Notes: generated by a model from the letters alone, not told the origin. Positions 1 through 64,000 are shown, numbered from the stretch's first letter. The stretch: 64,000 bases of DNA from an uncultured Clostridia bacterium (GCA_946411525.1 CAMKEI010000004.1:28446-92445), one strand, 5' to 3'. Numbers and translations: made by a program.

Positions 1-1
1 T

Positions 2-382
2 GTCAGCTTTGATATGGACTGGCTGAAGCAAATTAACGATAATTACGGCCATCAGGCGGGAGATTACGCGATCCGCCTGACCGGTAACGCCATCAGAAGG
101 GCTGCACCCAAGGACGCCATTCTGGCGCGTGTAGGAGGAGATGAATTCCTGGCTGTACTGCCGAGAGCGAACCGGCAGGACGCTGATCGCTTTATGGACA
201 GTTTTCAGAGAGAACTGGAACTGCTCAACAGACAGGAGGACCGTGCCTTCAACGTGGAATCCAGCTGTGGTGCGGTCGTATTCAAGCTAAACAGCCTTTC
301 CACCATCGAGGAATGCATCCAGAAGAGCGACGAGGAAATGTACCGGGAAAAAGACAAACGGCACGCCTGCAGAAAAAACTGA
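2..382 (+). CDS. Diguanylate cyclase, C-terminal part of GGDEF domain (5' truncated by window edge)
   Basis: Frame is open from base 2; contains NDNYGHQAGD and RVGGDEFLAVLP, characteristic of GGDEF domains. Confidence 0.9.
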   Translation, partial: VSFDMDWLKQINDNYGHQAGDYAIRLTGNAIRRAAPKDAILARVGGDEFLAVLPRANRQDADRFMDSFQRELELLNRQEDRAFNVESSCGAVVFKLNSLSTIEECIQKSDEEMYREKDKRHACRKN

Positions 383-456
383 ACCATACACTGAAACAGG
401 GGATCAGATTCAATCTGATTCCCTGATACTGTTTTCCGGGACTGCAAGCAGGTTAC

Positions 457-2550
457 TTACTTCTCCGACCCGCGGGAAGGGACGTTACACAGAATCACTG
501 ACGAGAAAGGAGGAAGATCAAAGGCAAGGAAACCTTCGGCAATCTCGCATACGCCTTCCAGATCCGTTTCATGGCCGTCCTGAACAGTCTGGATACGGCG
601 GAAGAAGGCTTCGCCTTCCTTTGCTCCGGCGTCCCGCGCAAACAGACGGAAATCAGTCGGACCTCCTGTGTTGTTTACGGCGATGATACAGCGCATGTTC
701 TCATCGAAACGGGTGTAGGCGATCCGGCCGTATTCTGCCAGGAGCGGCTTCAGGGAACCGTCCTTGAGTACGGGCAATTCCCTGCGCAAACGGATCAAAT
801 CCCGATGAAGATCGATGAGACTTTGATCCTCATGTCCCCAGGGATAGGTCCGGCGGTTATCCGGGTCAGTCCAGCCGATCTGACCGGCTTCGTCGGCATA
901 ATATACGGTCGGAGCGCCGGGCCAGGTCATCTGGATGGTAACAGCTTCCCGGAAGACTCCTTTGTTGATACCGGCACCGGCAGCCGCAGGTCCAAGGGTC
1001 GTAATCCGTCCGATCATCCGGTTTGTGCGGGTCAGAAAACGGGAATGGTCATGATTGGAGAGTTCGTTCATGGCGCACATGAGAGAGGGATACTTGAAAC
1101 GGGCCATCTTATCCATCATGATGCCGAAGAAAGCGGAACCATTCTGATACAGATCATCCCGGTAGGAATCGGAATGCTTTTCCATGCCTGTAAGGAACCA
1201 GGTTACCGGCTCCATAAAGGCATCGTAGTTCATGATGGAATCCCATTCATGCCCGTTCAGCCAGGCGGAAGGATCACCGTAGTGTTCCGCAACGATCAGC
1301 GCGTCGGGATTGACAGCTTTGACCCGCTTGCGGAAGGTTGTCCAGAAGCGGTGGTTAAATTCAGTGCTGTGACCCAGATCCGCGGCAACGTCCAGACGCC
1401 AGCCATCGATACTGTAGGGAGGGGACAGCCATTTTTCGGCGATCCGGTAGATCTCCTCGCACAGATCCGGAGAACCTTCGTAATTCAGTTTGGGCAGGGT
1501 GGAATAGCCCCACCAGCCTTCGTACATTGGACTGCGGCCGTTGCTGGAATCGTTGAAATGGAAATAGGAACGATAAGGACTGTGTATGCTCTGGAATGCG
1601 CCCGGCTGAAAACCCGCTTTACCCAGATAGATACCTTCATGATCCATCCATTTGTTGAAGGAACCGCAGTGGTTGAATACGCCGTCCAGGATAATACGCA
1701 TACCGCGGCGATGGAGTTCCTGACAAAGCGTGGCAAACAGCGCGTCGCTCTTCTCAAGATTTTCCATGCTGGTAACTCGGCGGATATATTTCGGCGCATA
1801 TCCGTTATGTTTCTCCCAGGCCTGCATGACATGGTCCAGATCATCGGTAATGACGCCGAAGTGAGGATCAATATGTTCATAATCCTGACAGTCATATTTA
1901 TGGCTGGAGGGGGAAACGAAGATCGGGTTCAGATAGAGCACTTCGATGCCTAGGTCCTGAAGATAGTCCAGTTTGTCCAGGATGCCCTGCAGATCACCGC
2001 CGTAGAAAGCGCGTATATCTGTATCCGTAGGCGTCGCGTCCCAATCGGAGATGTGCTTGGAATGTCCGACGGTGTAATAGTATTCATTGTCCACCACGTC
2101 GTTGGACGGATCGCCGTTGCAGAACCGGTCAGGGAAAATCTGGTACTGGACCGCGCCTTTTGCCCAATCCGGAACATGAAAACCGGGGATAAAGCGGAAG
2201 GCGTAGGCCGGGTTAAAATCAGGCGTATTATGCTCATCAGCGCGGACGCCGCTTTTATCGTAGGCAATTCTGGTTCCGTCCTTACAATAGATCAGGAAAC
2301 GATAAATGACTTCACTTTCACTGCAGATGATGCCGGCCTCATAGTAGTCGAAGAACTCGTCGCTTTTTTCCCTGAACATCATGGTTCCGACGGTCAGGGA
2401 TTCAAAAAGCAGGATAACGCGTTCAGCACTGTCCCGGGCGACCCGGAGACGTATTTTGACGGAATCACCGCTGTCCGGTTCCGAAGGGAACCGGTAATTC
2501 GGCGATTCATCACTGAAGACGGCGGAGAGGATGGTATGACTGACTGCCAT
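457..2550 (-). CDS. GH13 alpha-amylase family protein (neopullulanase/cyclomaltodextrinase-like)
   Basis: 697 aa; VQYQIFPDRF, LNPIF, GMRIILDGVFNHCG, DGWRLDVAAD, VAEHYGD and NELSNHDHSR are GH13 signature regions; N-terminal beta domain. Confidence 0.9.
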   Translation of the reverse strand: MAVSHTILSAVFSDESPNYRFPSEPDSGDSVKIRLRVARDSAERVILLFESLTVGTMMFREKSDEFFDYYEAGIICSESEVIYRFLIYCKDGTRIAYDKSGVRADEHNTPDFNPAYAFRFIPGFHVPDWAKGAVQYQIFPDRFCNGDPSNDVVDNEYYYTVGHSKHISDWDATPTDTDIRAFYGGDLQGILDKLDYLQDLGIEVLYLNPIFVSPSSHKYDCQDYEHIDPHFGVITDDLDHVMQAWEKHNGYAPKYIRRVTSMENLEKSDALFATLCQELHRRGMRIILDGVFNHCGSFNKWMDHEGIYLGKAGFQPGAFQSIHSPYRSYFHFNDSSNGRSPMYEGWWGYSTLPKLNYEGSPDLCEEIYRIAEKWLSPPYSIDGWRLDVAADLGHSTEFNHRFWTTFRKRVKAVNPDALIVAEHYGDPSAWLNGHEWDSIMNYDAFMEPVTWFLTGMEKHSDSYRDDLYQNGSAFFGIMMDKMARFKYPSLMCAMNELSNHDHSRFLTRTNRMIGRITTLGPAAAGAGINKGVFREAVTIQMTWPGAPTVYYADEAGQIGWTDPDNRRTYPWGHEDQSLIDLHRDLIRLRRELPVLKDGSLKPLLAEYGRIAYTRFDENMRCIIAVNNTGGPTDFRLFARDAGAKEGEAFFRRIQTVQDGHETDLEGVCEIAEGFLAFDLPPFSSVILCNVPSRGSEK

Positions 2551-2746
2551 GGAAGAACCTCCTGAAGGATTCGATCAATAACAATATTATAGACCAAACC
2601 CGGTTGCGGTGACAAGAAAAACAGACTGAATCAACGGAAAACACAAAGTATGGACATAAAAGCGGAGGAGCTGACGGAGAACTGGACATACAGACGAAAA
2701 CCGGATAAAATAATATAACTCATTCGAAAGGAAAGGAAGACGCGGC

Positions 2747-3781
2747 ATGGATCCCAAGCTGAAGAAAGGCCTGAGCGCCCTCCTCATTGCGCTGTCCGTA
2801 GCCGCGGTTTTTTGTATTGCTTTCGGAAATCCGGAGCTGAGCAACGCATGGGACGCGCTTCGAAGCCTGGACACCCGATGGATTATCGGGCTGTTTTTCT
2901 GCTGGGCCGGCTATGCTTTTTTTGACGTGCTGGGAACCTGGTTCTGCCTGAAAAAACAGGGCTTTTCTCTCGGGATCGGAACGGTGCTCAGCATTACCCT
3001 GATCGGGTTTTATTACAGCAATATCACTCCGGGAGCCAGCGGAGGACAGCCGATGCAGGTCAACTCCCTGCGCAAGGCCGGCGTTCCGGTAGGGAACGGC
3101 ACCACAGCCGTAACCGTTCGCCTGATTGCCAATCAGTTTATGGTCTCCATGCTCAGCCTGGTTTTTCTCCTTCTGAACCGGGACTTTGTCTATCAGCAGC
3201 TTCAGGGAGCAATCTGGTTCGTCCGCATCGGCTGGATCATTAATTTCGCAGTCGTTCCGCTGGTGCTTCTTGCCGCGTTTCAGCGCAGGCTGATCCGAAA
3301 GATTGCCTCCTGGCTGATCAGCCTGCTGTCAAAACTCCGGCTGATTAAAGACAGAAACGATGCCGCAGTAAAAACCAATGAAGTGCTGGATACATATCAT
3401 ACGGCGATCCACGATCTGTTCTGCTCTCCGGGTCACCTGCTGATCCAGTGCCTTTGCAGTGCTGTCAGCCTGCTTGCGCTGACCGGATCCATCGTTTTTG
3501 TGTATTATGCTTTCGGCCTGTCTGGTACTTCCTGGGACCGCCTGCTGACCCTGAGCCTCCTGCTGTTCATCAGCGCCAGCTATACGCCGCTGCCCGGCGC
3601 AAGCGGCGCCCAGGAAGGCGGTTTCATGTATTATTTCAATGGAATCTTCCCCGGCGGAACGAAAGGACTTGCGTTACTGATCTGGCGATTTTTCACCTAT
3701 TATCTGTTCCTGTTTACAGGGATCATTACGGTTCTGGCGGAACGATACCGGTTATGGAGAGCCCAAAATAAAAAAGATTGA
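2747..3781 (+). CDS. Lysylphosphatidylglycerol synthase TM region/flippase-like UPF0104 family membrane protein
   Basis: Polytopic 344 aa; ITPGASGGQPMQ and PLPGASGAQEGGF motifs typical of the family. Confidence 0.75.
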   Translation: MDPKLKKGLSALLIALSVAAVFCIAFGNPELSNAWDALRSLDTRWIIGLFFCWAGYAFFDVLGTWFCLKKQGFSLGIGTVLSITLIGFYYSNITPGASGGQPMQVNSLRKAGVPVGNGTTAVTVRLIANQFMVSMLSLVFLLLNRDFVYQQLQGAIWFVRIGWIINFAVVPLVLLAAFQRRLIRKIASWLISLLSKLRLIKDRNDAAVKTNEVLDTYHTAIHDLFCSPGHLLIQCLCSAVSLLALTGSIVFVYYAFGLSGTSWDRLLTLSLLLFISASYTPLPGASGAQEGGFMYYFNGIFPGGTKGLALLIWRFFTYYLFLFTGIITVLAERYRLWRAQNKKD

Positions 3782-3806
3782 CAGCTATCATCCGTTGTGC
3801 TATTAT
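3778..3806 (+). promoter_or_regulatory. Promoter for tRNA-Arg: TTGACA-N17-TATTAT
   Basis: Near-consensus sigma70-type hexamers with 17 bp spacing, 25 bp before the tRNA. Confidence 0.75.
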
Positions 3807-3831
3807 TGTTAAGCTGTCACGGACAGCATGT

Positions 3832-3908
3832 GGGCTCGTAGCTCAGCTGGATAGAGTGTTTGACTACGAATCAAAAGGTCGTGGGTTCGAATCCCGCCGG
3901 GCTCACCA
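3832..3908 (+). tRNA. tRNA-Arg (anticodon ACG), CCA encoded
   Basis: Cloverleaf by eye: 7-bp acceptor GGGCTCG/CGGGCTC, anticodon loop CTACGAA, T-arm GTGGGTTCGAATCCCGC, terminal ACCA. Confidence 0.95.
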
Positions 3909-3912
3909 ACAG

Positions 3913-3942
3913 AAAACAGCCTCCTGTGCGGGGGCTGTTTTT
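3913..3942 (+). terminator. Rho-independent terminator after tRNA-Arg
   Basis: AAAACAGCCTCC-TGTGC-GGGGGCTGTTTT hairpin. Confidence 0.8.
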
Positions 3943-4002
3943 CAGTACATTTATGATATTAATACAGATCACAGGGCCGGAAGGACCGGAAGAGAGGCTG
4001 CG

Positions 4003-6192
4003 ATGGGTATTCGGATCGAGGAGCGAAAGGGACTGTTCTCCCTGGAGACAGCACATACACTGTATCAGATGAAAGCAGACGAAACAGGCGTGCTGCAGCA
4101 TATCTGGTATGGCCCGCGGACAGATACAGACATGAGTTACCGGATCCGTACTGTGAACCGGGGATTCTGCGGCAATCCCTACGAAATGCAGGACCGTCCG
4201 GATTATTCCCTCGACACGCTTCCTCAGGAATACTCCGGCAGCGGCGCTGGTGATTATCGCTCATCCGCGCTGGAAGCAGAAAACCACGACGGCAGCATGA
4301 GCGTGGACTGGCGATATGCAGGGTATCGTCTGCTGAAAGGCAAGGTGAAACCGGAAAGACTGCCCGGCCTACGCGGAAACGAGGAGACGGACGGCCTGGA
4401 AATCACTCTGGAAGACAAGGCAAACGGACTGACCGTTTACCTGACATACTGGCTGTTTGACAGATACGATGTGATTGTCCGAAGCGCCCGGATTGAAAAC
4501 CGGGGAAGTAAAGGAATCATCCTGAGGAAGGCGGCGACGCTATGCGTCGACTTTCCGTACGGACAGCAGGACGTTATCCACTTTCACGGCCGTCACGCCA
4601 TGGAAAGAATTCCGGAGAGAACAGGAATCCCCACAGGCGGACGCCTGGCCTTCGAATCATGCAGGGGGATGAGCAGCCACCAGAGCAACCCCTTTATCAT
4701 CCTCTGCGATCCAAATACAACAGAACGCAGCGGCATGTGCTACGGTTTTATGCTGATGTATTCCGGGAACCATCTGGAAGAGGTTAGCAGGGACCAGACC
4801 GGGAGCACCCGGGTGGTATGCGGGATTCATCCGGAAAAATTCAGCTGGAAGCTGGAACCGGGGGACAGCTTTCAGACGCCGGAAGCGATTCTGTCATGCA
4901 GCATGGAAGGACTGAACATACTGAGCCGGAACTATCACCGGGTAATCCGGGACGAGGTGATCTCGCCCAGATGGCGTAAAGCAAGGAAACCGGTCCTTGT
5001 GAACAGCTGGGAAGCCTGCTATTTTGATTTTAACGCAGACAAACTGCTGGAACTCGCGCGTTCCGCCGCAGATCTGGGGATGGAGATGCTGGTGCTGGAC
5101 GACGGATGGTTCGGATGCCGGAATGACGACACAACCAGCCTCGGAGACTGGTTCTGCAATGAAGGGAAACTTGGCTGCAGTCTGAAGGAACTGGCGGAGC
5201 GAATCCATTCGCAGGGATTGAAATTCGGCCTGTGGCTTGAACCGGAAATGATCAGTCCGGACTCAGACCTGTACCGGGCGCATCCTGACTGGGCTTTGAC
5301 AGATCCCGGGCGGAAACCAATGGTTTCCCGCCATCAGCTTGTGCTGGACATGGGCAGGCAGGAGGTCCGGGATTATCTTTACGACAACATATCCACCATC
5401 CTGAAAGAAGCACGTATTGAGTATATCAAGTGGGATTTCAACCGAAGCATGGCCAATGTTTATTCACGCGCGCTTCCGGAGGATCGCCAGGGAGAAGCCG
5501 CGCACCGTTTCATGCTCGGGACATACAGCCTGCTGGAACGCCTGACGAACACGTTCCCGGACGTAATGATTGAAGGCTGTTCCGGCGGAGGCGGACGATT
5601 TGACGCAGGCATGCTGTATTACTGTCCGCAGATCTGGTGCTCGGACAATACGGACGCCGTGGAACGCCTTGAGATCCAGAAAGGTACTTCCTACGGCTAT
5701 CCGGCCTGTACGATGGGTTCACATGTATCAGCGTCTCCGAACCATCAGACGGGCAGGACCATTCCGCTTGAGACCCGCGGGATCGTCGCACAGGCAGGGA
5801 CGTTCGGATATGAACTGGATCCGGCAAAGCTGACAGAAGCAGAAAGAAAAACGGTGAAGTCACAAATAGCAGACTTTCACCGTTATGAAGAGCTGATTGC
5901 CTGGGGAGACTATTACCGGCTGGATGAGTCGGAAAGCGACTTTACGTCCTGGATGTTCGTTTCACCGGACCGCAGCAAGGCGCTGCTCAGCATAGTGGCT
6001 ACCCATGTGCGCGCGAACGGACCGTTCCCGTTTGTCCGGCTGCAGGGACTGGATCCGGAAAAAACCTATCGAAGGGAAGACACGGGGGAACATATGACAG
6101 GCGCCGCACTGATGCACGGCGGAATCAGTTTCCCGCAGTTTACAGGTGATTATCCTGCAATACAAGTCTGTTTTTCAGCAGCAGCAGACTGA
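4003..6192 (+). CDS. GH36 alpha-galactosidase
   Basis: MLVLDDGWFGCRNDD, FGLWLEPEMISPDSDLYRAHPDWAL, YIKWDFNR and IEGCSGGGGRFDAGML motifs; ORF track start (3778) overlaps the tRNA, so ATG at 4003 (MGIRIEERK) is preferred. Confidence 0.92.
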   Translation: MGIRIEERKGLFSLETAHTLYQMKADETGVLQHIWYGPRTDTDMSYRIRTVNRGFCGNPYEMQDRPDYSLDTLPQEYSGSGAGDYRSSALEAENHDGSMSVDWRYAGYRLLKGKVKPERLPGLRGNEETDGLEITLEDKANGLTVYLTYWLFDRYDVIVRSARIENRGSKGIILRKAATLCVDFPYGQQDVIHFHGRHAMERIPERTGIPTGGRLAFESCRGMSSHQSNPFIILCDPNTTERSGMCYGFMLMYSGNHLEEVSRDQTGSTRVVCGIHPEKFSWKLEPGDSFQTPEAILSCSMEGLNILSRNYHRVIRDEVISPRWRKARKPVLVNSWEACYFDFNADKLLELARSAADLGMEMLVLDDGWFGCRNDDTTSLGDWFCNEGKLGCSLKELAERIHSQGLKFGLWLEPEMISPDSDLYRAHPDWALTDPGRKPMVSRHQLVLDMGRQEVRDYLYDNISTILKEARIEYIKWDFNRSMANVYSRALPEDRQGEAAHRFMLGTYSLLERLTNTFPDVMIEGCSGGGGRFDAGMLYYCPQIWCSDNTDAVERLEIQKGTSYGYPACTMGSHVSASPNHQTGRTIPLETRGIVAQAGTFGYELDPAKLTEAERKTVKSQIADFHRYEELIAWGDYYRLDESESDFTSWMFVSPDRSKALLSIVATHVRANGPFPFVRLQGLDPEKTYRREDTGEHMTGAALMHGGISFPQFTGDYPAIQVCFSAAAD

Positions 6193-7122
6193 TCAATCAT
6201 CTGACTCCGGGACGGAGTAATGGGGCATTATGATGCCTTCCTGATCAAACCGGGCTTTAATCCGAGTGCGGATTTCCCGCTCAATCCGCCAATGCTCGCC
6301 AACTGGACAGACAACAGCGACCTGAAGCCTGACGGAGTTTTTATCAAAAGCAACGATGCTCATTACATCCGGAACAGTATTGATGCCGTCCACTTCCCGG
6401 GCGGCTTTTTCCATTTCCTCCCGCACCATGGCGACCAGGTACTCCTGGTTCGCCTCATAGGGACAGGGAACGTTGACGATGGCCCGCTTGAAATTCCTGC
6501 TCATGTTTGAAATCGTGCGGATGTCGCCATTGGGAATGATACAGACATTACCGTTATAATTCCGGATGGAGGTAGTACGAATCGTTATGGACTCCACTGT
6601 GCCGTCCACACCGTTGATACTGACCAGGTCGCCGACAGTCATGGAACGCTCGCTCCAGATAAAAAGACCGGACAGAATATCCTTGACCAGCGTCTGCGCA
6701 CCGAAGGCGATTGCGATACCGACCACCCCGGCAGCCGCAAGCAGGGAGGTAACATCCACACCGAAAAAGTGCAGGATCAGGGCTGCTATAATAAAGAACA
6801 TGATATAGCTGAAGACGCTTGAGATGATGGACCGGAAGGTCTCGGAGCGCCTGGCAGCGACAGGGTTCTTTTTCCCATTGCGACGGGCAAACCCGGCGAT
6901 GATCAGTTTTCCGATCTTCAGAACAATCAGGCCGACGATCAGAACGGCACCCGCAATCAGGAGGCGGCTGATCACCTGCGGGAAACGGTCCAGCAGATTA
7001 CCGGCGCTTTCGGCAGCAGAACTGACGGTATCCTTCAGATCGCTGGCAACCTGAGCACCCACCCCAGGTATGGGCGTAGGAGTAGCTTTCCTGGACGCGG
7101 TCAGTATAAATGTATCCAACAT
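6193..7122 (-). CDS. Small-conductance mechanosensitive channel, MscS family
   Basis: GIAIAFGAQTLVKDILSGLFI and VNGVDGTVE-like MscS core; ATG at 7122 preceded by GGAGG. Confidence 0.9.
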   Translation of the reverse strand: MLDTFILTASRKATPTPIPGVGAQVASDLKDTVSSAAESAGNLLDRFPQVISRLLIAGAVLIVGLIVLKIGKLIIAGFARRNGKKNPVAARRSETFRSIISSVFSYIMFFIIAALILHFFGVDVTSLLAAAGVVGIAIAFGAQTLVKDILSGLFIWSERSMTVGDLVSINGVDGTVESITIRTTSIRNYNGNVCIIPNGDIRTISNMSRNFKRAIVNVPCPYEANQEYLVAMVREEMEKAAREVDGINTVPDVMSIVAFDKNSVRLQVAVVCPVGEHWRIEREIRTRIKARFDQEGIIMPHYSVPESDD

Positions 7123-7289
7123 AATAAACCTCCGCATGATCATCGCATCCAAGCCGGATGCGGAACCATATTTTATCCGGTTTTTTGCTGTTTGTCCAGT
7201 TTTCAGCGGAGCGACGGCGCTTTTCAAACAGGGGAGATGCATGATAGAATACGAAAAGACCGGACGAACAGAAGACAGGAGGGCTGCCG

Positions 7290-8117
7290 ATGGACCCGGA
7301 ACAGACGAAACCGACCGTCAGCGTGGTGATTCCCGCTTATAACGCTGAAGGAACGCTCCGACAGATGCTGGACAGCGTTTTCAATCAGACATGGCGGGAA
7401 ATGCAGATCATCCTGGTCGATGACGGCAGCCGGGACAGAACGCTTGAGATTGCCCGCGAAGCTGCGGCGGACGATCCGCGGCTGACGGTGATCGCTCAGG
7501 AAAACCTGGGGGTTTCCGCAACCCGGAACGGCGGAATTGCCATATGCAAAGGGAAATACGTTCGGTTTGTGGACGCAGACGACACTTTGCCGGCGGAATC
7601 AATGGAACGGATGGTGCGACGCGCCGAGCAGGACGGATCGGACCTTGTGATCGGCGGATATGATCAGTATTTCGGAGAAAAAAAGAGTTACCATAACCTG
7701 GCGGCACGAAATGATACTGTTTACTGCGACCGGATCATGGATCACCTGTGCGGGCATGCGAATTCCTACTTCTACGGGGTCCTGTGGAACAAGCTGTTCC
7801 TGCGGGAAACGATGGAGCAGACAGCATGCCGTTTCCAGGAAAAACTGACCTGGGGAGAAGACTTCGCTTTTGTGATGGATTATCTCGCCGGAGTCAGACA
7901 GATTTCCTTCATGAACGAATCGCTGTATCATTACCGCCGGACAGCGGGAAGCACTTCCGTGCAGCAGGTCATAGACTGCGTTAAACATCCCATAAGGAAT
8001 ATACAGATCAAAAAAGAACTGTACAGTCATCTGAAGGGGATGTATCAAAAACGGGGAGAATATGAAAAATACCGGAAGAGACTGTGGATGTATCTCTTCC
8101 GGGTAGGACTGGGATAA
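7290..8117 (+). CDS. Glycosyltransferase family 2
   Basis: VSVVIPAYNAEGTLRQMLDSVFNQTW, ILVDDGSRDRT and VRFVDADDTL. Confidence 0.93.
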   Translation: MDPEQTKPTVSVVIPAYNAEGTLRQMLDSVFNQTWREMQIILVDDGSRDRTLEIAREAAADDPRLTVIAQENLGVSATRNGGIAICKGKYVRFVDADDTLPAESMERMVRRAEQDGSDLVIGGYDQYFGEKKSYHNLAARNDTVYCDRIMDHLCGHANSYFYGVLWNKLFLRETMEQTACRFQEKLTWGEDFAFVMDYLAGVRQISFMNESLYHYRRTAGSTSVQQVIDCVKHPIRNIQIKKELYSHLKGMYQKRGEYEKYRKRLWMYLFRVGLG

Positions 8118-8130
8118 TGACAAAAGCAGT

Positions 8131-9333
8131 TCACGGAGCGGACTGCTTTTTTGCTGCAGTTCCCGCCAGGGCAATGGCGGCGCCAACAACAGCTATGGCC
8201 GCGGCGGTCAGCATGGTTGATTTCACACCGACGGTATCGAACATGCGTCCGCCGATCAGACTGGCCAGCACAGAGCCGATGGTCGTCATACTGAAAGCAA
8301 GGCTCTGCGCTTTTGCCGAATCTTTCGCGGCAACCTGACGATCGGCATAACCGACAATCAGCACTGTATAGAGAGCGTAACTCGGAGCCTGGAGAATCCG
8401 GGCGGCAAAAAACAGCGGGATGGTCGGCGCAAGCGCGTAGGCTAGAATCTTGATTATAAAGAAAACAAAGGAGAGACGGATATACTGCACTGTGGACCAG
8501 CGCTTCGGAAGCCGGGACGCAAACATCATCACGGGCACTTCCGTGATGGCTGTGAAAGCGGCGATATAGCCCATAACCGCTGTGTTTCCGCCCAGTTCGA
8601 CAACCTCGTTGATCAGGAAATTGCCGTCCATGTTATGCGCAATGAAGATGATAATCGTACCGAAGAGCATGAGGCAGAACATTCTGTTTTCCCGGATAAA
8701 GACAGAAATGGAAGAGGATTTTTCAGATATGAGGATTTCCGCAGGCGGCATAACCGCTTCCGCGCCGCGGAGATCCCTGTCAACCAGCCGGTTGCCAAAT
8801 AACTGCAGTAGAATAACTGCAAGACCTGCTACAGGCAGAGAGAGATGTCCCCACCTGGCGGTGATAATCCCAAGCAGAGTGCTCAGGATCACGAAGGAAA
8901 AACTGCCCATGGACCTGGCAAGACCGAAGTTCAGCGGCGCCTTCGCCCGTTCCAGCCGTACGCACAGATCCAGATTGACTGCATTGACCGGCATCATGGC
9001 AGCTATATAGAGCACATAACACGCTGCGGTCAGCATGTCATGACGGGGATGCACCCGCAGCAGAATGAGCAGCACAACCTGCACAGCCAGCAGCACATTG
9101 ACTACCGCGGCATGACGAATGTTCCGGTTACGGTCGATCATAGCACCGAGTACCGGACTGAGCAGCGCACCGCCCACGTTTCCAAACGCAAGGATCAGCC
9201 CAAGCTCTGTGTTGGAGCAGCCGACTCCTTTCAGATAGACAGCGGCATAGGCAGTCACCACACAGAAGGCCATCCAGAAACCGCCGGTGATGATCATGTA
9301 ATGGAACGTAACCGGAGAGATTTTCTGCTTCAT
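8131..9333 (-). CDS. MFS transporter (LacY/MFS_1-like)
   Basis: 400 aa, 12-TM-like hydrophobicity; LILAFGNVGGALLSPVLGAMIDRN motif. Confidence 0.85.
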   Translation of the reverse strand: MKQKISPVTFHYMIITGGFWMAFCVVTAYAAVYLKGVGCSNTELGLILAFGNVGGALLSPVLGAMIDRNRNIRHAAVVNVLLAVQVVLLILLRVHPRHDMLTAACYVLYIAAMMPVNAVNLDLCVRLERAKAPLNFGLARSMGSFSFVILSTLLGIITARWGHLSLPVAGLAVILLQLFGNRLVDRDLRGAEAVMPPAEILISEKSSSISVFIRENRMFCLMLFGTIIIFIAHNMDGNFLINEVVELGGNTAVMGYIAAFTAITEVPVMMFASRLPKRWSTVQYIRLSFVFFIIKILAYALAPTIPLFFAARILQAPSYALYTVLIVGYADRQVAAKDSAKAQSLAFSMTTIGSVLASLIGGRMFDTVGVKSTMLTAAAIAVVGAAIALAGTAAKKQSAP

Positions 9334-9336
9334 TTA

Positions 9337-11112
9337 TTACTCCGTTTTTTCCGCCAGCAGGCAGAATTCGTCAATATCTTTTCTGATGACTTCCAGACTG
9401 GAGCGCCAGAAAGCAGAATCGCGCACGTCGATCCCCACACTCGCGGCAACCTCCGCAACCGGCGCGGATCCGCAGGACCGGAGCAGACGGCAGTAATCCT
9501 CCGCAAAAGCAGGACCTTTCTCCAGGTACCGGGCGAACACGCCTTTTCCGAAGAGAAGGCCGAAGGCATAGGGGAAATTGTAGAAGTTGTTTCCGGATGA
9601 ATAGTAGTGGCTCTTGCAGGCCCACATATAGGGATGCCGGACTTCCGGATCAAGTCCGTCGCCGTAACTGGCTTCCTGAGCCCGGAGCATTGCTTTTTTC
9701 AGCTCGTCGACACTCATGGCATGGTCTTCCCTTGTTTCGATGACTTCCTGCTCGAACAGGAAACGGCTGTAAATGTCAACCACAGTCTGGGTTGCTTCCA
9801 TCAGACCGTTTTCCAGGAGATACAGCCGTTCTTCCGGACCGCAGCTCTTCAGCGACTGCCAGCTGAGCATGGTCTCGTTGAAGATGCTGGCTGTTTCCGC
9901 CAGCGGCATCGGTTCGTCGGTCATCATATAGGGAAGCCCCGCCATACAGCGATTATGCCAGCCATGGCCGAGTTCATGTGCCAGGGTGCTGACATCGGAG
10001 AAACTGCCCTGGAAGTTGGTCATGACCAAGCTGCGGTCCGCGAAATGCACACCGGAGCAGAAAGCGCCGCCGGTCTTGCCGTCCCGGGGATAGAAATCGA
10101 TCCACCGCGCGTCGAAGGCGTTGCCGATGAAGGCGGCCATCTCCGGTGAGAATTTGCCCATCTCCCGGATCAGAATTTCCCTGGCTTCCTCCACGGTATA
10201 TTTCCTTGTTGTTTTTCCGACAGGCGCAAACAGGTCATAGAAGGGGAGACCGTTTGTGTGGCCCAGCAGGCGGGCCTTGGTCTTCAGGTAGCGGCGGAAA
10301 TGGGGCAGATATTCGCGGATGGCCGTCCACAGGGCATCCAGCGTCTGCCGGTCCATCCGGCTGTCAGCAAGGGTCATGTCCAGTACAGAATCGAACTTCC
10401 TCGCCTTCGCGAGCGTACGGGCTTCCATCTTGATGCTGTTCAGGCAGTAGCTCATGGGAAGCTCCATCTTCGCGTAGGAAGCGATTTCCGCTTCATAGGC
10501 GTCCTTCCGTACGGCGGGATCAGGATCATATGCTTTGCCGCGGACACCGGCCAGGGGAAGCTTCTCATCCCGATAATCGACAACCAACGTGGAATCCAGC
10601 TTGTCCCGCAGCTGGCTGAACGCTTCGCCGCCCGAAAGCTGCATCTGCAGGATCCAGGGTTCGATTTCCGGCGCAATCAGATGCATTGATTGCTCTTTCA
10701 TTTCGCGCAGGGCGAAACCGACCGGACGAAGGATGTCGGAAGAGCTGATCAGCTGCCCGAGGTCTTCCGTTTCAGCAACGAAGCGGGCAAGCGCTGAAGA
10801 ACTGAGCTCCAGCTCCGTGAAGGCGAGAGACAGCTGATCCATGGCGGCGTCTGCCTGTTCATTGGCAGCGTCCACGGCGCTTGTACAGTAGATGAAATTG
10901 GCCAGACGGTCCACTTTCGCGCTGACCTGTTCGGAATGCGCGACTGCCTGCTCGAGCCTGGCCAGCCTGGTCAGGGATTCATCCTGCAGCAGGGCGATTC
11001 CGGTCTGCGCGTCGTCCTTCAGGGAAGCCAGGTCAGCTTTGAACCGATCGTCATCAAAACCGGGGTATAGGCAGGAAAGATCCCATCGGTCATATTTCTG
11101 TTCCATATTCAA
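9337..11112 (-). CDS. pepF: M3 family oligoendopeptidase F
   Basis: HELGHGWHN zinc motif in 591 aa; overall PepF-like. Confidence 0.9.
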   Translation of the reverse strand: MNMEQKYDRWDLSCLYPGFDDDRFKADLASLKDDAQTGIALLQDESLTRLARLEQAVAHSEQVSAKVDRLANFIYCTSAVDAANEQADAAMDQLSLAFTELELSSSALARFVAETEDLGQLISSSDILRPVGFALREMKEQSMHLIAPEIEPWILQMQLSGGEAFSQLRDKLDSTLVVDYRDEKLPLAGVRGKAYDPDPAVRKDAYEAEIASYAKMELPMSYCLNSIKMEARTLAKARKFDSVLDMTLADSRMDRQTLDALWTAIREYLPHFRRYLKTKARLLGHTNGLPFYDLFAPVGKTTRKYTVEEAREILIREMGKFSPEMAAFIGNAFDARWIDFYPRDGKTGGAFCSGVHFADRSLVMTNFQGSFSDVSTLAHELGHGWHNRCMAGLPYMMTDEPMPLAETASIFNETMLSWQSLKSCGPEERLYLLENGLMEATQTVVDIYSRFLFEQEVIETREDHAMSVDELKKAMLRAQEASYGDGLDPEVRHPYMWACKSHYYSSGNNFYNFPYAFGLLFGKGVFARYLEKGPAFAEDYCRLLRSCGSAPVAEVAASVGIDVRDSAFWRSSLEVIRKDIDEFCLLAEKTE

Positions 11113-11124
11113 TTCCTCCGTTTA

Positions 11125-11754
11125 TCAGAATCCGAGATTATCATTGACGAGGATTACATGGATGCGGCCGGCGTGCCGGCTGAACCGGGTAATCAGGAAC
11201 TGGCAGCAGATGGTATCCGGGCTTTTACAATCCATACACTTGCCGGTTTTGGCACATGGTGTGGAAAGGCCGAACCGCTGAACGTTTACAGGTGCGGCGA
11301 CATTGCGGGCGCGCTTCATGGCACTGTCCAGGTCACTGCAGACTTTGTTCATTCCCGCGATGAACAGCACCTGTTTCGGTCCCTGGCAGATGGCGGAGAC
11401 ACGGTTCGCGTTCCCGTCGATGTTGATGAGAATTCCGTCGTCTGTCATTGCGTTCACGCCGGACAGGAAATAATCCGCGTCATAGGCGGCGAGCATGGCT
11501 GCCCGTTTGTCAGACGTGGCGTCCCGGTCAATAAAATGATAGTTGCCCTCCTTTACGGCAGAGACGAGCCCGATTTCGTGCGCGCTCATGGCGCCGCCCA
11601 TTGTGACGGTACTGCCTTCAGGTATCAGACTGAGCGCGGCCTTCAGCGCCTCTTCCTTTGTGGCCGCATAATATCCTTTCATGTTACGGGATTCCAGACC
11701 TTTGATAACCTTCTGCGCAAGCAGTTCGTTGCGCATGGATATGATTTTGTCCAT
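11125..11754 (-). CDS. LUD-domain (LutC/YkgG-like) protein
   Basis: TVTMGGAMSAHEIGL and VTAICQGPKQVLFIAGMNKV-type sequence. Confidence 0.85.
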   Translation of the reverse strand: MDKIISMRNELLAQKVIKGLESRNMKGYYAATKEEALKAALSLIPEGSTVTMGGAMSAHEIGLVSAVKEGNYHFIDRDATSDKRAAMLAAYDADYFLSGVNAMTDDGILINIDGNANRVSAICQGPKQVLFIAGMNKVCSDLDSAMKRARNVAAPVNVQRFGLSTPCAKTGKCMDCKSPDTICCQFLITRFSRHAGRIHVILVNDNLGF

Positions 11755-11861
11755 TCTGATACGTCCCTCCGTGTTTTACTCTTTACAGCGATGATAACAA
11801 AAAAGAACCTGACCTTCAAGCATGAAATGAAGATCAGGTATTTATGAGTCGGGATAACTGA

Positions 11862-13178
11862 TTATTTATCGAAAGCAGGGGGTACCGGTTTGGTGATTTC
11901 CTGCAGCCGTCTCTGGCGGCGGGAGAGCATTTCAGCCGATTTGGCCTGAATGTCGCCAGCCCTGGTCAGCGCCATCTTGGTCAGGCTTGGGCCGATCAAC
12001 TCATATATCAATACAGAGAAAAGCACGATGTTACGGATCAGCGTGCCTTCCGACCCGCCGAGCACCCTGTAGGCTGTTGCGCACATGCCCAGCGCGACGC
12101 CTGCCTGGGGAAACAGGGTGATGCCCAGGTATTTCCGGACCGGGCCGGGACTCCCCGCCAGGGCGGATGACCAACCGGCACCGAAGTATTTGCCCAGGGA
12201 ACGGGTGAGGATATAGACCAGACCGATCAGAACGACAGAGATATCCGCGAAGACGCTGAAATCAAGCGCCGCACCACTGAGCACGAAGAACAGGGTGATG
12301 GCCGGTCCGGACCAGCGGTCCGCCTGCAGCATCAGGTCCTCGCTGAGAGGACAGAAGTTGCAGAAGACGGTACCCAGCATCATGCAGACAAGCAGGGAAG
12401 AGAAACCGAAGGTGAACGCACCGACAGAGATGATATACTGGCTGACCGCCACGGTCAGCACTACACTGCCGACGATCAGGGCATTCCGGTTGCGGTGGGA
12501 ATGGAAGAAGCGTTCCAGCCAGGTCAGGATCATGCCGACCAGGCCGCCAAAGGCCAGCGAAAGTACGACTTCTCCCAGCGGCTCCAGGATCAGCGCGGCC
12601 ATATGGGTCGAACCGCTCTTCATGGATTGCGCGATTCCAAATGAAACCGCGAAGATAACCAGGCCGACCGCGTCGTCCAGCGCGACGACCGGCAGAAGTA
12701 CGTCAGTGACCGGACCTTTGGCTTTGTACTGACGGACGACCATCAACGTGGCTGCAGGCGCGGTGGCTGCTGCGATCGCACCCAGTGTGATTGCGACCGG
12801 CATGGAAAGCAGATCAGGCATGATAAAATGCAGTGAAACCAGGGCGATATCCACGAAAACAGTCGCGGTTACGGCCTGCAGGATACCGATGATGACGGCC
12901 TGCCTGCCGGTCTGTTTCAGCGCGGAGAGACGGAATTCATGACCGATGGCAAAGGCGATAAACCCCAGCGCCACATCGGAAATCATGGACAGGGAGTCCA
13001 CCTGTTCAGCAGAGTTGAAACCAAGCCCGGGAAGCCCGAGACGTCCCAGGACGCAGGGACCGATAAGTATGCCGGCGACCAGGTAGGCGGTCACGTCAGG
13101 AAGGTGGAGTTTGACAAAAAGCCGTGTCATCAGCAGACCGGCGAAAAGCGCGACAGCAATCAGCAGCAGGGTTTGCAT
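11862..13178 (-). CDS. Cation:proton antiporter (CPA2/KefB-like)
   Basis: MQTLLLIAVALFAGLLMTRLFVKLHLPDVTAYLVAGILIGPCVLG; ORF track extension to 14285 runs antisense through fprA and is not credible. Confidence 0.88.
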   Translation of the reverse strand: MQTLLLIAVALFAGLLMTRLFVKLHLPDVTAYLVAGILIGPCVLGRLGLPGLGFNSAEQVDSLSMISDVALGFIAFAIGHEFRLSALKQTGRQAVIIGILQAVTATVFVDIALVSLHFIMPDLLSMPVAITLGAIAAATAPAATLMVVRQYKAKGPVTDVLLPVVALDDAVGLVIFAVSFGIAQSMKSGSTHMAALILEPLGEVVLSLAFGGLVGMILTWLERFFHSHRNRNALIVGSVVLTVAVSQYIISVGAFTFGFSSLLVCMMLGTVFCNFCPLSEDLMLQADRWSGPAITLFFVLSGAALDFSVFADISVVLIGLVYILTRSLGKYFGAGWSSALAGSPGPVRKYLGITLFPQAGVALGMCATAYRVLGGSEGTLIRNIVLFSVLIYELIGPSLTKMALTRAGDIQAKSAEMLSRRQRRLQEITKPVPPAFDK

Positions 13179-13328
13179 AAAGGGTTTCCGCTTCCTTTCA
13201 GGTGGTTTTTTCGCACGGGGGAGATTGTAGCACTGTTTCCGTGAAACTACAAGGGAAATCCTTGCTACAGGATTGCAGAATATGGTAAAATATCCTGGAT
13301 AAGAGCAATCCGGAAGGGGAACTGAACA

Positions 13329-14486
13329 ATGGACATTACGAAAGATATCCGCTATATCGGCGTGGATGATCATGATATCGACCTGTTTGAGGGCATGTAT
13401 ATCGTGCCGGAGGGCATGGCTTATAATTCCTATGTGATCCTGGACGACAGGATTGCGGTCATGGACACCACGGACCGGCATTTTACCGATACCTGGCTGG
13501 CGAACCTGGAAGCGGCACTGGCCGGACGGAAACCGGACTACCTGATTGTGCATCATATGGAACCGGATCACTCCTCCGGCATTGAAGCGTTCGCTGAAAA
13601 ATATCCAGACGCGAAGATCGTGGCGACAGCGAAGGCCTTCACGATGATGAAAAACTTCACCGGCAGGGACTATGCCGCACGCGGAACTGTCGTGAAGGAA
13701 GGGGACAAGCTTGAACTGGGCAGTCATACGCTGAAGTTTATCACCGCGCCTATGGTTCACTGGCCGGAGGTCATGATGAGCTACGACGAACAGGACAAAG
13801 TCCTGTTCAGCGCGGACGCCTTCGGAAAGTTCGGCGCGCTGGATGCGGTGGACGAGGAAGGCTGGGCCTGCGAGGCACGGCGGTACTATTTCGGGATTGT
13901 CGGCAAATACGGCGCGCAGGTGCAGACGGTGCTGAAGAAGGCCGCGGCGCTGGATATACAGATCATCTGCCCGCTGCACGGGCCGGTGCTGCAGGAGGAT
14001 CTGGGATACTACCTGGACCTGTACAACACCTGGTCTTCCTATGGCACAGAGACAGAAGGCGTCGCCGTTTTCTATACGTCTGTCTACGGCCATACAAAGG
14101 CTGCCGCGGAACTGCTGGCTGAAAAGCTGAAAGAGATGGGCTGCCCGAAGGTCGCGGTCAGCGACCTGGCCAGGGACGACATGGCGGAGGCTGTGGAGGA
14201 CGCCTTCCGCTACGGGAAGATTGTGCTGGCCACTACCACCTACAACGCTGATATATTCCCGTTCATGCGTGAGTTTATCGAGCATCTGACGGAGCGCGGA
14301 TACCAGAACCGGCTGATCGGCCTGATTGAGAACGGCAGTTGGGCACCGACCGCAGCAAAAGTCATGAAAGGCATGCTGGAAGGCTGCAAAAACACCGCTT
14401 TCGCAGGAACGGAAGTCAGGATCCTGTCCGCTATGACGGAAGAAAACAAAGCGCAGATCGAACAGCTGGCAAAAGAGATGCTGTAA
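13329..14486 (+). CDS. FprA family A-type flavoprotein (flavodiiron protein)
   Basis: HHMEPDHSSGIE diiron motif, flavodoxin domain VFYTSVYGHTKAAAE. Confidence 0.93.
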   Translation: MDITKDIRYIGVDDHDIDLFEGMYIVPEGMAYNSYVILDDRIAVMDTTDRHFTDTWLANLEAALAGRKPDYLIVHHMEPDHSSGIEAFAEKYPDAKIVATAKAFTMMKNFTGRDYAARGTVVKEGDKLELGSHTLKFITAPMVHWPEVMMSYDEQDKVLFSADAFGKFGALDAVDEEGWACEARRYYFGIVGKYGAQVQTVLKKAAALDIQIICPLHGPVLQEDLGYYLDLYNTWSSYGTETEGVAVFYTSVYGHTKAAAELLAEKLKEMGCPKVAVSDLARDDMAEAVEDAFRYGKIVLATTTYNADIFPFMREFIEHLTERGYQNRLIGLIENGSWAPTAAKVMKGMLEGCKNTAFAGTEVRILSAMTEENKAQIEQLAKEML

Positions 14487-14499
14487 GCAACAGACTATA

Positions 14500-14535
14500 A
14501 AAACGGGACTGCAGCCGCAGCCCCGTTTTTTCTTT
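14500..14535. terminator. Hairpin terminator between convergent fprA-like gene and carB
   Basis: AAAACGGGaCTGC-AGCC-GCAGcCCCGTTTT followed by T-tract. Confidence 0.8.
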
Positions 14536-14543
14536 TTCTTTTC

Positions 14544-17500
14544 TTATTTTCTCATGTGATTGATATCCACCAGCTCCGTGTTCTGCAGGGAGAAGCGGGA
14601 ACCGAGGATGTCCATGAGGGCGTTGGCGGTGTCCAGGGAGGTCATGCAGGGGATGCCGAGCACCATCGCCCTGCGGTGGAGCAGGGTGTAGTCGCCCACG
14701 GTGTCGTCCTTTACAGCTCCCGTATAAATGATATAGTTGACGGATCCGTCTTCCATGAGTCCGAATATTTCATCACTGATCTTGGGATCCTTCACCGGGG
14801 TTACACGGATGCCGACGGCGGATATCGCCCGGGCGGTATCCTTGGTGGCATAGACGCTTATTCCCAGATCATAGCAGCGCTTCGCTACGGCAATGGCATC
14901 CGGGAAATCTTCATCCTCAACGGACAGCAGGACGCCGTTATGACCTTTCTCACGCGCGGTCGGCAGATGGAAACCGGCGGCGGAAAGCCCTTTGAAGAGC
15001 GCTTCCGCTTTGGTGATGCCGATGCCAAGCACCTCGCCGGTGGATTTCATTTCCGGCCCGAGAATGGAGTCGGCGTCGTTCAGCTTCTCAAATGAGAAGA
15101 CCGGCACCTTGATCGCGCAGTACGGAGGAGCCGGATACAGCCCGGTACCGAAACCGAGATCCGCCAGCGACTCGCCGAGCATCACGCGGGAGGCCAGATC
15201 CACCATGGGAACGCCTGTGACCTTCGAAATATAAGGTACGGTGCGTGACGCCCGCGGATTCACCTCAATGACATACAGTTCATTGTCATAGATCAGGTAC
15301 TGGATATTCACCAGGCCTTTCGTGCCCAGGGCCAGAGCCAGTTTGGTGGAGATGTCGCAGATTTTCTCCTGGAACTTTTCCGTGAGGTTGAAGGGCGGAT
15401 AAACAGCGATGGAGTCGCCGCTGTGGACGCCCGCGCGCTCAATGTGCTCCATGATACCGGGAATCAGCACATCCTTCCCGTCAGAGATGACATCCACTTC
15501 CAGCTCGATCCCGGGAAGATACTGATCCACAAGCACGGGGTTCTCAATGCCTCCGGAAAGAATCCGGGTCATATAATCCACGGTCTGCGCTTTACTGCGG
15601 GAGATGGTCATGTTCTGGCCGCCGATGACGTAAGAAGGGCGCAGCAGCACCGGATAACCGAGTCTTTCCGCCGCGGCAACTGCTTCCTCCATCGTACGGA
15701 CGCCCATGCCGCGGGGACGGCGAATGCCAAACTGCTCCAGGAGCTTATCAAAGCGTTCCCGATCCTCAGCGATATCGATGGATTCGGCGCTGGTTCCCAG
15801 GATGTGTATGCCCCGGGAATCCAGGAACTTGGTCAGCTTGATGGCGGTCTGTCCACCGAAGGCGACAACCACCCCCACGGGTTTTTCCACAGCGATGACG
15901 TTCATGACGTCTTCCGGGGTCAGCGGCTCGAAATACAGCCTGTCCGCAGTGTCATAGTCGGTGGAAACGGTCTCCGGGTTGTTGTTGATGATAACCACAT
16001 CATAACCGATGCGCCGAAGCGTCCATACACAGTGGACGGAGGAATAGTCGAACTCGATCCCCTGACCGATGCGGATCGGACCGGAACCCAGAACGATGAC
16101 CACAGGCCGTCCGGAACGCTTCAGGCTCCGTGATTCACAGGCTTTATCCGTGCAGGAATAGAAATACGGCGTTTCCGCGGCGAATTCCGCACCGCAGGTA
16201 TCCACCATCTTATAGCTCATGGTCCAGCCGGGAACTTCCTTCGCGCCGGTTATTCGCCTGACGGCAGCGTCCGGATAACCCATGCGCTTGAAAATCTCAT
16301 AGTCGCCGGGCTGCAAGCCTTTGCCCTCAGTGCGCATTTCCAGTTCCGCCATAGCGCGGAGGCGACAGAGGAAGAACCGATCGATTTTGGTGATGTCAAA
16401 AATCTCATCCACGGTCAGGCCTTGTTTGAGCGCTTCAAAGACAGTAAACAGTCTGCGATCGTCCTGCCTGGCGAGCCGCTCGCGGATCGGCTCATCCGTC
16501 AGCGGCGGGGCGTTCAGCGTATCCAGGGATATTTCTGCGCCACGGACAGCTTTCATCAGGGCTTCCTCAAAGCGCTGGCCGATGGACATCACTTCGCCGG
16601 TGGCTTTCATCTGGGTGCCGAGACGGCGGGAGGAACCGTAGAACTTGTCAAAGGGCCACTTCGGGAACTTGACGACAACATAGTCGACGGTAGGCTCAAA
16701 GCAGGCGCAGGTTTTACCGGTGATATCGTTGGCTATTTCATCCAGGGCATAGCCCAGGGCGAGACGGGTTGTGATCTTGGCGATCGGATAGCCGGTGGCC
16801 TTGCTGGCCAGGGCAGAGGAACGACTGACACGTGGATTGACCTCAATGACCGCGTATTCAAAGGAATCGGGATTCAGGGCAAACTGACAGTTGCAGCCGC
16901 CGACAATGCCGATCGCGCTGACGATGTCCAGCGAGGCACTGCGGAGCATCTGGTATTCCTTATCCGACAGAGTCAGGGCAGGGGCAACGACCACGCTGTC
17001 GCCGGTATGAATTCCTACGGGATCCACATTTTCCATGGAGCAGACGGCAATGACGTTGCCCTGCGCATCCCGCATGGTTTCAAACTCAATCTCTTTCCAG
17101 CCGGATATACATCTTTCCACAAGGATCTGGGTAATGGGGGAGGCGTCCAGTCCGGCCCGCGCGATCTGGCGCATTTCCGCTTCGTCCGAAGCGATACCGC
17201 CGCCGCTGCCGCCCAGGGTATAGGCGGGACGTACGATGACAGGGTAGCCGATATCATCGGCGGCCTTCAAAGCGTCCTCCAGGGTTTCCGCGATCTCGGA
17301 AGGAACGCAGGGCTGGCTGATGGACAGCATGGTGTTCCGGAACTTTTCCCGGTCTTCCGCCTTCTCAATGGCTTCGATGGGCGTGCCAAGCAGACGGACG
17401 CCGAACTCCTCCAACGTACCGTCGCGACTCAGCTGCATGGCCAGGGTCAGGCCTGTCTGGCCACCGAGACCGGCGATCATGCCGTCGGGCCTTTCCTTTT

Positions 17501-17735
17501 CGATAATGCGGCGGACAGTGGCCGCGTTCAGCGGCTCCAGATAGATTTCGTCCGCCAGATGCTGGTCCGTCATGATCGTCGCGGGATTGGAGTTGACCAG
17601 TACTACGTTGATTCCTTCCGCCTTCAGCACGCGGCAGGCCTGAGCACCGGCATAGTCGAATTCCGCTGCCTGACCGATGACGATCGGACCGGAACCGATG
17701 ACGAGGACTTTGCGGATGGAGGGATCCTTAGGCAT
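14544..17735 (-). CDS. carB: Carbamoyl-phosphate synthase large subunit
   Basis: 1063 aa; MPKDPSIRKVLVIGSGPIVIGQAAEFDYAGAQACRVLKAEG. Confidence 0.98.
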   Translation of the reverse strand: MPKDPSIRKVLVIGSGPIVIGQAAEFDYAGAQACRVLKAEGINVVLVNSNPATIMTDQHLADEIYLEPLNAATVRRIIEKERPDGMIAGLGGQTGLTLAMQLSRDGTLEEFGVRLLGTPIEAIEKAEDREKFRNTMLSISQPCVPSEIAETLEDALKAADDIGYPVIVRPAYTLGGSGGGIASDEAEMRQIARAGLDASPITQILVERCISGWKEIEFETMRDAQGNVIAVCSMENVDPVGIHTGDSVVVAPALTLSDKEYQMLRSASLDIVSAIGIVGGCNCQFALNPDSFEYAVIEVNPRVSRSSALASKATGYPIAKITTRLALGYALDEIANDITGKTCACFEPTVDYVVVKFPKWPFDKFYGSSRRLGTQMKATGEVMSIGQRFEEALMKAVRGAEISLDTLNAPPLTDEPIRERLARQDDRRLFTVFEALKQGLTVDEIFDITKIDRFFLCRLRAMAELEMRTEGKGLQPGDYEIFKRMGYPDAAVRRITGAKEVPGWTMSYKMVDTCGAEFAAETPYFYSCTDKACESRSLKRSGRPVVIVLGSGPIRIGQGIEFDYSSVHCVWTLRRIGYDVVIINNNPETVSTDYDTADRLYFEPLTPEDVMNVIAVEKPVGVVVAFGGQTAIKLTKFLDSRGIHILGTSAESIDIAEDRERFDKLLEQFGIRRPRGMGVRTMEEAVAAAERLGYPVLLRPSYVIGGQNMTISRSKAQTVDYMTRILSGGIENPVLVDQYLPGIELEVDVISDGKDVLIPGIMEHIERAGVHSGDSIAVYPPFNLTEKFQEKICDISTKLALALGTKGLVNIQYLIYDNELYVIEVNPRASRTVPYISKVTGVPMVDLASRVMLGESLADLGFGTGLYPAPPYCAIKVPVFSFEKLNDADSILGPEMKSTGEVLGIGITKAEALFKGLSAAGFHLPTAREKGHNGVLLSVEDEDFPDAIAVAKRCYDLGISVYATKDTARAISAVGIRVTPVKDPKISDEIFGLMEDGSVNYIIYTGAVKDDTVGDYTLLHRRAMVLGIPCMTSLDTANALMDILGSRFSLQNTELVDINHMRK

Positions 17736-18798
17736 TCTGAATTCCCCCCTTTACCATGTTTTCAACAAAGCGATCGAACAGGATTGCTGTATCCCGGGGG
17801 CCGGAAGCGGCTTCAGGATGGAACTGAACGGTAAAACACTTCAGATCCGGATAATCCATTCCTTCGCAGCTGCCGTCGTTGGCGTTCCGAAAAGATTCTT
17901 TACCGATTCCTTTCAGGGAATCCGTGACGACCGCATAACCGTGGTTCTGGGAAGTGATATAAGTCCGGCCGGCGTTCAGGTCCCGCACCGGCTGGTTGCC
18001 GCCGCGATGACCGTATTTCAGCTTGATCGTATCTCCGCCGAGGGCGAGAGCCGTCAGCTGATGTCCCAGGCAGATACCGAAGACCGGTTTTTTGCCGATC
18101 AGCTTCTTCAGCTCCGCGATACAGAAGTCATTCTCCTTCGGATCTCCGGGACCGTTGGACAGCATGATGCCGTCCGCGCCGGAAGCAAGGATGGTCTCCG
18201 CGGCGGTCCGGGCAGGCCAGACCGTAACGGAACAGCCCCGTTTCTGTAGACTGCGGATGATATTGTGCTTCGCACCGTAGTCAATCAGGGCTACGCGGCA
18301 TATTTCCTCTCCGTCAGCCGGGCAGGTATAGTTTTCATTGCTTGATACGGAATCCACGGCGTCCTTTACGGTAAAGGCACGGATTTCGCTCAGATCTGAC
18401 GGCACTTCATCGCAGATCATGGCGTTCATGACGCCTTCCTCCCGGGTGATACGGACGATCTCCCGTGTATCCACGCCGCACAGGCCGGGGATGCACCGGG
18501 CTACCAGATAATCGTTGAGCGGATAGGCGGAGCGGAAGTTGGAAGGTGTATCACACAGCTCCCGGACGATATAGCCGAAAAGCGTGCTGCTTCCCTCAAA
18601 ATCCTCTTCGATAACGCCGTAGTTACCGATCAGCGGGAAGGTCTGGGTGACGATCTGGCCGAAATAGCTGGGATCGGTCAGGGTCTCCAGATAGCCCTCC
18701 ATGCCGGTGGTGAAGACCAGTTCACCGATCCGGTCAATATGGGCACCGATGCGTTTACCCTCAAAGACAGTTCCGTTGGACAGTACCAAATATGCCAT
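17728..18798 (-). CDS. carA: Carbamoyl-phosphate synthase small subunit
   Basis: FEGKRIGA...GELVFTTGMEGYLETLTDPSY; class I GATase VFGICLGHQLTALALGG; 8-nt overlap with carB. Confidence 0.98.
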   Translation of the reverse strand: MAYLVLSNGTVFEGKRIGAHIDRIGELVFTTGMEGYLETLTDPSYFGQIVTQTFPLIGNYGVIEEDFEGSSTLFGYIVRELCDTPSNFRSAYPLNDYLVARCIPGLCGVDTREIVRITREEGVMNAMICDEVPSDLSEIRAFTVKDAVDSVSSNENYTCPADGEEICRVALIDYGAKHNIIRSLQKRGCSVTVWPARTAAETILASGADGIMLSNGPGDPKENDFCIAELKKLIGKKPVFGICLGHQLTALALGGDTIKLKYGHRGGNQPVRDLNAGRTYITSQNHGYAVVTDSLKGIGKESFRNANDGSCEGMDYPDLKCFTVQFHPEAASGPRDTAILFDRFVENMVKGGIQNA

Positions 18799-18828
18799 AG
18801 GGACCTCCGAATTCAGAATTCATAATGA

Positions 18829-19992
18829 TCATGGCCTGCATGCTTCTCTGATGATCTCCGCCGCTTTCCGGAGGAGTTCGTCCGGGATGTTCAGGGCGGG
18901 AAGGAGACGGACTTTGTCCTTCGCGGTGAGACAGAGGACGCCGTTTGCCATGCAGGCAGCGACGACTTCCCCGGCGGGTTTTTCCGTCTTCAGACCCAGC
19001 ATCAGGCCAAGACCCGAAACGCTCTCAATGCCGGGAGCGCCTTCAAGCAGGCTCCGGATCAGTTCGCTCTTGCGGGTGACATCCGAAAGGAAGCCGTCCG
19101 TCAGACGTTCCACGACAGAGAGCGCGGCGGACGCGGCGACGGGATTTCCGCCAAAGGTGGAGCCGTGATCCCCGAAGGAGAACACGTCCTTCACTTTTTC
19201 GCCCAGCAGGGTAGCGCCCATGGGCAGGCCGCCGGCGAGTCCTTTCGCGGTGGAGACCACGTCCGGCTGCAGTCCATAGTTCATATAGGCATACATTTTA
19301 CCGCTGCGGCCGTTACCCGTCTGAACCTCATCGACCATCAGCAGGATATCCTGTTCCTTCAGGAAGGCAGAAAGCGCCTTAACGAATGCCGGATCAAGCG
19401 GAACCACGCCGCCCTCGCCCTGCACGCACTCGATGAGCACCGCAGCAACGGTTCCGTCCGCGCAGAGCCTTTTCAGCGCTTCCATATCCCCGGCGGGGAA
19501 GGATGCAAACCCAGGTGTAAGCGGCTGATACAGTTCATGATAGTGCTCCTGACCGGTGGCTGACAGGGTCGTCAGCGTCCTGCCGTGGAAGCTGTTCTCC
19601 AGGGTAACGATGGTGGAACAGCCGGGGCCTTTGTGTTCCGAAGCCCATTTCCGGGCTGCTTTGATGGCGCATTCATTGGCTTCGGCACCGGAGTTTGAGA
19701 AGAACACTTTTGCCATTCCCGTCTTTTTGCACAGCGCCTGCGCCAATCTGGCACACGGTGCGGTATAATACAGGTTCGACATGTGCTGAACGCTGCGGAT
19801 CTGCTTTTCCACGGCAGCGACCCAGATGTCGTCGGCAATCCCGAACGAAGTCACGGCAATACCGGAACCCATATCGATATACTCTTTTCCGTCCACGTCC
19901 GTAACAAGAGAACCTTTCCCGCTGACAATTTCCACCGGGAACCGCTTGTAGGTGCCCGCAATGTAGGTTTGATCCAGTTCGAAGGTATTCAT
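18829..19992 (-). CDS. argD: Acetylornithine aminotransferase
   Basis: GTKxxPVEIVSGKGS-type N-terminus, NSGAEANECAIKAARKW, DEVQTGNGRSGK; start MNTFELDQ. Confidence 0.95.
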   Translation of the reverse strand: MNTFELDQTYIAGTYKRFPVEIVSGKGSLVTDVDGKEYIDMGSGIAVTSFGIADDIWVAAVEKQIRSVQHMSNLYYTAPCARLAQALCKKTGMAKVFFSNSGAEANECAIKAARKWASEHKGPGCSTIVTLENSFHGRTLTTLSATGQEHYHELYQPLTPGFASFPAGDMEALKRLCADGTVAAVLIECVQGEGGVVPLDPAFVKALSAFLKEQDILLMVDEVQTGNGRSGKMYAYMNYGLQPDVVSTAKGLAGGLPMGATLLGEKVKDVFSFGDHGSTFGGNPVAASAALSVVERLTDGFLSDVTRKSELIRSLLEGAPGIESVSGLGLMLGLKTEKPAGEVVAACMANGVLCLTAKDKVRLLPALNIPDELLRKAAEIIREACRP

Positions 19993-20035
19993 ACAGAAAC
20001 CACCTTTTTCATTCATAATTGTTCATGAAGAGATC

Positions 20036-20932
20036 TTATTCCCAACCCTTTTGACGGTCGTCCACGGCTTCGCCCCTGGAGACCATGGTGCCGGCGCCTT
20101 CGTCGGTCAGAAGCTCCATCAGGATGGAATGGGGAACGCGGCCGTCCATGATGACCACGTTGCGGACGCCTCGGGAGAGCGCTTTTGCGCAGCATTCCAC
20201 CTTCGGGATCATACCGCCTGAGATGATGCCGTTCTCATACAGGGAAGGAAGCTCCTGCAGGGTGATCTCCGGGATCAGGGTGGAAGGATCGTTTTTATCT
20301 CTCAGCACACCGGCGATATCCGTCATCATGATCAGCCTTTCGGCACCGAGCGCGCCCGCGATGTACGCGGCGGCTGTGTCGCCGTTGATATTGTAGGCGT
20401 TGCCGCTCTTGTCGCAGCCGACGGTTGAAACAACGGGAATATAGCCCCGGTCCAGCAAATCCGTGACAGGCTGAATGTGCACTTTCTGGATCTCACCGAC
20501 ATAGCCCAGACGTTCATCCTTGACGCTGCACTGGAGCAGCCGCCCGTCCATTCCGGAGAGACCGACGGCGCGGCCGCCTTTCATCTCCAGCAGGTTCACC
20601 AGCGTCTTGTTGATCTTGCCTGCCAGAACCATCTGTACGATGTCCATGGTCTCTTTGTCTGTCACCCGCAGACCGTCCACAAACTCCGGCTTTTTGCCGA
20701 GCCTGTCCATCAGATCGTTGATCTCCGGGCCGCCGCCGTGCACCAGCACGATACGGACGCCGATGAGCCATAAAAGGACGATGTCCTCCATGACCTGCTG
20801 CTTGAGCTGATCGTTGATCATGGCGTTGCCGCCGTATTTGACGACGACAACTTTGCCGTTGTAGCGGCGAATGTAGGGCAGGGCGGCAGTCAGGACCTCC
20901 GCTCTTTCCATATTGGTCAGATCACTGTGCAT
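20036..20932 (-). CDS. argB: Acetylglutamate kinase
   Basis: VVVKYGGNAM, VLVHGGGPEI, SGGMIPKVECC. Confidence 0.97.
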   Translation of the reverse strand: MHSDLTNMERAEVLTAALPYIRRYNGKVVVVKYGGNAMINDQLKQQVMEDIVLLWLIGVRIVLVHGGGPEINDLMDRLGKKPEFVDGLRVTDKETMDIVQMVLAGKINKTLVNLLEMKGGRAVGLSGMDGRLLQCSVKDERLGYVGEIQKVHIQPVTDLLDRGYIPVVSTVGCDKSGNAYNINGDTAAAYIAGALGAERLIMMTDIAGVLRDKNDPSTLIPEITLQELPSLYENGIISGGMIPKVECCAKALSRGVRNVVIMDGRVPHSILMELLTDEGAGTMVSRGEAVDDRQKGWE

Positions 20933-20949
20933 GGCGTTTCTCCTTCTTG

Positions 20950-22200
20950 TCAGGTCCGGTAATCCCCGTTGATTTTTACGTAATCATAGGTGAGGTCACA
21001 GCCCCAGGCTGTAGCTTCCTCCTGCCCCATGTTCATATCGCAGTCAAAGTGCACGTCGTGCTCCGAAAGAATCTCCAGCGCCTTGTCCTCATCAAAAGCC
21101 TGGACGCAGCCGTCCCTGTAGAAGCAGACGGATCCGGATTTGCCGGACATGGTGATGACGATGCCGGCCGGATCAAAATCCACGCCGGCGTAGCCCAGCG
21201 CGCAGAGCACACGGCCGCAGTTGGCATCCTTTCCGTAGATCATGGCTTTGACCAGGCTGGAACCGGCGACGGAACGAGCGAGCGTGCGGGCATTCTCCCT
21301 GGTATCCGCGTTGACAACCCGGATTTCCAGCAGGTGAGTGGCGCCTTCGCCGTCGGAAGCCATGAGCACAGCCAGGTCGCGGCAGACGCTGAAGAGTGCG
21401 GCACAGAAGAGTTCGTATTTTTCGTCTTCCGCCGTAATCGGATCATTTCCAGCCAGACCGCTGGAGAAAAGGAGCAGCGTATCATTCGTGCTGGTATCGC
21501 CGTCCACTGTGATCATGTTAAAAGTGTCCTTAATCACGGCGCTCAGGGCTTTCTGCAGCAATTCCTGCGCAATGGCGCAGTCTGTAGCCAGATAACCGAG
21601 CATGGTGCACATGTTGGGATGAATCATACCGGAGCCTTTGCTCATTCCGCCGAGGCGGACAGTGACGGTTCCCTCGCCGGAAGCGGCGGGAAGATCGAAG
21701 GCCACCGCGAATTCCTTATTGACGGTATCGGTGGTCATAATCGCCTTGCTGGCCAGCGTCGAGGCTTCGGCGGAATCAGAGATCAAACCGGCCATGACGG
21801 TAACTCCGGCGGTAATCCGGTCGATCGGCACATTCGGACCGATGACGCCCGTTGAACCAACCAGAACGGAATCAGCGGGAATACCAAGCACCTTCGCGGT
21901 ATGCTCCGCCGTTTCGCGGCACAGACGCATCCCCTCACTGCCGGTACCGGCGTTAGCGATGCCGGTATTGACGACAACCGCCCGGGCTGGTTTACCGTTC
22001 TTAACAATTTCCATATCCCAAAGTACGGGAGCGGCTTTCACCCGGTTGGACGTAAAGGTGCCGGCGACCGCGCAGGGTACGTCCGTAAAGAGAAGCGCCA
22101 TGTCCCTCCGGTTCTGATACTTGATACCCGCTTCACAGCTGGCAGTCTTAAAACCTTTTGCCGCGGTGAACCCGCCGGTGATTTTCTGAATCTTCATCAT
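20950..22200 (-). CDS. argJ: Bifunctional glutamate N-acetyltransferase/amino-acid acetyltransferase
   Basis: [49 protein letters not shown]. Confidence 0.97.
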
Positions 22201-22688
22201 TCTTCTCCTGTGATAAACTGTGTGATATTTTCTTCGTTCAGGACGAACTCATAATAGTTGACGTTGGTTTTCCTCGTCCAGCCGATCTTGTTCCAGAAAG
22301 CGTTGCCGGCCTCATTGGTGGTAAAGGCGATGAGGGCGACCTTGTTGATGCCCATATACCGCAGCTGATGCATGCAGAATGCGACCATCTGGGTGCCGAT
22401 GCCGCGGCGGCGGTATTCCTTCGCGACGCATACATGATACAGAGCTCCCTGGCGCCCATCCGATCCGCAGAGGATGGACCCGACGATCCGGCTGCTGTCC
22501 CGGGCGACCACGCTGGTGGTGGGGTTGCGGGCGATAAACCGTTCTATATCCTCCCGGGAGTCGTCCAGTGCCCTGATACCGAACCCTCGGATGGTCATCC
22601 ACAGCGCGCGTACGTCATCGTAATCCGCCGGCGTCATCGGGACAATGTGTATCTCCGATAATTGCTGATTATCATTCATAAAACTCAT
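22197..22688 (-). CDS. GNAT family N-acetyltransferase within the arg operon
   Basis: HVCVAKEYRRRGIGTQMVAFCM acetyl-CoA binding motif; 4-nt ATGA overlaps with both argC and argJ. Confidence 0.9.
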   Translation of the reverse strand: MSFMNDNQQLSEIHIVPMTPADYDDVRALWMTIRGFGIRALDDSREDIERFIARNPTTSVVARDSSRIVGSILCGSDGRQGALYHVCVAKEYRRRGIGTQMVAFCMHQLRYMGINKVALIAFTTNEAGNAFWNKIGWTRKTNVNYYEFVLNEENITQFITGEE

Positions 22689-23608
22689 CCGACCAATCCC
22701 GTATTTTCGTCCAGACCGAGGACGAGGTTCATGTTCTGGATCGCCGCGCCGGAGGCACCCTTGCCGAGGTTGTCGAAGCGGGAAACCAGAAGAATCCGTT
22801 CTTCATTGCCGTAGACGGAGACTTCCAGGTCATCCCGGCCGGCATAGGCGCAGCCGGAAAGGAAACCGTTTTCGTCAGATCCTTCGGCAAAGCGGATCAG
22901 CCCGCCCTGATAATACGCCCGGTAGATTTCTTTGATCTCCTCCGGCGTGGCGGAGGTGTCCGCCGGGGTCAGGGGTACGGTTACTTCCATACCGGCGTAA
23001 TAAGGAGCCACGATGGGGCAGAAGACGGGGGCGTGGTCCAGACCGCAGACTTTCGACATCTCAGGCAGATGCTTGTGGGACTGGCCGAGGCCGTACTGCC
23101 GCGGCGCCAGATACAGCGGATCCATCTCCGGGGATTCGTACTCGGCTATCATCTTTTTCCCGCCGCCGGAATATCCGGTCAGGGAAAAGCAGGAAAGCCG
23201 CGCATCCTTCTTCAGCAGGCCCGCGCTGACCAGTGGGGCGATGAGGGAAATAAAACCTGTGGCATGACAGCCGGGATTGGCGATGCGCTTCGCAGTTTTC
23301 AGCTTTGCCCGCTGCCCGGCCAGCTCCGGCATGCCGTAGACCCATCCTTCCGCTACCCGATGGGCAGTGGACGTATCAATCACGACTGCATCCGGGCCGG
23401 TGACAAAGGAAGCGGCTTCTATTGCCGCCGCGTCCGGCAGGCAAAGGAAGGAAACATCCGCGCTGTTCAGTGCGTCCGCCCGGGCGGCGGGATCCTTGCG
23501 CATTTCCTCCGGCAGGACAATCAGCTTGAGATCCTTCCGGTCGGACAGCCGTTCCCGGATCCGCAGGCCGGTGGTTCCGGCGCTGCCGTCAATAAATACT
23601 CTGGTCAT
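22685..23608 (-). CDS. argC: N-acetyl-gamma-glutamyl-phosphate reductase
   Basis: VFIDGSAGTTGLRIRERL, ANPGCHATGFI. Confidence 0.95.
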   Translation of the reverse strand: MTRVFIDGSAGTTGLRIRERLSDRKDLKLIVLPEEMRKDPAARADALNSADVSFLCLPDAAAIEAASFVTGPDAVVIDTSTAHRVAEGWVYGMPELAGQRAKLKTAKRIANPGCHATGFISLIAPLVSAGLLKKDARLSCFSLTGYSGGGKKMIAEYESPEMDPLYLAPRQYGLGQSHKHLPEMSKVCGLDHAPVFCPIVAPYYAGMEVTVPLTPADTSATPEEIKEIYRAYYQGGLIRFAEGSDENGFLSGCAYAGRDDLEVSVYGNEERILLVSRFDNLGKGASGAAIQNMNLVLGLDENTGLVG

Positions 23609-23752
23609 AGATTACCCCGATTCTGCGATTGCCGTTACCAAAACGCCCAGAGCACTTTGATGGCTGCAGCCTGGCAACTGTTAATCAAATCAAAGATTTG
23701 GACAACCGCGTAACAATTCAGAATGATGAATATTCCTCCGTGCGTCATAATA

Positions 23753-23787
23753 CCAAACTATCCCGCCTATGGGGGCGGGAGGTTTGG
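23753..23787. terminator. Strong hairpin downstream of argG/upstream of argC
   Basis: CCAAAC-ta-TCCCGCC/GGCGGGA-g-GTTTGG stem; no clear T-tract, so termination versus leader structure is uncertain. Confidence 0.5.
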
Positions 23788-23806
23788 AACGGTACTGTGA
23801 TAAAGC

Positions 23807-25033
23807 TTATTTCTTTTTGTTTGCGGCATCGACCAGCGCCTGAACCTTGGTGGGCAAGCCGAACAGGGTGATGAACCCCGCGGAATCCTTCTGGTTGTAA
23901 TCACTTGCACCGAAGGTGGCGATATCCTCAGAGTAGAGGGAATAGTCACTCCAGACGCCGGCCTTGATGATATTCCCCTTATAGAGTTTAAGCTTTACCT
24001 TGCCGGTGACCTTCTCCTGGGTCTTGTCGACGAAAGCAGAAAGCGCTTCCCGAAGCGGAGAGAACCAGAGACCGTTGTAAACCAGTTCCGCAAAAGTGAT
24101 AGACAGTTTCTGCTTTTCATGCATGGTCAGCTTGTCAAGACAAACCGATTCGAGTGCCTCGTGGGCCTTGTACAGGATGGTACCGCCGGGAGTTTCATAT
24201 ACGCCGCGGCACTTCATACCGACAAGCCGGTTTTCCACGATGTCGATAATGCCGATACCGTTGGCGCCGCCGAGCTCATTCAGTTTCAGGATGATATTTT
24301 TCGCGGACATCTTTTCGCCGTCAAGCGCGACCGGGATGCCCTTATCAAACTCCAGGGTGATATAGGTGGGAGTGTCCGGCGCATCAAGGGGAGATACCCC
24401 CATCTCGAGGAAGCCGGGCTTTTCGTACTGAGGCTCGTTTCCGGTGTCCTCCAGATCGAGACCTTCGTGACTGAGATGCCAGAGGTTCTTGTCCTTGGAG
24501 TAGTTGGTCTCACGGGTAATCTTCAGCGGGATGTTATGTGCCTCGGCGTAGTCGATCTCCTCGTCCCGGGACTGGATATCCCATTCCCGCCAGGGGGCAA
24601 TGATGGGCATGTCCGGCGCAAAGTGCTTCACGGCCAGCTCAAACCGGACCTGGTCATTGCCTTTGCCGGTGCAACCGTGGCAGATGGCGTCGGCACCTTC
24701 TTTTTTCGCGATCTCCACGAGGCCTTTGGCAATGCAGGGCCGCGCGTGGCTGGTGCCGAGCAGATAATCCTCATAGACGGCGCCGGCCTTCATTGTCGGG
24801 ATAATGAAGTCATCCACGTATTCTTCCGTCAGGTCCAGAATGTAGAGCTTGCTTGCGCCGGTTTTAAGCGCCTTCTCCTCCAGACCGTCCAGTTCCGTAC
24901 CCTGTCCCACGTCGCCGGAGACGGCGATGATTTCGGGATTGTTATAATTCTCCTTCAGCCAGGGGATGATGATGGATGTATCGAGACCGCCGGAGTAGGC
25001 GAGGACGACCTTTTTGATATCAGCTTTATTCAT
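23807..25033 (-). CDS. argG: Argininosuccinate synthase
   Basis: [24 protein letters not shown] at 25033 with upstream GAAGGAGG. Confidence 0.97.
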
Positions 25034-25048
25034 TGGGGAAGCCTCCTT

Positions 25049-25095
25049 CTGCATGATTATGCAGGCAATATACACCCCTAAAAAGAGTTTGTCAA
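25049..25095 (-). promoter_or_regulatory. argG promoter with candidate ARG box: TTGACA-N17-TATATT then CTGCAT-NNNN-ATGCAG
   Basis: Minus strand -35 TTGACA at 25095-25090, -10 TATATT at 25072-25067, dyad at 25064-25049 at the expected start site. Confidence 0.7.
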
Positions 25096-25300
25096 TAGGA
25101 ATACAATAGAAAATCAAAGAAAAAGTTCTAAACATTTATTATGCATATATGCATTATATATGAATTTTATATGATAATGATGAATATTCGGAATCCGTTT
25201 ATACTGCCGGGAACGGCAGATATCCATTGGAAGGCCTGCGTGCTTGTGAAGGCAAGAAATGTATGATATACTTTTCAGGACAATCAAAGGGGGAATATCC

Positions 25301-26227
25301 ATGATACGACGCATTACAGCGTTGCTTTTGTTTCTTGTTCTGGCTGTACCGGCCGGAGCGGGTTTTGCGGAGGAATACGTTCCGACGGATCAGTGGGAAC
25401 CGCCTGTCATCGATGAAGAATATGCGCTGGCAAACGCCCCGTATCTTCTGGTGCTGAAAATAGCACAGGAAGAAATCGGATATGTTGAAGGACCGCATGA
25501 GGATGAAACCAAATACGGCGAATGGTTCGGAGACAGGCTTACAGCCTGGTGCGCAGAATTCCTGACATGGTGTGTCCATGAGGCAGATGAGCGGTACGGA
25601 ACGAATCTGATGGACAATGTATACCCGTATTACGGAAGCCCCAAGAATGGCGCTCCATGGTTTATCCAGCGGGAGAGATTCATTACATCCACCAGCAAAC
25701 TGCCGACCAATACCGGTGAAATGATGTGGCTGATCGGAGCGGACCGTTTCCTGAAAAACAAAGAATACACTCCTCATGTCGGGGACTATATGTGGATCTC
25801 ATACTATTCTCCCAAAAAGGGAACGGACCATGTGGCTATCGTCGAGGGAGTGTCCACAGAGCCGGACGGCAGCCACCTGATCCACGTGATCGAAGGAAAC
25901 AATCCGGACAGTGTTCAGCGGAACACCTATAAACAGACATGGAAACTGATATACGGCTACGGATCGCCGGTCAGGCGCGCCAACCGGATCATCCGGAAGT
26001 GGAACCGTTCCGACGATTGTAAGGCTGTCATGGCGTTTCTGGTACAGAAAGGCTTTCTGAAGGAAGAACAGATGAGTGATCAGTTTACCGAGAAAGGCTA
26101 CGAGGCATTAAGAAAGTATCAGAAAGAGAACGGAATCAACGCCACGGGCAAGGTGGATATTGAAACACGGGCGTTTATGGAACAGGATCCGGATTTTATC
26201 AGGATTCTGGCTGAGAATCAGAGATAA
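25301..26227 (+). CDS. Secreted CHAP-like amidase/peptidase with C-terminal peptidoglycan-binding-like domain
   Basis: Signal peptide MIRRITALLLFLVLAVPAGAGFA; WCAEFLTWCVHEA and DHVAIVEGV (Cys/His); C-terminal FTEKGYEALRKYQKENGINATGKVD. Confidence 0.75.
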   Translation: MIRRITALLLFLVLAVPAGAGFAEEYVPTDQWEPPVIDEEYALANAPYLLVLKIAQEEIGYVEGPHEDETKYGEWFGDRLTAWCAEFLTWCVHEADERYGTNLMDNVYPYYGSPKNGAPWFIQRERFITSTSKLPTNTGEMMWLIGADRFLKNKEYTPHVGDYMWISYYSPKKGTDHVAIVEGVSTEPDGSHLIHVIEGNNPDSVQRNTYKQTWKLIYGYGSPVRRANRIIRKWNRSDDCKAVMAFLVQKGFLKEEQMSDQFTEKGYEALRKYQKENGINATGKVDIETRAFMEQDPDFIRILAENQR

Positions 26228-26237
26228 GAAAAAGTCC

Positions 26238-26266
26238 TTGCATATCTTCCGGAGCTATGCTATAAT
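26238..26266 (+). promoter_or_regulatory. Promoter for tRNA-Val: TTGCAT-N17-TATAAT
   Basis: Hexamers and 17 bp spacer just upstream of the tRNA. Confidence 0.7.
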
Positions 26267-26284
26267 CCCTTTCGCTGACCGTAT

Positions 26285-26361
26285 GGGATTATAGCTCAGT
26301 TGGTTAGAGCACCACGTTGACATCGTGGGGGTCATAGGTTCGAGTCCTACTAATCCCACCA
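26285..26361 (+). tRNA. tRNA-Val (anticodon GAC), CCA encoded
   Basis: GGGATTA/TAATCCC acceptor, anticodon loop TTGACAT, T-loop GGTTCGAGTCC, terminal ACCA. Confidence 0.95.
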
Positions 26362-26364
26362 GCG

Positions 26365-26398
26365 AGAACCCTTGTAAATCAAGGGTTCTTATTTTTTG
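26365..26398 (+). terminator. Rho-independent terminator after tRNA-Val
   Basis: AGAACCCTTG-TAAAT-CAAGGGTTCT followed by TATTTTTT. Confidence 0.85.
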
Positions 26399-26431
26399 CT
26401 CTGACCAGATCCGACATGCAAAGGCTGAATT

Positions 26432-26899
26432 TTATCCATTTTTTGGTAAATGGAGCACGGATGGAGCAAACGCGTCGGCTAGAACGCTTATATATTGGGC
26501 GTTTGCGGGTTTGTAAGATTGATTTATAAATTCTTCGGAATATGGGTTTAATGCGTTCAAAAGATTCTGATGTTTCATGACGCCCTGGTGCCTGGTGACC
26601 GCATAAACGGTTTCCACCATTCTTGTGTCGGCATGGCCGAGAAGATCTGCCACCTGAGCTGAAGAAAGATTTGCTTCATTCAGCTGGGTGCCGAAGGTGG
26701 CACGCCAGTCATGGTTGTTGTAAAGTTTGTAGATTCCCAATGCCTTGAATGCGTTTCTGTAGGTCCTGCGTAGTGTTGAGTAACTGCAGGGCTCTTCTGG
26801 GTCGCGTCCATGGATGATAAAACCTTTTTCCTGACGCAGGGGCTCCAGAATCATTTTGAGCGCATCCGGAATAATGAAGTCACGGTTTATTTCCTGCAA
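26432..26899 (-). pseudogene. Truncated tyrosine recombinase/integrase (C-terminal catalytic part only)
   Basis: HDWRATFGTQL...VADLLGHADTRMVETVYA = HxxR/LGH/Y boxes; N-terminal DNA-binding part and the first catalytic Arg region absent upstream. Confidence 0.8.
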
Positions 26900-26920
26900 A
26901 TCGATTTACGAAGGCATCAA

Positions 26921-27184
26921 TTACAACTGCAAAAAACTCTCTTTGTTAAAAATGATATCGTCCACCGGCAACAGAAAAGCAAAAGAACAGGTATCAGACT
27001 GAAAACACAGTTCCGGATACCCAATTCCGTCATCCAGGAAACAAAAATCAAATACTTGCTGTTGAGCAAGCAGTTTTCCCATCTTCATGCATTCTCTGAA
27101 TTTCTTGATTTCAAACGTTTGCATGGCGACAATGAGAACGTTTGCAATTATTTGACAAAAGTAAATTTCAGAAAAGAACGCCAA
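26921..27184 (-). other. Low-GC residual ORF (87 aa), possible decayed island gene
   Basis: Contains protein-like stretch KKFRECMKMGKLLAQQQVFDFCFLDDGIGYPELCF; no recognised domain. Confidence 0.2.
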
Positions 27185-27190
27185 ATGCTA

Positions 27191-27219
27191 TTGACAATTA
27201 TTGGAATCGGTGGTAATTT
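27191..27219 (+). promoter_or_regulatory. Candidate promoter of the OYE-Liv-ATC operon: TTGACA-N17-TAATTT
   Basis: Hexamers 48 bp upstream of the 27267 ATG, which has TAGGAGG RBS. Confidence 0.65.
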
Positions 27220-27266
27220 ATGTATCGCAGGAAACAAATAAATGAATATCCTTAGGAGGCATTCCG

Positions 27267-29174
27267 ATGTACGCACATCTTCTTCAGCCGGGGAAAATTG
27301 GTTCTTTGTATGTAAGAAACCGTGTGATTATGGCTCCGCTTGGATCCCGCCTGACAACGGAAAACGGCGCTGTAACGGATGATATGATTGAGTTTTACTC
27401 CCAGCGTGCTCGCGGAGGAGCAGGCGTTATTGTAATCGAAGCGATGGGAATTGAATATCCCCAGGCAGTCGGCAAGCCGAATCACGTCCGTTTTCATGAC
27501 GAGCGATATGTCCCGGGCCACGCAAAGCTGGTTGAAAAAATCCACGAATGCGGCGGAAAAGCCTTTGCAATGCTCTGGCACGCCGGCATCAACAAGGGAT
27601 GTCTGGAAGGAGTGCAGCCCGTCGGACCCTCCGCGATCCTGAACCCCAACACCGGTATTGTTCCGCATGAACTGACCGTGGATGAAATCCATGAACTGGT
27701 CAATAAATTCGGGCAGGCAGCCGCCCGCGCAAAACTGTGCGGATATGACGGCGTCAATGTACACGCTGCCCACGGTTACCTGCTTTCCTCCTTTGTATCA
27801 GCAGCCACCAACCAGCGTACGGATGAGTACGGCGGCAGCTTTGAAAACAGGATCCGCTTCCCCCTGGAAGTGCTGGCCGCCATACGCCGGAATACAGGGA
27901 AGGATTACCCGGTCGTTTTCCGCATCAACGGAAGCGATTTCATCGACGGCGGAATCACGCCTGAGGAAGCGGCAGCTTTTGCGGAAGCGCTGGAAAAAGG
28001 CGGTGTGAATGCCATTGACGTATCCGCCGGCGTTTACGGAAGCATTGATACCATGATCGAGCCGATCCAGTATGAAGAAGGCTGGAAGCTGTATCTTGCT
28101 GAAAACATCCGGAAGCATGTCTCCATCCCCGTATTCGGCGTCGGAGTCATTCACGATCCGGCGAAGGCGGACAAAGCGATTGCTGACGGCCAGGTGGATT
28201 TTGTCTGCGTCGGCAGGGAACTGCTTTGTGAACCGCAGTGGGTCAACAAGGCTGCCGCCGGAGAAACGCATTTTGTCAAATGCATCGGCTGCAACTCCTG
28301 CTTTGAGCGTATCGGGAAAAATCTTCCCATCCGCTGCGCCGTGAACGCGCTGGCCGGGCGGGAGCTGCATACTCCCCGGCCCGCAGAAAAGCCGCTGAAC
28401 ATTGCGGTTGCCGGAGCAGGACCTGCGGGCATCACCGCAGCCGTCACGGCGGCAGGGCGCGGCCATCACGTTACACTGTTTGAAAAGGAAAACCATATCG
28501 GCGGACAGCTGGTGCTTGCCGGCGCACCGCCCCGAAAAGACAAAATTCTGGAATATATCGGGTATCTGCAGGAAGAGCTGAACCGGTCTGAAGTGGAAGT
28601 GAAGCTCTGTCATGAGTTCACCGTGGAAGACGCCCGGTCCTTCGACCGTGTGATTGTGGCCGCAGGGGCACACTGCAGAACGATTCCTTTAAAAGGCAGC
28701 GGCTTTGAATACATGACTGCCTGGGACGCCCTGCAGAACCGGTCTTTCTCCTGGGACAGCAGAAATGTGCTGCTCATCGGCGCCGGCAGCGTAGGCTGCG
28801 AAACTGCACTGTATATCCGGGAGCACGGTGCGGCGAGTGTAACTGTCGTGGAAATGCGGGAAAAGATTGCGGCGGATATGGACAACATCAGCCGGATGAA
28901 ACTGCTGCATGAGCTGGCGGAATGCGGGGTTCGCACCCTGCCTTCCACCGTACTGGATCATATGGAAAACGGCATGGCTTACCTGTCCGGAAACGTAGGG
29001 GAAAAGATCCCGTGCGACACGGTGGTCGAGGCTGTCGGCGCCGCTCCGGATCGGGAGCTGTGCGACGCGCTTTATCAGAACGGCATCCCGTTCATCAACA
29101 TCGGCGATGCCGCATGCATTGGTAAAATCGGGGAGGCAGTCCGTGGAGGATTCGACGCGGCAGCGACGATCTGA
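27267..29174 (+). CDS. NADH:flavin oxidoreductase/2-enoate or 2,4-dienoyl-CoA reductase family (OYE + Fe-S + FAD domains)
   Basis: PGKIGSLYVRNRVIMAPLGS, HAAHGYLLSSFVSAATNQRTDEYGGSFENR, CIGCNSCFERIGKNLPIRCAVN, NIAVAGAGPAGITAA. Confidence 0.92.
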   Translation: MYAHLLQPGKIGSLYVRNRVIMAPLGSRLTTENGAVTDDMIEFYSQRARGGAGVIVIEAMGIEYPQAVGKPNHVRFHDERYVPGHAKLVEKIHECGGKAFAMLWHAGINKGCLEGVQPVGPSAILNPNTGIVPHELTVDEIHELVNKFGQAAARAKLCGYDGVNVHAAHGYLLSSFVSAATNQRTDEYGGSFENRIRFPLEVLAAIRRNTGKDYPVVFRINGSDFIDGGITPEEAAAFAEALEKGGVNAIDVSAGVYGSIDTMIEPIQYEEGWKLYLAENIRKHVSIPVFGVGVIHDPAKADKAIADGQVDFVCVGRELLCEPQWVNKAAAGETHFVKCIGCNSCFERIGKNLPIRCAVNALAGRELHTPRPAEKPLNIAVAGAGPAGITAAVTAAGRGHHVTLFEKENHIGGQLVLAGAPPRKDKILEYIGYLQEELNRSEVEVKLCHEFTVEDARSFDRVIVAAGAHCRTIPLKGSGFEYMTAWDALQNRSFSWDSRNVLLIGAGSVGCETALYIREHGAASVTVVEMREKIAADMDNISRMKLLHELAECGVRTLPSTVLDHMENGMAYLSGNVGEKIPCDTVVEAVGAAPDRELCDALYQNGIPFINIGDAACIGKIGEAVRGGFDAAATI

Positions 29175-29220
29175 CCATCGATGCTCACCGATTACAATAA
29201 AAACAAAGGAGAAAGGAAAA

Positions 29221-30327
29221 ATGAAAAAGCTCGTATCACTCTTACTCGTCCTCATGCTGTCCATGGCCGCGTTTACCGCCCTGGCAGATGAACCGGTCAA
29301 AATCGCGCTGACCGCGCCGCTGACCGGCAACCTGTCCCAGTACGGTGAAAGCTTCCAGAACTCGGTAACACTGGCCTGCAAGCAGTGGAATGACAAAGGC
29401 GGCGTCCTGGGCCGTAGCGTGGAACTGGTGATTGAAGACACCGCCGGAGATCCCGCGCAGGCTGCCACGGTTGCTCAGAAGATCGTAAGCGACGGCAGCA
29501 TTTTTGCCGAAGTAGGCGATTTCAACACAGCCTGCTGCATGGCTGCACAGCCCATCTATGCCGGTTCAGAAATGCTGCAGGTTTCCCCCACCTGTTCTGC
29601 CGTCAACTTCGCCGTCGGCTCCGAATGGTCTTTTGAATGCCTCGGAACCCAGGATGTACAGGGCGAATTCATGGCAAACTGGGCATATGAAAACGGCGCC
29701 CGCAAGGTTGCGGTTCTTTACCTGAACAGCGACTGGGGCATCAGCGTCGACAACGGTTTTGCGAAGGCTTTCAAGGCCCTTGGCGGCGAGATCGTCATTG
29801 AAGAGCCCTACAATGACGGCGAGACTGACTTCAGCGCTGCGCTGACCAAGCTGCGCGAAACCGAACCCGACGCGCTGTACATTGCCTGCTATTACAACGA
29901 CGGCGCTGCCATCAATATTCAGCGTGAAGTACTGAACTGGGATATCCCCGTCTATCATCCCGGCACAGTGTATTCCACGGACTTCCTGTCCATCGGCGGC
30001 ACGGCTGTGGAAGGCGTCCTGACAAACGTCGGTTTCTATCCGGACGATCCCACCCCCGAAGCGGCTTCCTTTATCGCCGAGTACAACACCCTGTACGGCA
30101 AGGATCCCGATTACTACGGCGCCTGTGCCTATGATGCTTTCAACGTTCTGATGGAAGCAATCGAGCGCGCCGGTGAGCTGGACACACACAAGGTCCGCGA
30201 AGCGCTGGCAGCCACGGACGCTCATCAGGGCGTTTCCGGCAGCATCACTTTTGATGAAAACGGCGACGCCCGCAAGAGCTATATCAAACTGACCATTGAG
30301 AACAACCAGTACAAGGTGGTTCGCTGA
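29221..30327 (+). CDS. ABC transporter substrate-binding protein, Liv/HAAT type
   Basis: Signal peptide MKKLVSLLLVLMLSMAAFTALA; VKIALTAPLTGNLSQYGESFQNSVTLACKQWNDKGGVLGRSVELVIEDT. Confidence 0.93.
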   Translation: MKKLVSLLLVLMLSMAAFTALADEPVKIALTAPLTGNLSQYGESFQNSVTLACKQWNDKGGVLGRSVELVIEDTAGDPAQAATVAQKIVSDGSIFAEVGDFNTACCMAAQPIYAGSEMLQVSPTCSAVNFAVGSEWSFECLGTQDVQGEFMANWAYENGARKVAVLYLNSDWGISVDNGFAKAFKALGGEIVIEEPYNDGETDFSAALTKLRETEPDALYIACYYNDGAAINIQREVLNWDIPVYHPGTVYSTDFLSIGGTAVEGVLTNVGFYPDDPTPEAASFIAEYNTLYGKDPDYYGACAYDAFNVLMEAIERAGELDTHKVREALAATDAHQGVSGSITFDENGDARKSYIKLTIENNQYKVVR

Positions 30328-30454
30328 TGCTTACGGGGAGAGGCGGATATCAACCGCCTCTCCTCTGTTTCCGGCTGTTGCCGTACACAGCGGATAATTG
30401 CCGGCACTGTCTTCACTGCGGCTCTATATGCAATGGAAAGTCGGTGGATATTAT

Positions 30455-31333
30455 ATGACGATGATTGTTCAGCAATTGGTCAACGGCATTACCCAGGGCG
30501 GTCTGTACGCCCTGCTGGCCATTTCCTATTCGCTGGTTTACGGCGTGATGAGCCTGGTCAATTTCTCGACCGGTTCCATCTATATGCTTGGAGCGGTAGG
30601 TGCCTGGCTGCTCTGCAATTACCTGATTTCGGACTTTTTGCTTTCCCTGGTCGTGGGATTTGCAGTAGGCTTTGCGCTTGCCTTTATACTCGAAAAAATA
30701 GCATTCAAATCCATTCGCGGCATCAGCCGGATTTCCTCCCTGATCTGCACGATTGGGTTTTCCCAGATGCTCAATGAGCTGACGGCTCTGTTGTTCGGAA
30801 AAGCCACCAAAGGCATGCCGTCTTTTTTCTCGGAAAAAGCGTTTGAAGTGGTTGGCGTTACAATCAGCTGGCTTCAGCTGATTCTGATGCTGGCGGTGGT
30901 TGTTGTGCTGGTTACACTGCAGCTCTTTGTCTATAAGACGAAGATGGGACTGGCCGTGCGTACCGTGGCGATGGACAACACAACTGCGGGCCTGATGGGA
31001 ATCAATGTGGACCGGACGATTTCAATTGCGTTTTCTCTGGCGGGTGCCTGTGCCGGTATCGCCGGTGTCGCCGGATGCATCTATTATCGTTCGGTATCTG
31101 CATACATGGGTTGGATTCCGGGGATCAAGTCGTTCTCAGCGGCCGTTTTCGGCGGCCTGAGCTCCATGCCCGGCGCGATTCTTGGCGGCTATCTGATGGG
31201 GATTATCGAGAACTTCGGTGTGCAGATTTTCTCCACCGGCTATCGCGACGTAATCAGTTTTGTGGTTATGATCATCTTCCTGCTCTTCTGCCCGGCCGGC
31301 TTGCTTGGGCGTAAAAAGACGACCAAGGTGTAA
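30455..31333 (+). CDS. Branched-chain-type ABC transporter permease LivH-like
   Basis: QQLVNGITQGGLYALLAISYSLVYGVMSLVNFSTG; AAVFGGLSSMPGAILGGYLMGIIE. Confidence 0.93.
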   Translation: MTMIVQQLVNGITQGGLYALLAISYSLVYGVMSLVNFSTGSIYMLGAVGAWLLCNYLISDFLLSLVVGFAVGFALAFILEKIAFKSIRGISRISSLICTIGFSQMLNELTALLFGKATKGMPSFFSEKAFEVVGVTISWLQLILMLAVVVVLVTLQLFVYKTKMGLAVRTVAMDNTTAGLMGINVDRTISIAFSLAGACAGIAGVAGCIYYRSVSAYMGWIPGIKSFSAAVFGGLSSMPGAILGGYLMGIIENFGVQIFSTGYRDVISFVVMIIFLLFCPAGLLGRKKTTKV

Positions 31334-31346
31334 GGAGGATCAGGCT

Positions 31347-32327
31347 ATGAAGAAAAAAATAAATCCGCGGGCGTTGATCCTTCTGCTGGCGCTCCTGGCA
31401 CTGCTGACGGCGTTTCCGTTCTGTGTCAGCAATTATATTATCCAGATTGCGGTATACTGCGGCATTTATATCATGCTGGCAGTCAGTCTGAACCTGCTGG
31501 TTGGCTACACGGGCATTTTTTCCATGGGCCATGTCGCGTTCTTCTGCATCGGCGCCTATACCTCGGCGTTGCTTGCAACCAAGCTGGGAATAGCATTCCC
31601 CCTGTGCTTTATTGCAGGAGGCATCGGAGCGGCATTCATCGGTGCGCTGGTCGGTTTTGCGACACTGCGGCTGAATGATATTTTCCTTGCGTTTACAACC
31701 ATGGGCCTGGGCGAAGTGATCCGGATCATCATCCAGAACGCCAGCTTCACAAACGGCGCGCTGGGGGTAGCCGGAATCCCGATGCCGATGCTGGCAGGCC
31801 ACAAGATGACCAGAATAGAGTTCTATTTCATGGTGCTAATTCTGGTGCTGATTCTGGTTTACCTGGTCAGCCGGCTGGTCCACTCCAATACCGGACGCAC
31901 GCTGAAAATGATCCGGGACGACGCAAATGCAGCCTCAAGCCTTGGCGTCAACGTATTCCGCTATAAGATGACGATCATGATCCTTTCCTGTTTTGTTGCC
32001 GGACTTGCGGGCTCGCTGTATGCCACTTTCCTGCAGTACATTAACGCCTCCAACTTTTCCATCAGCATATCCATCAATATCATCGCGATGGTTGCGATAG
32101 GAGGAATGGGCACCATCAGCGGGCCGATCATCGGCGCTATTCTGCTGCAGGTACTGCCGGAGGCCATCCGTTTCCTGTCCAATTACCGCCAGCTGATGTT
32201 CGGTATAGCGCTCGTCATCTCAATCATGTTTGCCCCGCGCGGCCTTGTCGGTCTGAACTGGAAGCGCATCCCTTTCATCGCATCCGTTTGCGAAAAACTG
32301 AAGACCAATAACGGAAAGGAGATCTGA
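31347..32327 (+). CDS. Branched-chain-type ABC transporter permease LivM-like
   Basis: LNLLVGYTGIFSMGHVAFFCIGAYTSALL; IAMVAIGGMGTISGPIIGAILL. Confidence 0.93.
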   Translation: MKKKINPRALILLLALLALLTAFPFCVSNYIIQIAVYCGIYIMLAVSLNLLVGYTGIFSMGHVAFFCIGAYTSALLATKLGIAFPLCFIAGGIGAAFIGALVGFATLRLNDIFLAFTTMGLGEVIRIIIQNASFTNGALGVAGIPMPMLAGHKMTRIEFYFMVLILVLILVYLVSRLVHSNTGRTLKMIRDDANAASSLGVNVFRYKMTIMILSCFVAGLAGSLYATFLQYINASNFSISISINIIAMVAIGGMGTISGPIIGAILLQVLPEAIRFLSNYRQLMFGIALVISIMFAPRGLVGLNWKRIPFIASVCEKLKTNNGKEI

Positions 32328-32329
32328 TC

Positions 32330-33091
32330 ATGCTATATGCTGAAGAGGTTTCCGTTCGTTTCGGTGGACTGACGGCGGTTGACCGGGTGTCGCTCCACAT
32401 TGTACCGGACGAGATTCACGCCATCATCGGACCCAACGGCGCCGGAAAGTCAACCTTTTTCAATGCCATTTCCGGAATCAACAAACCTTCCGAAGGGAAG
32501 ATCACCTTTCAGGGCAAAGACATCACCGGGCTGAAACAGCATCAGGTCGCTCAGATGGGAATCGGCCGTACCTTCCAGAACATAAAACTGTTCGGTTCCA
32601 TGACTGTCATGGAAAACGTACTGTGCGGTTATCATCAGCACGTAAAAAGCGGGTTGGTGCATGATCTGTTCGGCCTTCCTTCCCAGATGCGGGAGGAGGC
32701 TGAGCTGCTGGAACGCTGCAAAGAACTTCTGGCACGCGTGGAGCTGTATGACAAGCGGATGATGAAAGCCAACAATCTACCCTATGGAGAACAGCGCAAG
32801 CTGGAGATTGTCCGGGCCATGGCGACAGGGCCGAAGCTTCTGATGCTGGACGAACCGGCTGCAGGAATGAACCCCAGCGAGACGGAGGAGCTGAAGCAGT
32901 TCATCCGGAAAATCAACGCTGAAGGTCTGACGATCCTGCTGATCGAACACGACGTCAAAATGGTCATGTCCCTGGCAGACACCATCACGGTGCTGGATCA
33001 CGGTTCGAAAATTGCGGAGGGCAGCGCAGACGAGGTCAAGAACGATGAGAAGGTCATCGAAGCCTATCTGGGAAAGTCCTATCGGAGGTAA
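32330..33091 (+). CDS. ABC transporter ATP-binding protein LivG-like
   Basis: IGPNGAGKSTFFNAISG, LLMLDEPAAGMNPSET. Confidence 0.95.
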   Translation: MLYAEEVSVRFGGLTAVDRVSLHIVPDEIHAIIGPNGAGKSTFFNAISGINKPSEGKITFQGKDITGLKQHQVAQMGIGRTFQNIKLFGSMTVMENVLCGYHQHVKSGLVHDLFGLPSQMREEAELLERCKELLARVELYDKRMMKANNLPYGEQRKLEIVRAMATGPKLLMLDEPAAGMNPSETEELKQFIRKINAEGLTILLIEHDVKMVMSLADTITVLDHGSKIAEGSADEVKNDEKVIEAYLGKSYRR

Positions 33092-33092
33092 C

Positions 33093-33812
33093 ATGAATAA
33101 CGCTATTATACGCTTTGACCATGTCACGGTCACCTATGGCGCCATCCAGGCGCTTCAGGATGTCTCCCTCGAAGTGGAAAAGGGCATGATTGTTGCGCTG
33201 ATCGGCGCAAACGGTGCGGGCAAAACAACGCTGCTTAATGCGCTGACCGGGGTCGTGCCGGTGAAGGAAGGGCATATTTACCTGCGTGACGAGGACATCA
33301 CCGGAATGAAGTCTCACCTGATCTCCCAGAGAAAAGTTGCGCATGTTCCGGAGGGACGCCGGATTTTTGCAGAACTGAGCGTTGAGGACAACCTGCGCGT
33401 AGGCGCATACAACCTGTATAAAGACAAAGCCCGCATCAAGCAGCTGATGGAAATGAACTATGAGCTTTTCCCGATCCTGGCGGAGCGCAGCAAGCAGCTG
33501 GGCGGAACGCTGTCCGGCGGGGAACAGCAGATGCTGGCCATTGCCCGCGGCCTGATGAGCGAGCCCGAAATTGTGCTGCTGGATGAACCGAGTCTCGGTA
33601 TCGCACCCATTATCGTCGAGAAAATATTCGAGTTTATCGTCAAGATCAATCAGATGGGCAAGACCATTTTCCTGGTGGAACAGAACGCGAACCTCGCGCT
33701 GGAAACCGCGTCGTATGTTTACGTGCTGGAAACGGGACGGGTAACGAACCACAATACCAGCGAAGTCCTGCTGAAGGATGATTCCATCCGGAAGGCTTAT
33801 CTTGGACTCTGA
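33093..33812 (+). CDS. ABC transporter ATP-binding protein LivF-like
   Basis: IGANGAGKTTLLNALTG, LSGGEQQMLAIARGLM, VLLDEPSLGIAPIIVEKIFE. Confidence 0.95.
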   Translation: MNNAIIRFDHVTVTYGAIQALQDVSLEVEKGMIVALIGANGAGKTTLLNALTGVVPVKEGHIYLRDEDITGMKSHLISQRKVAHVPEGRRIFAELSVEDNLRVGAYNLYKDKARIKQLMEMNYELFPILAERSKQLGGTLSGGEQQMLAIARGLMSEPEIVLLDEPSLGIAPIIVEKIFEFIVKINQMGKTIFLVEQNANLALETASYVYVLETGRVTNHNTSEVLLKDDSIRKAYLGL

Positions 33813-33842
33813 TTTCATATCATATAAGGAGAGCGAAACAAA

Positions 33843-34577
33843 ATGGACTATACCGCAAGAGAACATGCATTTATCTATGGCGTGATCGCCCAGGAGCTGA
33901 TGCGTATTGCTCCCGGGTCCGAGGAAACCCTGGCTGAGAGCATCCGGGTATACGGGTTGCAGCGTGGCGCCCGCATGGGCCAGACCGCAGAGAAATTCGG
34001 CGACGAACGCAGCATGCGGACTTATCTCGCTTACGGCGAATGGGCACCTGCTCCGGGAGAGATGGACGTGGAAATCCCGCAGAATTCTCCTTCAGCAGTC
34101 TGGCACGTGAAGAAATGCCCCTGGTGCCAGGAATGGACTGAAAAAGGCATGCTCGACGTGGGAAAATATTACTGCAAATACGTTGACCGGGAACTTGTTC
34201 ATGGATTTAACGCAGATCTGGAGCTGGGAACAGGCACAACCCAGACAAACGGGGACGCCTATTGCTTCTTTGAGTGGGCCGGCGCTGACATGACCCCGGA
34301 AAACAAGGCGGCAAACGCTGAAATTGCGAAAAAGGTCGGCTCTGTACGGCTGAAGACATGGGCCTATCACATGGCTCACATCTATAAAACGATGGGTGAA
34401 GTGATCGGGAAGAATTTAGGCAGAGAAAAGCAGGAGGAGATCTTCCGGGCAGCGGACGCACGCATTGCGGAACATCTCGGCAAAGAGACCGTGGAATTGA
34501 TGCATCTGGGCAGATTGATCGATTTCTGGGTGACCCCCTCCCTGGAGCCGACAGACCGGCTCAGTGAGTTTTTCTGA
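33843..34577 (+). CDS. L-2-amino-thiazoline-4-carboxylic acid (ATC) hydrolase family protein, copy 1
   Basis: YGLQRGARMGQTAEKFG, YGEWAP, KKCPWCQEWTEKG...GKYYCKYVDRELVHGFN. Confidence 0.75.
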   Translation: MDYTAREHAFIYGVIAQELMRIAPGSEETLAESIRVYGLQRGARMGQTAEKFGDERSMRTYLAYGEWAPAPGEMDVEIPQNSPSAVWHVKKCPWCQEWTEKGMLDVGKYYCKYVDRELVHGFNADLELGTGTTQTNGDAYCFFEWAGADMTPENKAANAEIAKKVGSVRLKTWAYHMAHIYKTMGEVIGKNLGREKQEEIFRAADARIAEHLGKETVELMHLGRLIDFWVTPSLEPTDRLSEFF

Positions 34578-34596
34578 TGATACAGAGGTGACAAGT

Positions 34597-35958
34597 ATGA
34601 GTATTGCCGACTGGTACAGGCAGTACAGCGAAGGCCTGGCCGCTTTAAGCAGGATGCTGTGGGATCATCCCGAAGCTTCGGAAAAGGAGTATATTTCCTC
34701 AAAACTCCTCAAACAGTACCTGGTCAGCCACGGATTTGAAATTCTGGAGGACGGTGCAGCCGGTCTCGAAACAGCTTTTGTGGCGTCCAGGGGTAATGGA
34801 AGGCCATACATCGGATTTCTGGCAGAATATGACGCGCTGCCGGGACTTTCACAGCAGTGCGTCCCGTCTCCCTCCCCTGTCAGCGGACAGGAATACGGTC
34901 ATGGCTGCGGCCACAACCTGCTGGGTACAGGTGCTGTGGGAGCGGCTGTCGCCACAGCCTGCGCCATGGAGGAGGCATCTGTTCCCGGAACCGTATTCCT
35001 TTTCGGCTGTCCGTCCGAAGAAGTGATGCTCGGCAAGATCGTGATGGCAAAGAACCATATCTTTGACGATCTGGACGCAGCCATTTCCTGGCATCCGGGA
35101 GACCGGAACCGTGCAAGCGAGGAATCCTACCAGGCCATGCTGTCTGTGGAATACCATTTCCACGGCAAGGCCAGCCATGCAGCCATGGCGCCCGATCAGG
35201 GCCTGAGTGCTCTGGACGCGGTTGAACTGATGGACGTCGGCGTCAATTATCTGCGTGAACATGTTCCCGCGGGGGTACAGATTCATTATGTAATCCTGAA
35301 CGGTGGAGACAAACCGAACATTGTTCCGGATAAAGCAGCGGTCTGGCAGTTTGTCCGCGCCGCCACAACGGCTGATCTTCACAAAGTGGCCGCCCGTATG
35401 GATGACGTGGCTGCCGGTGCGGCGAAGATGACAGGAACCACTTATACAAAAAAAGTCCTGACCGGATGTAATGAGACCCGGATTGTTCCTGCGCTGGTGG
35501 AAGTGATGAACCAAGTAATGGACGAGATTCCCGGTCCTGAATGGAGCGAGGAAGAGGAGCAATACGCACGGGAAATCCTTGATCATCTCGGCCGGACCCG
35601 GGAAGAAACGGAAGCTGCTTTCGGAGAAGGGACCTATGAGCATCCGCTGCATGCAGGCCATTTGAAGCCGACCGGCAGGACAATTGATATCCTGGGCTCG
35701 TCTGACCTGAGCGATGTCAGCTATATCGTTCCGACCTGCATGCTGTTTGCCGCCTGCTATCCTTACGGCACTCCAAATCATTCATGGGCTGTCACCGCAT
35801 GCACCGGTATGTCGATCGGGCAGAAAGGGATGCTTTACGCTTCCCGGGTGATGGCTGAAACAGGATTCCGTCTCATTACTGACGGAGAGCTTCTTGACCG
35901 GGTCAAAGCATCTTTCCGGAAGGCACTCGGAACCAGTGTATATGAACCGGTACAGTAA
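34597..35958 (+). CDS. M20 family amidohydrolase (AbgB-like subgroup)
   Basis: IGFLAEYDALPGLSQQC, GHGCGHNLLGTGAVGAAVA, HGKASHAA, PNHSWAVTACTGMSIGQKGMLYASRVMA. Confidence 0.9.
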   Translation: MSIADWYRQYSEGLAALSRMLWDHPEASEKEYISSKLLKQYLVSHGFEILEDGAAGLETAFVASRGNGRPYIGFLAEYDALPGLSQQCVPSPSPVSGQEYGHGCGHNLLGTGAVGAAVATACAMEEASVPGTVFLFGCPSEEVMLGKIVMAKNHIFDDLDAAISWHPGDRNRASEESYQAMLSVEYHFHGKASHAAMAPDQGLSALDAVELMDVGVNYLREHVPAGVQIHYVILNGGDKPNIVPDKAAVWQFVRAATTADLHKVAARMDDVAAGAAKMTGTTYTKKVLTGCNETRIVPALVEVMNQVMDEIPGPEWSEEEEQYAREILDHLGRTREETEAAFGEGTYEHPLHAGHLKPTGRTIDILGSSDLSDVSYIVPTCMLFAACYPYGTPNHSWAVTACTGMSIGQKGMLYASRVMAETGFRLITDGELLDRVKASFRKALGTSVYEPVQ

Positions 35959-35974
35959 ATGTGAGGGCTGAGCT

Positions 35975-37252
35975 GTGACTGAGAACGATATTATTGGCTT
36001 GCTGAAAAAAGAAATGGTGGTAGCAATGGGCTGTACAGAGCCCGCTGCCGCTGCGTTGGCCGGTGCCAAAGCCGCCGAACTCCTTGGCTGTCCCCCTGAC
36101 CGTCTGACAGTCAGCGCAAGCCGGGACATGATCAAGAACGCCATGGGAGTAGGCATTCCCAACTGTAAAGAAAAAGGTATCCTGGTTGCAGCCTGCCTGG
36201 GCGTTTACAGCAAGGCAGAGCATAAGGATCTGAGCATTCTGTCAGGTGTCGATCAGGAACAGGAAAAGCAGGCGGTGCAGCTGGCAGCCGCATCCAACCT
36301 GGAAATGGCTGACGACGTTACGCCGGTCTATGTAAAAGCGATCGCAAAGAAAGACGGTCATACAGCTTCCTGCACTGTAAGCATGCAGCATGACCATTTT
36401 TCGGAGATGACGAAGGATGGCCAGGTTCTGTACAGCGAACAGGTTCATGAAACAAAAACCGAAAATGACGACGATGCCACCCGCGGTCTTTCCCTGCAGC
36501 GCATTGTAGAGTTTGCCGACAGCGTCGATCCTCAAAAGGTTCAGTTTGTCTACAAGTGCGCCCTGATCAATTATGACCTGGCAGAGTATTCTGTACAGCA
36601 TGGTTACGGACTGCACATTGCCAATACGATCCTGTCAGACATTCCTGTCGAGCCGGATTCTCTTTCCACAGCTTTGACCAAAGCAGCAGCATACGCAGCA
36701 GCCGGATCGGATGCGAGAATGGCCGGATGCACCAGGGCAGTGGTAATCAATTCCGGTTCCGGAAACCAGGGCATTACCTGTACTGTGCCGGTTCTGATTC
36801 TGGGACGGTTCCTGAAAGCATCGCCGGAGCAGATTGCGAAAGCTTTGTGCATCAGTGAACTGATCGGTCTAATGATCACAGCGAGAAAGGACCGGCTGTC
36901 AGCGCTGTGCGGTGCTTTCACTGCAGCTATCGGCACAGGCTGCGCCATGGTTTACCTGATGGGCGGAAATACAGAGCAAATGAATCTGACCGTCCGGACC
37001 ATGGTTGGCAACCTGGCAGGTATGGTATGTGACGGCGCGAAAACCAGCTGCGCCCTGAAGATTTATTCCAGTGTACAGGCTGCCGGGCTCGCGGCCAGGA
37101 TGGCCCTGAACGGCATCGCCCCGGGCAGGGAAAGCGGAATCATCGGCAAAGACGCCATGGAGAGCATCGACAATCTGATGAAAGTAAGCCACAACGGCAT
37201 GGTGGATACCGACAAGGTGATTCTGTCAATTATGCTGGATAAACAGCTGTAG
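35975..37252 (+). CDS. L-cysteine desulfidase/UPF0597 (CyuA/YhaM) family; L-serine dehydratase alpha-like
   Basis: VVAMGCTEPAAAALAGAKAAELLG, SASRDMIKNAMGVGIPNC, GSGNQGITCTVPV; GTG start. Confidence 0.88.
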   Translation: MTENDIIGLLKKEMVVAMGCTEPAAAALAGAKAAELLGCPPDRLTVSASRDMIKNAMGVGIPNCKEKGILVAACLGVYSKAEHKDLSILSGVDQEQEKQAVQLAAASNLEMADDVTPVYVKAIAKKDGHTASCTVSMQHDHFSEMTKDGQVLYSEQVHETKTENDDDATRGLSLQRIVEFADSVDPQKVQFVYKCALINYDLAEYSVQHGYGLHIANTILSDIPVEPDSLSTALTKAAAYAAAGSDARMAGCTRAVVINSGSGNQGITCTVPVLILGRFLKASPEQIAKALCISELIGLMITARKDRLSALCGAFTAAIGTGCAMVYLMGGNTEQMNLTVRTMVGNLAGMVCDGAKTSCALKIYSSVQAAGLAARMALNGIAPGRESGIIGKDAMESIDNLMKVSHNGMVDTDKVILSIMLDKQL

Positions 37253-37273
37253 TCACACAGGGAGGTCAGTCCA

Positions 37274-37732
37274 ATGTCTGTTGAACTGCATGAACTGTAT
37301 AATGATCTGGAGAGCACCATGATGCAGCTTTTCAACCGCTACAGCGAGCGCTGCAACCGGAAATGCCGGTATCATGATGTCACGCTTTATCAGAACGAAA
37401 TCCGGACCGTGGAATACATCGCTGTCAGCAGTGCAACCAATTTCACGGATATCGCAAGTCATACCGGTCTGACGCGGAGCGCTGTCAGCAAAATGATCAG
37501 CAAGCTCGAGAGCATGGGACTGCTGGTTCGGTATAAATACTATCCAAGCCAGAAAGAAGTGTACGTTCACCTGACGGAAGAAGGGGTCAAGGCCTATGAG
37601 AGCTGGAAAGCCTGCCGGAAACCTATGGAACAGCATCTCCGCCGCTTTCTGTCCTCAATTCCGGAGAATGAAAGCACCGCGATCCGGAATTACCTGAGCA
37701 TCTATCTGGATGAGATGCAGATGCTTCCCTGA
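37274..37732 (+). CDS. MarR family transcriptional regulator
   Basis: Winged-helix sequence FTDIASHTGLTRSAVSKMISKLESMGLLVRYKYYPSQKEVYVHLTEEG. Confidence 0.9.
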   Translation: MSVELHELYNDLESTMMQLFNRYSERCNRKCRYHDVTLYQNEIRTVEYIAVSSATNFTDIASHTGLTRSAVSKMISKLESMGLLVRYKYYPSQKEVYVHLTEEGVKAYESWKACRKPMEQHLRRFLSSIPENESTAIRNYLSIYLDEMQMLP

Positions 37733-37750
37733 GATGCAGGAGAGTTGTTT

Positions 37751-38515
37751 ATGGATATCGTTTTTTCTTCCGCTTCCCATCATGCATTGCTGTTCGCTTT
37801 TACCGCGCGCGAAGCCATCCGGGTATACGGCGCAGCCGGCAGTGAAGCCATCACGGACGCTGTAAAGCGTTACGGCCTGCAGCGCGGCAGGCGTATGGCG
37901 ATGCGTGCCCGGATTGACTGCAATCCGATCAATGCAATGACGTATGAAATGTACAGTGAATGGGCATGCTTCCCCGGACAGGTGGAATGTACGGCGGATG
38001 TCTGTGACGGCGTCTGCAGGCTCCACTACAGCCGCTGTCCCTGGTATACCGAATGGAAGCATTTCGATCTGCTTCCTTACGGAAAGCTGTACTGTGCGCA
38101 TATCGATGACGCGATTCTGGAGGGATTCGGTCTCCATGAAGGCCGGCTGACCTCTTCGCGGATCGACCATCACCAGTATTGCGAGCTTGAATTCCATGAC
38201 CCGGTCTATACGGAAGAAAACAACGCTTTCTACGCTGCGGAACGGGAAAAACTGGGAACGAAAGCCATTATGCCATGGGAATATCACGTCGGCCACTTGT
38301 TTGCATGCCTGAAGTATTCCCTGGTCCAGAGATTTGGCGCCGGCAGTGAGCAAATTATCAAAAAAGCGCTGAAGGATTACAGTACTCAGTTTGGCGAAGG
38401 TGCTCTCCGCCTGATCCCGGAATGGGCAGATCTTGATTTCAATGAACTTCCGGCTTATAAGTCATACCGCATAGAAGAAATTGACCAGATCAGCAATAAA
38501 ACAGATGAGCGGTGA
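37751..38515 (+). CDS. ATC hydrolase family protein, copy 2 (divergent paralog)
   Basis: VKRYGLQRGRRMAMRA, YSEWACFPGQ, SRCPWYTEWKHFDLLPYGKLYCAHIDDAILEGFG shared motifs with copy 1. Confidence 0.72.
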   Translation: MDIVFSSASHHALLFAFTAREAIRVYGAAGSEAITDAVKRYGLQRGRRMAMRARIDCNPINAMTYEMYSEWACFPGQVECTADVCDGVCRLHYSRCPWYTEWKHFDLLPYGKLYCAHIDDAILEGFGLHEGRLTSSRIDHHQYCELEFHDPVYTEENNAFYAAEREKLGTKAIMPWEYHVGHLFACLKYSLVQRFGAGSEQIIKKALKDYSTQFGEGALRLIPEWADLDFNELPAYKSYRIEEIDQISNKTDER

Positions 38516-38602
38516 GCGCGATCGCAGGCTTTATCCCCGATTCGTCAATAACGTTGATTGAATTCGGGATATCCTTCATATTGACGGTGATTCCTGATAA
38601 AA

Positions 38603-38644
38603 CGCCTTCCGGATTGGCTCCGGAAGGCGATATTGCTGTTTTTC
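38603..38644 (+). terminator. Candidate terminator of the ATC-hydrolase operon
   Basis: Perfect 11-bp stem CGCCTTCCGGA-TTGGC-TCCGGAAGGCG followed by a T-containing stretch (GTTTTTC). Confidence 0.6.
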
Positions 38645-38806
38645 TGTTCTTTGATTCCCTGTCATGTTCCTCATATCATTCGTGCCCGGAAAGGTCAGGA
38701 TCAGTTTGTCAGCTGCACTTAAGGGAAGCTCCGGACCGTTCTCTGGGTTGTATTTCGTTTTTCGCAAACCGGCAGCCATACTGCAGATCTGTAAAACGAT
38801 AGTGGA

Positions 38807-38992
38807 ATGGCTAATGCCAAGGTAAAAGGAAGGCAGATCGGAAGAAAGCCTGTCACCAAAGCAGATCTGCCCGCAGCCTTTCTGAAACATTATCCTTCAT
38901 ATATGAACGAAACTATAAACATAACGGAGCTGGCGCGAATCTGTGAGCTGTCACGTCCTACGATTTACAAATATCTGGAAATGGTGAAATGA
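38807..38992 (+). pseudogene. Residual C-terminal HTH of a serine recombinase/resolvase
   Basis: GRKPVTKADLPAAFLKHYPSY...INITELARICELSRPTIYKYLEMVK resembles resolvase C-terminal HTH; catalytic domain missing. Confidence 0.65.
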
Positions 38993-39042
38993 GGAATTCC
39001 CTGCTGATTTACTTGTCAGCAGGGAATATGTTTTGCTTTATG

Positions 39043-39489
39043 TCAATGACCTTCCCAGTCGATAACAAGATTCTCATTGCAGCCTTCAAAAGCGCTTGCG
39101 GGATAACTCGTAACGCTTGCGGGAATCTTGACATAAAGCAGATTGGAACATTCAGCAAATGCACGTTCACCGATTGTGGTACAACCTTCTGGAATAATGA
39201 TTGCTTGACATTTAACATTTGCAAAAGCTTCTTCAGAGATCTCTTTCAGTGAAGAAGGTAAATACATGACAGTTAGTTTATCAAGATCTGGTTGTGATGA
39301 TTCCTGATTATATTCATAATGCCATGTTGCTCCAAGAAAACTGTAGTTTTCATACATACCAATTTCGACTTTTTCAAAATCCTCTTCAGTACCAGCATAA
39401 TAAACATCCTGTATGTTTTCACAATTGATGAACGCTTCAGAATCAATTTGTTTTAGACTTTTGGGAAGGTATATACTGGTCAGCTTATT
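39043..39489 (-). pseudogene. 5'-truncated BspA-like leucine-rich repeat (LRR_5) protein
   Basis: Frame reads KLTSIYLPKSLKQIDSEAFINCENIQDVYYAGTEEDFEKVEIG...SLKEISEEAFANVK...IPEGCTTIGERAFAECSNLLYVKIPASV; in-frame TAG at 39490-39492 and no N-terminus. Confidence 0.7.
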
Positions 39490-39674
39490 CTACAACAAAA
39501 ACATATACAGAAAAGAAGGAAGAGCGACCAAGCGATAATGAACTGATGAAGTTTAGGACAATTCACTGCCTGTCGACGATCCGGAGATCAAAAACGCTGT
39601 CTGCTTTCTCCGGCCGAACCGGCGCTCTTGCCCAAATTCCGTAACAGTTGATTCAGACGGGCTTTCTGTAACAA

Positions 39675-39704
39675 TTGACAATATCTATTGAAATGAACTA
39701 TTAT
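39675..39704 (+). promoter_or_regulatory. Candidate promoter TTGACA-N18-TATTAT for the beta-helix/CotH cassette
   Basis: Hexamers upstream of the 39754 ATG. Confidence 0.55.
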
Positions 39705-39753
39705 TTCTATGTTTGTTTTATTCAGTAATTGACAGGCAACGGAGGTTTCCGTA

Positions 39754-40512
39754 ATGAAAAAATGGTGGGTTATCCTGTTGATCGTATTTCTTCTGACAGC
39801 CATATCTGCTTTTGCAGATGACGGTTTGAAGGTTGTGCACTTTTCTGACGCCGGACTTGAAAAGGACATCGAGGGTGTTTCTTTCGCAAATGGTGTCATT
39901 ACAATCAGCGCCCCAGGAGAATACATGCTGTCCGGTGAATTGTCCAACGGTCAGCTAGTGGTCGACTGTACGGAAGAAGGAAAAATCACACTGTACCTGA
40001 ACGGCTTGAATATTCATACTGACGGTGTTGCCGCTATCATGATAGGCGAATGCAAACCGAAGGTTGTTCTTTCGCTGGTGGATCAGACGGAAAACATTGT
40101 TTCCAACGGTGATCTGGCCGATCCGAAAGAAGACGAGGAACCTGACAGCGTCATCTTTTCCCGCAGTGACTTGGTTATTGATGGCAGCGGCAGCCTGACA
40201 ATTACCGCTACCTGCGGCAACGGTATCGTCTCCAAAGACGAACTGGAAATCCGCGGCGGGAAGATTACGATCAAGGCAAAGCGTCACGGAATCAAAGGAA
40301 AGGACTCTGTCGAGATCTACGACGGGGAGATCAGTATTACAGCAGGCCGAGACGGAATCAAGAGTACAAATAAAAAAGATCCTGATCGGGGCTATATTGC
40401 CATCCGTGGCGGCACCGTTAACATTTGCTGCGGAGACGAACCTGTCCAATTCATAACGGACTGCACCATCGAAAACGCGAAGATCAGTTTCGCAATGAAC
40501 AAGGAAGAGTGA
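39754..40512 (+). CDS. Secreted carbohydrate-binding beta-helix-like protein (DUF4353/Cthe_2159-like)
   Basis: Signal peptide; VITISAPGEYMLSGELSNGQLVVD, DLVIDGSGSLTITATCGNGIVSKDELEIRGGKITIKAKRHGIKGKDSVEIYDGEISITAGRDGIKSTN. Confidence 0.8.
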   Translation: MKKWWVILLIVFLLTAISAFADDGLKVVHFSDAGLEKDIEGVSFANGVITISAPGEYMLSGELSNGQLVVDCTEEGKITLYLNGLNIHTDGVAAIMIGECKPKVVLSLVDQTENIVSNGDLADPKEDEEPDSVIFSRSDLVIDGSGSLTITATCGNGIVSKDELEIRGGKITIKAKRHGIKGKDSVEIYDGEISITAGRDGIKSTNKKDPDRGYIAIRGGTVNICCGDEPVQFITDCTIENAKISFAMNKEE

Positions 40513-41747
40513 ACGCTTTGAAACTGTGGTTGACCCGGACTCTGGCCGTCGTTTTATTGCTTACTCTTATTCCGATTTGCTGTCAGGGAGAAGGCGCATA
40601 TCGGGAACTGAAGAAGGGTGACCGGGGCGAGGATGTACTGGCTCTTAAGGACAGACTGTATGAACTTGGCTATATTACTTCAAAGAATTACGGAGATGAC
40701 TACAATAAAAACACCGTTTCCAAAATCAAGGAACTACAGAAAAAGAACGGCCTCAAGGCTACCGGCATCGCCACACCTGAGCTGCAGGAGCTGATTTTTT
40801 CTGATCGGTGCATAGGCAAAAACGGTCAGACAGCCGCTTCGGGGACTTCGGAAAGCCCGGCTGTTTTTAATATGCCTTCACCGGCAGGAAAAAGCGCTCC
40901 GGAACTTGATGCGGATGGTTATTATGATGCGGATGAGCCCTATGTCTACGCCGACCGGAAAGCCGGTGAATGGACCTATATAAGTCGGGACATCCACATT
41001 GAAATCCGTCAGCGGGTGGATAAATCTGTCCCCCATAAATGGCTTGAAGCAGCAATCCGTTTCCGGGAGCCGGCCCGGTTTGGCTCCATGCTCAGTGAAT
41101 CTTCCCCGGAAAAGCCTACCAAATCCGGCCTTCAGCCAGCGAAACCCATAACGATCGCGGAAAAGCATCAGGCTGTTTTTGCAATCAGTGATGATTTTTT
41201 TGGCTACCGTTTGTGGAACGATGAACGCCCCGGCATCATTATCCGCGACGGCAAAATCTGGTCTGAAAAGACCCGGGCCGGAGATGCCAAGGTTTGGCCG
41301 CCGCTTGACCTGATCGCGCTGTTTACGGACGGCAATATGAAAACCTTCGAGTCAGATGCCCATACAGCTCAGGAATATCTTGACATGGGCGTTGTCAGCA
41401 CCTGGGCTTTCGGTCCGATCCTGGTGGAAAACAGCCAGATCTGCGGAGACCTGAACCGGTGGCGTACCACTGATCGTGCCCCACGCATGGCTGTCGGTAT
41501 CGCTGCGGACGGAACCATTCTTGCCATTGACGCTCTTGGCCGCCGGAAAGACGCCGTGGGCGTTACAACGACATGGCTGGCAGAAAAAATGTTACAGCTT
41601 GGCGCCATCGAGGCGCTGAACCTGGACGGCGGAAACACAACCAGTATGATCTTTATGGGGGATATCATCAATCGCCCTGAGAACGTGAACAAAAAAGACG
41701 TGAGGACGGTCAGCGGTCTAATCGGTGTCAGGGAGGGAAATGACTGA
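40509..41747 (+). CDS. Phosphodiester glycosidase (NAGPA) family protein with N-terminal peptidoglycan-binding repeat
   Basis: LKKGDRGEDVLALKDRLYELGYI; APRMAVGIAADGTILAIDALGR and GAIEALNLDGGNTTSMIFMG; probable GTG start overlapping upstream stop. Confidence 0.82.
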   Translation: MNALKLWLTRTLAVVLLLTLIPICCQGEGAYRELKKGDRGEDVLALKDRLYELGYITSKNYGDDYNKNTVSKIKELQKKNGLKATGIATPELQELIFSDRCIGKNGQTAASGTSESPAVFNMPSPAGKSAPELDADGYYDADEPYVYADRKAGEWTYISRDIHIEIRQRVDKSVPHKWLEAAIRFREPARFGSMLSESSPEKPTKSGLQPAKPITIAEKHQAVFAISDDFFGYRLWNDERPGIIIRDGKIWSEKTRAGDAKVWPPLDLIALFTDGNMKTFESDAHTAQEYLDMGVVSTWAFGPILVENSQICGDLNRWRTTDRAPRMAVGIAADGTILAIDALGRRKDAVGVTTTWLAEKMLQLGAIEALNLDGGNTTSMIFMGDIINRPENVNKKDVRTVSGLIGVREGND

Positions 41748-43423
41748 TGAACAGAAACCTACGCGTTGCAATAATGCTGATTGGTATCTTGTTGTGCAGT
41801 CTGCTGGTTTTTCCAGCATGTGCAGCCGGCCCGGACGTCTGGATTTCGCCGGATGGGTCCCTGACCGCCGACGCAATCACATTCAATAAAAACGAAGGGA
41901 AAGGCTATACACTATATCTGCCCGGATACATCAAAACGGAAAACATGAAGTTTGGTGTGGCCGACGGTGTATCCTTTACCTATGGCTCCCGAAAGATCAA
42001 AACCGGTGACAGTGCAGAAATCATCAAACCCGGCTCGACTCAAATCAAAATCGGCAAACAAAAAGGGTCTTTGACGGTTATGCGCGGGTCAGCAGAACTG
42101 CCTGCTGTATTTGTGACGACAGAAAGCGGCAGCCTGAAAAGGATTGAATCCAACAAAGCCAACCGGGAGGCGGGCAGGCTCGTTCTGCGCGGACCGGACG
42201 GGGAAACGCAGTATGACGGGGCCCTGGAGCATATCAAGTGCCGCGGCAACTCGTCCATGACCTTTACGAAAAAGAATTATCAGATCAAGCTGGAAAATGC
42301 TGCTGATCTGTTGGGCATGGGGAAAGCAAAGAAGTGGATTCTGACCGGCAACTACCGCGATAAATCCTATCTCAGGAATCAGATCATGCTGGATCTGGCA
42401 TCTGCCATCGGCTTGAATTACACCCCTGAACATACACCGGCGGAACTGTATATCAATCATGAATACCGGGGACTGTATCTTTTTTCGGAAAAGGTGGAGA
42501 TCGACAAGGACCGGGTGGCCATTTCCAATCTGGAAAGCGCTACAAAAAAGCTGAACGACAAAGCCCTGGATCAGTATAAGATCGTGGGGAAGAAGAAATC
42601 CACAAAAGGTTCCTTTAAAGCGTATGAGATTCCTGTCGATCCGGAGGACATTACCGGCGGGTACCTGGTGGAGTACGAGAGTTATCCGGCACGCTACAAG
42701 CAGGAAGCCAGCGCCTATACGACAAAAAAGGGGAGCATTCTGGTGGTGAAATCTCCGGAATACGCTTCCGCAGCCCAGATGAGATACATTTCTTCCCTGT
42801 TCCAATCCTTTGAAAACGCAATCATGGCCGATAACGGGACGGATCCGGAAACAGGAAAACACTATTCCGAAATTGCGGACGTGGAATCAGTTGCACTGAA
42901 ATACATGATTGAGGAGATCAGCGAAAACTACGACGGAAACTCCTCGAGCCAGTATTTTTACAAGCCCGCGGACAGCGCCAGCGAAAAGCTTTACGCCGGG
43001 CCGGTCTGGGATTATGACAGCACCTTCGGATCCTATGCCGCCAAGCACAACGCAAAATACGTGCTGAATCCGGCACACCTCTGGATTGCCAAAGGCGACC
43101 GGATGGCATGGTATCCTGCACTGTACCGGCATCAGGACTTCCGGGATCTGGTGTCCAGGCTCTGGGAGGAGCGGGTGAAAGAAAAAGTGGAAATCCTGCT
43201 GGGAATTCGCGAAGCCGATTCGGACGACCTTCGGTCCATTGATCAGATGAAAAAGGCAATTCAGGATTCGGTGGCCATGGACAGAAAGCGCTGGCCCCGC
43301 CCCGAAACTTCCAGCACGGTTGCGCAGACCGGCGGTTCCTTCGAAGCCAATATCAGTTTCCTGAAGGATTTTCTGGGAAAACGATATGAGTTTTTGAATG
43401 CAACGTGGGTAAGTGGAAAATGA
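41747..43423 (+). CDS. CotH-family protein kinase, secreted
   Basis: IKCRGNSSMTFTKKNYQIKL, NYRDKSYLRNQIMLDLA, AELYINHEYRGLYLFSEKVE, AGPVWDYDSTFG. Confidence 0.9.
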   Translation: MNRNLRVAIMLIGILLCSLLVFPACAAGPDVWISPDGSLTADAITFNKNEGKGYTLYLPGYIKTENMKFGVADGVSFTYGSRKIKTGDSAEIIKPGSTQIKIGKQKGSLTVMRGSAELPAVFVTTESGSLKRIESNKANREAGRLVLRGPDGETQYDGALEHIKCRGNSSMTFTKKNYQIKLENAADLLGMGKAKKWILTGNYRDKSYLRNQIMLDLASAIGLNYTPEHTPAELYINHEYRGLYLFSEKVEIDKDRVAISNLESATKKLNDKALDQYKIVGKKKSTKGSFKAYEIPVDPEDITGGYLVEYESYPARYKQEASAYTTKKGSILVVKSPEYASAAQMRYISSLFQSFENAIMADNGTDPETGKHYSEIADVESVALKYMIEEISENYDGNSSSQYFYKPADSASEKLYAGPVWDYDSTFGSYAAKHNAKYVLNPAHLWIAKGDRMAWYPALYRHQDFRDLVSRLWEERVKEKVEILLGIREADSDDLRSIDQMKKAIQDSVAMDRKRWPRPETSSTVAQTGGSFEANISFLKDFLGKRYEFLNATWVSGK

Positions 43424-44619
43424 AAAAGATTCTGATTTTTCTGGTATTGATTCTCAGCCTGTCAATCATTGCGGCAGGCGCTGCCGCTGAAGCGCTGGCA
43501 GTCGAGGAGGAAGCGGAGGAGATCACCTCTCTGTGCGCCTTCAGTGCTGCCTCAGGCGAGAATAAAAACAATCCTTTTTCCCGGATGACAGACCGGGATG
43601 TCAGCACTTACTACGCGTTGAAAGAAAAAAAAGGATGGCTGACCGTGGAATCTTCAGAACCGGTCTGGGGCGTGTCTGTCATGCTTTACAACCGCTATGG
43701 CAAGGACTATTCATACGATTTGCAGACTGAGGGACCGGACGGCGAATGGACCACCGTCGCCCAGAGCAAGTATCTCAGCAACTGGCATCCGCTGGACACC
43801 CCGGTAACCAGGTTCAGGATTCTGGCGACCAGCGTGGAACGGCTGCGCATTGCGGAGATCCAGATTTTCAGTGAAGGGGAAAAGCCGGCCGAAGTGCAGG
43901 ACTGGCAGGATCTGGACAAGGCGGATATTATGCTTCTGGCCTGCCATCCGGATGATGAGGTGCTGTGGTTTGCCGGCTTAATGCCGGTCTATGCGGACCG
44001 GGGATATAAGGTCCAGCTGGCCATGATGACCCCTGCGAACGAAGAACGACAGCTGGAACTGCTCCAGAGCGCATGGCACTGCGGTATGCGCTATTACCCA
44101 TATTTCATCGGCCTGCATGACAAGAACGGTCACAAGAACCTGGCAAAACAGTATACGCTCTGGAAGGGAAAGACCCGGGTCCACCGCCTGGTTACGGAAT
44201 GCTTCAGAAAGTTTAAGCCCGAGGTGGTGGTGACCCACGGCGAAGAGGGAGAATATGGGCACAGCGCGCATAAGGCAACTGCCGACTCCGCCAAGATATG
44301 CCTGAAATATGCTGCCAACAAAAGCAAATATCCGGAATCTGCGAATAAATACGGAACCTGGCAGATCAAAAAACTCTACCTTCATGAATACAAAAAGAAC
44401 AAGGTAGTCATGGACTGGACCCAGCCGCTGGTGTCCTTCGGCGGAAAAACAGGCTTTGATATTGCCGGTGAGGCTTTCCTTTGCCATGTGTCTCAGGTAA
44501 AAATCGGACATTATGAGTTCAAACCTGTCGGCGACCATGATAACACTGCCTTTGGGCTCTATTACACCGCTGTCGGTCCAGATACCGGTAAGAACGATTT
44601 TATGGAGAACATCAACTGA
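43420..44619 (+). CDS. Secreted PIG-L family (LmbE-like) deacetylase with N-terminal discoidin-like region
   Basis: ADIMLLACHPDDEVLWFAGLM, VVVTHGEEGEYGHSAHKATAD; N-terminal signal peptide; ATGA overlap with CotH gene. Confidence 0.85.
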   Translation: MKKILIFLVLILSLSIIAAGAAAEALAVEEEAEEITSLCAFSAASGENKNNPFSRMTDRDVSTYYALKEKKGWLTVESSEPVWGVSVMLYNRYGKDYSYDLQTEGPDGEWTTVAQSKYLSNWHPLDTPVTRFRILATSVERLRIAEIQIFSEGEKPAEVQDWQDLDKADIMLLACHPDDEVLWFAGLMPVYADRGYKVQLAMMTPANEERQLELLQSAWHCGMRYYPYFIGLHDKNGHKNLAKQYTLWKGKTRVHRLVTECFRKFKPEVVVTHGEEGEYGHSAHKATADSAKICLKYAANKSKYPESANKYGTWQIKKLYLHEYKKNKVVMDWTQPLVSFGGKTGFDIAGEAFLCHVSQVKIGHYEFKPVGDHDNTAFGLYYTAVGPDTGKNDFMENIN

Positions 44620-44745
44620 TTCAAAGACGAATAAAACATTGGGTTTGCGGTCTGTGACATGCTTTCGAAAAACGCTGTCTCTTTTCATGCATATGGGGAA
44701 TTAAAAACAGAGGCGTTTTTTGCCGACAGATATAAACTGTTTTCC

Positions 44746-44816
44746 AGGTGCCGGAATGATCCGGCGCCTACATGTTTTTGGCATTACAAAAGGCCCGATG
44801 CTTTCATCGGGCCTTT
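44746..44816. terminator. Tandem hairpins downstream of the PIG-L gene
   Basis: AGGTGCCGGA-ATGA-TCCGGCGCCT (44746-44769, then CATGTTTTT) and perfect AAAGGCCCGATG-CTTT-CATCGGGCCTTT (44789-44816). Confidence 0.6.
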
Positions 44817-44932
44817 CAGGGAAGGAGAACTGGGCATGTAGGATGATATAGAAAAGGAAACATCCACGCTGTGCCGGAAGAGACGCTGAAAAAAACACCG
44901 GACACAAATGCCGATTCTGAATTCACTGAAAA

Positions 44933-45070
44933 ATGTTTGAAAACAAGAGGGAAATCCCGGAGACTGTACGAAAAGAATATGGTGATACATACACGGAAGC
45001 TTATGAAGATGGCCATTTGTTTTTATTTCAGAAAGAGCTCCGACGGTTTTTGAAACGCAACGGGAAGTAA
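44933..45070 (+). CDS. Possible 45-aa charged small protein or gene remnant
   Basis: MFENKREIPETVRKEYGDTYTEAYEDGHLFLFQKELRRFLKRNGK*; below ORF-track length; weak RBS. Confidence 0.3.
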   Translation: MFENKREIPETVRKEYGDTYTEAYEDGHLFLFQKELRRFLKRNGK

Positions 45071-45111
45071 ACTGCAGGCTTTTGAATTCTTTTTACAGGC
45101 GGAGAAAGGAC

Positions 45112-46293
45112 ATGGAGATCAGCGTGAAACAGGAAAAGCTCTGGCGGTTTTTATGCCGTTTGCTGTATCCGATCCTGAAACGAAGGATCGGTCTGGAAGC
45201 AGAGCGCCTTCCGGAAGTGCGGCCTGCAATCCTGATCTGCAATCATGTGACGGATCTGGACCCTGTCCTGCTGGCGATGGCTTCTCCTGATCATGCGCTG
45301 ACCTATGTAGCAAGCGAGCATATTCTCCGGGACAGGCCGTTTCTCCGGAAACTGCTCTACCGGTGCTTTTCACCGATTATCCGCCGTAAGGCCACAAGTG
45401 CGGTAGACACCTGCCGAAAAACGGTCAGGGCCGTCCGGGAGGGAAAAACTGTCTGCATTTTTGCGGAAGGGGAGACCACCTGGAACGGAAGAACAGCGCC
45501 TATTCAGCCCGGAACCGGTACGCTGGTCAAGGCTTCCGGCACACCCCTGGTGACATATCGCTTTCACGGCGGCTATTTTACGGCCCCCCGGTGGGGAAAA
45601 GGAATCCGGCGGGGAAAAATCACCGGGCAGGTAACCGGATACTGGCCGGCGGAACAGCTGAAATCAATGACCGCGGAAGAGATCAATAAACTGATTGAGG
45701 AAGGAATCAGGGAAGATGCTTTTGCGGCGCAAAGGCGGGAGAGAATCGAAAGCAAGGCTTCCGGGAAACGAATGCTGACGCAGATTGAAACACTGCTTTT
45801 TCTCTGCCCCAAATGCCTTACCATCGGAACGCTGCAAGGCCGGGGAGATCGTCTGACCTGCAACTGCGGTCTGGAGGTCCGGGTGGACAGGTGCATGCTG
45901 CCGGTCGGGGAGTCGCCTTTCCAGGACTTCTGCGCCTGGGACGACTGGCAGGCGGAGAAGCTTCGTGATATGGCACGGAAAGACCCGGCTTTCCGGCTGA
46001 GCGAAAACAGAAATAATCTGGTACTGACCGAAATTGATCCGGAGAATGTGCCTGGGAAAACGGACCGGGGGAATCTTTCCATGGACAGGGAGTTTCTCCG
46101 GGTCGGAAACACCGCTGTTCCGGTTGCATCAATCAGCGGTATGGCAACACTGCAGAACCGGAAACTGGCTATATCAGCAACAGAACACTACTATGAGCTG
46201 CAGGCACCGGAAGCACTGTGCCTGAGGAAATACCTGCTGTTCTGGCATGAGATCAGGGAAAGTGCAGAGAAGCAGGCAGAAAAGGAGCCATAA
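45112..46293 (+). CDS. 1-acyl-sn-glycerol-3-phosphate acyltransferase-like (PlsC) with C-terminal zinc-ribbon-like region
   Basis: PAILICNHVTDLDPVLL, FAEGETTWNG; C-terminal CPKCLTIGTLQGRGDRLTCNCG. Confidence 0.85.
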   Translation: MEISVKQEKLWRFLCRLLYPILKRRIGLEAERLPEVRPAILICNHVTDLDPVLLAMASPDHALTYVASEHILRDRPFLRKLLYRCFSPIIRRKATSAVDTCRKTVRAVREGKTVCIFAEGETTWNGRTAPIQPGTGTLVKASGTPLVTYRFHGGYFTAPRWGKGIRRGKITGQVTGYWPAEQLKSMTAEEINKLIEEGIREDAFAAQRRERIESKASGKRMLTQIETLLFLCPKCLTIGTLQGRGDRLTCNCGLEVRVDRCMLPVGESPFQDFCAWDDWQAEKLRDMARKDPAFRLSENRNNLVLTEIDPENVPGKTDRGNLSMDREFLRVGNTAVPVASISGMATLQNRKLAISATEHYYELQAPEALCLRKYLLFWHEIRESAEKQAEKEP

Positions 46294-46295
46294 TT

Positions 46296-47675
46296 ATGGA
46301 TTATTCAGCCGCAAACAACGGAGTGTGGGAATTCATTATTTTGCTGGGTATTCTGGCGCTGGCGCTGGGCATAGCCCTGATGCTGCGAAATCACTTCGCA
46401 TTTATCCGAAAAAGTATGATGCCTACAGCGGTTCTTGCGGGTTTTCTGCTGCTGATTGCGAGGGAAACGGGCCTGATTCAGCTGGATTCGAACATTCTGG
46501 AGACGCTGGTTTACCATTCCATCGCTTTGGGGTTTATTTCCATGTCCCTCCGGAAAGCGCTCCGACCGATCGGGAAGGATGGAAAAAGGGAAGGGCGCGT
46601 CACGGGATTCAAGTCCGGAGCGATCATTGTCGGCACTTACCTGATTCAGGCTTTTGCCGGGCTGGCCATTTCCATGATCCTGTCCATTTTTATGCCACAG
46701 CTTTTTCAGGCTTCAGGCCTTCTGCTGCCCATGGGCTTCGGCCAGGGCCCCGGTCAGGCAAACAATATCGGCGCCACATATGAGAGCATGGGTTTCGCCG
46801 GCGGGCGCAGCTACGGTATGGCGATTGCCGCGGCGGGCTATCTCTGTGCCTGCACGGTCGGCGTATGGATTCTGAAAAAATGGTCCGGCAAACCGGTACA
46901 GGGTTCCGGACGGCCGAACAAAAAAGGCGAAGACAAAAATGATATCAGTATGTTCCAGGCGCCGAACGAAATCCCGGTGTCTGATTCAATTGACCGCTTC
47001 TCAGTGCAGATCATTATGGCTCTCGGCACTTATCTGGCCACCTACCTGCTGATCCGGGGACTGACTTCCCTGGTGTCCGCAGTGTCCGAAAACCTTGGCA
47101 ATTCGGTCAACACCCTGCTGTGGGGATTCAATTTTATCGTAGGATCAGCAGTGGCAATGCTGGTCAGCAGGATGATGGATTTTTTCCAGAGAAAGAACGC
47201 GATGGTGCGTGAATACCGGAATAATTATCTGCTGAGCCGGCTTTCCGGCCTGTTTTTTGACCTGATGATTACAGCGGGTATCGCCTCAATCAAAATTGAG
47301 GATATCTCCGGTCTCTGGGTTCCTTTTATTCTGACTGTATCTGCCGGGGCTGTTGTAACATGGTTCTTCCTGAAATGGGCTGCCGGCCATGCGTATCCGG
47401 CATATCGGCGTGAAGGACTGATTTCGATGTACGGGATGCTGACCGGAACCATCGGATCGGGAATCCTTCTTCTGAAAGAGATTGATCCTGACCTGGAAAC
47501 GCCTGCGGCCAATAATCTGGTGATTGGTTCCTCCTATGGCATCGCGCTGGGCGCGCCACTGCTGATCTTTATTTCCCTGGCGGCCGGTTCGACAATCATG
47601 TGCCTTGTCACGCTCGCACTGATTGTAATTTACTGGGCTGTGCTGTCATTGATTATCCGGAAACAGCAAACATGA
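46296..47675 (+). CDS. Sodium/glutamate symporter-like membrane protein (GltS-like)
   Basis: Polytopic 459 aa; LLPMGFGQGPGQANNIGATYE and GMLTGTIGSGILLLKEIDP typical of the family. Confidence 0.75.
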   Translation: MDYSAANNGVWEFIILLGILALALGIALMLRNHFAFIRKSMMPTAVLAGFLLLIARETGLIQLDSNILETLVYHSIALGFISMSLRKALRPIGKDGKREGRVTGFKSGAIIVGTYLIQAFAGLAISMILSIFMPQLFQASGLLLPMGFGQGPGQANNIGATYESMGFAGGRSYGMAIAAAGYLCACTVGVWILKKWSGKPVQGSGRPNKKGEDKNDISMFQAPNEIPVSDSIDRFSVQIIMALGTYLATYLLIRGLTSLVSAVSENLGNSVNTLLWGFNFIVGSAVAMLVSRMMDFFQRKNAMVREYRNNYLLSRLSGLFFDLMITAGIASIKIEDISGLWVPFILTVSAGAVVTWFFLKWAAGHAYPAYRREGLISMYGMLTGTIGSGILLLKEIDPDLETPAANNLVIGSSYGIALGAPLLIFISLAAGSTIMCLVTLALIVIYWAVLSLIIRKQQT

Positions 47676-47738
47676 CTGTCAGTCAAGTTCCCTTTGAAGC
47701 TCAACCGGTTCCGGCAGTTCAGAGATAAGAATCAGGGT

Positions 47739-50360
47739 TTACACCCATTCCTTGTTGATCCGAATATAGACAACCTTCATAATCTGGGCGAGGATCGTAT
47801 AGACAATCATCAACCCGGCCATCCAGGCAAGGAAAGCAATGGGCATGACCGGCATGCTGAAGAAGAGCGCCAGACCGGTGAAGCCGATCAGCAGGGTAAC
47901 GATGCAGACAGCCAACGTTGAAAGTGTAAGCTGCCTGGACGCACGATCCTGGATAAAGGGGACCTTCGGCGTACGGATGGTATGAATCACCATGGTCTGG
48001 GATATGACGCCGAACATGAACCAGCCGCACTGGAAGTAGCCGGCAAGCGGCTCGCTGTTAAACTTGAACACGAACCAGAGGACCAGGAAGCACAGTACGT
48101 CCAGGACGGTACTGAGCAGGCCAAAGAAGATCATAAACTTCTTGATGCCGGGAATGTCCCAGCGCTTCGGTTTTTCAATGTAGACGTCTTCAACATGGTC
48201 AAAAGGCATACCCAGCTGGGCAAAGTCATTCAGAAGATTCTGGACGAGGATATGAATCGGCAGCATCGGCAGGAAAGGCAGGAAGATACTGGCGATCAGA
48301 ACGGAGAACATATTGCCGAAGTTGCCGCTGACGGTCATCTTGAGATATTTGGACATGTTTGCGAAGGTACGGCGGCCTTCAATGACACCCTCTTCAAGTA
48401 CCTGCAGGTCTTTCTCCAACAGGATGATATCCGCCACTTCCTTGGCGATATCCACAGCGGTATCCACGGAGATACCGACATCCGCCTGTTTGAGCGGCAG
48501 GCTGTCGTTGATGCCGTCACCCATATAACCGACAATGTGGCCGTTCGACTGGAACGCTTTGACGACCCGCTGTTTCTGATAAGGGGACAGCTTGGAGAAG
48601 ATATGGCACTTCTCACAGGCTTCCTTCAGCTGAGCATCATCCATCTCTTCCACTTTGGCGCCGGTCAGGGTATAGGACGTATCGATGCCCAGACGTCCGC
48701 AGATGGCGACGGCCACGCCTTCATTGTCGCCGGTGAGGACCACAGTACGCACACCGTTTTTCTGCAGCGCGGTGATGGCGGAGCCGGCGGAGGGCTTCGG
48801 CGGATCGAGGAAGCCGATGAAGCCGATCAGGACCATGTTGCTTTCGTCCTGTACGCCGAAGGTTTCCACATCATGCACTTCGTTCTTCTGGGCAACGGCG
48901 ATGACGCGGATGCCTTCCGCGTTGTTCTCGTCCGCGATCTTCTGGGCGTTGGCGATCAGTTCCGGCGTAATGGGTTTTACTTCGCCGTCAATCTCGATAA
49001 AGGAGCAGATCGAAAGGATTTCCTCGACGGCACCTTTTGTGATCAGCTGGCGCTTGCCGGTTTTGTCACGGAGCACCACACTCATACGGCGGCGACTGAA
49101 ATCGAAGGGGATCTCATCCTCACGGGTATATGCTTCCTTGAGATAAGACAGATCTTCTTTCTCCGCGCGGCTGATAATCGCCAGGTCCATCAGGTTCTTC
49201 AGGCCTGTCTGGAAATAGCTGTTGAGGAAGCCATGGCGGAGGATGCGTTTGTCCTCCCGGCCCAGCACATTCATGTATTTCTCAAGTACGATCTCATCCT
49301 GGGTCAGAGTCCCTGTTTTGTCCGTGCAGAACACGTCCATTTCACCGAAAGTCTGAATCGAGCTCAGGCGTTTGACAATGGTCTGCTTGCGGGACATGTT
49401 CACCGCGCCTTTGGCGAGGGAAGAGGTCATGATGACGGGGAGCATTTCCGGCATGATGCCGACGGCAATGGTTATGCCGAACATCAGGGACTGAAGCCAG
49501 TTCCCTTTGGTGATGAAGTTCGCGATAAAGATAATCGGTACCATGACAATCATGAAACTGATCAGGAGGCGGCTGATGGAGCTCAGGTTCTCTTCAAAGC
49601 TGCTCTTGTCCTTATAGGTATTCAGGCTCCTTGCCATGCTGCCGAAATAGGTGCTGTTTCCCGTGGCCAGGATAACAGCTTTCGCGCTGCCAGAAACGAC
49701 ATTGCTGCCCATGAAGCCGATGTTGTCCAGCTCATCTATGCTGCCGCCTTCACTGTCCGGACCGGCAAACTTTTCAACCGGGTTGCTTTCACCGGTCAGC
49801 TGAGACTGATCGATAAACAGGTCCTTGGATTCAATAAACCGAACATCGCCGGGGATCATATCCCCGGAAGCCAGTTTCACGATATCACCGGGCACGGCAT
49901 CCTCGATGTCGATTTCCATGGCGCTACCGTTGCGGATCACATCGATCCGGTTGGAGATCATTTTCTGCAGTTTCTGCGCGGCACTGTTGGATTTTTCGGA
50001 CTGAACGAAAGCGATGATACCGGAGATGATGATGACCAGGATCAGCATAATGAAAGTGGCCGGATTCGGCTGATCGGCCAGAATCACGTCTGTAATCAGC
50101 GTAACGACGGCAACAATCATCAGGACGATATTGAACGGATTGACTACTGCGTCCCTGATCCGGCTCAGCAGGCTGTTTTCATTGCTGACGTCAATGATGT
50201 TCTTTCCGTATTCCTCCAGCCGTTCAGCGGCTTCCACCTGATTCAGGCCGTCCGCCTCCGTCTGATATTTTACGAACAGCTGACTGTCATCGAGACGGCT
50301 GACATCGATCAGCTCCCGCTCCACTTCCCGTGCACGGCCGGCGTTTTTTGCTTCCGACAT
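47739..50360 (-). CDS. mgtA: Magnesium-translocating P-type ATPase
   Basis: DKTGTLTQDEIVLEKYM, VVLTGDNEGVAVAICGRLGID, GYMGDGINDSLPLKQADVGISVDTAVDIAKE. Confidence 0.93.
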   Translation of the reverse strand: MSEAKNAGRAREVERELIDVSRLDDSQLFVKYQTEADGLNQVEAAERLEEYGKNIIDVSNENSLLSRIRDAVVNPFNIVLMIVAVVTLITDVILADQPNPATFIMLILVIIISGIIAFVQSEKSNSAAQKLQKMISNRIDVIRNGSAMEIDIEDAVPGDIVKLASGDMIPGDVRFIESKDLFIDQSQLTGESNPVEKFAGPDSEGGSIDELDNIGFMGSNVVSGSAKAVILATGNSTYFGSMARSLNTYKDKSSFEENLSSISRLLISFMIVMVPIIFIANFITKGNWLQSLMFGITIAVGIMPEMLPVIMTSSLAKGAVNMSRKQTIVKRLSSIQTFGEMDVFCTDKTGTLTQDEIVLEKYMNVLGREDKRILRHGFLNSYFQTGLKNLMDLAIISRAEKEDLSYLKEAYTREDEIPFDFSRRRMSVVLRDKTGKRQLITKGAVEEILSICSFIEIDGEVKPITPELIANAQKIADENNAEGIRVIAVAQKNEVHDVETFGVQDESNMVLIGFIGFLDPPKPSAGSAITALQKNGVRTVVLTGDNEGVAVAICGRLGIDTSYTLTGAKVEEMDDAQLKEACEKCHIFSKLSPYQKQRVVKAFQSNGHIVGYMGDGINDSLPLKQADVGISVDTAVDIAKEVADIILLEKDLQVLEEGVIEGRRTFANMSKYLKMTVSGNFGNMFSVLIASIFLPFLPMLPIHILVQNLLNDFAQLGMPFDHVEDVYIEKPKRWDIPGIKKFMIFFGLLSTVLDVLCFLVLWFVFKFNSEPLAGYFQCGWFMFGVISQTMVIHTIRTPKVPFIQDRASRQLTLSTLAVCIVTLLIGFTGLALFFSMPVMPIAFLAWMAGLMIVYTILAQIMKVVYIRINKEWV

Positions 50361-50540
50361 TATTTGTTCCTCCGGGTAAAAAGATTTGCTTTTCATCTGA
50401 AAAAGTATATGACAAATCATCCTGGTGTCAAGGGAAGAAATAGGGAAACCGGGCCAGGGAACAGCCTTGTCCATTTCATATCGAATGTGTATAATATATT
50501 GAAAACAGTACGCAACTGAATACGAATCGGGGGACATTAT

Positions 50541-51419
50541 ATGAAAATGAACCGGAAGACCGGCAACGAAGGGATTTCACTGCATGTTGTGCATATCGCC
50601 ATGATTCTGTGCGCGGTAATCATCTCGCTGCTGCTGATCTTTTCCACCTATCAGTCATCAAATGTGTTCTCCGCGCTTTCCAGGGCAACCAGCAATTATA
50701 TTGTCCGGCAGTCGGCGGCTCACGACCTGATGGAAGCGTCTGATTATCTGACGGAGATGGCGCAGCGGTTTACCCTGGAAGGTGACACACAGTACCTGGA
50801 TAATTATTTTGAGGAAGCGTTCGTATCCAGACGACGGGAGGCATCCATCACCAGTATGTCGGAAAGCGAAGCGGAGGAAGCACTCGTGGCACAGCTGGAA
50901 AAAGCCATGGATGAGTCCACATCACTGATGTACCGCGAATACTACGCGATGAAGCTGGTAATCGAAGCAAAGGAGATCCGCAAGTATCCGGAAACCCTTC
51001 GGTCCATCGAACTGAAAGAAGAGGACAGTTTCCTTCCGGCAGATGAAAAGATGGAACTGGCGCAGGAAATGGTTCTTGGAACGGAGTATTACACTCGGAA
51101 AGAAATCATCCGCACGAATCTCAAATCCAGCCTGCAGACGCTTGACAAGCTGATGACCACCACCCGCCAGAATACGACAGCCGAACTGAACCGGGAACTG
51201 ACGATTATACGTGCGGTGATTATTGTACTGACGGCAATTATTCTCTTCCTGATCTGGCTTACTGCCAGACTCGGCACAATTCCGCTGATGGAGGCCAAGA
51301 AGCGGGCGGAGGCGGGCCAGCCGGTTCCTGTGACCGGTGCGAGGGAATTCCGGTATATGGCGAAGAGCTATAATAAAATGCATGAAAAACTGTACGGAGA
51401 CAAGGAGGGGAGTGAGTGA
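50541..51419 (+). CDS. Two-TM membrane sensor-like protein lacking an obvious output domain
   Basis: N-terminal TM, about 190 aa extracellular coiled-coil-like region, second TM ITAIILFLIWLTARLGTIPL, ends shortly after. Confidence 0.65.
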   Translation: MKMNRKTGNEGISLHVVHIAMILCAVIISLLLIFSTYQSSNVFSALSRATSNYIVRQSAAHDLMEASDYLTEMAQRFTLEGDTQYLDNYFEEAFVSRRREASITSMSESEAEEALVAQLEKAMDESTSLMYREYYAMKLVIEAKEIRKYPETLRSIELKEEDSFLPADEKMELAQEMVLGTEYYTRKEIIRTNLKSSLQTLDKLMTTTRQNTTAELNRELTIIRAVIIVLTAIILFLIWLTARLGTIPLMEAKKRAEAGQPVPVTGAREFRYMAKSYNKMHEKLYGDKEGSE

Positions 51420-52321
51420 GCCATCAGGAGGTGACATTGCACGCCAAAGACGGATACCAGCTTGCACTGAGGATTTACGGGACGGATAATCCAAAGGCCG
51501 TCGTGAAGTGTATCCATGGGATGGAGGAGTATCAGGACCGGTATCAGCCTTTCGCAGAGTATCTGCAGGCTGCCGGATATACGGTCGTGACAGCGGATCT
51601 GCGCGGGCATGGCAAAAACGCTCCTGTGCTGAGCCATATTGCCGACAGGGACGGCCATCTGCGGCTTCTCGAGGATGAAGAAACTGTTTTGAACATGATT
51701 CACGAACGCTGGGCGGGCATACCGGTCATTCTGTTCGCCCATTCCATGGGCACGATTATCGCGCGGGTGGTGCTGCAGAAACGGAGCAGGGAATTCAGCA
51801 AAGTGGTGCTTTCCGGCTATCCGAATCCCAACGGCGCCGCCGGCGCAGGGATCCTGCTGACAGGCCTGCTGTCTGCGATCAAAGGCGCAAACGGCTATTC
51901 AAAAACGGTGGACGGCATGGTTCTGGGGCCTTTTGCCAAGGCAGTACCAGACGCGAAAACGCCGCAGGACTGGCTATCAGTCAATTCCGAGAATGTGGAA
52001 CGCTACAGGGAGGATCCCCTGTGCGGCGCCCGGTTCACATTGGGAAGTTACAGCGCCCTGTTCAACCTGATCAGAATGATGGGTGAATCCGGAAAATACG
52101 AGCAAGTCCGGGAAGAACTGCCGATCCTCCTGATCTCCGGGAAGAACGATCCGTGTACCGGCGGGGAAAAGGGCCGGGCAGACTCGGAATCAGTGTTGCA
52201 CCGGGCTGGTTTCCGGAAGCTGGAAACCATTACGCTGGAAGGCATGCGCCATGAAATTCTGAACGAGACCGGCCGGGAGACAGTTTACACGCAAATCCTG
52301 GAATTTTTGGAAAAAGCATAA
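51416..52321 (+). CDS. Alpha/beta hydrolase (monoacylglycerol lipase-like)
   Basis: CIHGMEEYQDRYQPFAEYLQ, VTADLRGHGKN, LFAHSMGTIIARVVL; GTG start. Confidence 0.88.
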   Translation: MSHQEVTLHAKDGYQLALRIYGTDNPKAVVKCIHGMEEYQDRYQPFAEYLQAAGYTVVTADLRGHGKNAPVLSHIADRDGHLRLLEDEETVLNMIHERWAGIPVILFAHSMGTIIARVVLQKRSREFSKVVLSGYPNPNGAAGAGILLTGLLSAIKGANGYSKTVDGMVLGPFAKAVPDAKTPQDWLSVNSENVERYREDPLCGARFTLGSYSALFNLIRMMGESGKYEQVREELPILLISGKNDPCTGGEKGRADSESVLHRAGFRKLETITLEGMRHEILNETGRETVYTQILEFLEKA

Positions 52322-52334
52322 GGAGAGAGGAACC

Positions 52335-52862
52335 ATGAGCAAAAAACTCGAAGAGTATGTCGTAACCATTCCCAATTTTCCCGAACCCGGGATTATGTTC
52401 CGGGATATCACTTCCGTGATCCAGGATCCGGATGGCCTGAAGCTGGCAGTCGACGGGCTGGTAAACCTGCTCAGGAATACGGAATATGACCTGATCGTCG
52501 GACCGGAATCCAGAGGGTTTATATTCGGCGTGCCGGTGGCATACCTGCAGGGGAAAGGATTTGTTCCTGTCCGGAAAAAAGGCAAGCTGCCGCGCCGGAC
52601 CGTGAGCCAGAAATACGACCTGGAATACGGACAGGCGGAGATCGAAATGCATGTGGACGCGGTCAGGCCCGGACAGAAGGTGGTAATCGTGGATGACCTG
52701 ATCGCGACAGGCGGCAGCGCTGAAGCGGCTGCGAAACTGGTGGAACAGCTTGGCGGCCAGGTGGTAAAGATGATTTTCGTCATGGAGCTGGCAGGCCTGG
52801 AAGGCCGGAAGAAACTGGACAAGTACGATGTGGAATCCCTGATTGTCTATGAAGGAAAATGA
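52335..52862 (+). CDS. apt: Adenine phosphoribosyltransferase
   Basis: FPEPGIMFRDIT, GPESRGFIFG, VVIVDDLIATGGSAEAA. Confidence 0.96.
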   Translation: MSKKLEEYVVTIPNFPEPGIMFRDITSVIQDPDGLKLAVDGLVNLLRNTEYDLIVGPESRGFIFGVPVAYLQGKGFVPVRKKGKLPRRTVSQKYDLEYGQAEIEMHVDAVRPGQKVVIVDDLIATGGSAEAAAKLVEQLGGQVVKMIFVMELAGLEGRKKLDKYDVESLIVYEGK

Positions 52863-52867
52863 AGTCA

Positions 52868-52909
52868 AAAAACAGAAACCGCTGCCTGAAGGCAGCGGTT
52901 TCTGTTTTT
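52868..52909. terminator. Bidirectional terminator after apt
   Basis: Perfect AAAAACAGAAACCGCTGCC-TGAA-GGCAGCGGTTTCTGTTTTT. Confidence 0.9.
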
Positions 52910-52917
52910 GATCCGGA

Positions 52918-53370
52918 TCAGTGGCCGGCGTCAAAACGGATGGAACTGATGACAGAATCCACTGTCCGCTGGACAGACGGATCGTCCGCGGAATAAGTAA
53001 ATTCCATGGTAACGCTGTTGCCCCGGTCCATCCAGGTATAGGTGATATCTATCTTTCCGCCGGCTTCCGACCGGGTATAGAACATTCTCATTCCGTTGAC
53101 TGACTTATAGCCGGTTTCTGTTTCATTGCCGGTAAAAACCTCGGGGATCTCTTCAACTTCACCCTGGTAGGAAGCGTACGCCAGTACGGTCAGCTTCTCC
53201 CCGTGCCAGAAAAAGCAGAGCTCAGAATCATAATATTGAGGTTCTTCGACAAAGTGATCCGGCAGTTCCACGGAGAACCCGCCTACAGGGCATTCTGCTT
53301 TCTGGGCAATCGCGACAGAAAAAGACAATACCAAAACCATGATCAGCAGCATCCCAGCAAAACGTCTCAT
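52918..53370 (-). CDS. Secreted protein of unknown function
   Basis: Signal peptide MRRFAGMLLIMVLVLSFSVAIAQ; RBS AAGGAGG upstream. Confidence 0.7.
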   Translation of the reverse strand: MRRFAGMLLIMVLVLSFSVAIAQKAECPVGGFSVELPDHFVEEPQYYDSELCFFWHGEKLTVLAYASYQGEVEEIPEVFTGNETETGYKSVNGMRMFYTRSEAGGKIDITYTWMDRGNSVTMEFTYSADDPSVQRTVDSVISSIRFDAGH

Positions 53371-53520
53371 GGACAAACCTCCTTCGGGAGTATCCCAACA
53401 TATAACGCAGAATTGTTTGCTTTTCCTGCAAGCCTGAAGAAAAAACCTGCCGTATCCTTTGTACTGCAATTATTGTAGCACATTCAGAAAAGAAAACAAA
53501 ACTTTTTTTAGCGAAATACA

Positions 53521-53549
53521 TTGACAGACGAGGTATATATGTGTATGAT
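53521..53549 (+). promoter_or_regulatory. Promoter of padR-DUF4097 operon: TTGACA-N17-TATGAT
   Basis: Hexamers with 17 bp spacing; AAAGGAGG RBS follows. Confidence 0.7.
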
Positions 53550-53572
53550 ATAGCTCGAAAGGAGGGGTGACC

Positions 53573-53896
53573 ATGACTATTTCAGCAGATCTGCTGCGCG
53601 GATATACGGACACGATTATCATGCGGCAGCTGGCGGAAACGGACGGCTACGGCTACGGCATCAGCCGCGCGGTGGCGGAAAAGAGCGACGGGATGGTGCA
53701 GCTGAAGGAAGCAACGCTGTATACGGCCTTCCGGCGCATGGAAGAGAGCGGGTATATCAGCTCCTACTGGGGAGATGAATCGACAGGCGCCAGACGGAGG
53801 TACTACAGCCTGACGGAACCGGGCAGGGAAAAGCTCGCTGACGATAAGGAAGCCTGGGAAGAAACCAGGAGAGTAATGGATACATTATTGGGATAA
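53573..53896 (+). CDS. PadR family transcriptional regulator
   Basis: LRGYTDTIIMRQLAETDGYGYGISRAV...LKEATLYTAFRRMEESGYISSYW. Confidence 0.92.
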   Translation: MTISADLLRGYTDTIIMRQLAETDGYGYGISRAVAEKSDGMVQLKEATLYTAFRRMEESGYISSYWGDESTGARRRYYSLTEPGREKLADDKEAWEETRRVMDTLLG

Positions 53897-53910
53897 AGGG
53901 GGAAGGAAAA

Positions 53911-55026
53911 ATGAATCAGACAGTGAAGAGGATTGTGGACATCCTGTTTCAGGATGTGATTGAGAATGAGGAAACGAATGCGCTGCATGAAGAACTGATG
54001 AACAACTGCCAGGAGCATTTTCAGGACTTGATCGGCCGCGGACTGAGCGAGGACGAGGCGGTTGCTGAAGTGGTGGAAAGCCTGAAGGGAATGAAGGACG
54101 TAATCGGCCAGTATCCGAAAAAGACTTCCGGGCATTCTTCCTTTTCCGAATCCGGGGAATGTGACGAAGAAGCGTGTTTTGCTTTTACCGGCGCGGATAC
54201 GCTGAAGGCTGAAACGACAGACCAGGATATTCTCATCAGTCCTTCCGCGGACGGAGCGATCCATATCCGGTGTGACGATCCCGAAGGGGTGAAAGCCGAA
54301 CAGATCGGAAACGAAGTGCGTGTTACCGGCGGAAAGAAGAGCGACAAGGTATCCGCGTCCTTCCAGTTCCCTGAAGGAGAGGATATCAGCATCAGCGGCA
54401 TCCTGAACATGGTTGGCAAAGCGATCCGGAATGTCGCAACCACTTTCCAGGGCGGATCGCCGATTATCATCGAGGTCCCGGACGGACAGATGAAGGAGAT
54501 TGAACTGAACAGCCGCAGCGGAGACATAGAGTGCTGCTGTGCCATGGCCCGTAAGATGACGGTCCGTTCCACCAGCGGCAACGTAACACTGCAGCCTGAG
54601 ACTGAAAAGACCGCTGAAAAGCTGATGATCAGCACGGTCAGCGGGGACGCCGAGGTCCACGGTTCCGCACTGGAAGGAGAGGCCACCAGCATGAGCGGCG
54701 ACGTGACAGTGGACGGAGTTTTTGAAACGCTGGAAATGAAGAGCACAAGCGGAAGCATTGAATTCAACGGCTCTGTGATAAACGCCGCTGCCAGCACGAT
54801 CAGCGGGGACATCAGTGTAACTGTTGAAAACACGGCTGTGAAGCAGGTGACGGGGAAGAGCACAAGCGGCGACGTGGAGATCTACCTGCCGCACGGACTG
54901 CACAGCGTACATGCGGAATGTTCCACGGTCAGCGGCGACTGTCTTTCCAGGGTATCCGACGCCGGTATGGCGGCAACGGTTCAGATACGCGCAAAAAGCG
55001 TCAGCGGAGACGTCACAGTGCAGTAA
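53911..55026 (+). CDS. DUF4097 family beta-strand-repeat protein with N-terminal permease-associated-like helical region
   Basis: Repeated S(T/V)SGDV-type units: STVSGDAEV, SMSGDVTV, STSGSIEF, STISGDISV, STSGDVEI, STVSGDCL, SVSGDVTV. Confidence 0.8.
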   Translation: MNQTVKRIVDILFQDVIENEETNALHEELMNNCQEHFQDLIGRGLSEDEAVAEVVESLKGMKDVIGQYPKKTSGHSSFSESGECDEEACFAFTGADTLKAETTDQDILISPSADGAIHIRCDDPEGVKAEQIGNEVRVTGGKKSDKVSASFQFPEGEDISISGILNMVGKAIRNVATTFQGGSPIIIEVPDGQMKEIELNSRSGDIECCCAMARKMTVRSTSGNVTLQPETEKTAEKLMISTVSGDAEVHGSALEGEATSMSGDVTVDGVFETLEMKSTSGSIEFNGSVINAAASTISGDISVTVENTAVKQVTGKSTSGDVEIYLPHGLHSVHAECSTVSGDCLSRVSDAGMAATVQIRAKSVSGDVTVQ

Positions 55027-55045
55027 AAAAACATCACCAATATGC

Positions 55046-55084
55046 GGAATACCTGTTATAATAAATGACAGGTATTCCCTTTTT
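55046..55084 (+). terminator. Terminator downstream of the DUF4097 gene
   Basis: GGAATACCTGT-N11-ACAGGTATTCC followed by CTTTTTC. Confidence 0.75.
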
Positions 55085-55134
55085 CTTTTTGTGTGCGGAC
55101 AGCCGGCCAATCAGCCGGAAAGGGAGAGGACCCG

Positions 55135-56070
55135 ATGAAAAGGCAGTGTTTTTGTACGGTGGTGAGCCTGATTCTGGGCGCAGCCCTGCTTTTCTGTATG
55201 GTTTTCCCGACTGCCGCGGCTGAGTCATATTATGTGGAGAACGAATGGAATTACGTTGACGGAGCCATGGATGCCAGCCATGGGATTCCGGAAAACGCCA
55301 CGGGCGTCCTGGACCGGATCCGCCGCCAAGGCGTGCTCCGGGTGGCGACAGAACCGTATTTCGCTCCCTTTGAGTTTATCGATCCGGAGCAGCTGGATCC
55401 CCAGCGAAAATATGCCGGGGCAGATATGAAGCTGGCGGCACTGATCGCGGAACGGATGGGTGTAAAGCTTGAAATAGTCCCGTTGGAGTTTGCACAGGTG
55501 CTCCCGGCACTGACGGAAAACCAGTGCGACCTGACAATCTCGGCGATTTCCTTTACCCCGAACAGGGCTTCTTTATACACCATGTCCAAGGGGTATTACT
55601 TTCCCGAAACGACGGCGAGCACAGCCTTTATGATCCGGGAGGAGGACAGAGGCAGGATTACCTCCCTGGATGACCTGGCTGACAAAACCATCATCGTTAA
55701 GAGCTGTTCCCTGCAGGAAGCGCAGGCATCGAAGCATATCTTCCGCTATCGTGAATTCCGGCGGGTATCCTCAGTTCAGGCGGTATACGAGGCAGTGCGG
55801 AGGGGAAGAGCGGACGCAGGCGTTGTTGATATGGAAACAGCGTCCAATTATATCCGGAACAACACGGACGCCGGCCTGATGCTGGCGGAGAATGAAGATC
55901 TGTATTTCAAACTGGATGAAGCGTATCTGGGGCACCGGATCGTCGCCAAAAAGGGAGAACTGCAGCTGATATATTTCGTGAACGGCGTGATCAACGAGGT
56001 GCTTTCCGACGGATCGTATACTAAATGGATTGAGGAAGCGCAGGCTCGAGCCGCTGAACTGGGCTTCTGA
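55135..56070 (+). CDS. Amino-acid-type (SBP_bac_3) extracellular solute-binding protein
   Basis: Signal peptide; GVLRVATEPYFAPFEFIDPEQ...GADMKLAALIAERMGVKLEIVPLEFAQVLPALTENQCDLTISAISFTPNRA. Confidence 0.9.
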   Translation: MKRQCFCTVVSLILGAALLFCMVFPTAAAESYYVENEWNYVDGAMDASHGIPENATGVLDRIRRQGVLRVATEPYFAPFEFIDPEQLDPQRKYAGADMKLAALIAERMGVKLEIVPLEFAQVLPALTENQCDLTISAISFTPNRASLYTMSKGYYFPETTASTAFMIREEDRGRITSLDDLADKTIIVKSCSLQEAQASKHIFRYREFRRVSSVQAVYEAVRRGRADAGVVDMETASNYIRNNTDAGLMLAENEDLYFKLDEAYLGHRIVAKKGELQLIYFVNGVINEVLSDGSYTKWIEEAQARAAELGF

Positions 56071-56103
56071 CAGGAGAGCGGAAACGGGATAACACGGAGG
56101 GGG

Positions 56104-59100
56104 ATGCACGTGAAGAAAAAGAAGACCTTCATACCGGTGTTCTGCCTGCAGATCCTTCTGTGTCTGTTTCTGAACTGGGGCGGTGATCAGCTGGTGTCCA
56201 GCTGGAACTGGCCGGTCTGGCTGGATTCAGCCGGTACAATGCTCTCGGCTTATCTGCTCGGCCCCTGGTGCGCTGCCATTATCGGCGGGACATACAATCT
56301 GCTGGGGCATATTCTGTACGGAATTCCGTGGTGGTACGCTCTGGTCAGCGTTGTGATCGGCCTGATTGCCGGCTTTGCCGCGAGAAGAAAATGGCTGGAT
56401 CATCTGCTTGGCACGATGACTACCGCCGCCATCATGGCTGCCGCCGTAGCGGTGACCGCCTATCCCATCAACATGATCCTGAACAACGGCAGTACCGGCA
56501 ATAACTGGGGAGACGCTGTAATCGGTTTCCTCGGTGAGGCCGGCATCCCGAACTGGATCAGCCTGTTTATTGCAGAGCTTTATGTTGAACTGCTGGACAA
56601 GCTGCTGATTCTGGTTGTCCTGTTCCTGATGACCGAGCTCATCAAGCTGATTCGGAACAAACTGAAAAATGAAGAAGAAACACCGGGAAAAGAAAAGGAC
56701 GGCGAAGCATCTGCCGCTGTGAAGGCACTGTCACTGATGACGGCTGCAGGGCTGTGCCTGGCCGGAGCGGGAACTGCTATACCCGCCGCACAGGCTGAAA
56801 GCGCAGGCATTCCATCTGAGTTCAGCTATAACGATTATGTCCAGACGATTTATTCCAGCACCAACGGCCTGCCCTGCGGCGAAGCGAATGATATTGCCAT
56901 TACCGGCGACGGGATCATCTGGATCGGCACATATGCCGGCCTGTACCGTTACAACGGGCAGGAATTCCGCTGGATGGACGGGTTTGATTCGGTCCGGAAT
57001 GTCAATTGCCTGTATGTGGACGAGGAAGGACGCCTCTGGATCGGCACGAACGACAACGGCCTGTCCATTGTGATCAACGAGCAGGTGGCCAATGTTATTG
57101 ACCAGAGCCAGAACCTGCCGGCCAACGCGGTCAAATCCATCATTAAGAGTTCCGACGGATACTACTATATCGGAACCACAGGCAGCATGCAGATCCTGAC
57201 GCTGAATAACGGCCTGAAACGGCTGAATACACTGTCCGAGGTGGCTTACGCGGATCATCTTGCCGCAGACAGCAAAGGCAATGTTGCCGCGGTGACCAAC
57301 GACGGCATCCTGTTCCTTATGCAACAGGGCCAGATCGTTTCATCCCGCCAGCTGCCGGAACGTCAGACCACATTCAGGAGCTGCGCATTTGATCCGGACG
57401 GGTATCTGCTGGCAGCAACATCCGGAAATGAAATATTCCGTTTTGATATCAGCAAAGGCTGGTTTGAGCTGCAGGACGTGACAGAGTGCCCGGAGCTCCA
57501 GAGCATACAGAACATGTATTTCCTGGAAAACGGGCAGATGTTCATGTGCGCGGACAACGGCGTTGCCTATATCGATACGAACGGCGAGTACGAGAAACTC
57601 AATACGAATGACTTTAACAATTCGATTGACAACATGCTGGTGGACTACCAGGGGAACCTGTGGTTCACTTCATCCCGGCTCGGGCTGATGCGGATGGCTG
57701 CTTCCGATTTCCGGGATATCTATACGACAGCCGGTATGGAGAACCGGGTGACGAATACGATTGTCCAGTGGAACGGCGTCTATTACTTCGGGACAGATAA
57801 AGGCATGGACGCTGTGAATCTGAAGGGAAAACGCCGCGTAACCGACGCGCTGACGGAAGAGTTTGCGGGAATCCGTATCCGCTGCATGACGGTGGATGAC
57901 CGGAATCGTCTGTGGATATGCACACACGGAAGAGGCTTGTATGAGATTGAACCGGACGGAACAGAATATGAGTACAGCAGGGAAAACGGTCTTTTCGGAA
58001 ACAAGGCGCGCGTAGTAACTCAGCTCCGGGACGGGACAATCCTCGTTTCCTGTGATACAGGACTGGGATTCTTCCGGGATCACGCAGTTGTGGACATGAT
58101 CTATTACTCCGATACAAAGATCAGCAGCAATACGGTCATGTCCATGACGGAGCTGCCGGACGGCAGAATCCTTGCCGGGACAGACGGAAACGGTATCGCC
58201 GTGATTGAGGACCGGAAGGTAACCCGGATGCTCACAAGAGCAGACGGGCTGAGCAGCGAGGTCATTCTTCGCACGGTGCCGGATGTGAAGACCGGCGGCG
58301 CTTTTATCGTAACAAGCAATGGACTGTGCTATATGAACACGGACGAAACCATCCGGAAGCTCGATAATTTTCCGTACTTCAACAACTACGATATCTGGAT
58401 CAAAGGCACAGACAGCCTGTTTGTACTGTCCAGTGCGGGAATCTATACTGTGGACCGGAATGAACTGCTCAGCGGCAAAGACGAAATATCCTACGATTTA
58501 CTGGATTCACGGCGCGGCCTGAACAGCAGCCTGACGGCGAATTCCTGGACCTGGTTTAACGATGAGACCGGTGAACTGTACCTGGCCTGCGATACCGGCG
58601 TGTTTGTGATCAACACCAACAGCTTTTCATCCGGCACGAAAGTATACCGGATGAGTGTTCCCACCATCCGGACGGACGGTGTAACCCACCGGGTGGACCG
58701 AAGCATGACGCAGAAGATCCCACGGGGCGTCAGCCGTATAGAAATACAGCCCGAGATCATTAACTATACGATCCAGGATCCCAATGTGGGATATATGCTT
58801 GAAGGCTTTGACCAGGACTGGACCATTGTGGCCCAGAACTCGCTGGGCACCATATCCTACACGAACCTGCCAGCGGGTGACTATGTGTTTCACCTGGCTG
58901 TCTTTGACAACAACCGGGAAAACGTGCTGGCGGAACGCACCTACAGCATTACCAAAGAAAAAGAAATGTATGACAACAGCTGGTTTGTCTTTTATATGCT
59001 TTCGGTTCCGATGTTTACAGTGGGATGGGTTACCTGGCTGCTGGTCAAGCGTCATGAACGGAAAATGGAAGAGCAACTGGCCATGGCGAACCGGCAGATC

Positions 59101-59823
59101 GAGATGGGCAAACAGACGGTGATCGCCATAGCGCGTACTGTCGATGCCAAGGATCAGCGAACCAGCGATCACAGCAAACGCGTCGCAATCTACTCCAAGC
59201 AGATTGCCCAGGCTTACGGACTGGACAGGAAGCAATGCCAGGATATCGAGTGGGCCGCACAGATGCATGATATCGGTAAGATCGGTATACCGGACGCTAT
59301 CCTGAACAAACCCGCCCGACTGACGGATGACGAGTATGCCGTTATGAAATCCCATACTGTACGCGGCGCGGAAATTCTGAAGGATTTTACACTGCTGGAC
59401 AACGTCATAGACGGTGCGCAGTATCACCATGAGCGGTATGACGGACGCGGCTACCCCCATGGACTGAGCGGGGAGGACATTCCGCTGTTTGCCAGAATCA
59501 TCGGAGTGGCGGACGCCTTTGACGCGATGACAGCCAACCGTATTTACCGTCAGCAGATGGACTTCAGCTATGTGCTCGGCGAAATGGAAAGAGGACGGGG
59601 AACCCAGTTTGATCCGACATTTGTGGATATTCTGCTGAAACTTATCAAAGACGGTACGATCGATCTGAACAAACTCTATCATGTCTCCAAAGAAGACAGC
59701 GATCAGGCGGAAAAGGCGGCGGCAGAAGCCAGGGCGTCAGGGGACAATAAGACGGAAGCGAATCCGTACAGTTCCGGCAGCGTTTCAGTGCGGAAGGATC
59801 CGGAGAAGGGAGACAAGGCATGA
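56104..59823 (+). CDS. Multidomain receptor: N-terminal ECF S-component-like membrane domain, two-component-regulator beta-propeller, Y_Y_Y domain, TM, HD-GYP phosphodiesterase
   Basis: N-term LSAYLLGPWCAAIIGGTYNLLGHIL; propeller repeats IWIGTYAGLYRYNG, LWIGTNDNGLSIV, LWFTSSRLGLMRM; HDIGKIGIPDAIL...HHERYDGRGYPHGL...ARIIGVADAFDAMTANRIYR. Confidence 0.88.
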   Translation: MHVKKKKTFIPVFCLQILLCLFLNWGGDQLVSSWNWPVWLDSAGTMLSAYLLGPWCAAIIGGTYNLLGHILYGIPWWYALVSVVIGLIAGFAARRKWLDHLLGTMTTAAIMAAAVAVTAYPINMILNNGSTGNNWGDAVIGFLGEAGIPNWISLFIAELYVELLDKLLILVVLFLMTELIKLIRNKLKNEEETPGKEKDGEASAAVKALSLMTAAGLCLAGAGTAIPAAQAESAGIPSEFSYNDYVQTIYSSTNGLPCGEANDIAITGDGIIWIGTYAGLYRYNGQEFRWMDGFDSVRNVNCLYVDEEGRLWIGTNDNGLSIVINEQVANVIDQSQNLPANAVKSIIKSSDGYYYIGTTGSMQILTLNNGLKRLNTLSEVAYADHLAADSKGNVAAVTNDGILFLMQQGQIVSSRQLPERQTTFRSCAFDPDGYLLAATSGNEIFRFDISKGWFELQDVTECPELQSIQNMYFLENGQMFMCADNGVAYIDTNGEYEKLNTNDFNNSIDNMLVDYQGNLWFTSSRLGLMRMAASDFRDIYTTAGMENRVTNTIVQWNGVYYFGTDKGMDAVNLKGKRRVTDALTEEFAGIRIRCMTVDDRNRLWICTHGRGLYEIEPDGTEYEYSRENGLFGNKARVVTQLRDGTILVSCDTGLGFFRDHAVVDMIYYSDTKISSNTVMSMTELPDGRILAGTDGNGIAVIEDRKVTRMLTRADGLSSEVILRTVPDVKTGGAFIVTSNGLCYMNTDETIRKLDNFPYFNNYDIWIKGTDSLFVLSSAGIYTVDRNELLSGKDEISYDLLDSRRGLNSSLTANSWTWFNDETGELYLACDTGVFVINTNSFSSGTKVYRMSVPTIRTDGVTHRVDRSMTQKIPRGVSRIEIQPEIINYTIQDPNVGYMLEGFDQDWTIVAQNSLGTISYTNLPAGDYVFHLAVFDNNRENVLAERTYSITKEKEMYDNSWFVFYMLSVPMFTVGWVTWLLVKRHERKMEEQLAMANRQIEMGKQTVIAIARTVDAKDQRTSDHSKRVAIYSKQIAQAYGLDRKQCQDIEWAAQMHDIGKIGIPDAILNKPARLTDDEYAVMKSHTVRGAEILKDFTLLDNVIDGAQYHHERYDGRGYPHGLSGEDIPLFARIIGVADAFDAMTANRIYRQQMDFSYVLGEMERGRGTQFDPTFVDILLKLIKDGTIDLNKLYHVSKEDSDQAEKAAAEARASGDNKTEANPYSSGSVSVRKDPEKGDKA

Positions 59824-61013
59824 AGAAACAGATTGCCCTGACAGCGGTTATCTGCGCTGCTGTGCTGATTGCGGCATCGATCCTGACCGGTTTCTGGGAC
59901 AGCTCCAAAAGCGCGAACGTCCTGAAAGTGGGCTTTGTCTATTCCGAGGATGAAAGCACACCCTACACTGCGAATTTCGTCAAGGCTCAGCGGGTGCTGG
60001 AGGATGAATACGGCAGCAGGATTGAGATCCTGTCGAAGAGCAACGTGCTCGGCCGCGAATGTGAGCAGCCGATCCGGGATCTTATCCGGGACGGCGCAAG
60101 TATTCTCTTCATAAACCTGGATACGGATATTCCGGTCATCCTGGCCCGGGAGTTTCCGCAGATCCAGTTCTGTCAGGCTTCCATGCCGACAATCAGCATC
60201 GAAGGGACGCCGGAAAATTACCACACCTTTAACGGGGAGATTTACCAGGCACGGTATGTCAGCGGTATTGCCGCCGGTATGAAGCTGCGCCAGCTTCTGG
60301 ACAGCGGCTCACTGCTGCCGCAGGACGCGCTGGTCGGTTACGTCGGCGCCAATTCCACCGCCGAGGTGATCTCAGGTTATACGGCGTTTCTGTTGGGCGT
60401 GAGAAGCGTGGCGCCGGAGGCGACCATGCGGGTCCGCTATACAGGAAGCTGGAGCAATTTTGCCGCGGAAAAGGAACAGACTCGGGAACTGATCAAAGAA
60501 GGATGCGTTATTATTGCGCAGCATGTCAATACGACAGCCCCCGCCGTGGCCTGCGAGGAAGCTGCCTCGTCAGGGCAGACGGTCTATCATGTCGGATATC
60601 ATCAGAGCATGCTGGATATCGCTCCTTCTTCTTCCCTGGTCAGCATCCGGACAAACTGGGCACCGTATGCTGTTCAGGCTGTACAGGCTGTCATGAATGA
60701 CCAGATCATTGAAAACGTGGTGGAAGCGCATGCCCACGGACGCGATCTGAGCGCAGGATTTGAAAGCGGATGGGTGGAACTGCTGGAACTGAATACATTT
60801 ATTGCCGCGGAGGGGACCCGGGAGAAAATCGATCATGCCATCGCAAACCTGATAAGGGGACGGACCAAAGTATTCAGCGGAAATTATACCGGCGTGAATC
60901 CGATCAATCCCGCCGACACAATCGATCTGAATACGGGATATACTGAATGTCAGTATTCTTCCAATCCATCCTTCGGGTATGTGCTGCGGGACTATATCAC
61001 GGTGGAAAACTGA
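59820..61013 (+). CDS. BMP (basic membrane protein/PnrA-like) family solute-binding protein
   Basis: VLKVGFVYSEDESTPYTANFVKAQRVLEDEYG, GEIYQARYVSGIAAGMKL, VGYVGANSTAEVISGYTAFLLGVRSV; 4-nt overlap with HD-GYP gene. Confidence 0.85.
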   Translation: MKKQIALTAVICAAVLIAASILTGFWDSSKSANVLKVGFVYSEDESTPYTANFVKAQRVLEDEYGSRIEILSKSNVLGRECEQPIRDLIRDGASILFINLDTDIPVILAREFPQIQFCQASMPTISIEGTPENYHTFNGEIYQARYVSGIAAGMKLRQLLDSGSLLPQDALVGYVGANSTAEVISGYTAFLLGVRSVAPEATMRVRYTGSWSNFAAEKEQTRELIKEGCVIIAQHVNTTAPAVACEEAASSGQTVYHVGYHQSMLDIAPSSSLVSIRTNWAPYAVQAVQAVMNDQIIENVVEAHAHGRDLSAGFESGWVELLELNTFIAAEGTREKIDHAIANLIRGRTKVFSGNYTGVNPINPADTIDLNTGYTECQYSSNPSFGYVLRDYITVEN

Positions 61014-61033
61014 AACAACCAAAGAATGCAAAT

Positions 61034-61066
61034 AAGAAGCGCGGTTCAGAATGAACCGCGCTTCTT
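61034..61066. terminator. Bidirectional terminator
   Basis: AAGAAGCGCGGTTC-AGAAT-GAACCGCGCTTCTT. Confidence 0.85.
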
Positions 61067-61078
61067 TGTGTATTGTGC

Positions 61079-61345
61079 TTATTCCAATTCCTTTTCTTTT
61101 TCCTTTTTTTCCCGGACCAGGCTGACAATCATCGAGATCAGGAAGAGGGGAAAACCAATAATTCCGGCGGGGATCCATACCTGGGAACAGAACGCGCCGA
61201 ACTGTTCCAACGCCAGATCATAGCGGTACCTTCTGGTCAGCGCACCGGGATTCTGATCAACCGCGAGTCCGACCGCAAAGATCACAATCAGGAGTATACC
61301 GATAAAAATCGCGACAGCGCCAGATTTTCTTCCTCTCATAAGCAC
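61079..61345 (-). CDS. Small two-TM membrane protein
   Basis: 88 aa, two hydrophobic segments, charged C-terminus VREKKEKEKELE. Confidence 0.55.
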   Translation of the reverse strand: MLMRGRKSGAVAIFIGILLIVIFAVGLAVDQNPGALTRRYRYDLALEQFGAFCSQVWIPAGIIGFPLFLISMIVSLVREKKEKEKELE

Positions 61346-61353
61346 ATTCCGCC

Positions 61354-62559
61354 TTACGGGGTGATGAATTTCTTATGGACCCAACCTTTATATCCGTTGT
61401 ATTCCACCTGGGCCCAAGTCCCTTCAATCTTCAGGACGGTGACAACATATCCGGCCTGCAGACGGCCAACGCCGTTCACATTGGAGGACCAGTCACCCTT
61501 CTGGCGGTGGAAGTTCAGATTGTTCACGTTGACAACGGCAGTGTATTGCACAAAAGGAGGCTTGGGCGTAGGCGTAACAGAGGGATCCAGCGTTACGATC
61601 GATCCTGCGTCAGCGGGCTTGGAAAGCTGAAGGAAACTGTTGTCCATGTAGCCTTTCCTGCCGTTATACTGGATATAGTCCCATTTTCTGTCATGCTCCA
61701 GGACAAGCACAGGGGCGCCGTAGGGTACCTTGAACTGAACTGAATAGTTCTTGGAATTGCCCTTGCGGACATTGACGGACTTTTTGTTCGCAGACACGAC
61801 ATAGGCGGTATATCCCTTGGAACCGACAGGTTCGGAACCGGGGGTCGCCGTCGGAGCAGGTTCGCTGGTATTCAGATACCTGGTCAGCATCCAGCCGGTG
61901 TTGCCGTTCACGGTAACCTTATCCCAGGTGCTGCTGTGTGAAATGACATGCACTTTGGTAGCAGCCGGATACTCCGCAATCCGCGGTGAATTGGTGTTGG
62001 CGCTGCTGTAGAGATTGACGGTATGCCCGCTCGCAATCAGCACCCAGGCGTCATAGTTCCCGCCGGACACAGCAGTAGTAGTAGATGCGGATCCGGAAGC
62101 CCTGACCTTTTTCTTGCTCAGCCGGCTGTTGATGATATAACCGGATCCGAGACTGCCCGCGCTGACATAATCGTAGTTGGTGCCGTGCGTCAGCACAGAA
62201 ACCCTGGTGCCTTTGGCAAGTTTGGCCACAGCACTCGCAGTCCCCTCAGGCCTTACACGCATGGATGTATCATCATAGGCAACCCATGCAGTGTAGGATT
62301 TGCTCTTGTTGAGGTACTTGGTCTGCACATACCCCTGGAATCCGTTGGAGAAGGTAACATAGGACCAGCCGTCCTTCGTGCTTTTGATGGTTGCGGCATA
62401 ATCCCTTCGATAACTGCCCAGCACCTGAGCACTGTCACTGGGCTGCATACGTACCACCAGCTTTGATGTGTTGACCCGGTACCAGGTCGCAGCGGAAGCG
62501 ATGCCTGCAGGGATTATCAGCACAAGCACAAGCAGCAGGGCGATCAAACGTTTTTTCAT
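61354..62559 (-). CDS. Secreted multi-SH3 (SH3b) domain protein
   Basis: Signal peptide MKKRLIALLLVLVLIIPAGIASA; repeats such as VRMQPSDSAQVLGSYRRDYAATIKSTKDGWSYVTFSNGFQGYVQTKYLN and VNVRKGNSKNYSVQFKVPYGAPVLVLEHDRKWDYIQYNGRKGYMDNSFLQ. Confidence 0.9.
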   Translation of the reverse strand: MKKRLIALLLVLVLIIPAGIASAATWYRVNTSKLVVRMQPSDSAQVLGSYRRDYAATIKSTKDGWSYVTFSNGFQGYVQTKYLNKSKSYTAWVAYDDTSMRVRPEGTASAVAKLAKGTRVSVLTHGTNYDYVSAGSLGSGYIINSRLSKKKVRASGSASTTTAVSGGNYDAWVLIASGHTVNLYSSANTNSPRIAEYPAATKVHVISHSSTWDKVTVNGNTGWMLTRYLNTSEPAPTATPGSEPVGSKGYTAYVVSANKKSVNVRKGNSKNYSVQFKVPYGAPVLVLEHDRKWDYIQYNGRKGYMDNSFLQLSKPADAGSIVTLDPSVTPTPKPPFVQYTAVVNVNNLNFHRQKGDWSSNVNGVGRLQAGYVVTVLKIEGTWAQVEYNGYKGWVHKKFITP

Positions 62560-62705
62560 AAGGGTTCCCTCCCAAATAGTAATACCAATATGAATAACCA
62601 TCGTGATTATATACAATTATTGTCGAAATGAAAACCCTTTCTGAAGATTTTTTTACAATAATATTATTAAAAAACAACGAATTAGTGACATGTTCTGAAA
62701 TCATC

Positions 62706-62766
62706 CACAAGATCTTGTGGTAAAAAAGCTCTTGACTTTATTACGGTAAAGCATTATCATGATAAA
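62706..62766 (+). promoter_or_regulatory. hisZ promoter with two perfect dyads
   Basis: CCACAAGATCTTGTGG (62706-62721), TTGACT (62733-62738)-N17-TATCAT (62756-62761), TTATCATGATAA (62755-62766). Confidence 0.65.
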
Positions 62767-62818
62767 GAAATTCAGCAGAAACGGTCTCCGGACCGGATGA
62801 TGCCACGGAGGTAACGAT

Positions 62819-63766
62819 ATGTTGATTGACGATCGGGTGATGAACGGACAGGAGCGGATCAGCTTCCTCCTTCGTTCGCTTTATTCAGAATACGGCTATG
62901 AACGCTACCGGATGAGCAAGTTTGAGGAGTATGATCTGTACAGCCGGAATAAGGATTTCCTGTTTTCTGAGGGTGTCATCACCTTTACGGATACAAACGG
63001 CCGGCTGATGGCGCTGAAACCGGACGTGACCCTTTCCATTGTCAAGAACAGGAAGGATACGCCCGGAGAAATCCAGAGACTGTACTATCATGAAAACGTA
63101 TACCGGGTTTCGGCGTCGGCGGACGGTTTCAGGGAACAGACGCAGGTCGGCCTGGAATGCATGGGCGCGGTGGACAGTGCCTGCATCGCGGAAGTTCTGA
63201 AACTGGCAGCGGAAAGCCTGAAACTGTGTTCCGGACAGTTTGTACTGGAGATCAGCCATGTCGGGATCCTGAACGCGTTTGTGGATGCGATCGCGCCGGA
63301 TGAAACCGTAAAGGATGAAATCCTCAGCTGCGCCGGGCAAAAGAATCTGCACGGGATCAGCAGGGTCTGCCGGGATAACCGGCTGGCCGAAGGTGTCGAG
63401 GATGCTCTGAAGCAGCTGCTGAGCCTTTACGGCACGCCCAGGACCGTGATGCCAAAGATCAGGGCACTGGCGGAGGAATACGGCGCAGGTGAAATGGCCG
63501 CGGAACTTGGCCGGGTCGTGGCCGGATTTACCGGCAGTGAACTGGAGGACAGAATCCTGATTGATTTTTCCGCTACGGGCGATATAAAGTATTACAACGG
63601 AATTGCGTTCAAAGGGTTCATCAGCGGGATTCCGGGCAGCGTGCTGAGCGGCGGGCAGTATGACACACTGATGAAGAAAATGGGACGGAAAGACCGGGCA
63701 ATCGGATTCGCCGTGTTCCTGGACATGCTGGAAAGACTGACAGAGGAGGGGGATTTCCGTGCTTAA
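62819..63766 (+). CDS. hisZ: ATP phosphoribosyltransferase regulatory subunit
   Basis: HisRS-like paralog: FTDTNGRLMALKPDVTLSIVKN, YYHENVYRVSASADGFREQTQVGLECMG. Confidence 0.92.
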   Translation: MLIDDRVMNGQERISFLLRSLYSEYGYERYRMSKFEEYDLYSRNKDFLFSEGVITFTDTNGRLMALKPDVTLSIVKNRKDTPGEIQRLYYHENVYRVSASADGFREQTQVGLECMGAVDSACIAEVLKLAAESLKLCSGQFVLEISHVGILNAFVDAIAPDETVKDEILSCAGQKNLHGISRVCRDNRLAEGVEDALKQLLSLYGTPRTVMPKIRALAEEYGAGEMAAELGRVVAGFTGSELEDRILIDFSATGDIKYYNGIAFKGFISGIPGSVLSGGQYDTLMKKMGRKDRAIGFAVFLDMLERLTEEGDFRA

Positions 63767-64000
63767 TATCGCGCTTCCAAAGGGCAGGCTCGGGGAAAAA
63801 GTGTATGCCATGTTCGCGAAGGCCGGCTTCGAATGTCCCGCAGTGATGGAAAACAGCCGGAAGCTGATCTTTGACAATGAAGAAGCCGGCGTGCGGTATT
63901 TCTGGGTCAAACCGTCAGACGTGGCAATCTACGTCGAGCGGGGAGCCGCCGATATCGGCGTGGCCGGCAAGGATATCCTGCTGGAGTACCGGCCGGACGT
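63759..64000 (+). CDS. hisG: ATP phosphoribosyltransferase catalytic subunit (short form), truncated by window end
   Basis: GTG start overlapping hisZ; VLNIALPKGRLGEKVYAMFAKAGFECP...DVAIYVERGAADIGVAGKDILLE. Confidence 0.93.
   Translation, partial: MLNIALPKGRLGEKVYAMFAKAGFECPAVMENSRKLIFDNEEAGVRYFWVKPSDVAIYVERGAADIGVAGKDILLEYRPD

Follow-up and report, generated by a model that had tools for sequence, protein, structure and literature searches.

The genes for a large HD-GYP receptor (hereafter REC) and for a PnrA/AtzT-type binding protein (BMP) form a fixed unit across loci of different families. We consider it probable, at roughly 60%, that BMP is a dedicated extracytoplasmic purine-binding subunit that docks on the receptor and changes c-di-GMP hydrolysis, with the amino-acid-type solute-binding protein (SBP) encoded upstream, SBP3, as an added input. 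The locus was analyzed within a window of 64,000 nucleotides from the draft genome (2.45 Mb, 85% complete) of an uncultured Clostridia bacterium; the named relatives are mostly metagenome-assembled genomes of ruminant origin.

The three open reading frames proposed in the initial annotation are all present at the predicted positions (Table 1), as is the 4-nt overlap, which consists of the REC stop and the BMP start. The two expected terminators correspond to terminator-like hairpins, and the region between them indeed contains no permease or ATPase gene. The second hairpin could be usable on both strands. The first hairpin is separated from the SBP3 start by 56 bp, in which no sigma-70-like promoter was detected. 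The unit is preceded by PadR and DUF4097 genes (identified by Pfam) and followed by convergent genes; the PadR regulator and DUF4097 pair (window 53567-55026, plus strand) is hairpin-terminated and kept in the nearest relatives only. Many loci in the lineage of the window keep an adenine phosphoribosyltransferase-like gene (window 52335-52862, plus strand) upstream of the unit, a possible purine-salvage context. Outside the unit, the window contains an ABC transporter (29107-33091) of the branched-chain amino-acid type, which has its own binding protein. An Rfam scan of the window yielded two tRNAs and no other match, and a search for the RF01051 riboswitch gave no match, as did its control.

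Table 1. Features of the SBP3-REC-BMP locus (window coordinates).
Feature	Position	Strand	Basis
Terminator-like hairpin closing the upstream PadR/DUF4097 unit	55046..55078	+	14-bp stem, then T-rich tail CTTTTTCTTT
SBP3, secreted amino-acid-type solute-binding protein, 310 aa	55135..56070	+	PF00497 (SBP_bac_3), E 3e-23
HD-GYP receptor (REC), 1239 aa	56104..59823	+	Pfam and relatives
REC aa 1-205, predicted six-helix membrane domain, ECF S-component/5TMR fold	56104..56718	+	AF2 pLDDT 93.7
REC aa 207-232, membrane-crossing helix out to the ectodomain (inferred topology)	56722..56799	+	hydrophobic VKALSLMTAAGLCLAGAGTAIPAAQA after Lys-rich cytosolic loop
REC aa 244-860, two predicted beta-propellers (Reg_prop repeats)	56833..58683	+	AF2 pLDDT 90.5; Foldseek
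REC aa 861-955, Y_Y_Y domain	58684..58968	+	PF07495, E 1.2e-11; part of HTCS-type match
REC aa 960-982, last membrane helix	58981..59049	+	hydrophobic segment SWFVFYMLSVPMFTVGWVTWLLV
REC aa 1006-1185, HD-GYP domain	59119..59658	+	HD_5, E 1.6e-41; catalytic motifs intact
REC/BMP overlap ATGA	59820..59823	+	identical -4 spacing in 72/94 loci
BMP, membrane-anchored PnrA/AtzT-type binding protein, 397 aa	59820..61013	+	PF02608, E 3e-21
BMP N-terminal membrane anchor, in place of a lipobox	59832..59891	+	hydropathy
Terminator-like hairpin, unit end	61034..61066	+	perfect 15-bp stem, weak T tail on +

A query with the receptor found matches in 42 of the 61 genomes searched, some through the HD-GYP or propeller part alone; nearly all full-length matches belong to the window's genus. 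With 80 additional named loci, many titled Lachnospiraceae or Butyrivibrio, the set comprised 94 receptor loci after removal of duplicates, each with at least 1150 bp of downstream sequence. BMP is the next gene in all 94 distinct loci, with the exact -4 overlap in 72, an adjacency far beyond chance. In the Lachnospiraceae-type loci, the remaining neighbors vary from locus to locus. In a class-wide sample, the full-length receptor was detected in only two further genomes, both with BMP, so that the unit is patchy. The receptor itself is found in the genus of the window and in many loci titled Lachnospiraceae; most of the order's other families in the sample lack it, and it may have been transferred horizontally from one gut bacterium to another. 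Among the matches listed, we noticed no protein in which the receptor is fused to BMP or to SBP3. Adjacency calls for caution in general, as pointed out for orphan SBPs encoded beside Pseudomonas aeruginosa kinases, where proximity need not mean functional relationship (PMC11113362).

The proposed conservation of the three-gene order thus holds for the receptor and BMP, which stay together across families despite changed neighbors, and is limited to the window's lineage as far as SBP3 is concerned. SBP3 lies upstream of REC in this one lineage only, does not occur in the loci of Lachnospiraceae type, and requires three changes when its presence and absence are mapped on the tree. In a relative from the same genus (locus L022, G013:C17), REC-BMP is kept and SBP3 is missing, which makes this locus a natural test of the role of SBP3. 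SBP3 is dispensable for the unit, and the three-gene sensory unit of the initial annotation is better described as a core of two genes, joined in one lineage by a further partner. The SBP3 protein has an SPase I-like signal and no lipobox, and its amino-acid-binding residues are kept in relatives (Arg R144 in 50/50, Asp D227 in 49/50).

The Pfam matches of REC above the cutoff are HD_5, Reg_prop and Y_Y_Y. According to the structural model, its ectodomain is of the Bacteroides HTCS type, with a double propeller followed by Y_Y_Y; the best Foldseek match is the ectodomain of BT3049 (3v9f, TM 0.81, E 7e-35), and that of BT4663 (4a2l) has a TM of about 0.76. Mean column identity in the nearly uniform ectodomain is 74%, and identity between the lineages amounts to 62% in propeller 1, 65% in HD-GYP and 34% in the membrane domain; the high conservation of the propellers is consistent with an ectodomain held by partner contacts. 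The HD-GYP motifs (HDIGK, H1084, HHE..DG.GYP, D1137/D1140) are invariant in 96 of 96 sequences, and with these motifs REC should be a phosphodiesterase that hydrolyzes c-di-GMP. No histidine kinase, receiver or AraC output was found in REC, HD being the only output domain matched by Pfam.

The N-terminal membrane domain has the S-component fold in the predicted model, which the initial annotation did not recognize. A sequence-profile search of the PDB with this domain gave no match, so that a fold search was needed; its 12 best Foldseek matches in the PDB are all ECF S-components, with TM values of up to 0.59/0.67 among the matches, modest E-values (0.014 and up) and probabilities of 0.93-1.00. 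Weak Pfam matches of the 5TMR-LYT and ECF kinds (PF07694, PF12822 and PF07155) occur across the members, PF07694 reaching E<=0.01 in 65 of 92. The 5TMR NxR motif between helices 1 and 2 occurs in none of the 92 receptor sequences, and the helix-1 AxxxA motif, which in S-components serves for docking of EcfT, in only eight of them. Lacking NxR and a general AxxxA motif, the domain thus qualifies neither as a LytS-type receptor nor as an evident transport subunit. The residues that are invariant in it (W39, D41, G44, T45 and G129-G136) are predicted, given the inferred topology, to map mostly to outward-facing loops, that is, the substrate-binding side of S-components.

The outgroup consists of proteins with propeller, Y_Y_Y and HD-GYP but no S-component domain (31-36% identity), found in the same genus and elsewhere. 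None of 15 such homologs has BMP beside it, and no SBPs were found among their Pfam-read neighbors, which are all housekeeping or unrelated genes. Thus, BMP arrived with, or is tied to, the receptor form that bears the S-component domain. Since the homologs without this domain also lack BMP, the link counts as a single evolutionary event, and co-occurrence therefore cannot tell which domain BMP contacts.

In locus L125, a receptor paralog (13149-18094, minus strand) combines the propeller ectodomain with a membrane part of several helices at the C-terminus and lacks HD-GYP, and its gene overlaps that of a SpoIIE-type PP2C phosphatase, i.e., the same ectodomain is joined to another output. Shorter HD-GYP proteins with a REC-like N-terminal membrane domain (25-26% identity) and no propeller are encoded at L130:4415-6559 (+) and L131:3793-6195 (+), the former with a 5TMR-LYT match.

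The best solved relatives of BMP are 3s99 (E 2e-24) and AtzT (6pi5, E 1.7e-17). In AtzT, guanine lies between Tyr45 and Trp194 and is bound at 110 nM, with Glu165, Ser97, Asn218 and Asn220 also involved (PMC6834077). When the pocket residues were transferred to BMP through the alignment with the solved relatives and their conservation was counted in 92 sequences, Tyr45, Trp194 and Glu165 corresponded to Y49 (91/92), W211 (92/92) and E182 (91/92), and the Asn218 and Asn220 positions to H235 (89/92) and N/D237. The loop matching Ser97 is different and falls into lineage-specific forms, which may mean that not all members bind exactly the same purine. Given that most of the guanine-binding residues are conserved, the ligand of BMP is likely a purine base. 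Of the amino acids and nucleosides originally listed as candidate ligands, the latter can be refined for BMP to a purine base, which is likelier than a nucleoside because BMP falls within the nucleobase-binding AtzT/3s99 branch.

The ligand domain of BMP shows 52% identity between lineages. All 92 receptor-linked BMPs have a best 19-aa hydropathy above 1.6, and only two have a canonical lipobox. The closest non-receptor BMPs in the class, in 17 of 17 loci, have a lipobox (judged by eye on the N-termini) and an adjacent ABC ATPase, and most have an xpt-type gene. The source genome itself encodes two complete Bmp-type transporters, one PnrA-like and the other xpt-linked, the latter in the order xpt-BMP-ATPase-permease-permease and separate from the receptor locus. 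The BMP of this xpt-linked transporter in the genus also has no lipobox and carries an SPase I-like signal, and we accordingly rejected lipobox loss as sole proof of recruitment. The receptor-linked BMP retains the Bmp fold and the purine pocket and lacks both the lipobox and ATPase/permease neighbors, for which the simplest reading is that an importer SBP was recruited as a membrane-anchored co-receptor. A 644-aa protein with a Bmp domain (Pfam 289-449) is encoded at L125:5599-7533 (+) (G000:C16); its N-terminal half is apparently cytosolic and ParB-like by eye, and most genomes of the genus contain long frames of this type (about 640-700 aa).

We hypothesize that BMP derives from an ABC importer, was re-anchored by a transmembrane helix and now serves REC as its ligand-binding subunit. 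Ligand-loaded BMP would dock either on the ectodomain, with its propellers and Y_Y_Y, or on the outside of the membrane domain and move the last helix (aa 960-982), thereby altering HD-GYP activity in one direction or the other; in the window's lineage, SBP3 would provide a further input and may also dock. The GGDEF enzyme noted at the window start is a fragment (window 2-382) of a 658-aa frame in the contig. In favor of the hypothesis, this genome encodes 5 GGDEF proteins, compared with 9-18 in four relatives; against it, PilZ gave no match in five genomes of the genus (G000, G002, G018, G022, G035), each with 5-18 GGDEF matches. Other routes are known by which purines outside the cell influence c-di-GMP, namely dCache_1PU cyclases (PMC11245519) and metabolic control (PMC11197132). 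Members of the PBP/SBP clan are frequent among c-di-GMP proteins, but SBP_bac_3 is the only one studied there (review PMC8846402); no Bmp-type co-receptor was found in the literature searched.

A different division of labor, which we consider unlikely, would make the ectodomain the true sensor, of glycans or other compounds as in HTCS, with the S-component-like domain sensing a small molecule and BMP and SBP3 merely modulating or stabilizing the receptor. The ectodomain fold equals that of BT3049 and of the heparin sensor BT4663, the propellers are very conserved, most of the residues that are invariant in the membrane domain fall in loops predicted to face outward, and S-component-fold domains are known as receptor inputs (PMC11109136). 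Nevertheless, such a scheme leaves the perfectly kept BMP with its intact purine pocket unexplained, and the near uniformity of the ectodomain is unlike adaptation to different glycans, which vary in the rumen.

It seems quite improbable that BMP and SBP3 are ordinary transport SBPs for permeases elsewhere, merely co-operonic with the receptor. The xpt-linked transporter would be one candidate partner, its BMP being a 36% identical paralog of the receptor-linked one and also without a lipobox, so that lipobox loss alone is not decisive; yet this transporter has its own BMP within its operon, and the receptor-linked BMP carries a transmembrane anchor and is never away from the receptor in the 94 loci. 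Service by distant permeases, which the initial annotation held to count against its proposal, is for these reasons unlikely for BMP; for SBP3, it is conceivable. Still less probable is that BMP hands its purine to the S-component-like membrane domain, the protein then being a transceptor or an uptake-linked sensor. BMP does accompany only the receptors with this domain, but that co-occurrence amounts to one event, and AxxxA is rare; true S-components are not known to use an SBP and require an ECF module.

If BMP is indeed a purine-binding subunit of REC, purine availability would be linked to c-di-GMP in abundant rumen Clostridia, and the unit would outline a route from a transporter SBP to a receptor subunit, with an anchor in place of the lipobox and an overlapping receptor gene in place of the transporter. 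More speculatively, REC might integrate several transporter-borrowed modules (the S-component-fold domain, the BMP co-receptor and the lineage-specific SBP3) on an HTCS-type propeller hub and could be a coincidence detector of purines and amino acids such as those from lysed cells in the rumen. The unit provides a widely conserved, concrete candidate for a Bmp-type co-receptor with a predicted ligand class, and its receptor appears to be a single protein that joins a membrane domain of the S-component fold to an ectodomain of the HTCS type.

Several known systems resemble the unit in part. With the purine-base-binding AtzT/3s99 proteins and the BMPs of xpt-linked ABC importers, the receptor-linked BMP has its fold and the larger part of its purine pocket in common; it differs by having no transporter and no lipobox, by its transmembrane anchor and by the overlap with a receptor gene. 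The double propeller and Y_Y_Y resemble those of the Bacteroides HTCS proteins BT3049 and BT4663 (TM 0.76-0.81); unlike these hybrid two-component systems, REC has an HD-GYP output, an extra S-component domain and dedicated SBPs. The six-helix S-component fold also serves as the membrane part of the 5TMR/S-component-fold receptors LytS, BtsS and YpdA (PMC11109136), from which REC differs by the lack of NxR, the large extracellular propeller module and the HD-GYP output; the main text of that survey contains neither the term propeller nor HD-GYP. The precedent for the mechanism is NspS-MbaA of Vibrio cholerae and Sinorhizobium, where the loaded SBP alters the activity of a c-di-GMP enzyme (PMC9993111). 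In both cases, a transporter-type SBP is paired with a membrane receptor, with no transporter genes alongside, but NspS-MbaA consists of a PotD-type polyamine SBP and a GGDEF-EAL receptor with a simple periplasmic domain, whereas here Bmp, along with SBP_bac_3 in one lineage, is combined with HTCS-type propellers, an S-component fold and HD-GYP. By analogy, the unit may work like NspS-MbaA without being a homologous member of that system: the principle of an SBP-controlled c-di-GMP receptor is already known from NspS-MbaA, and the REC-BMP architecture varies it in a new way.
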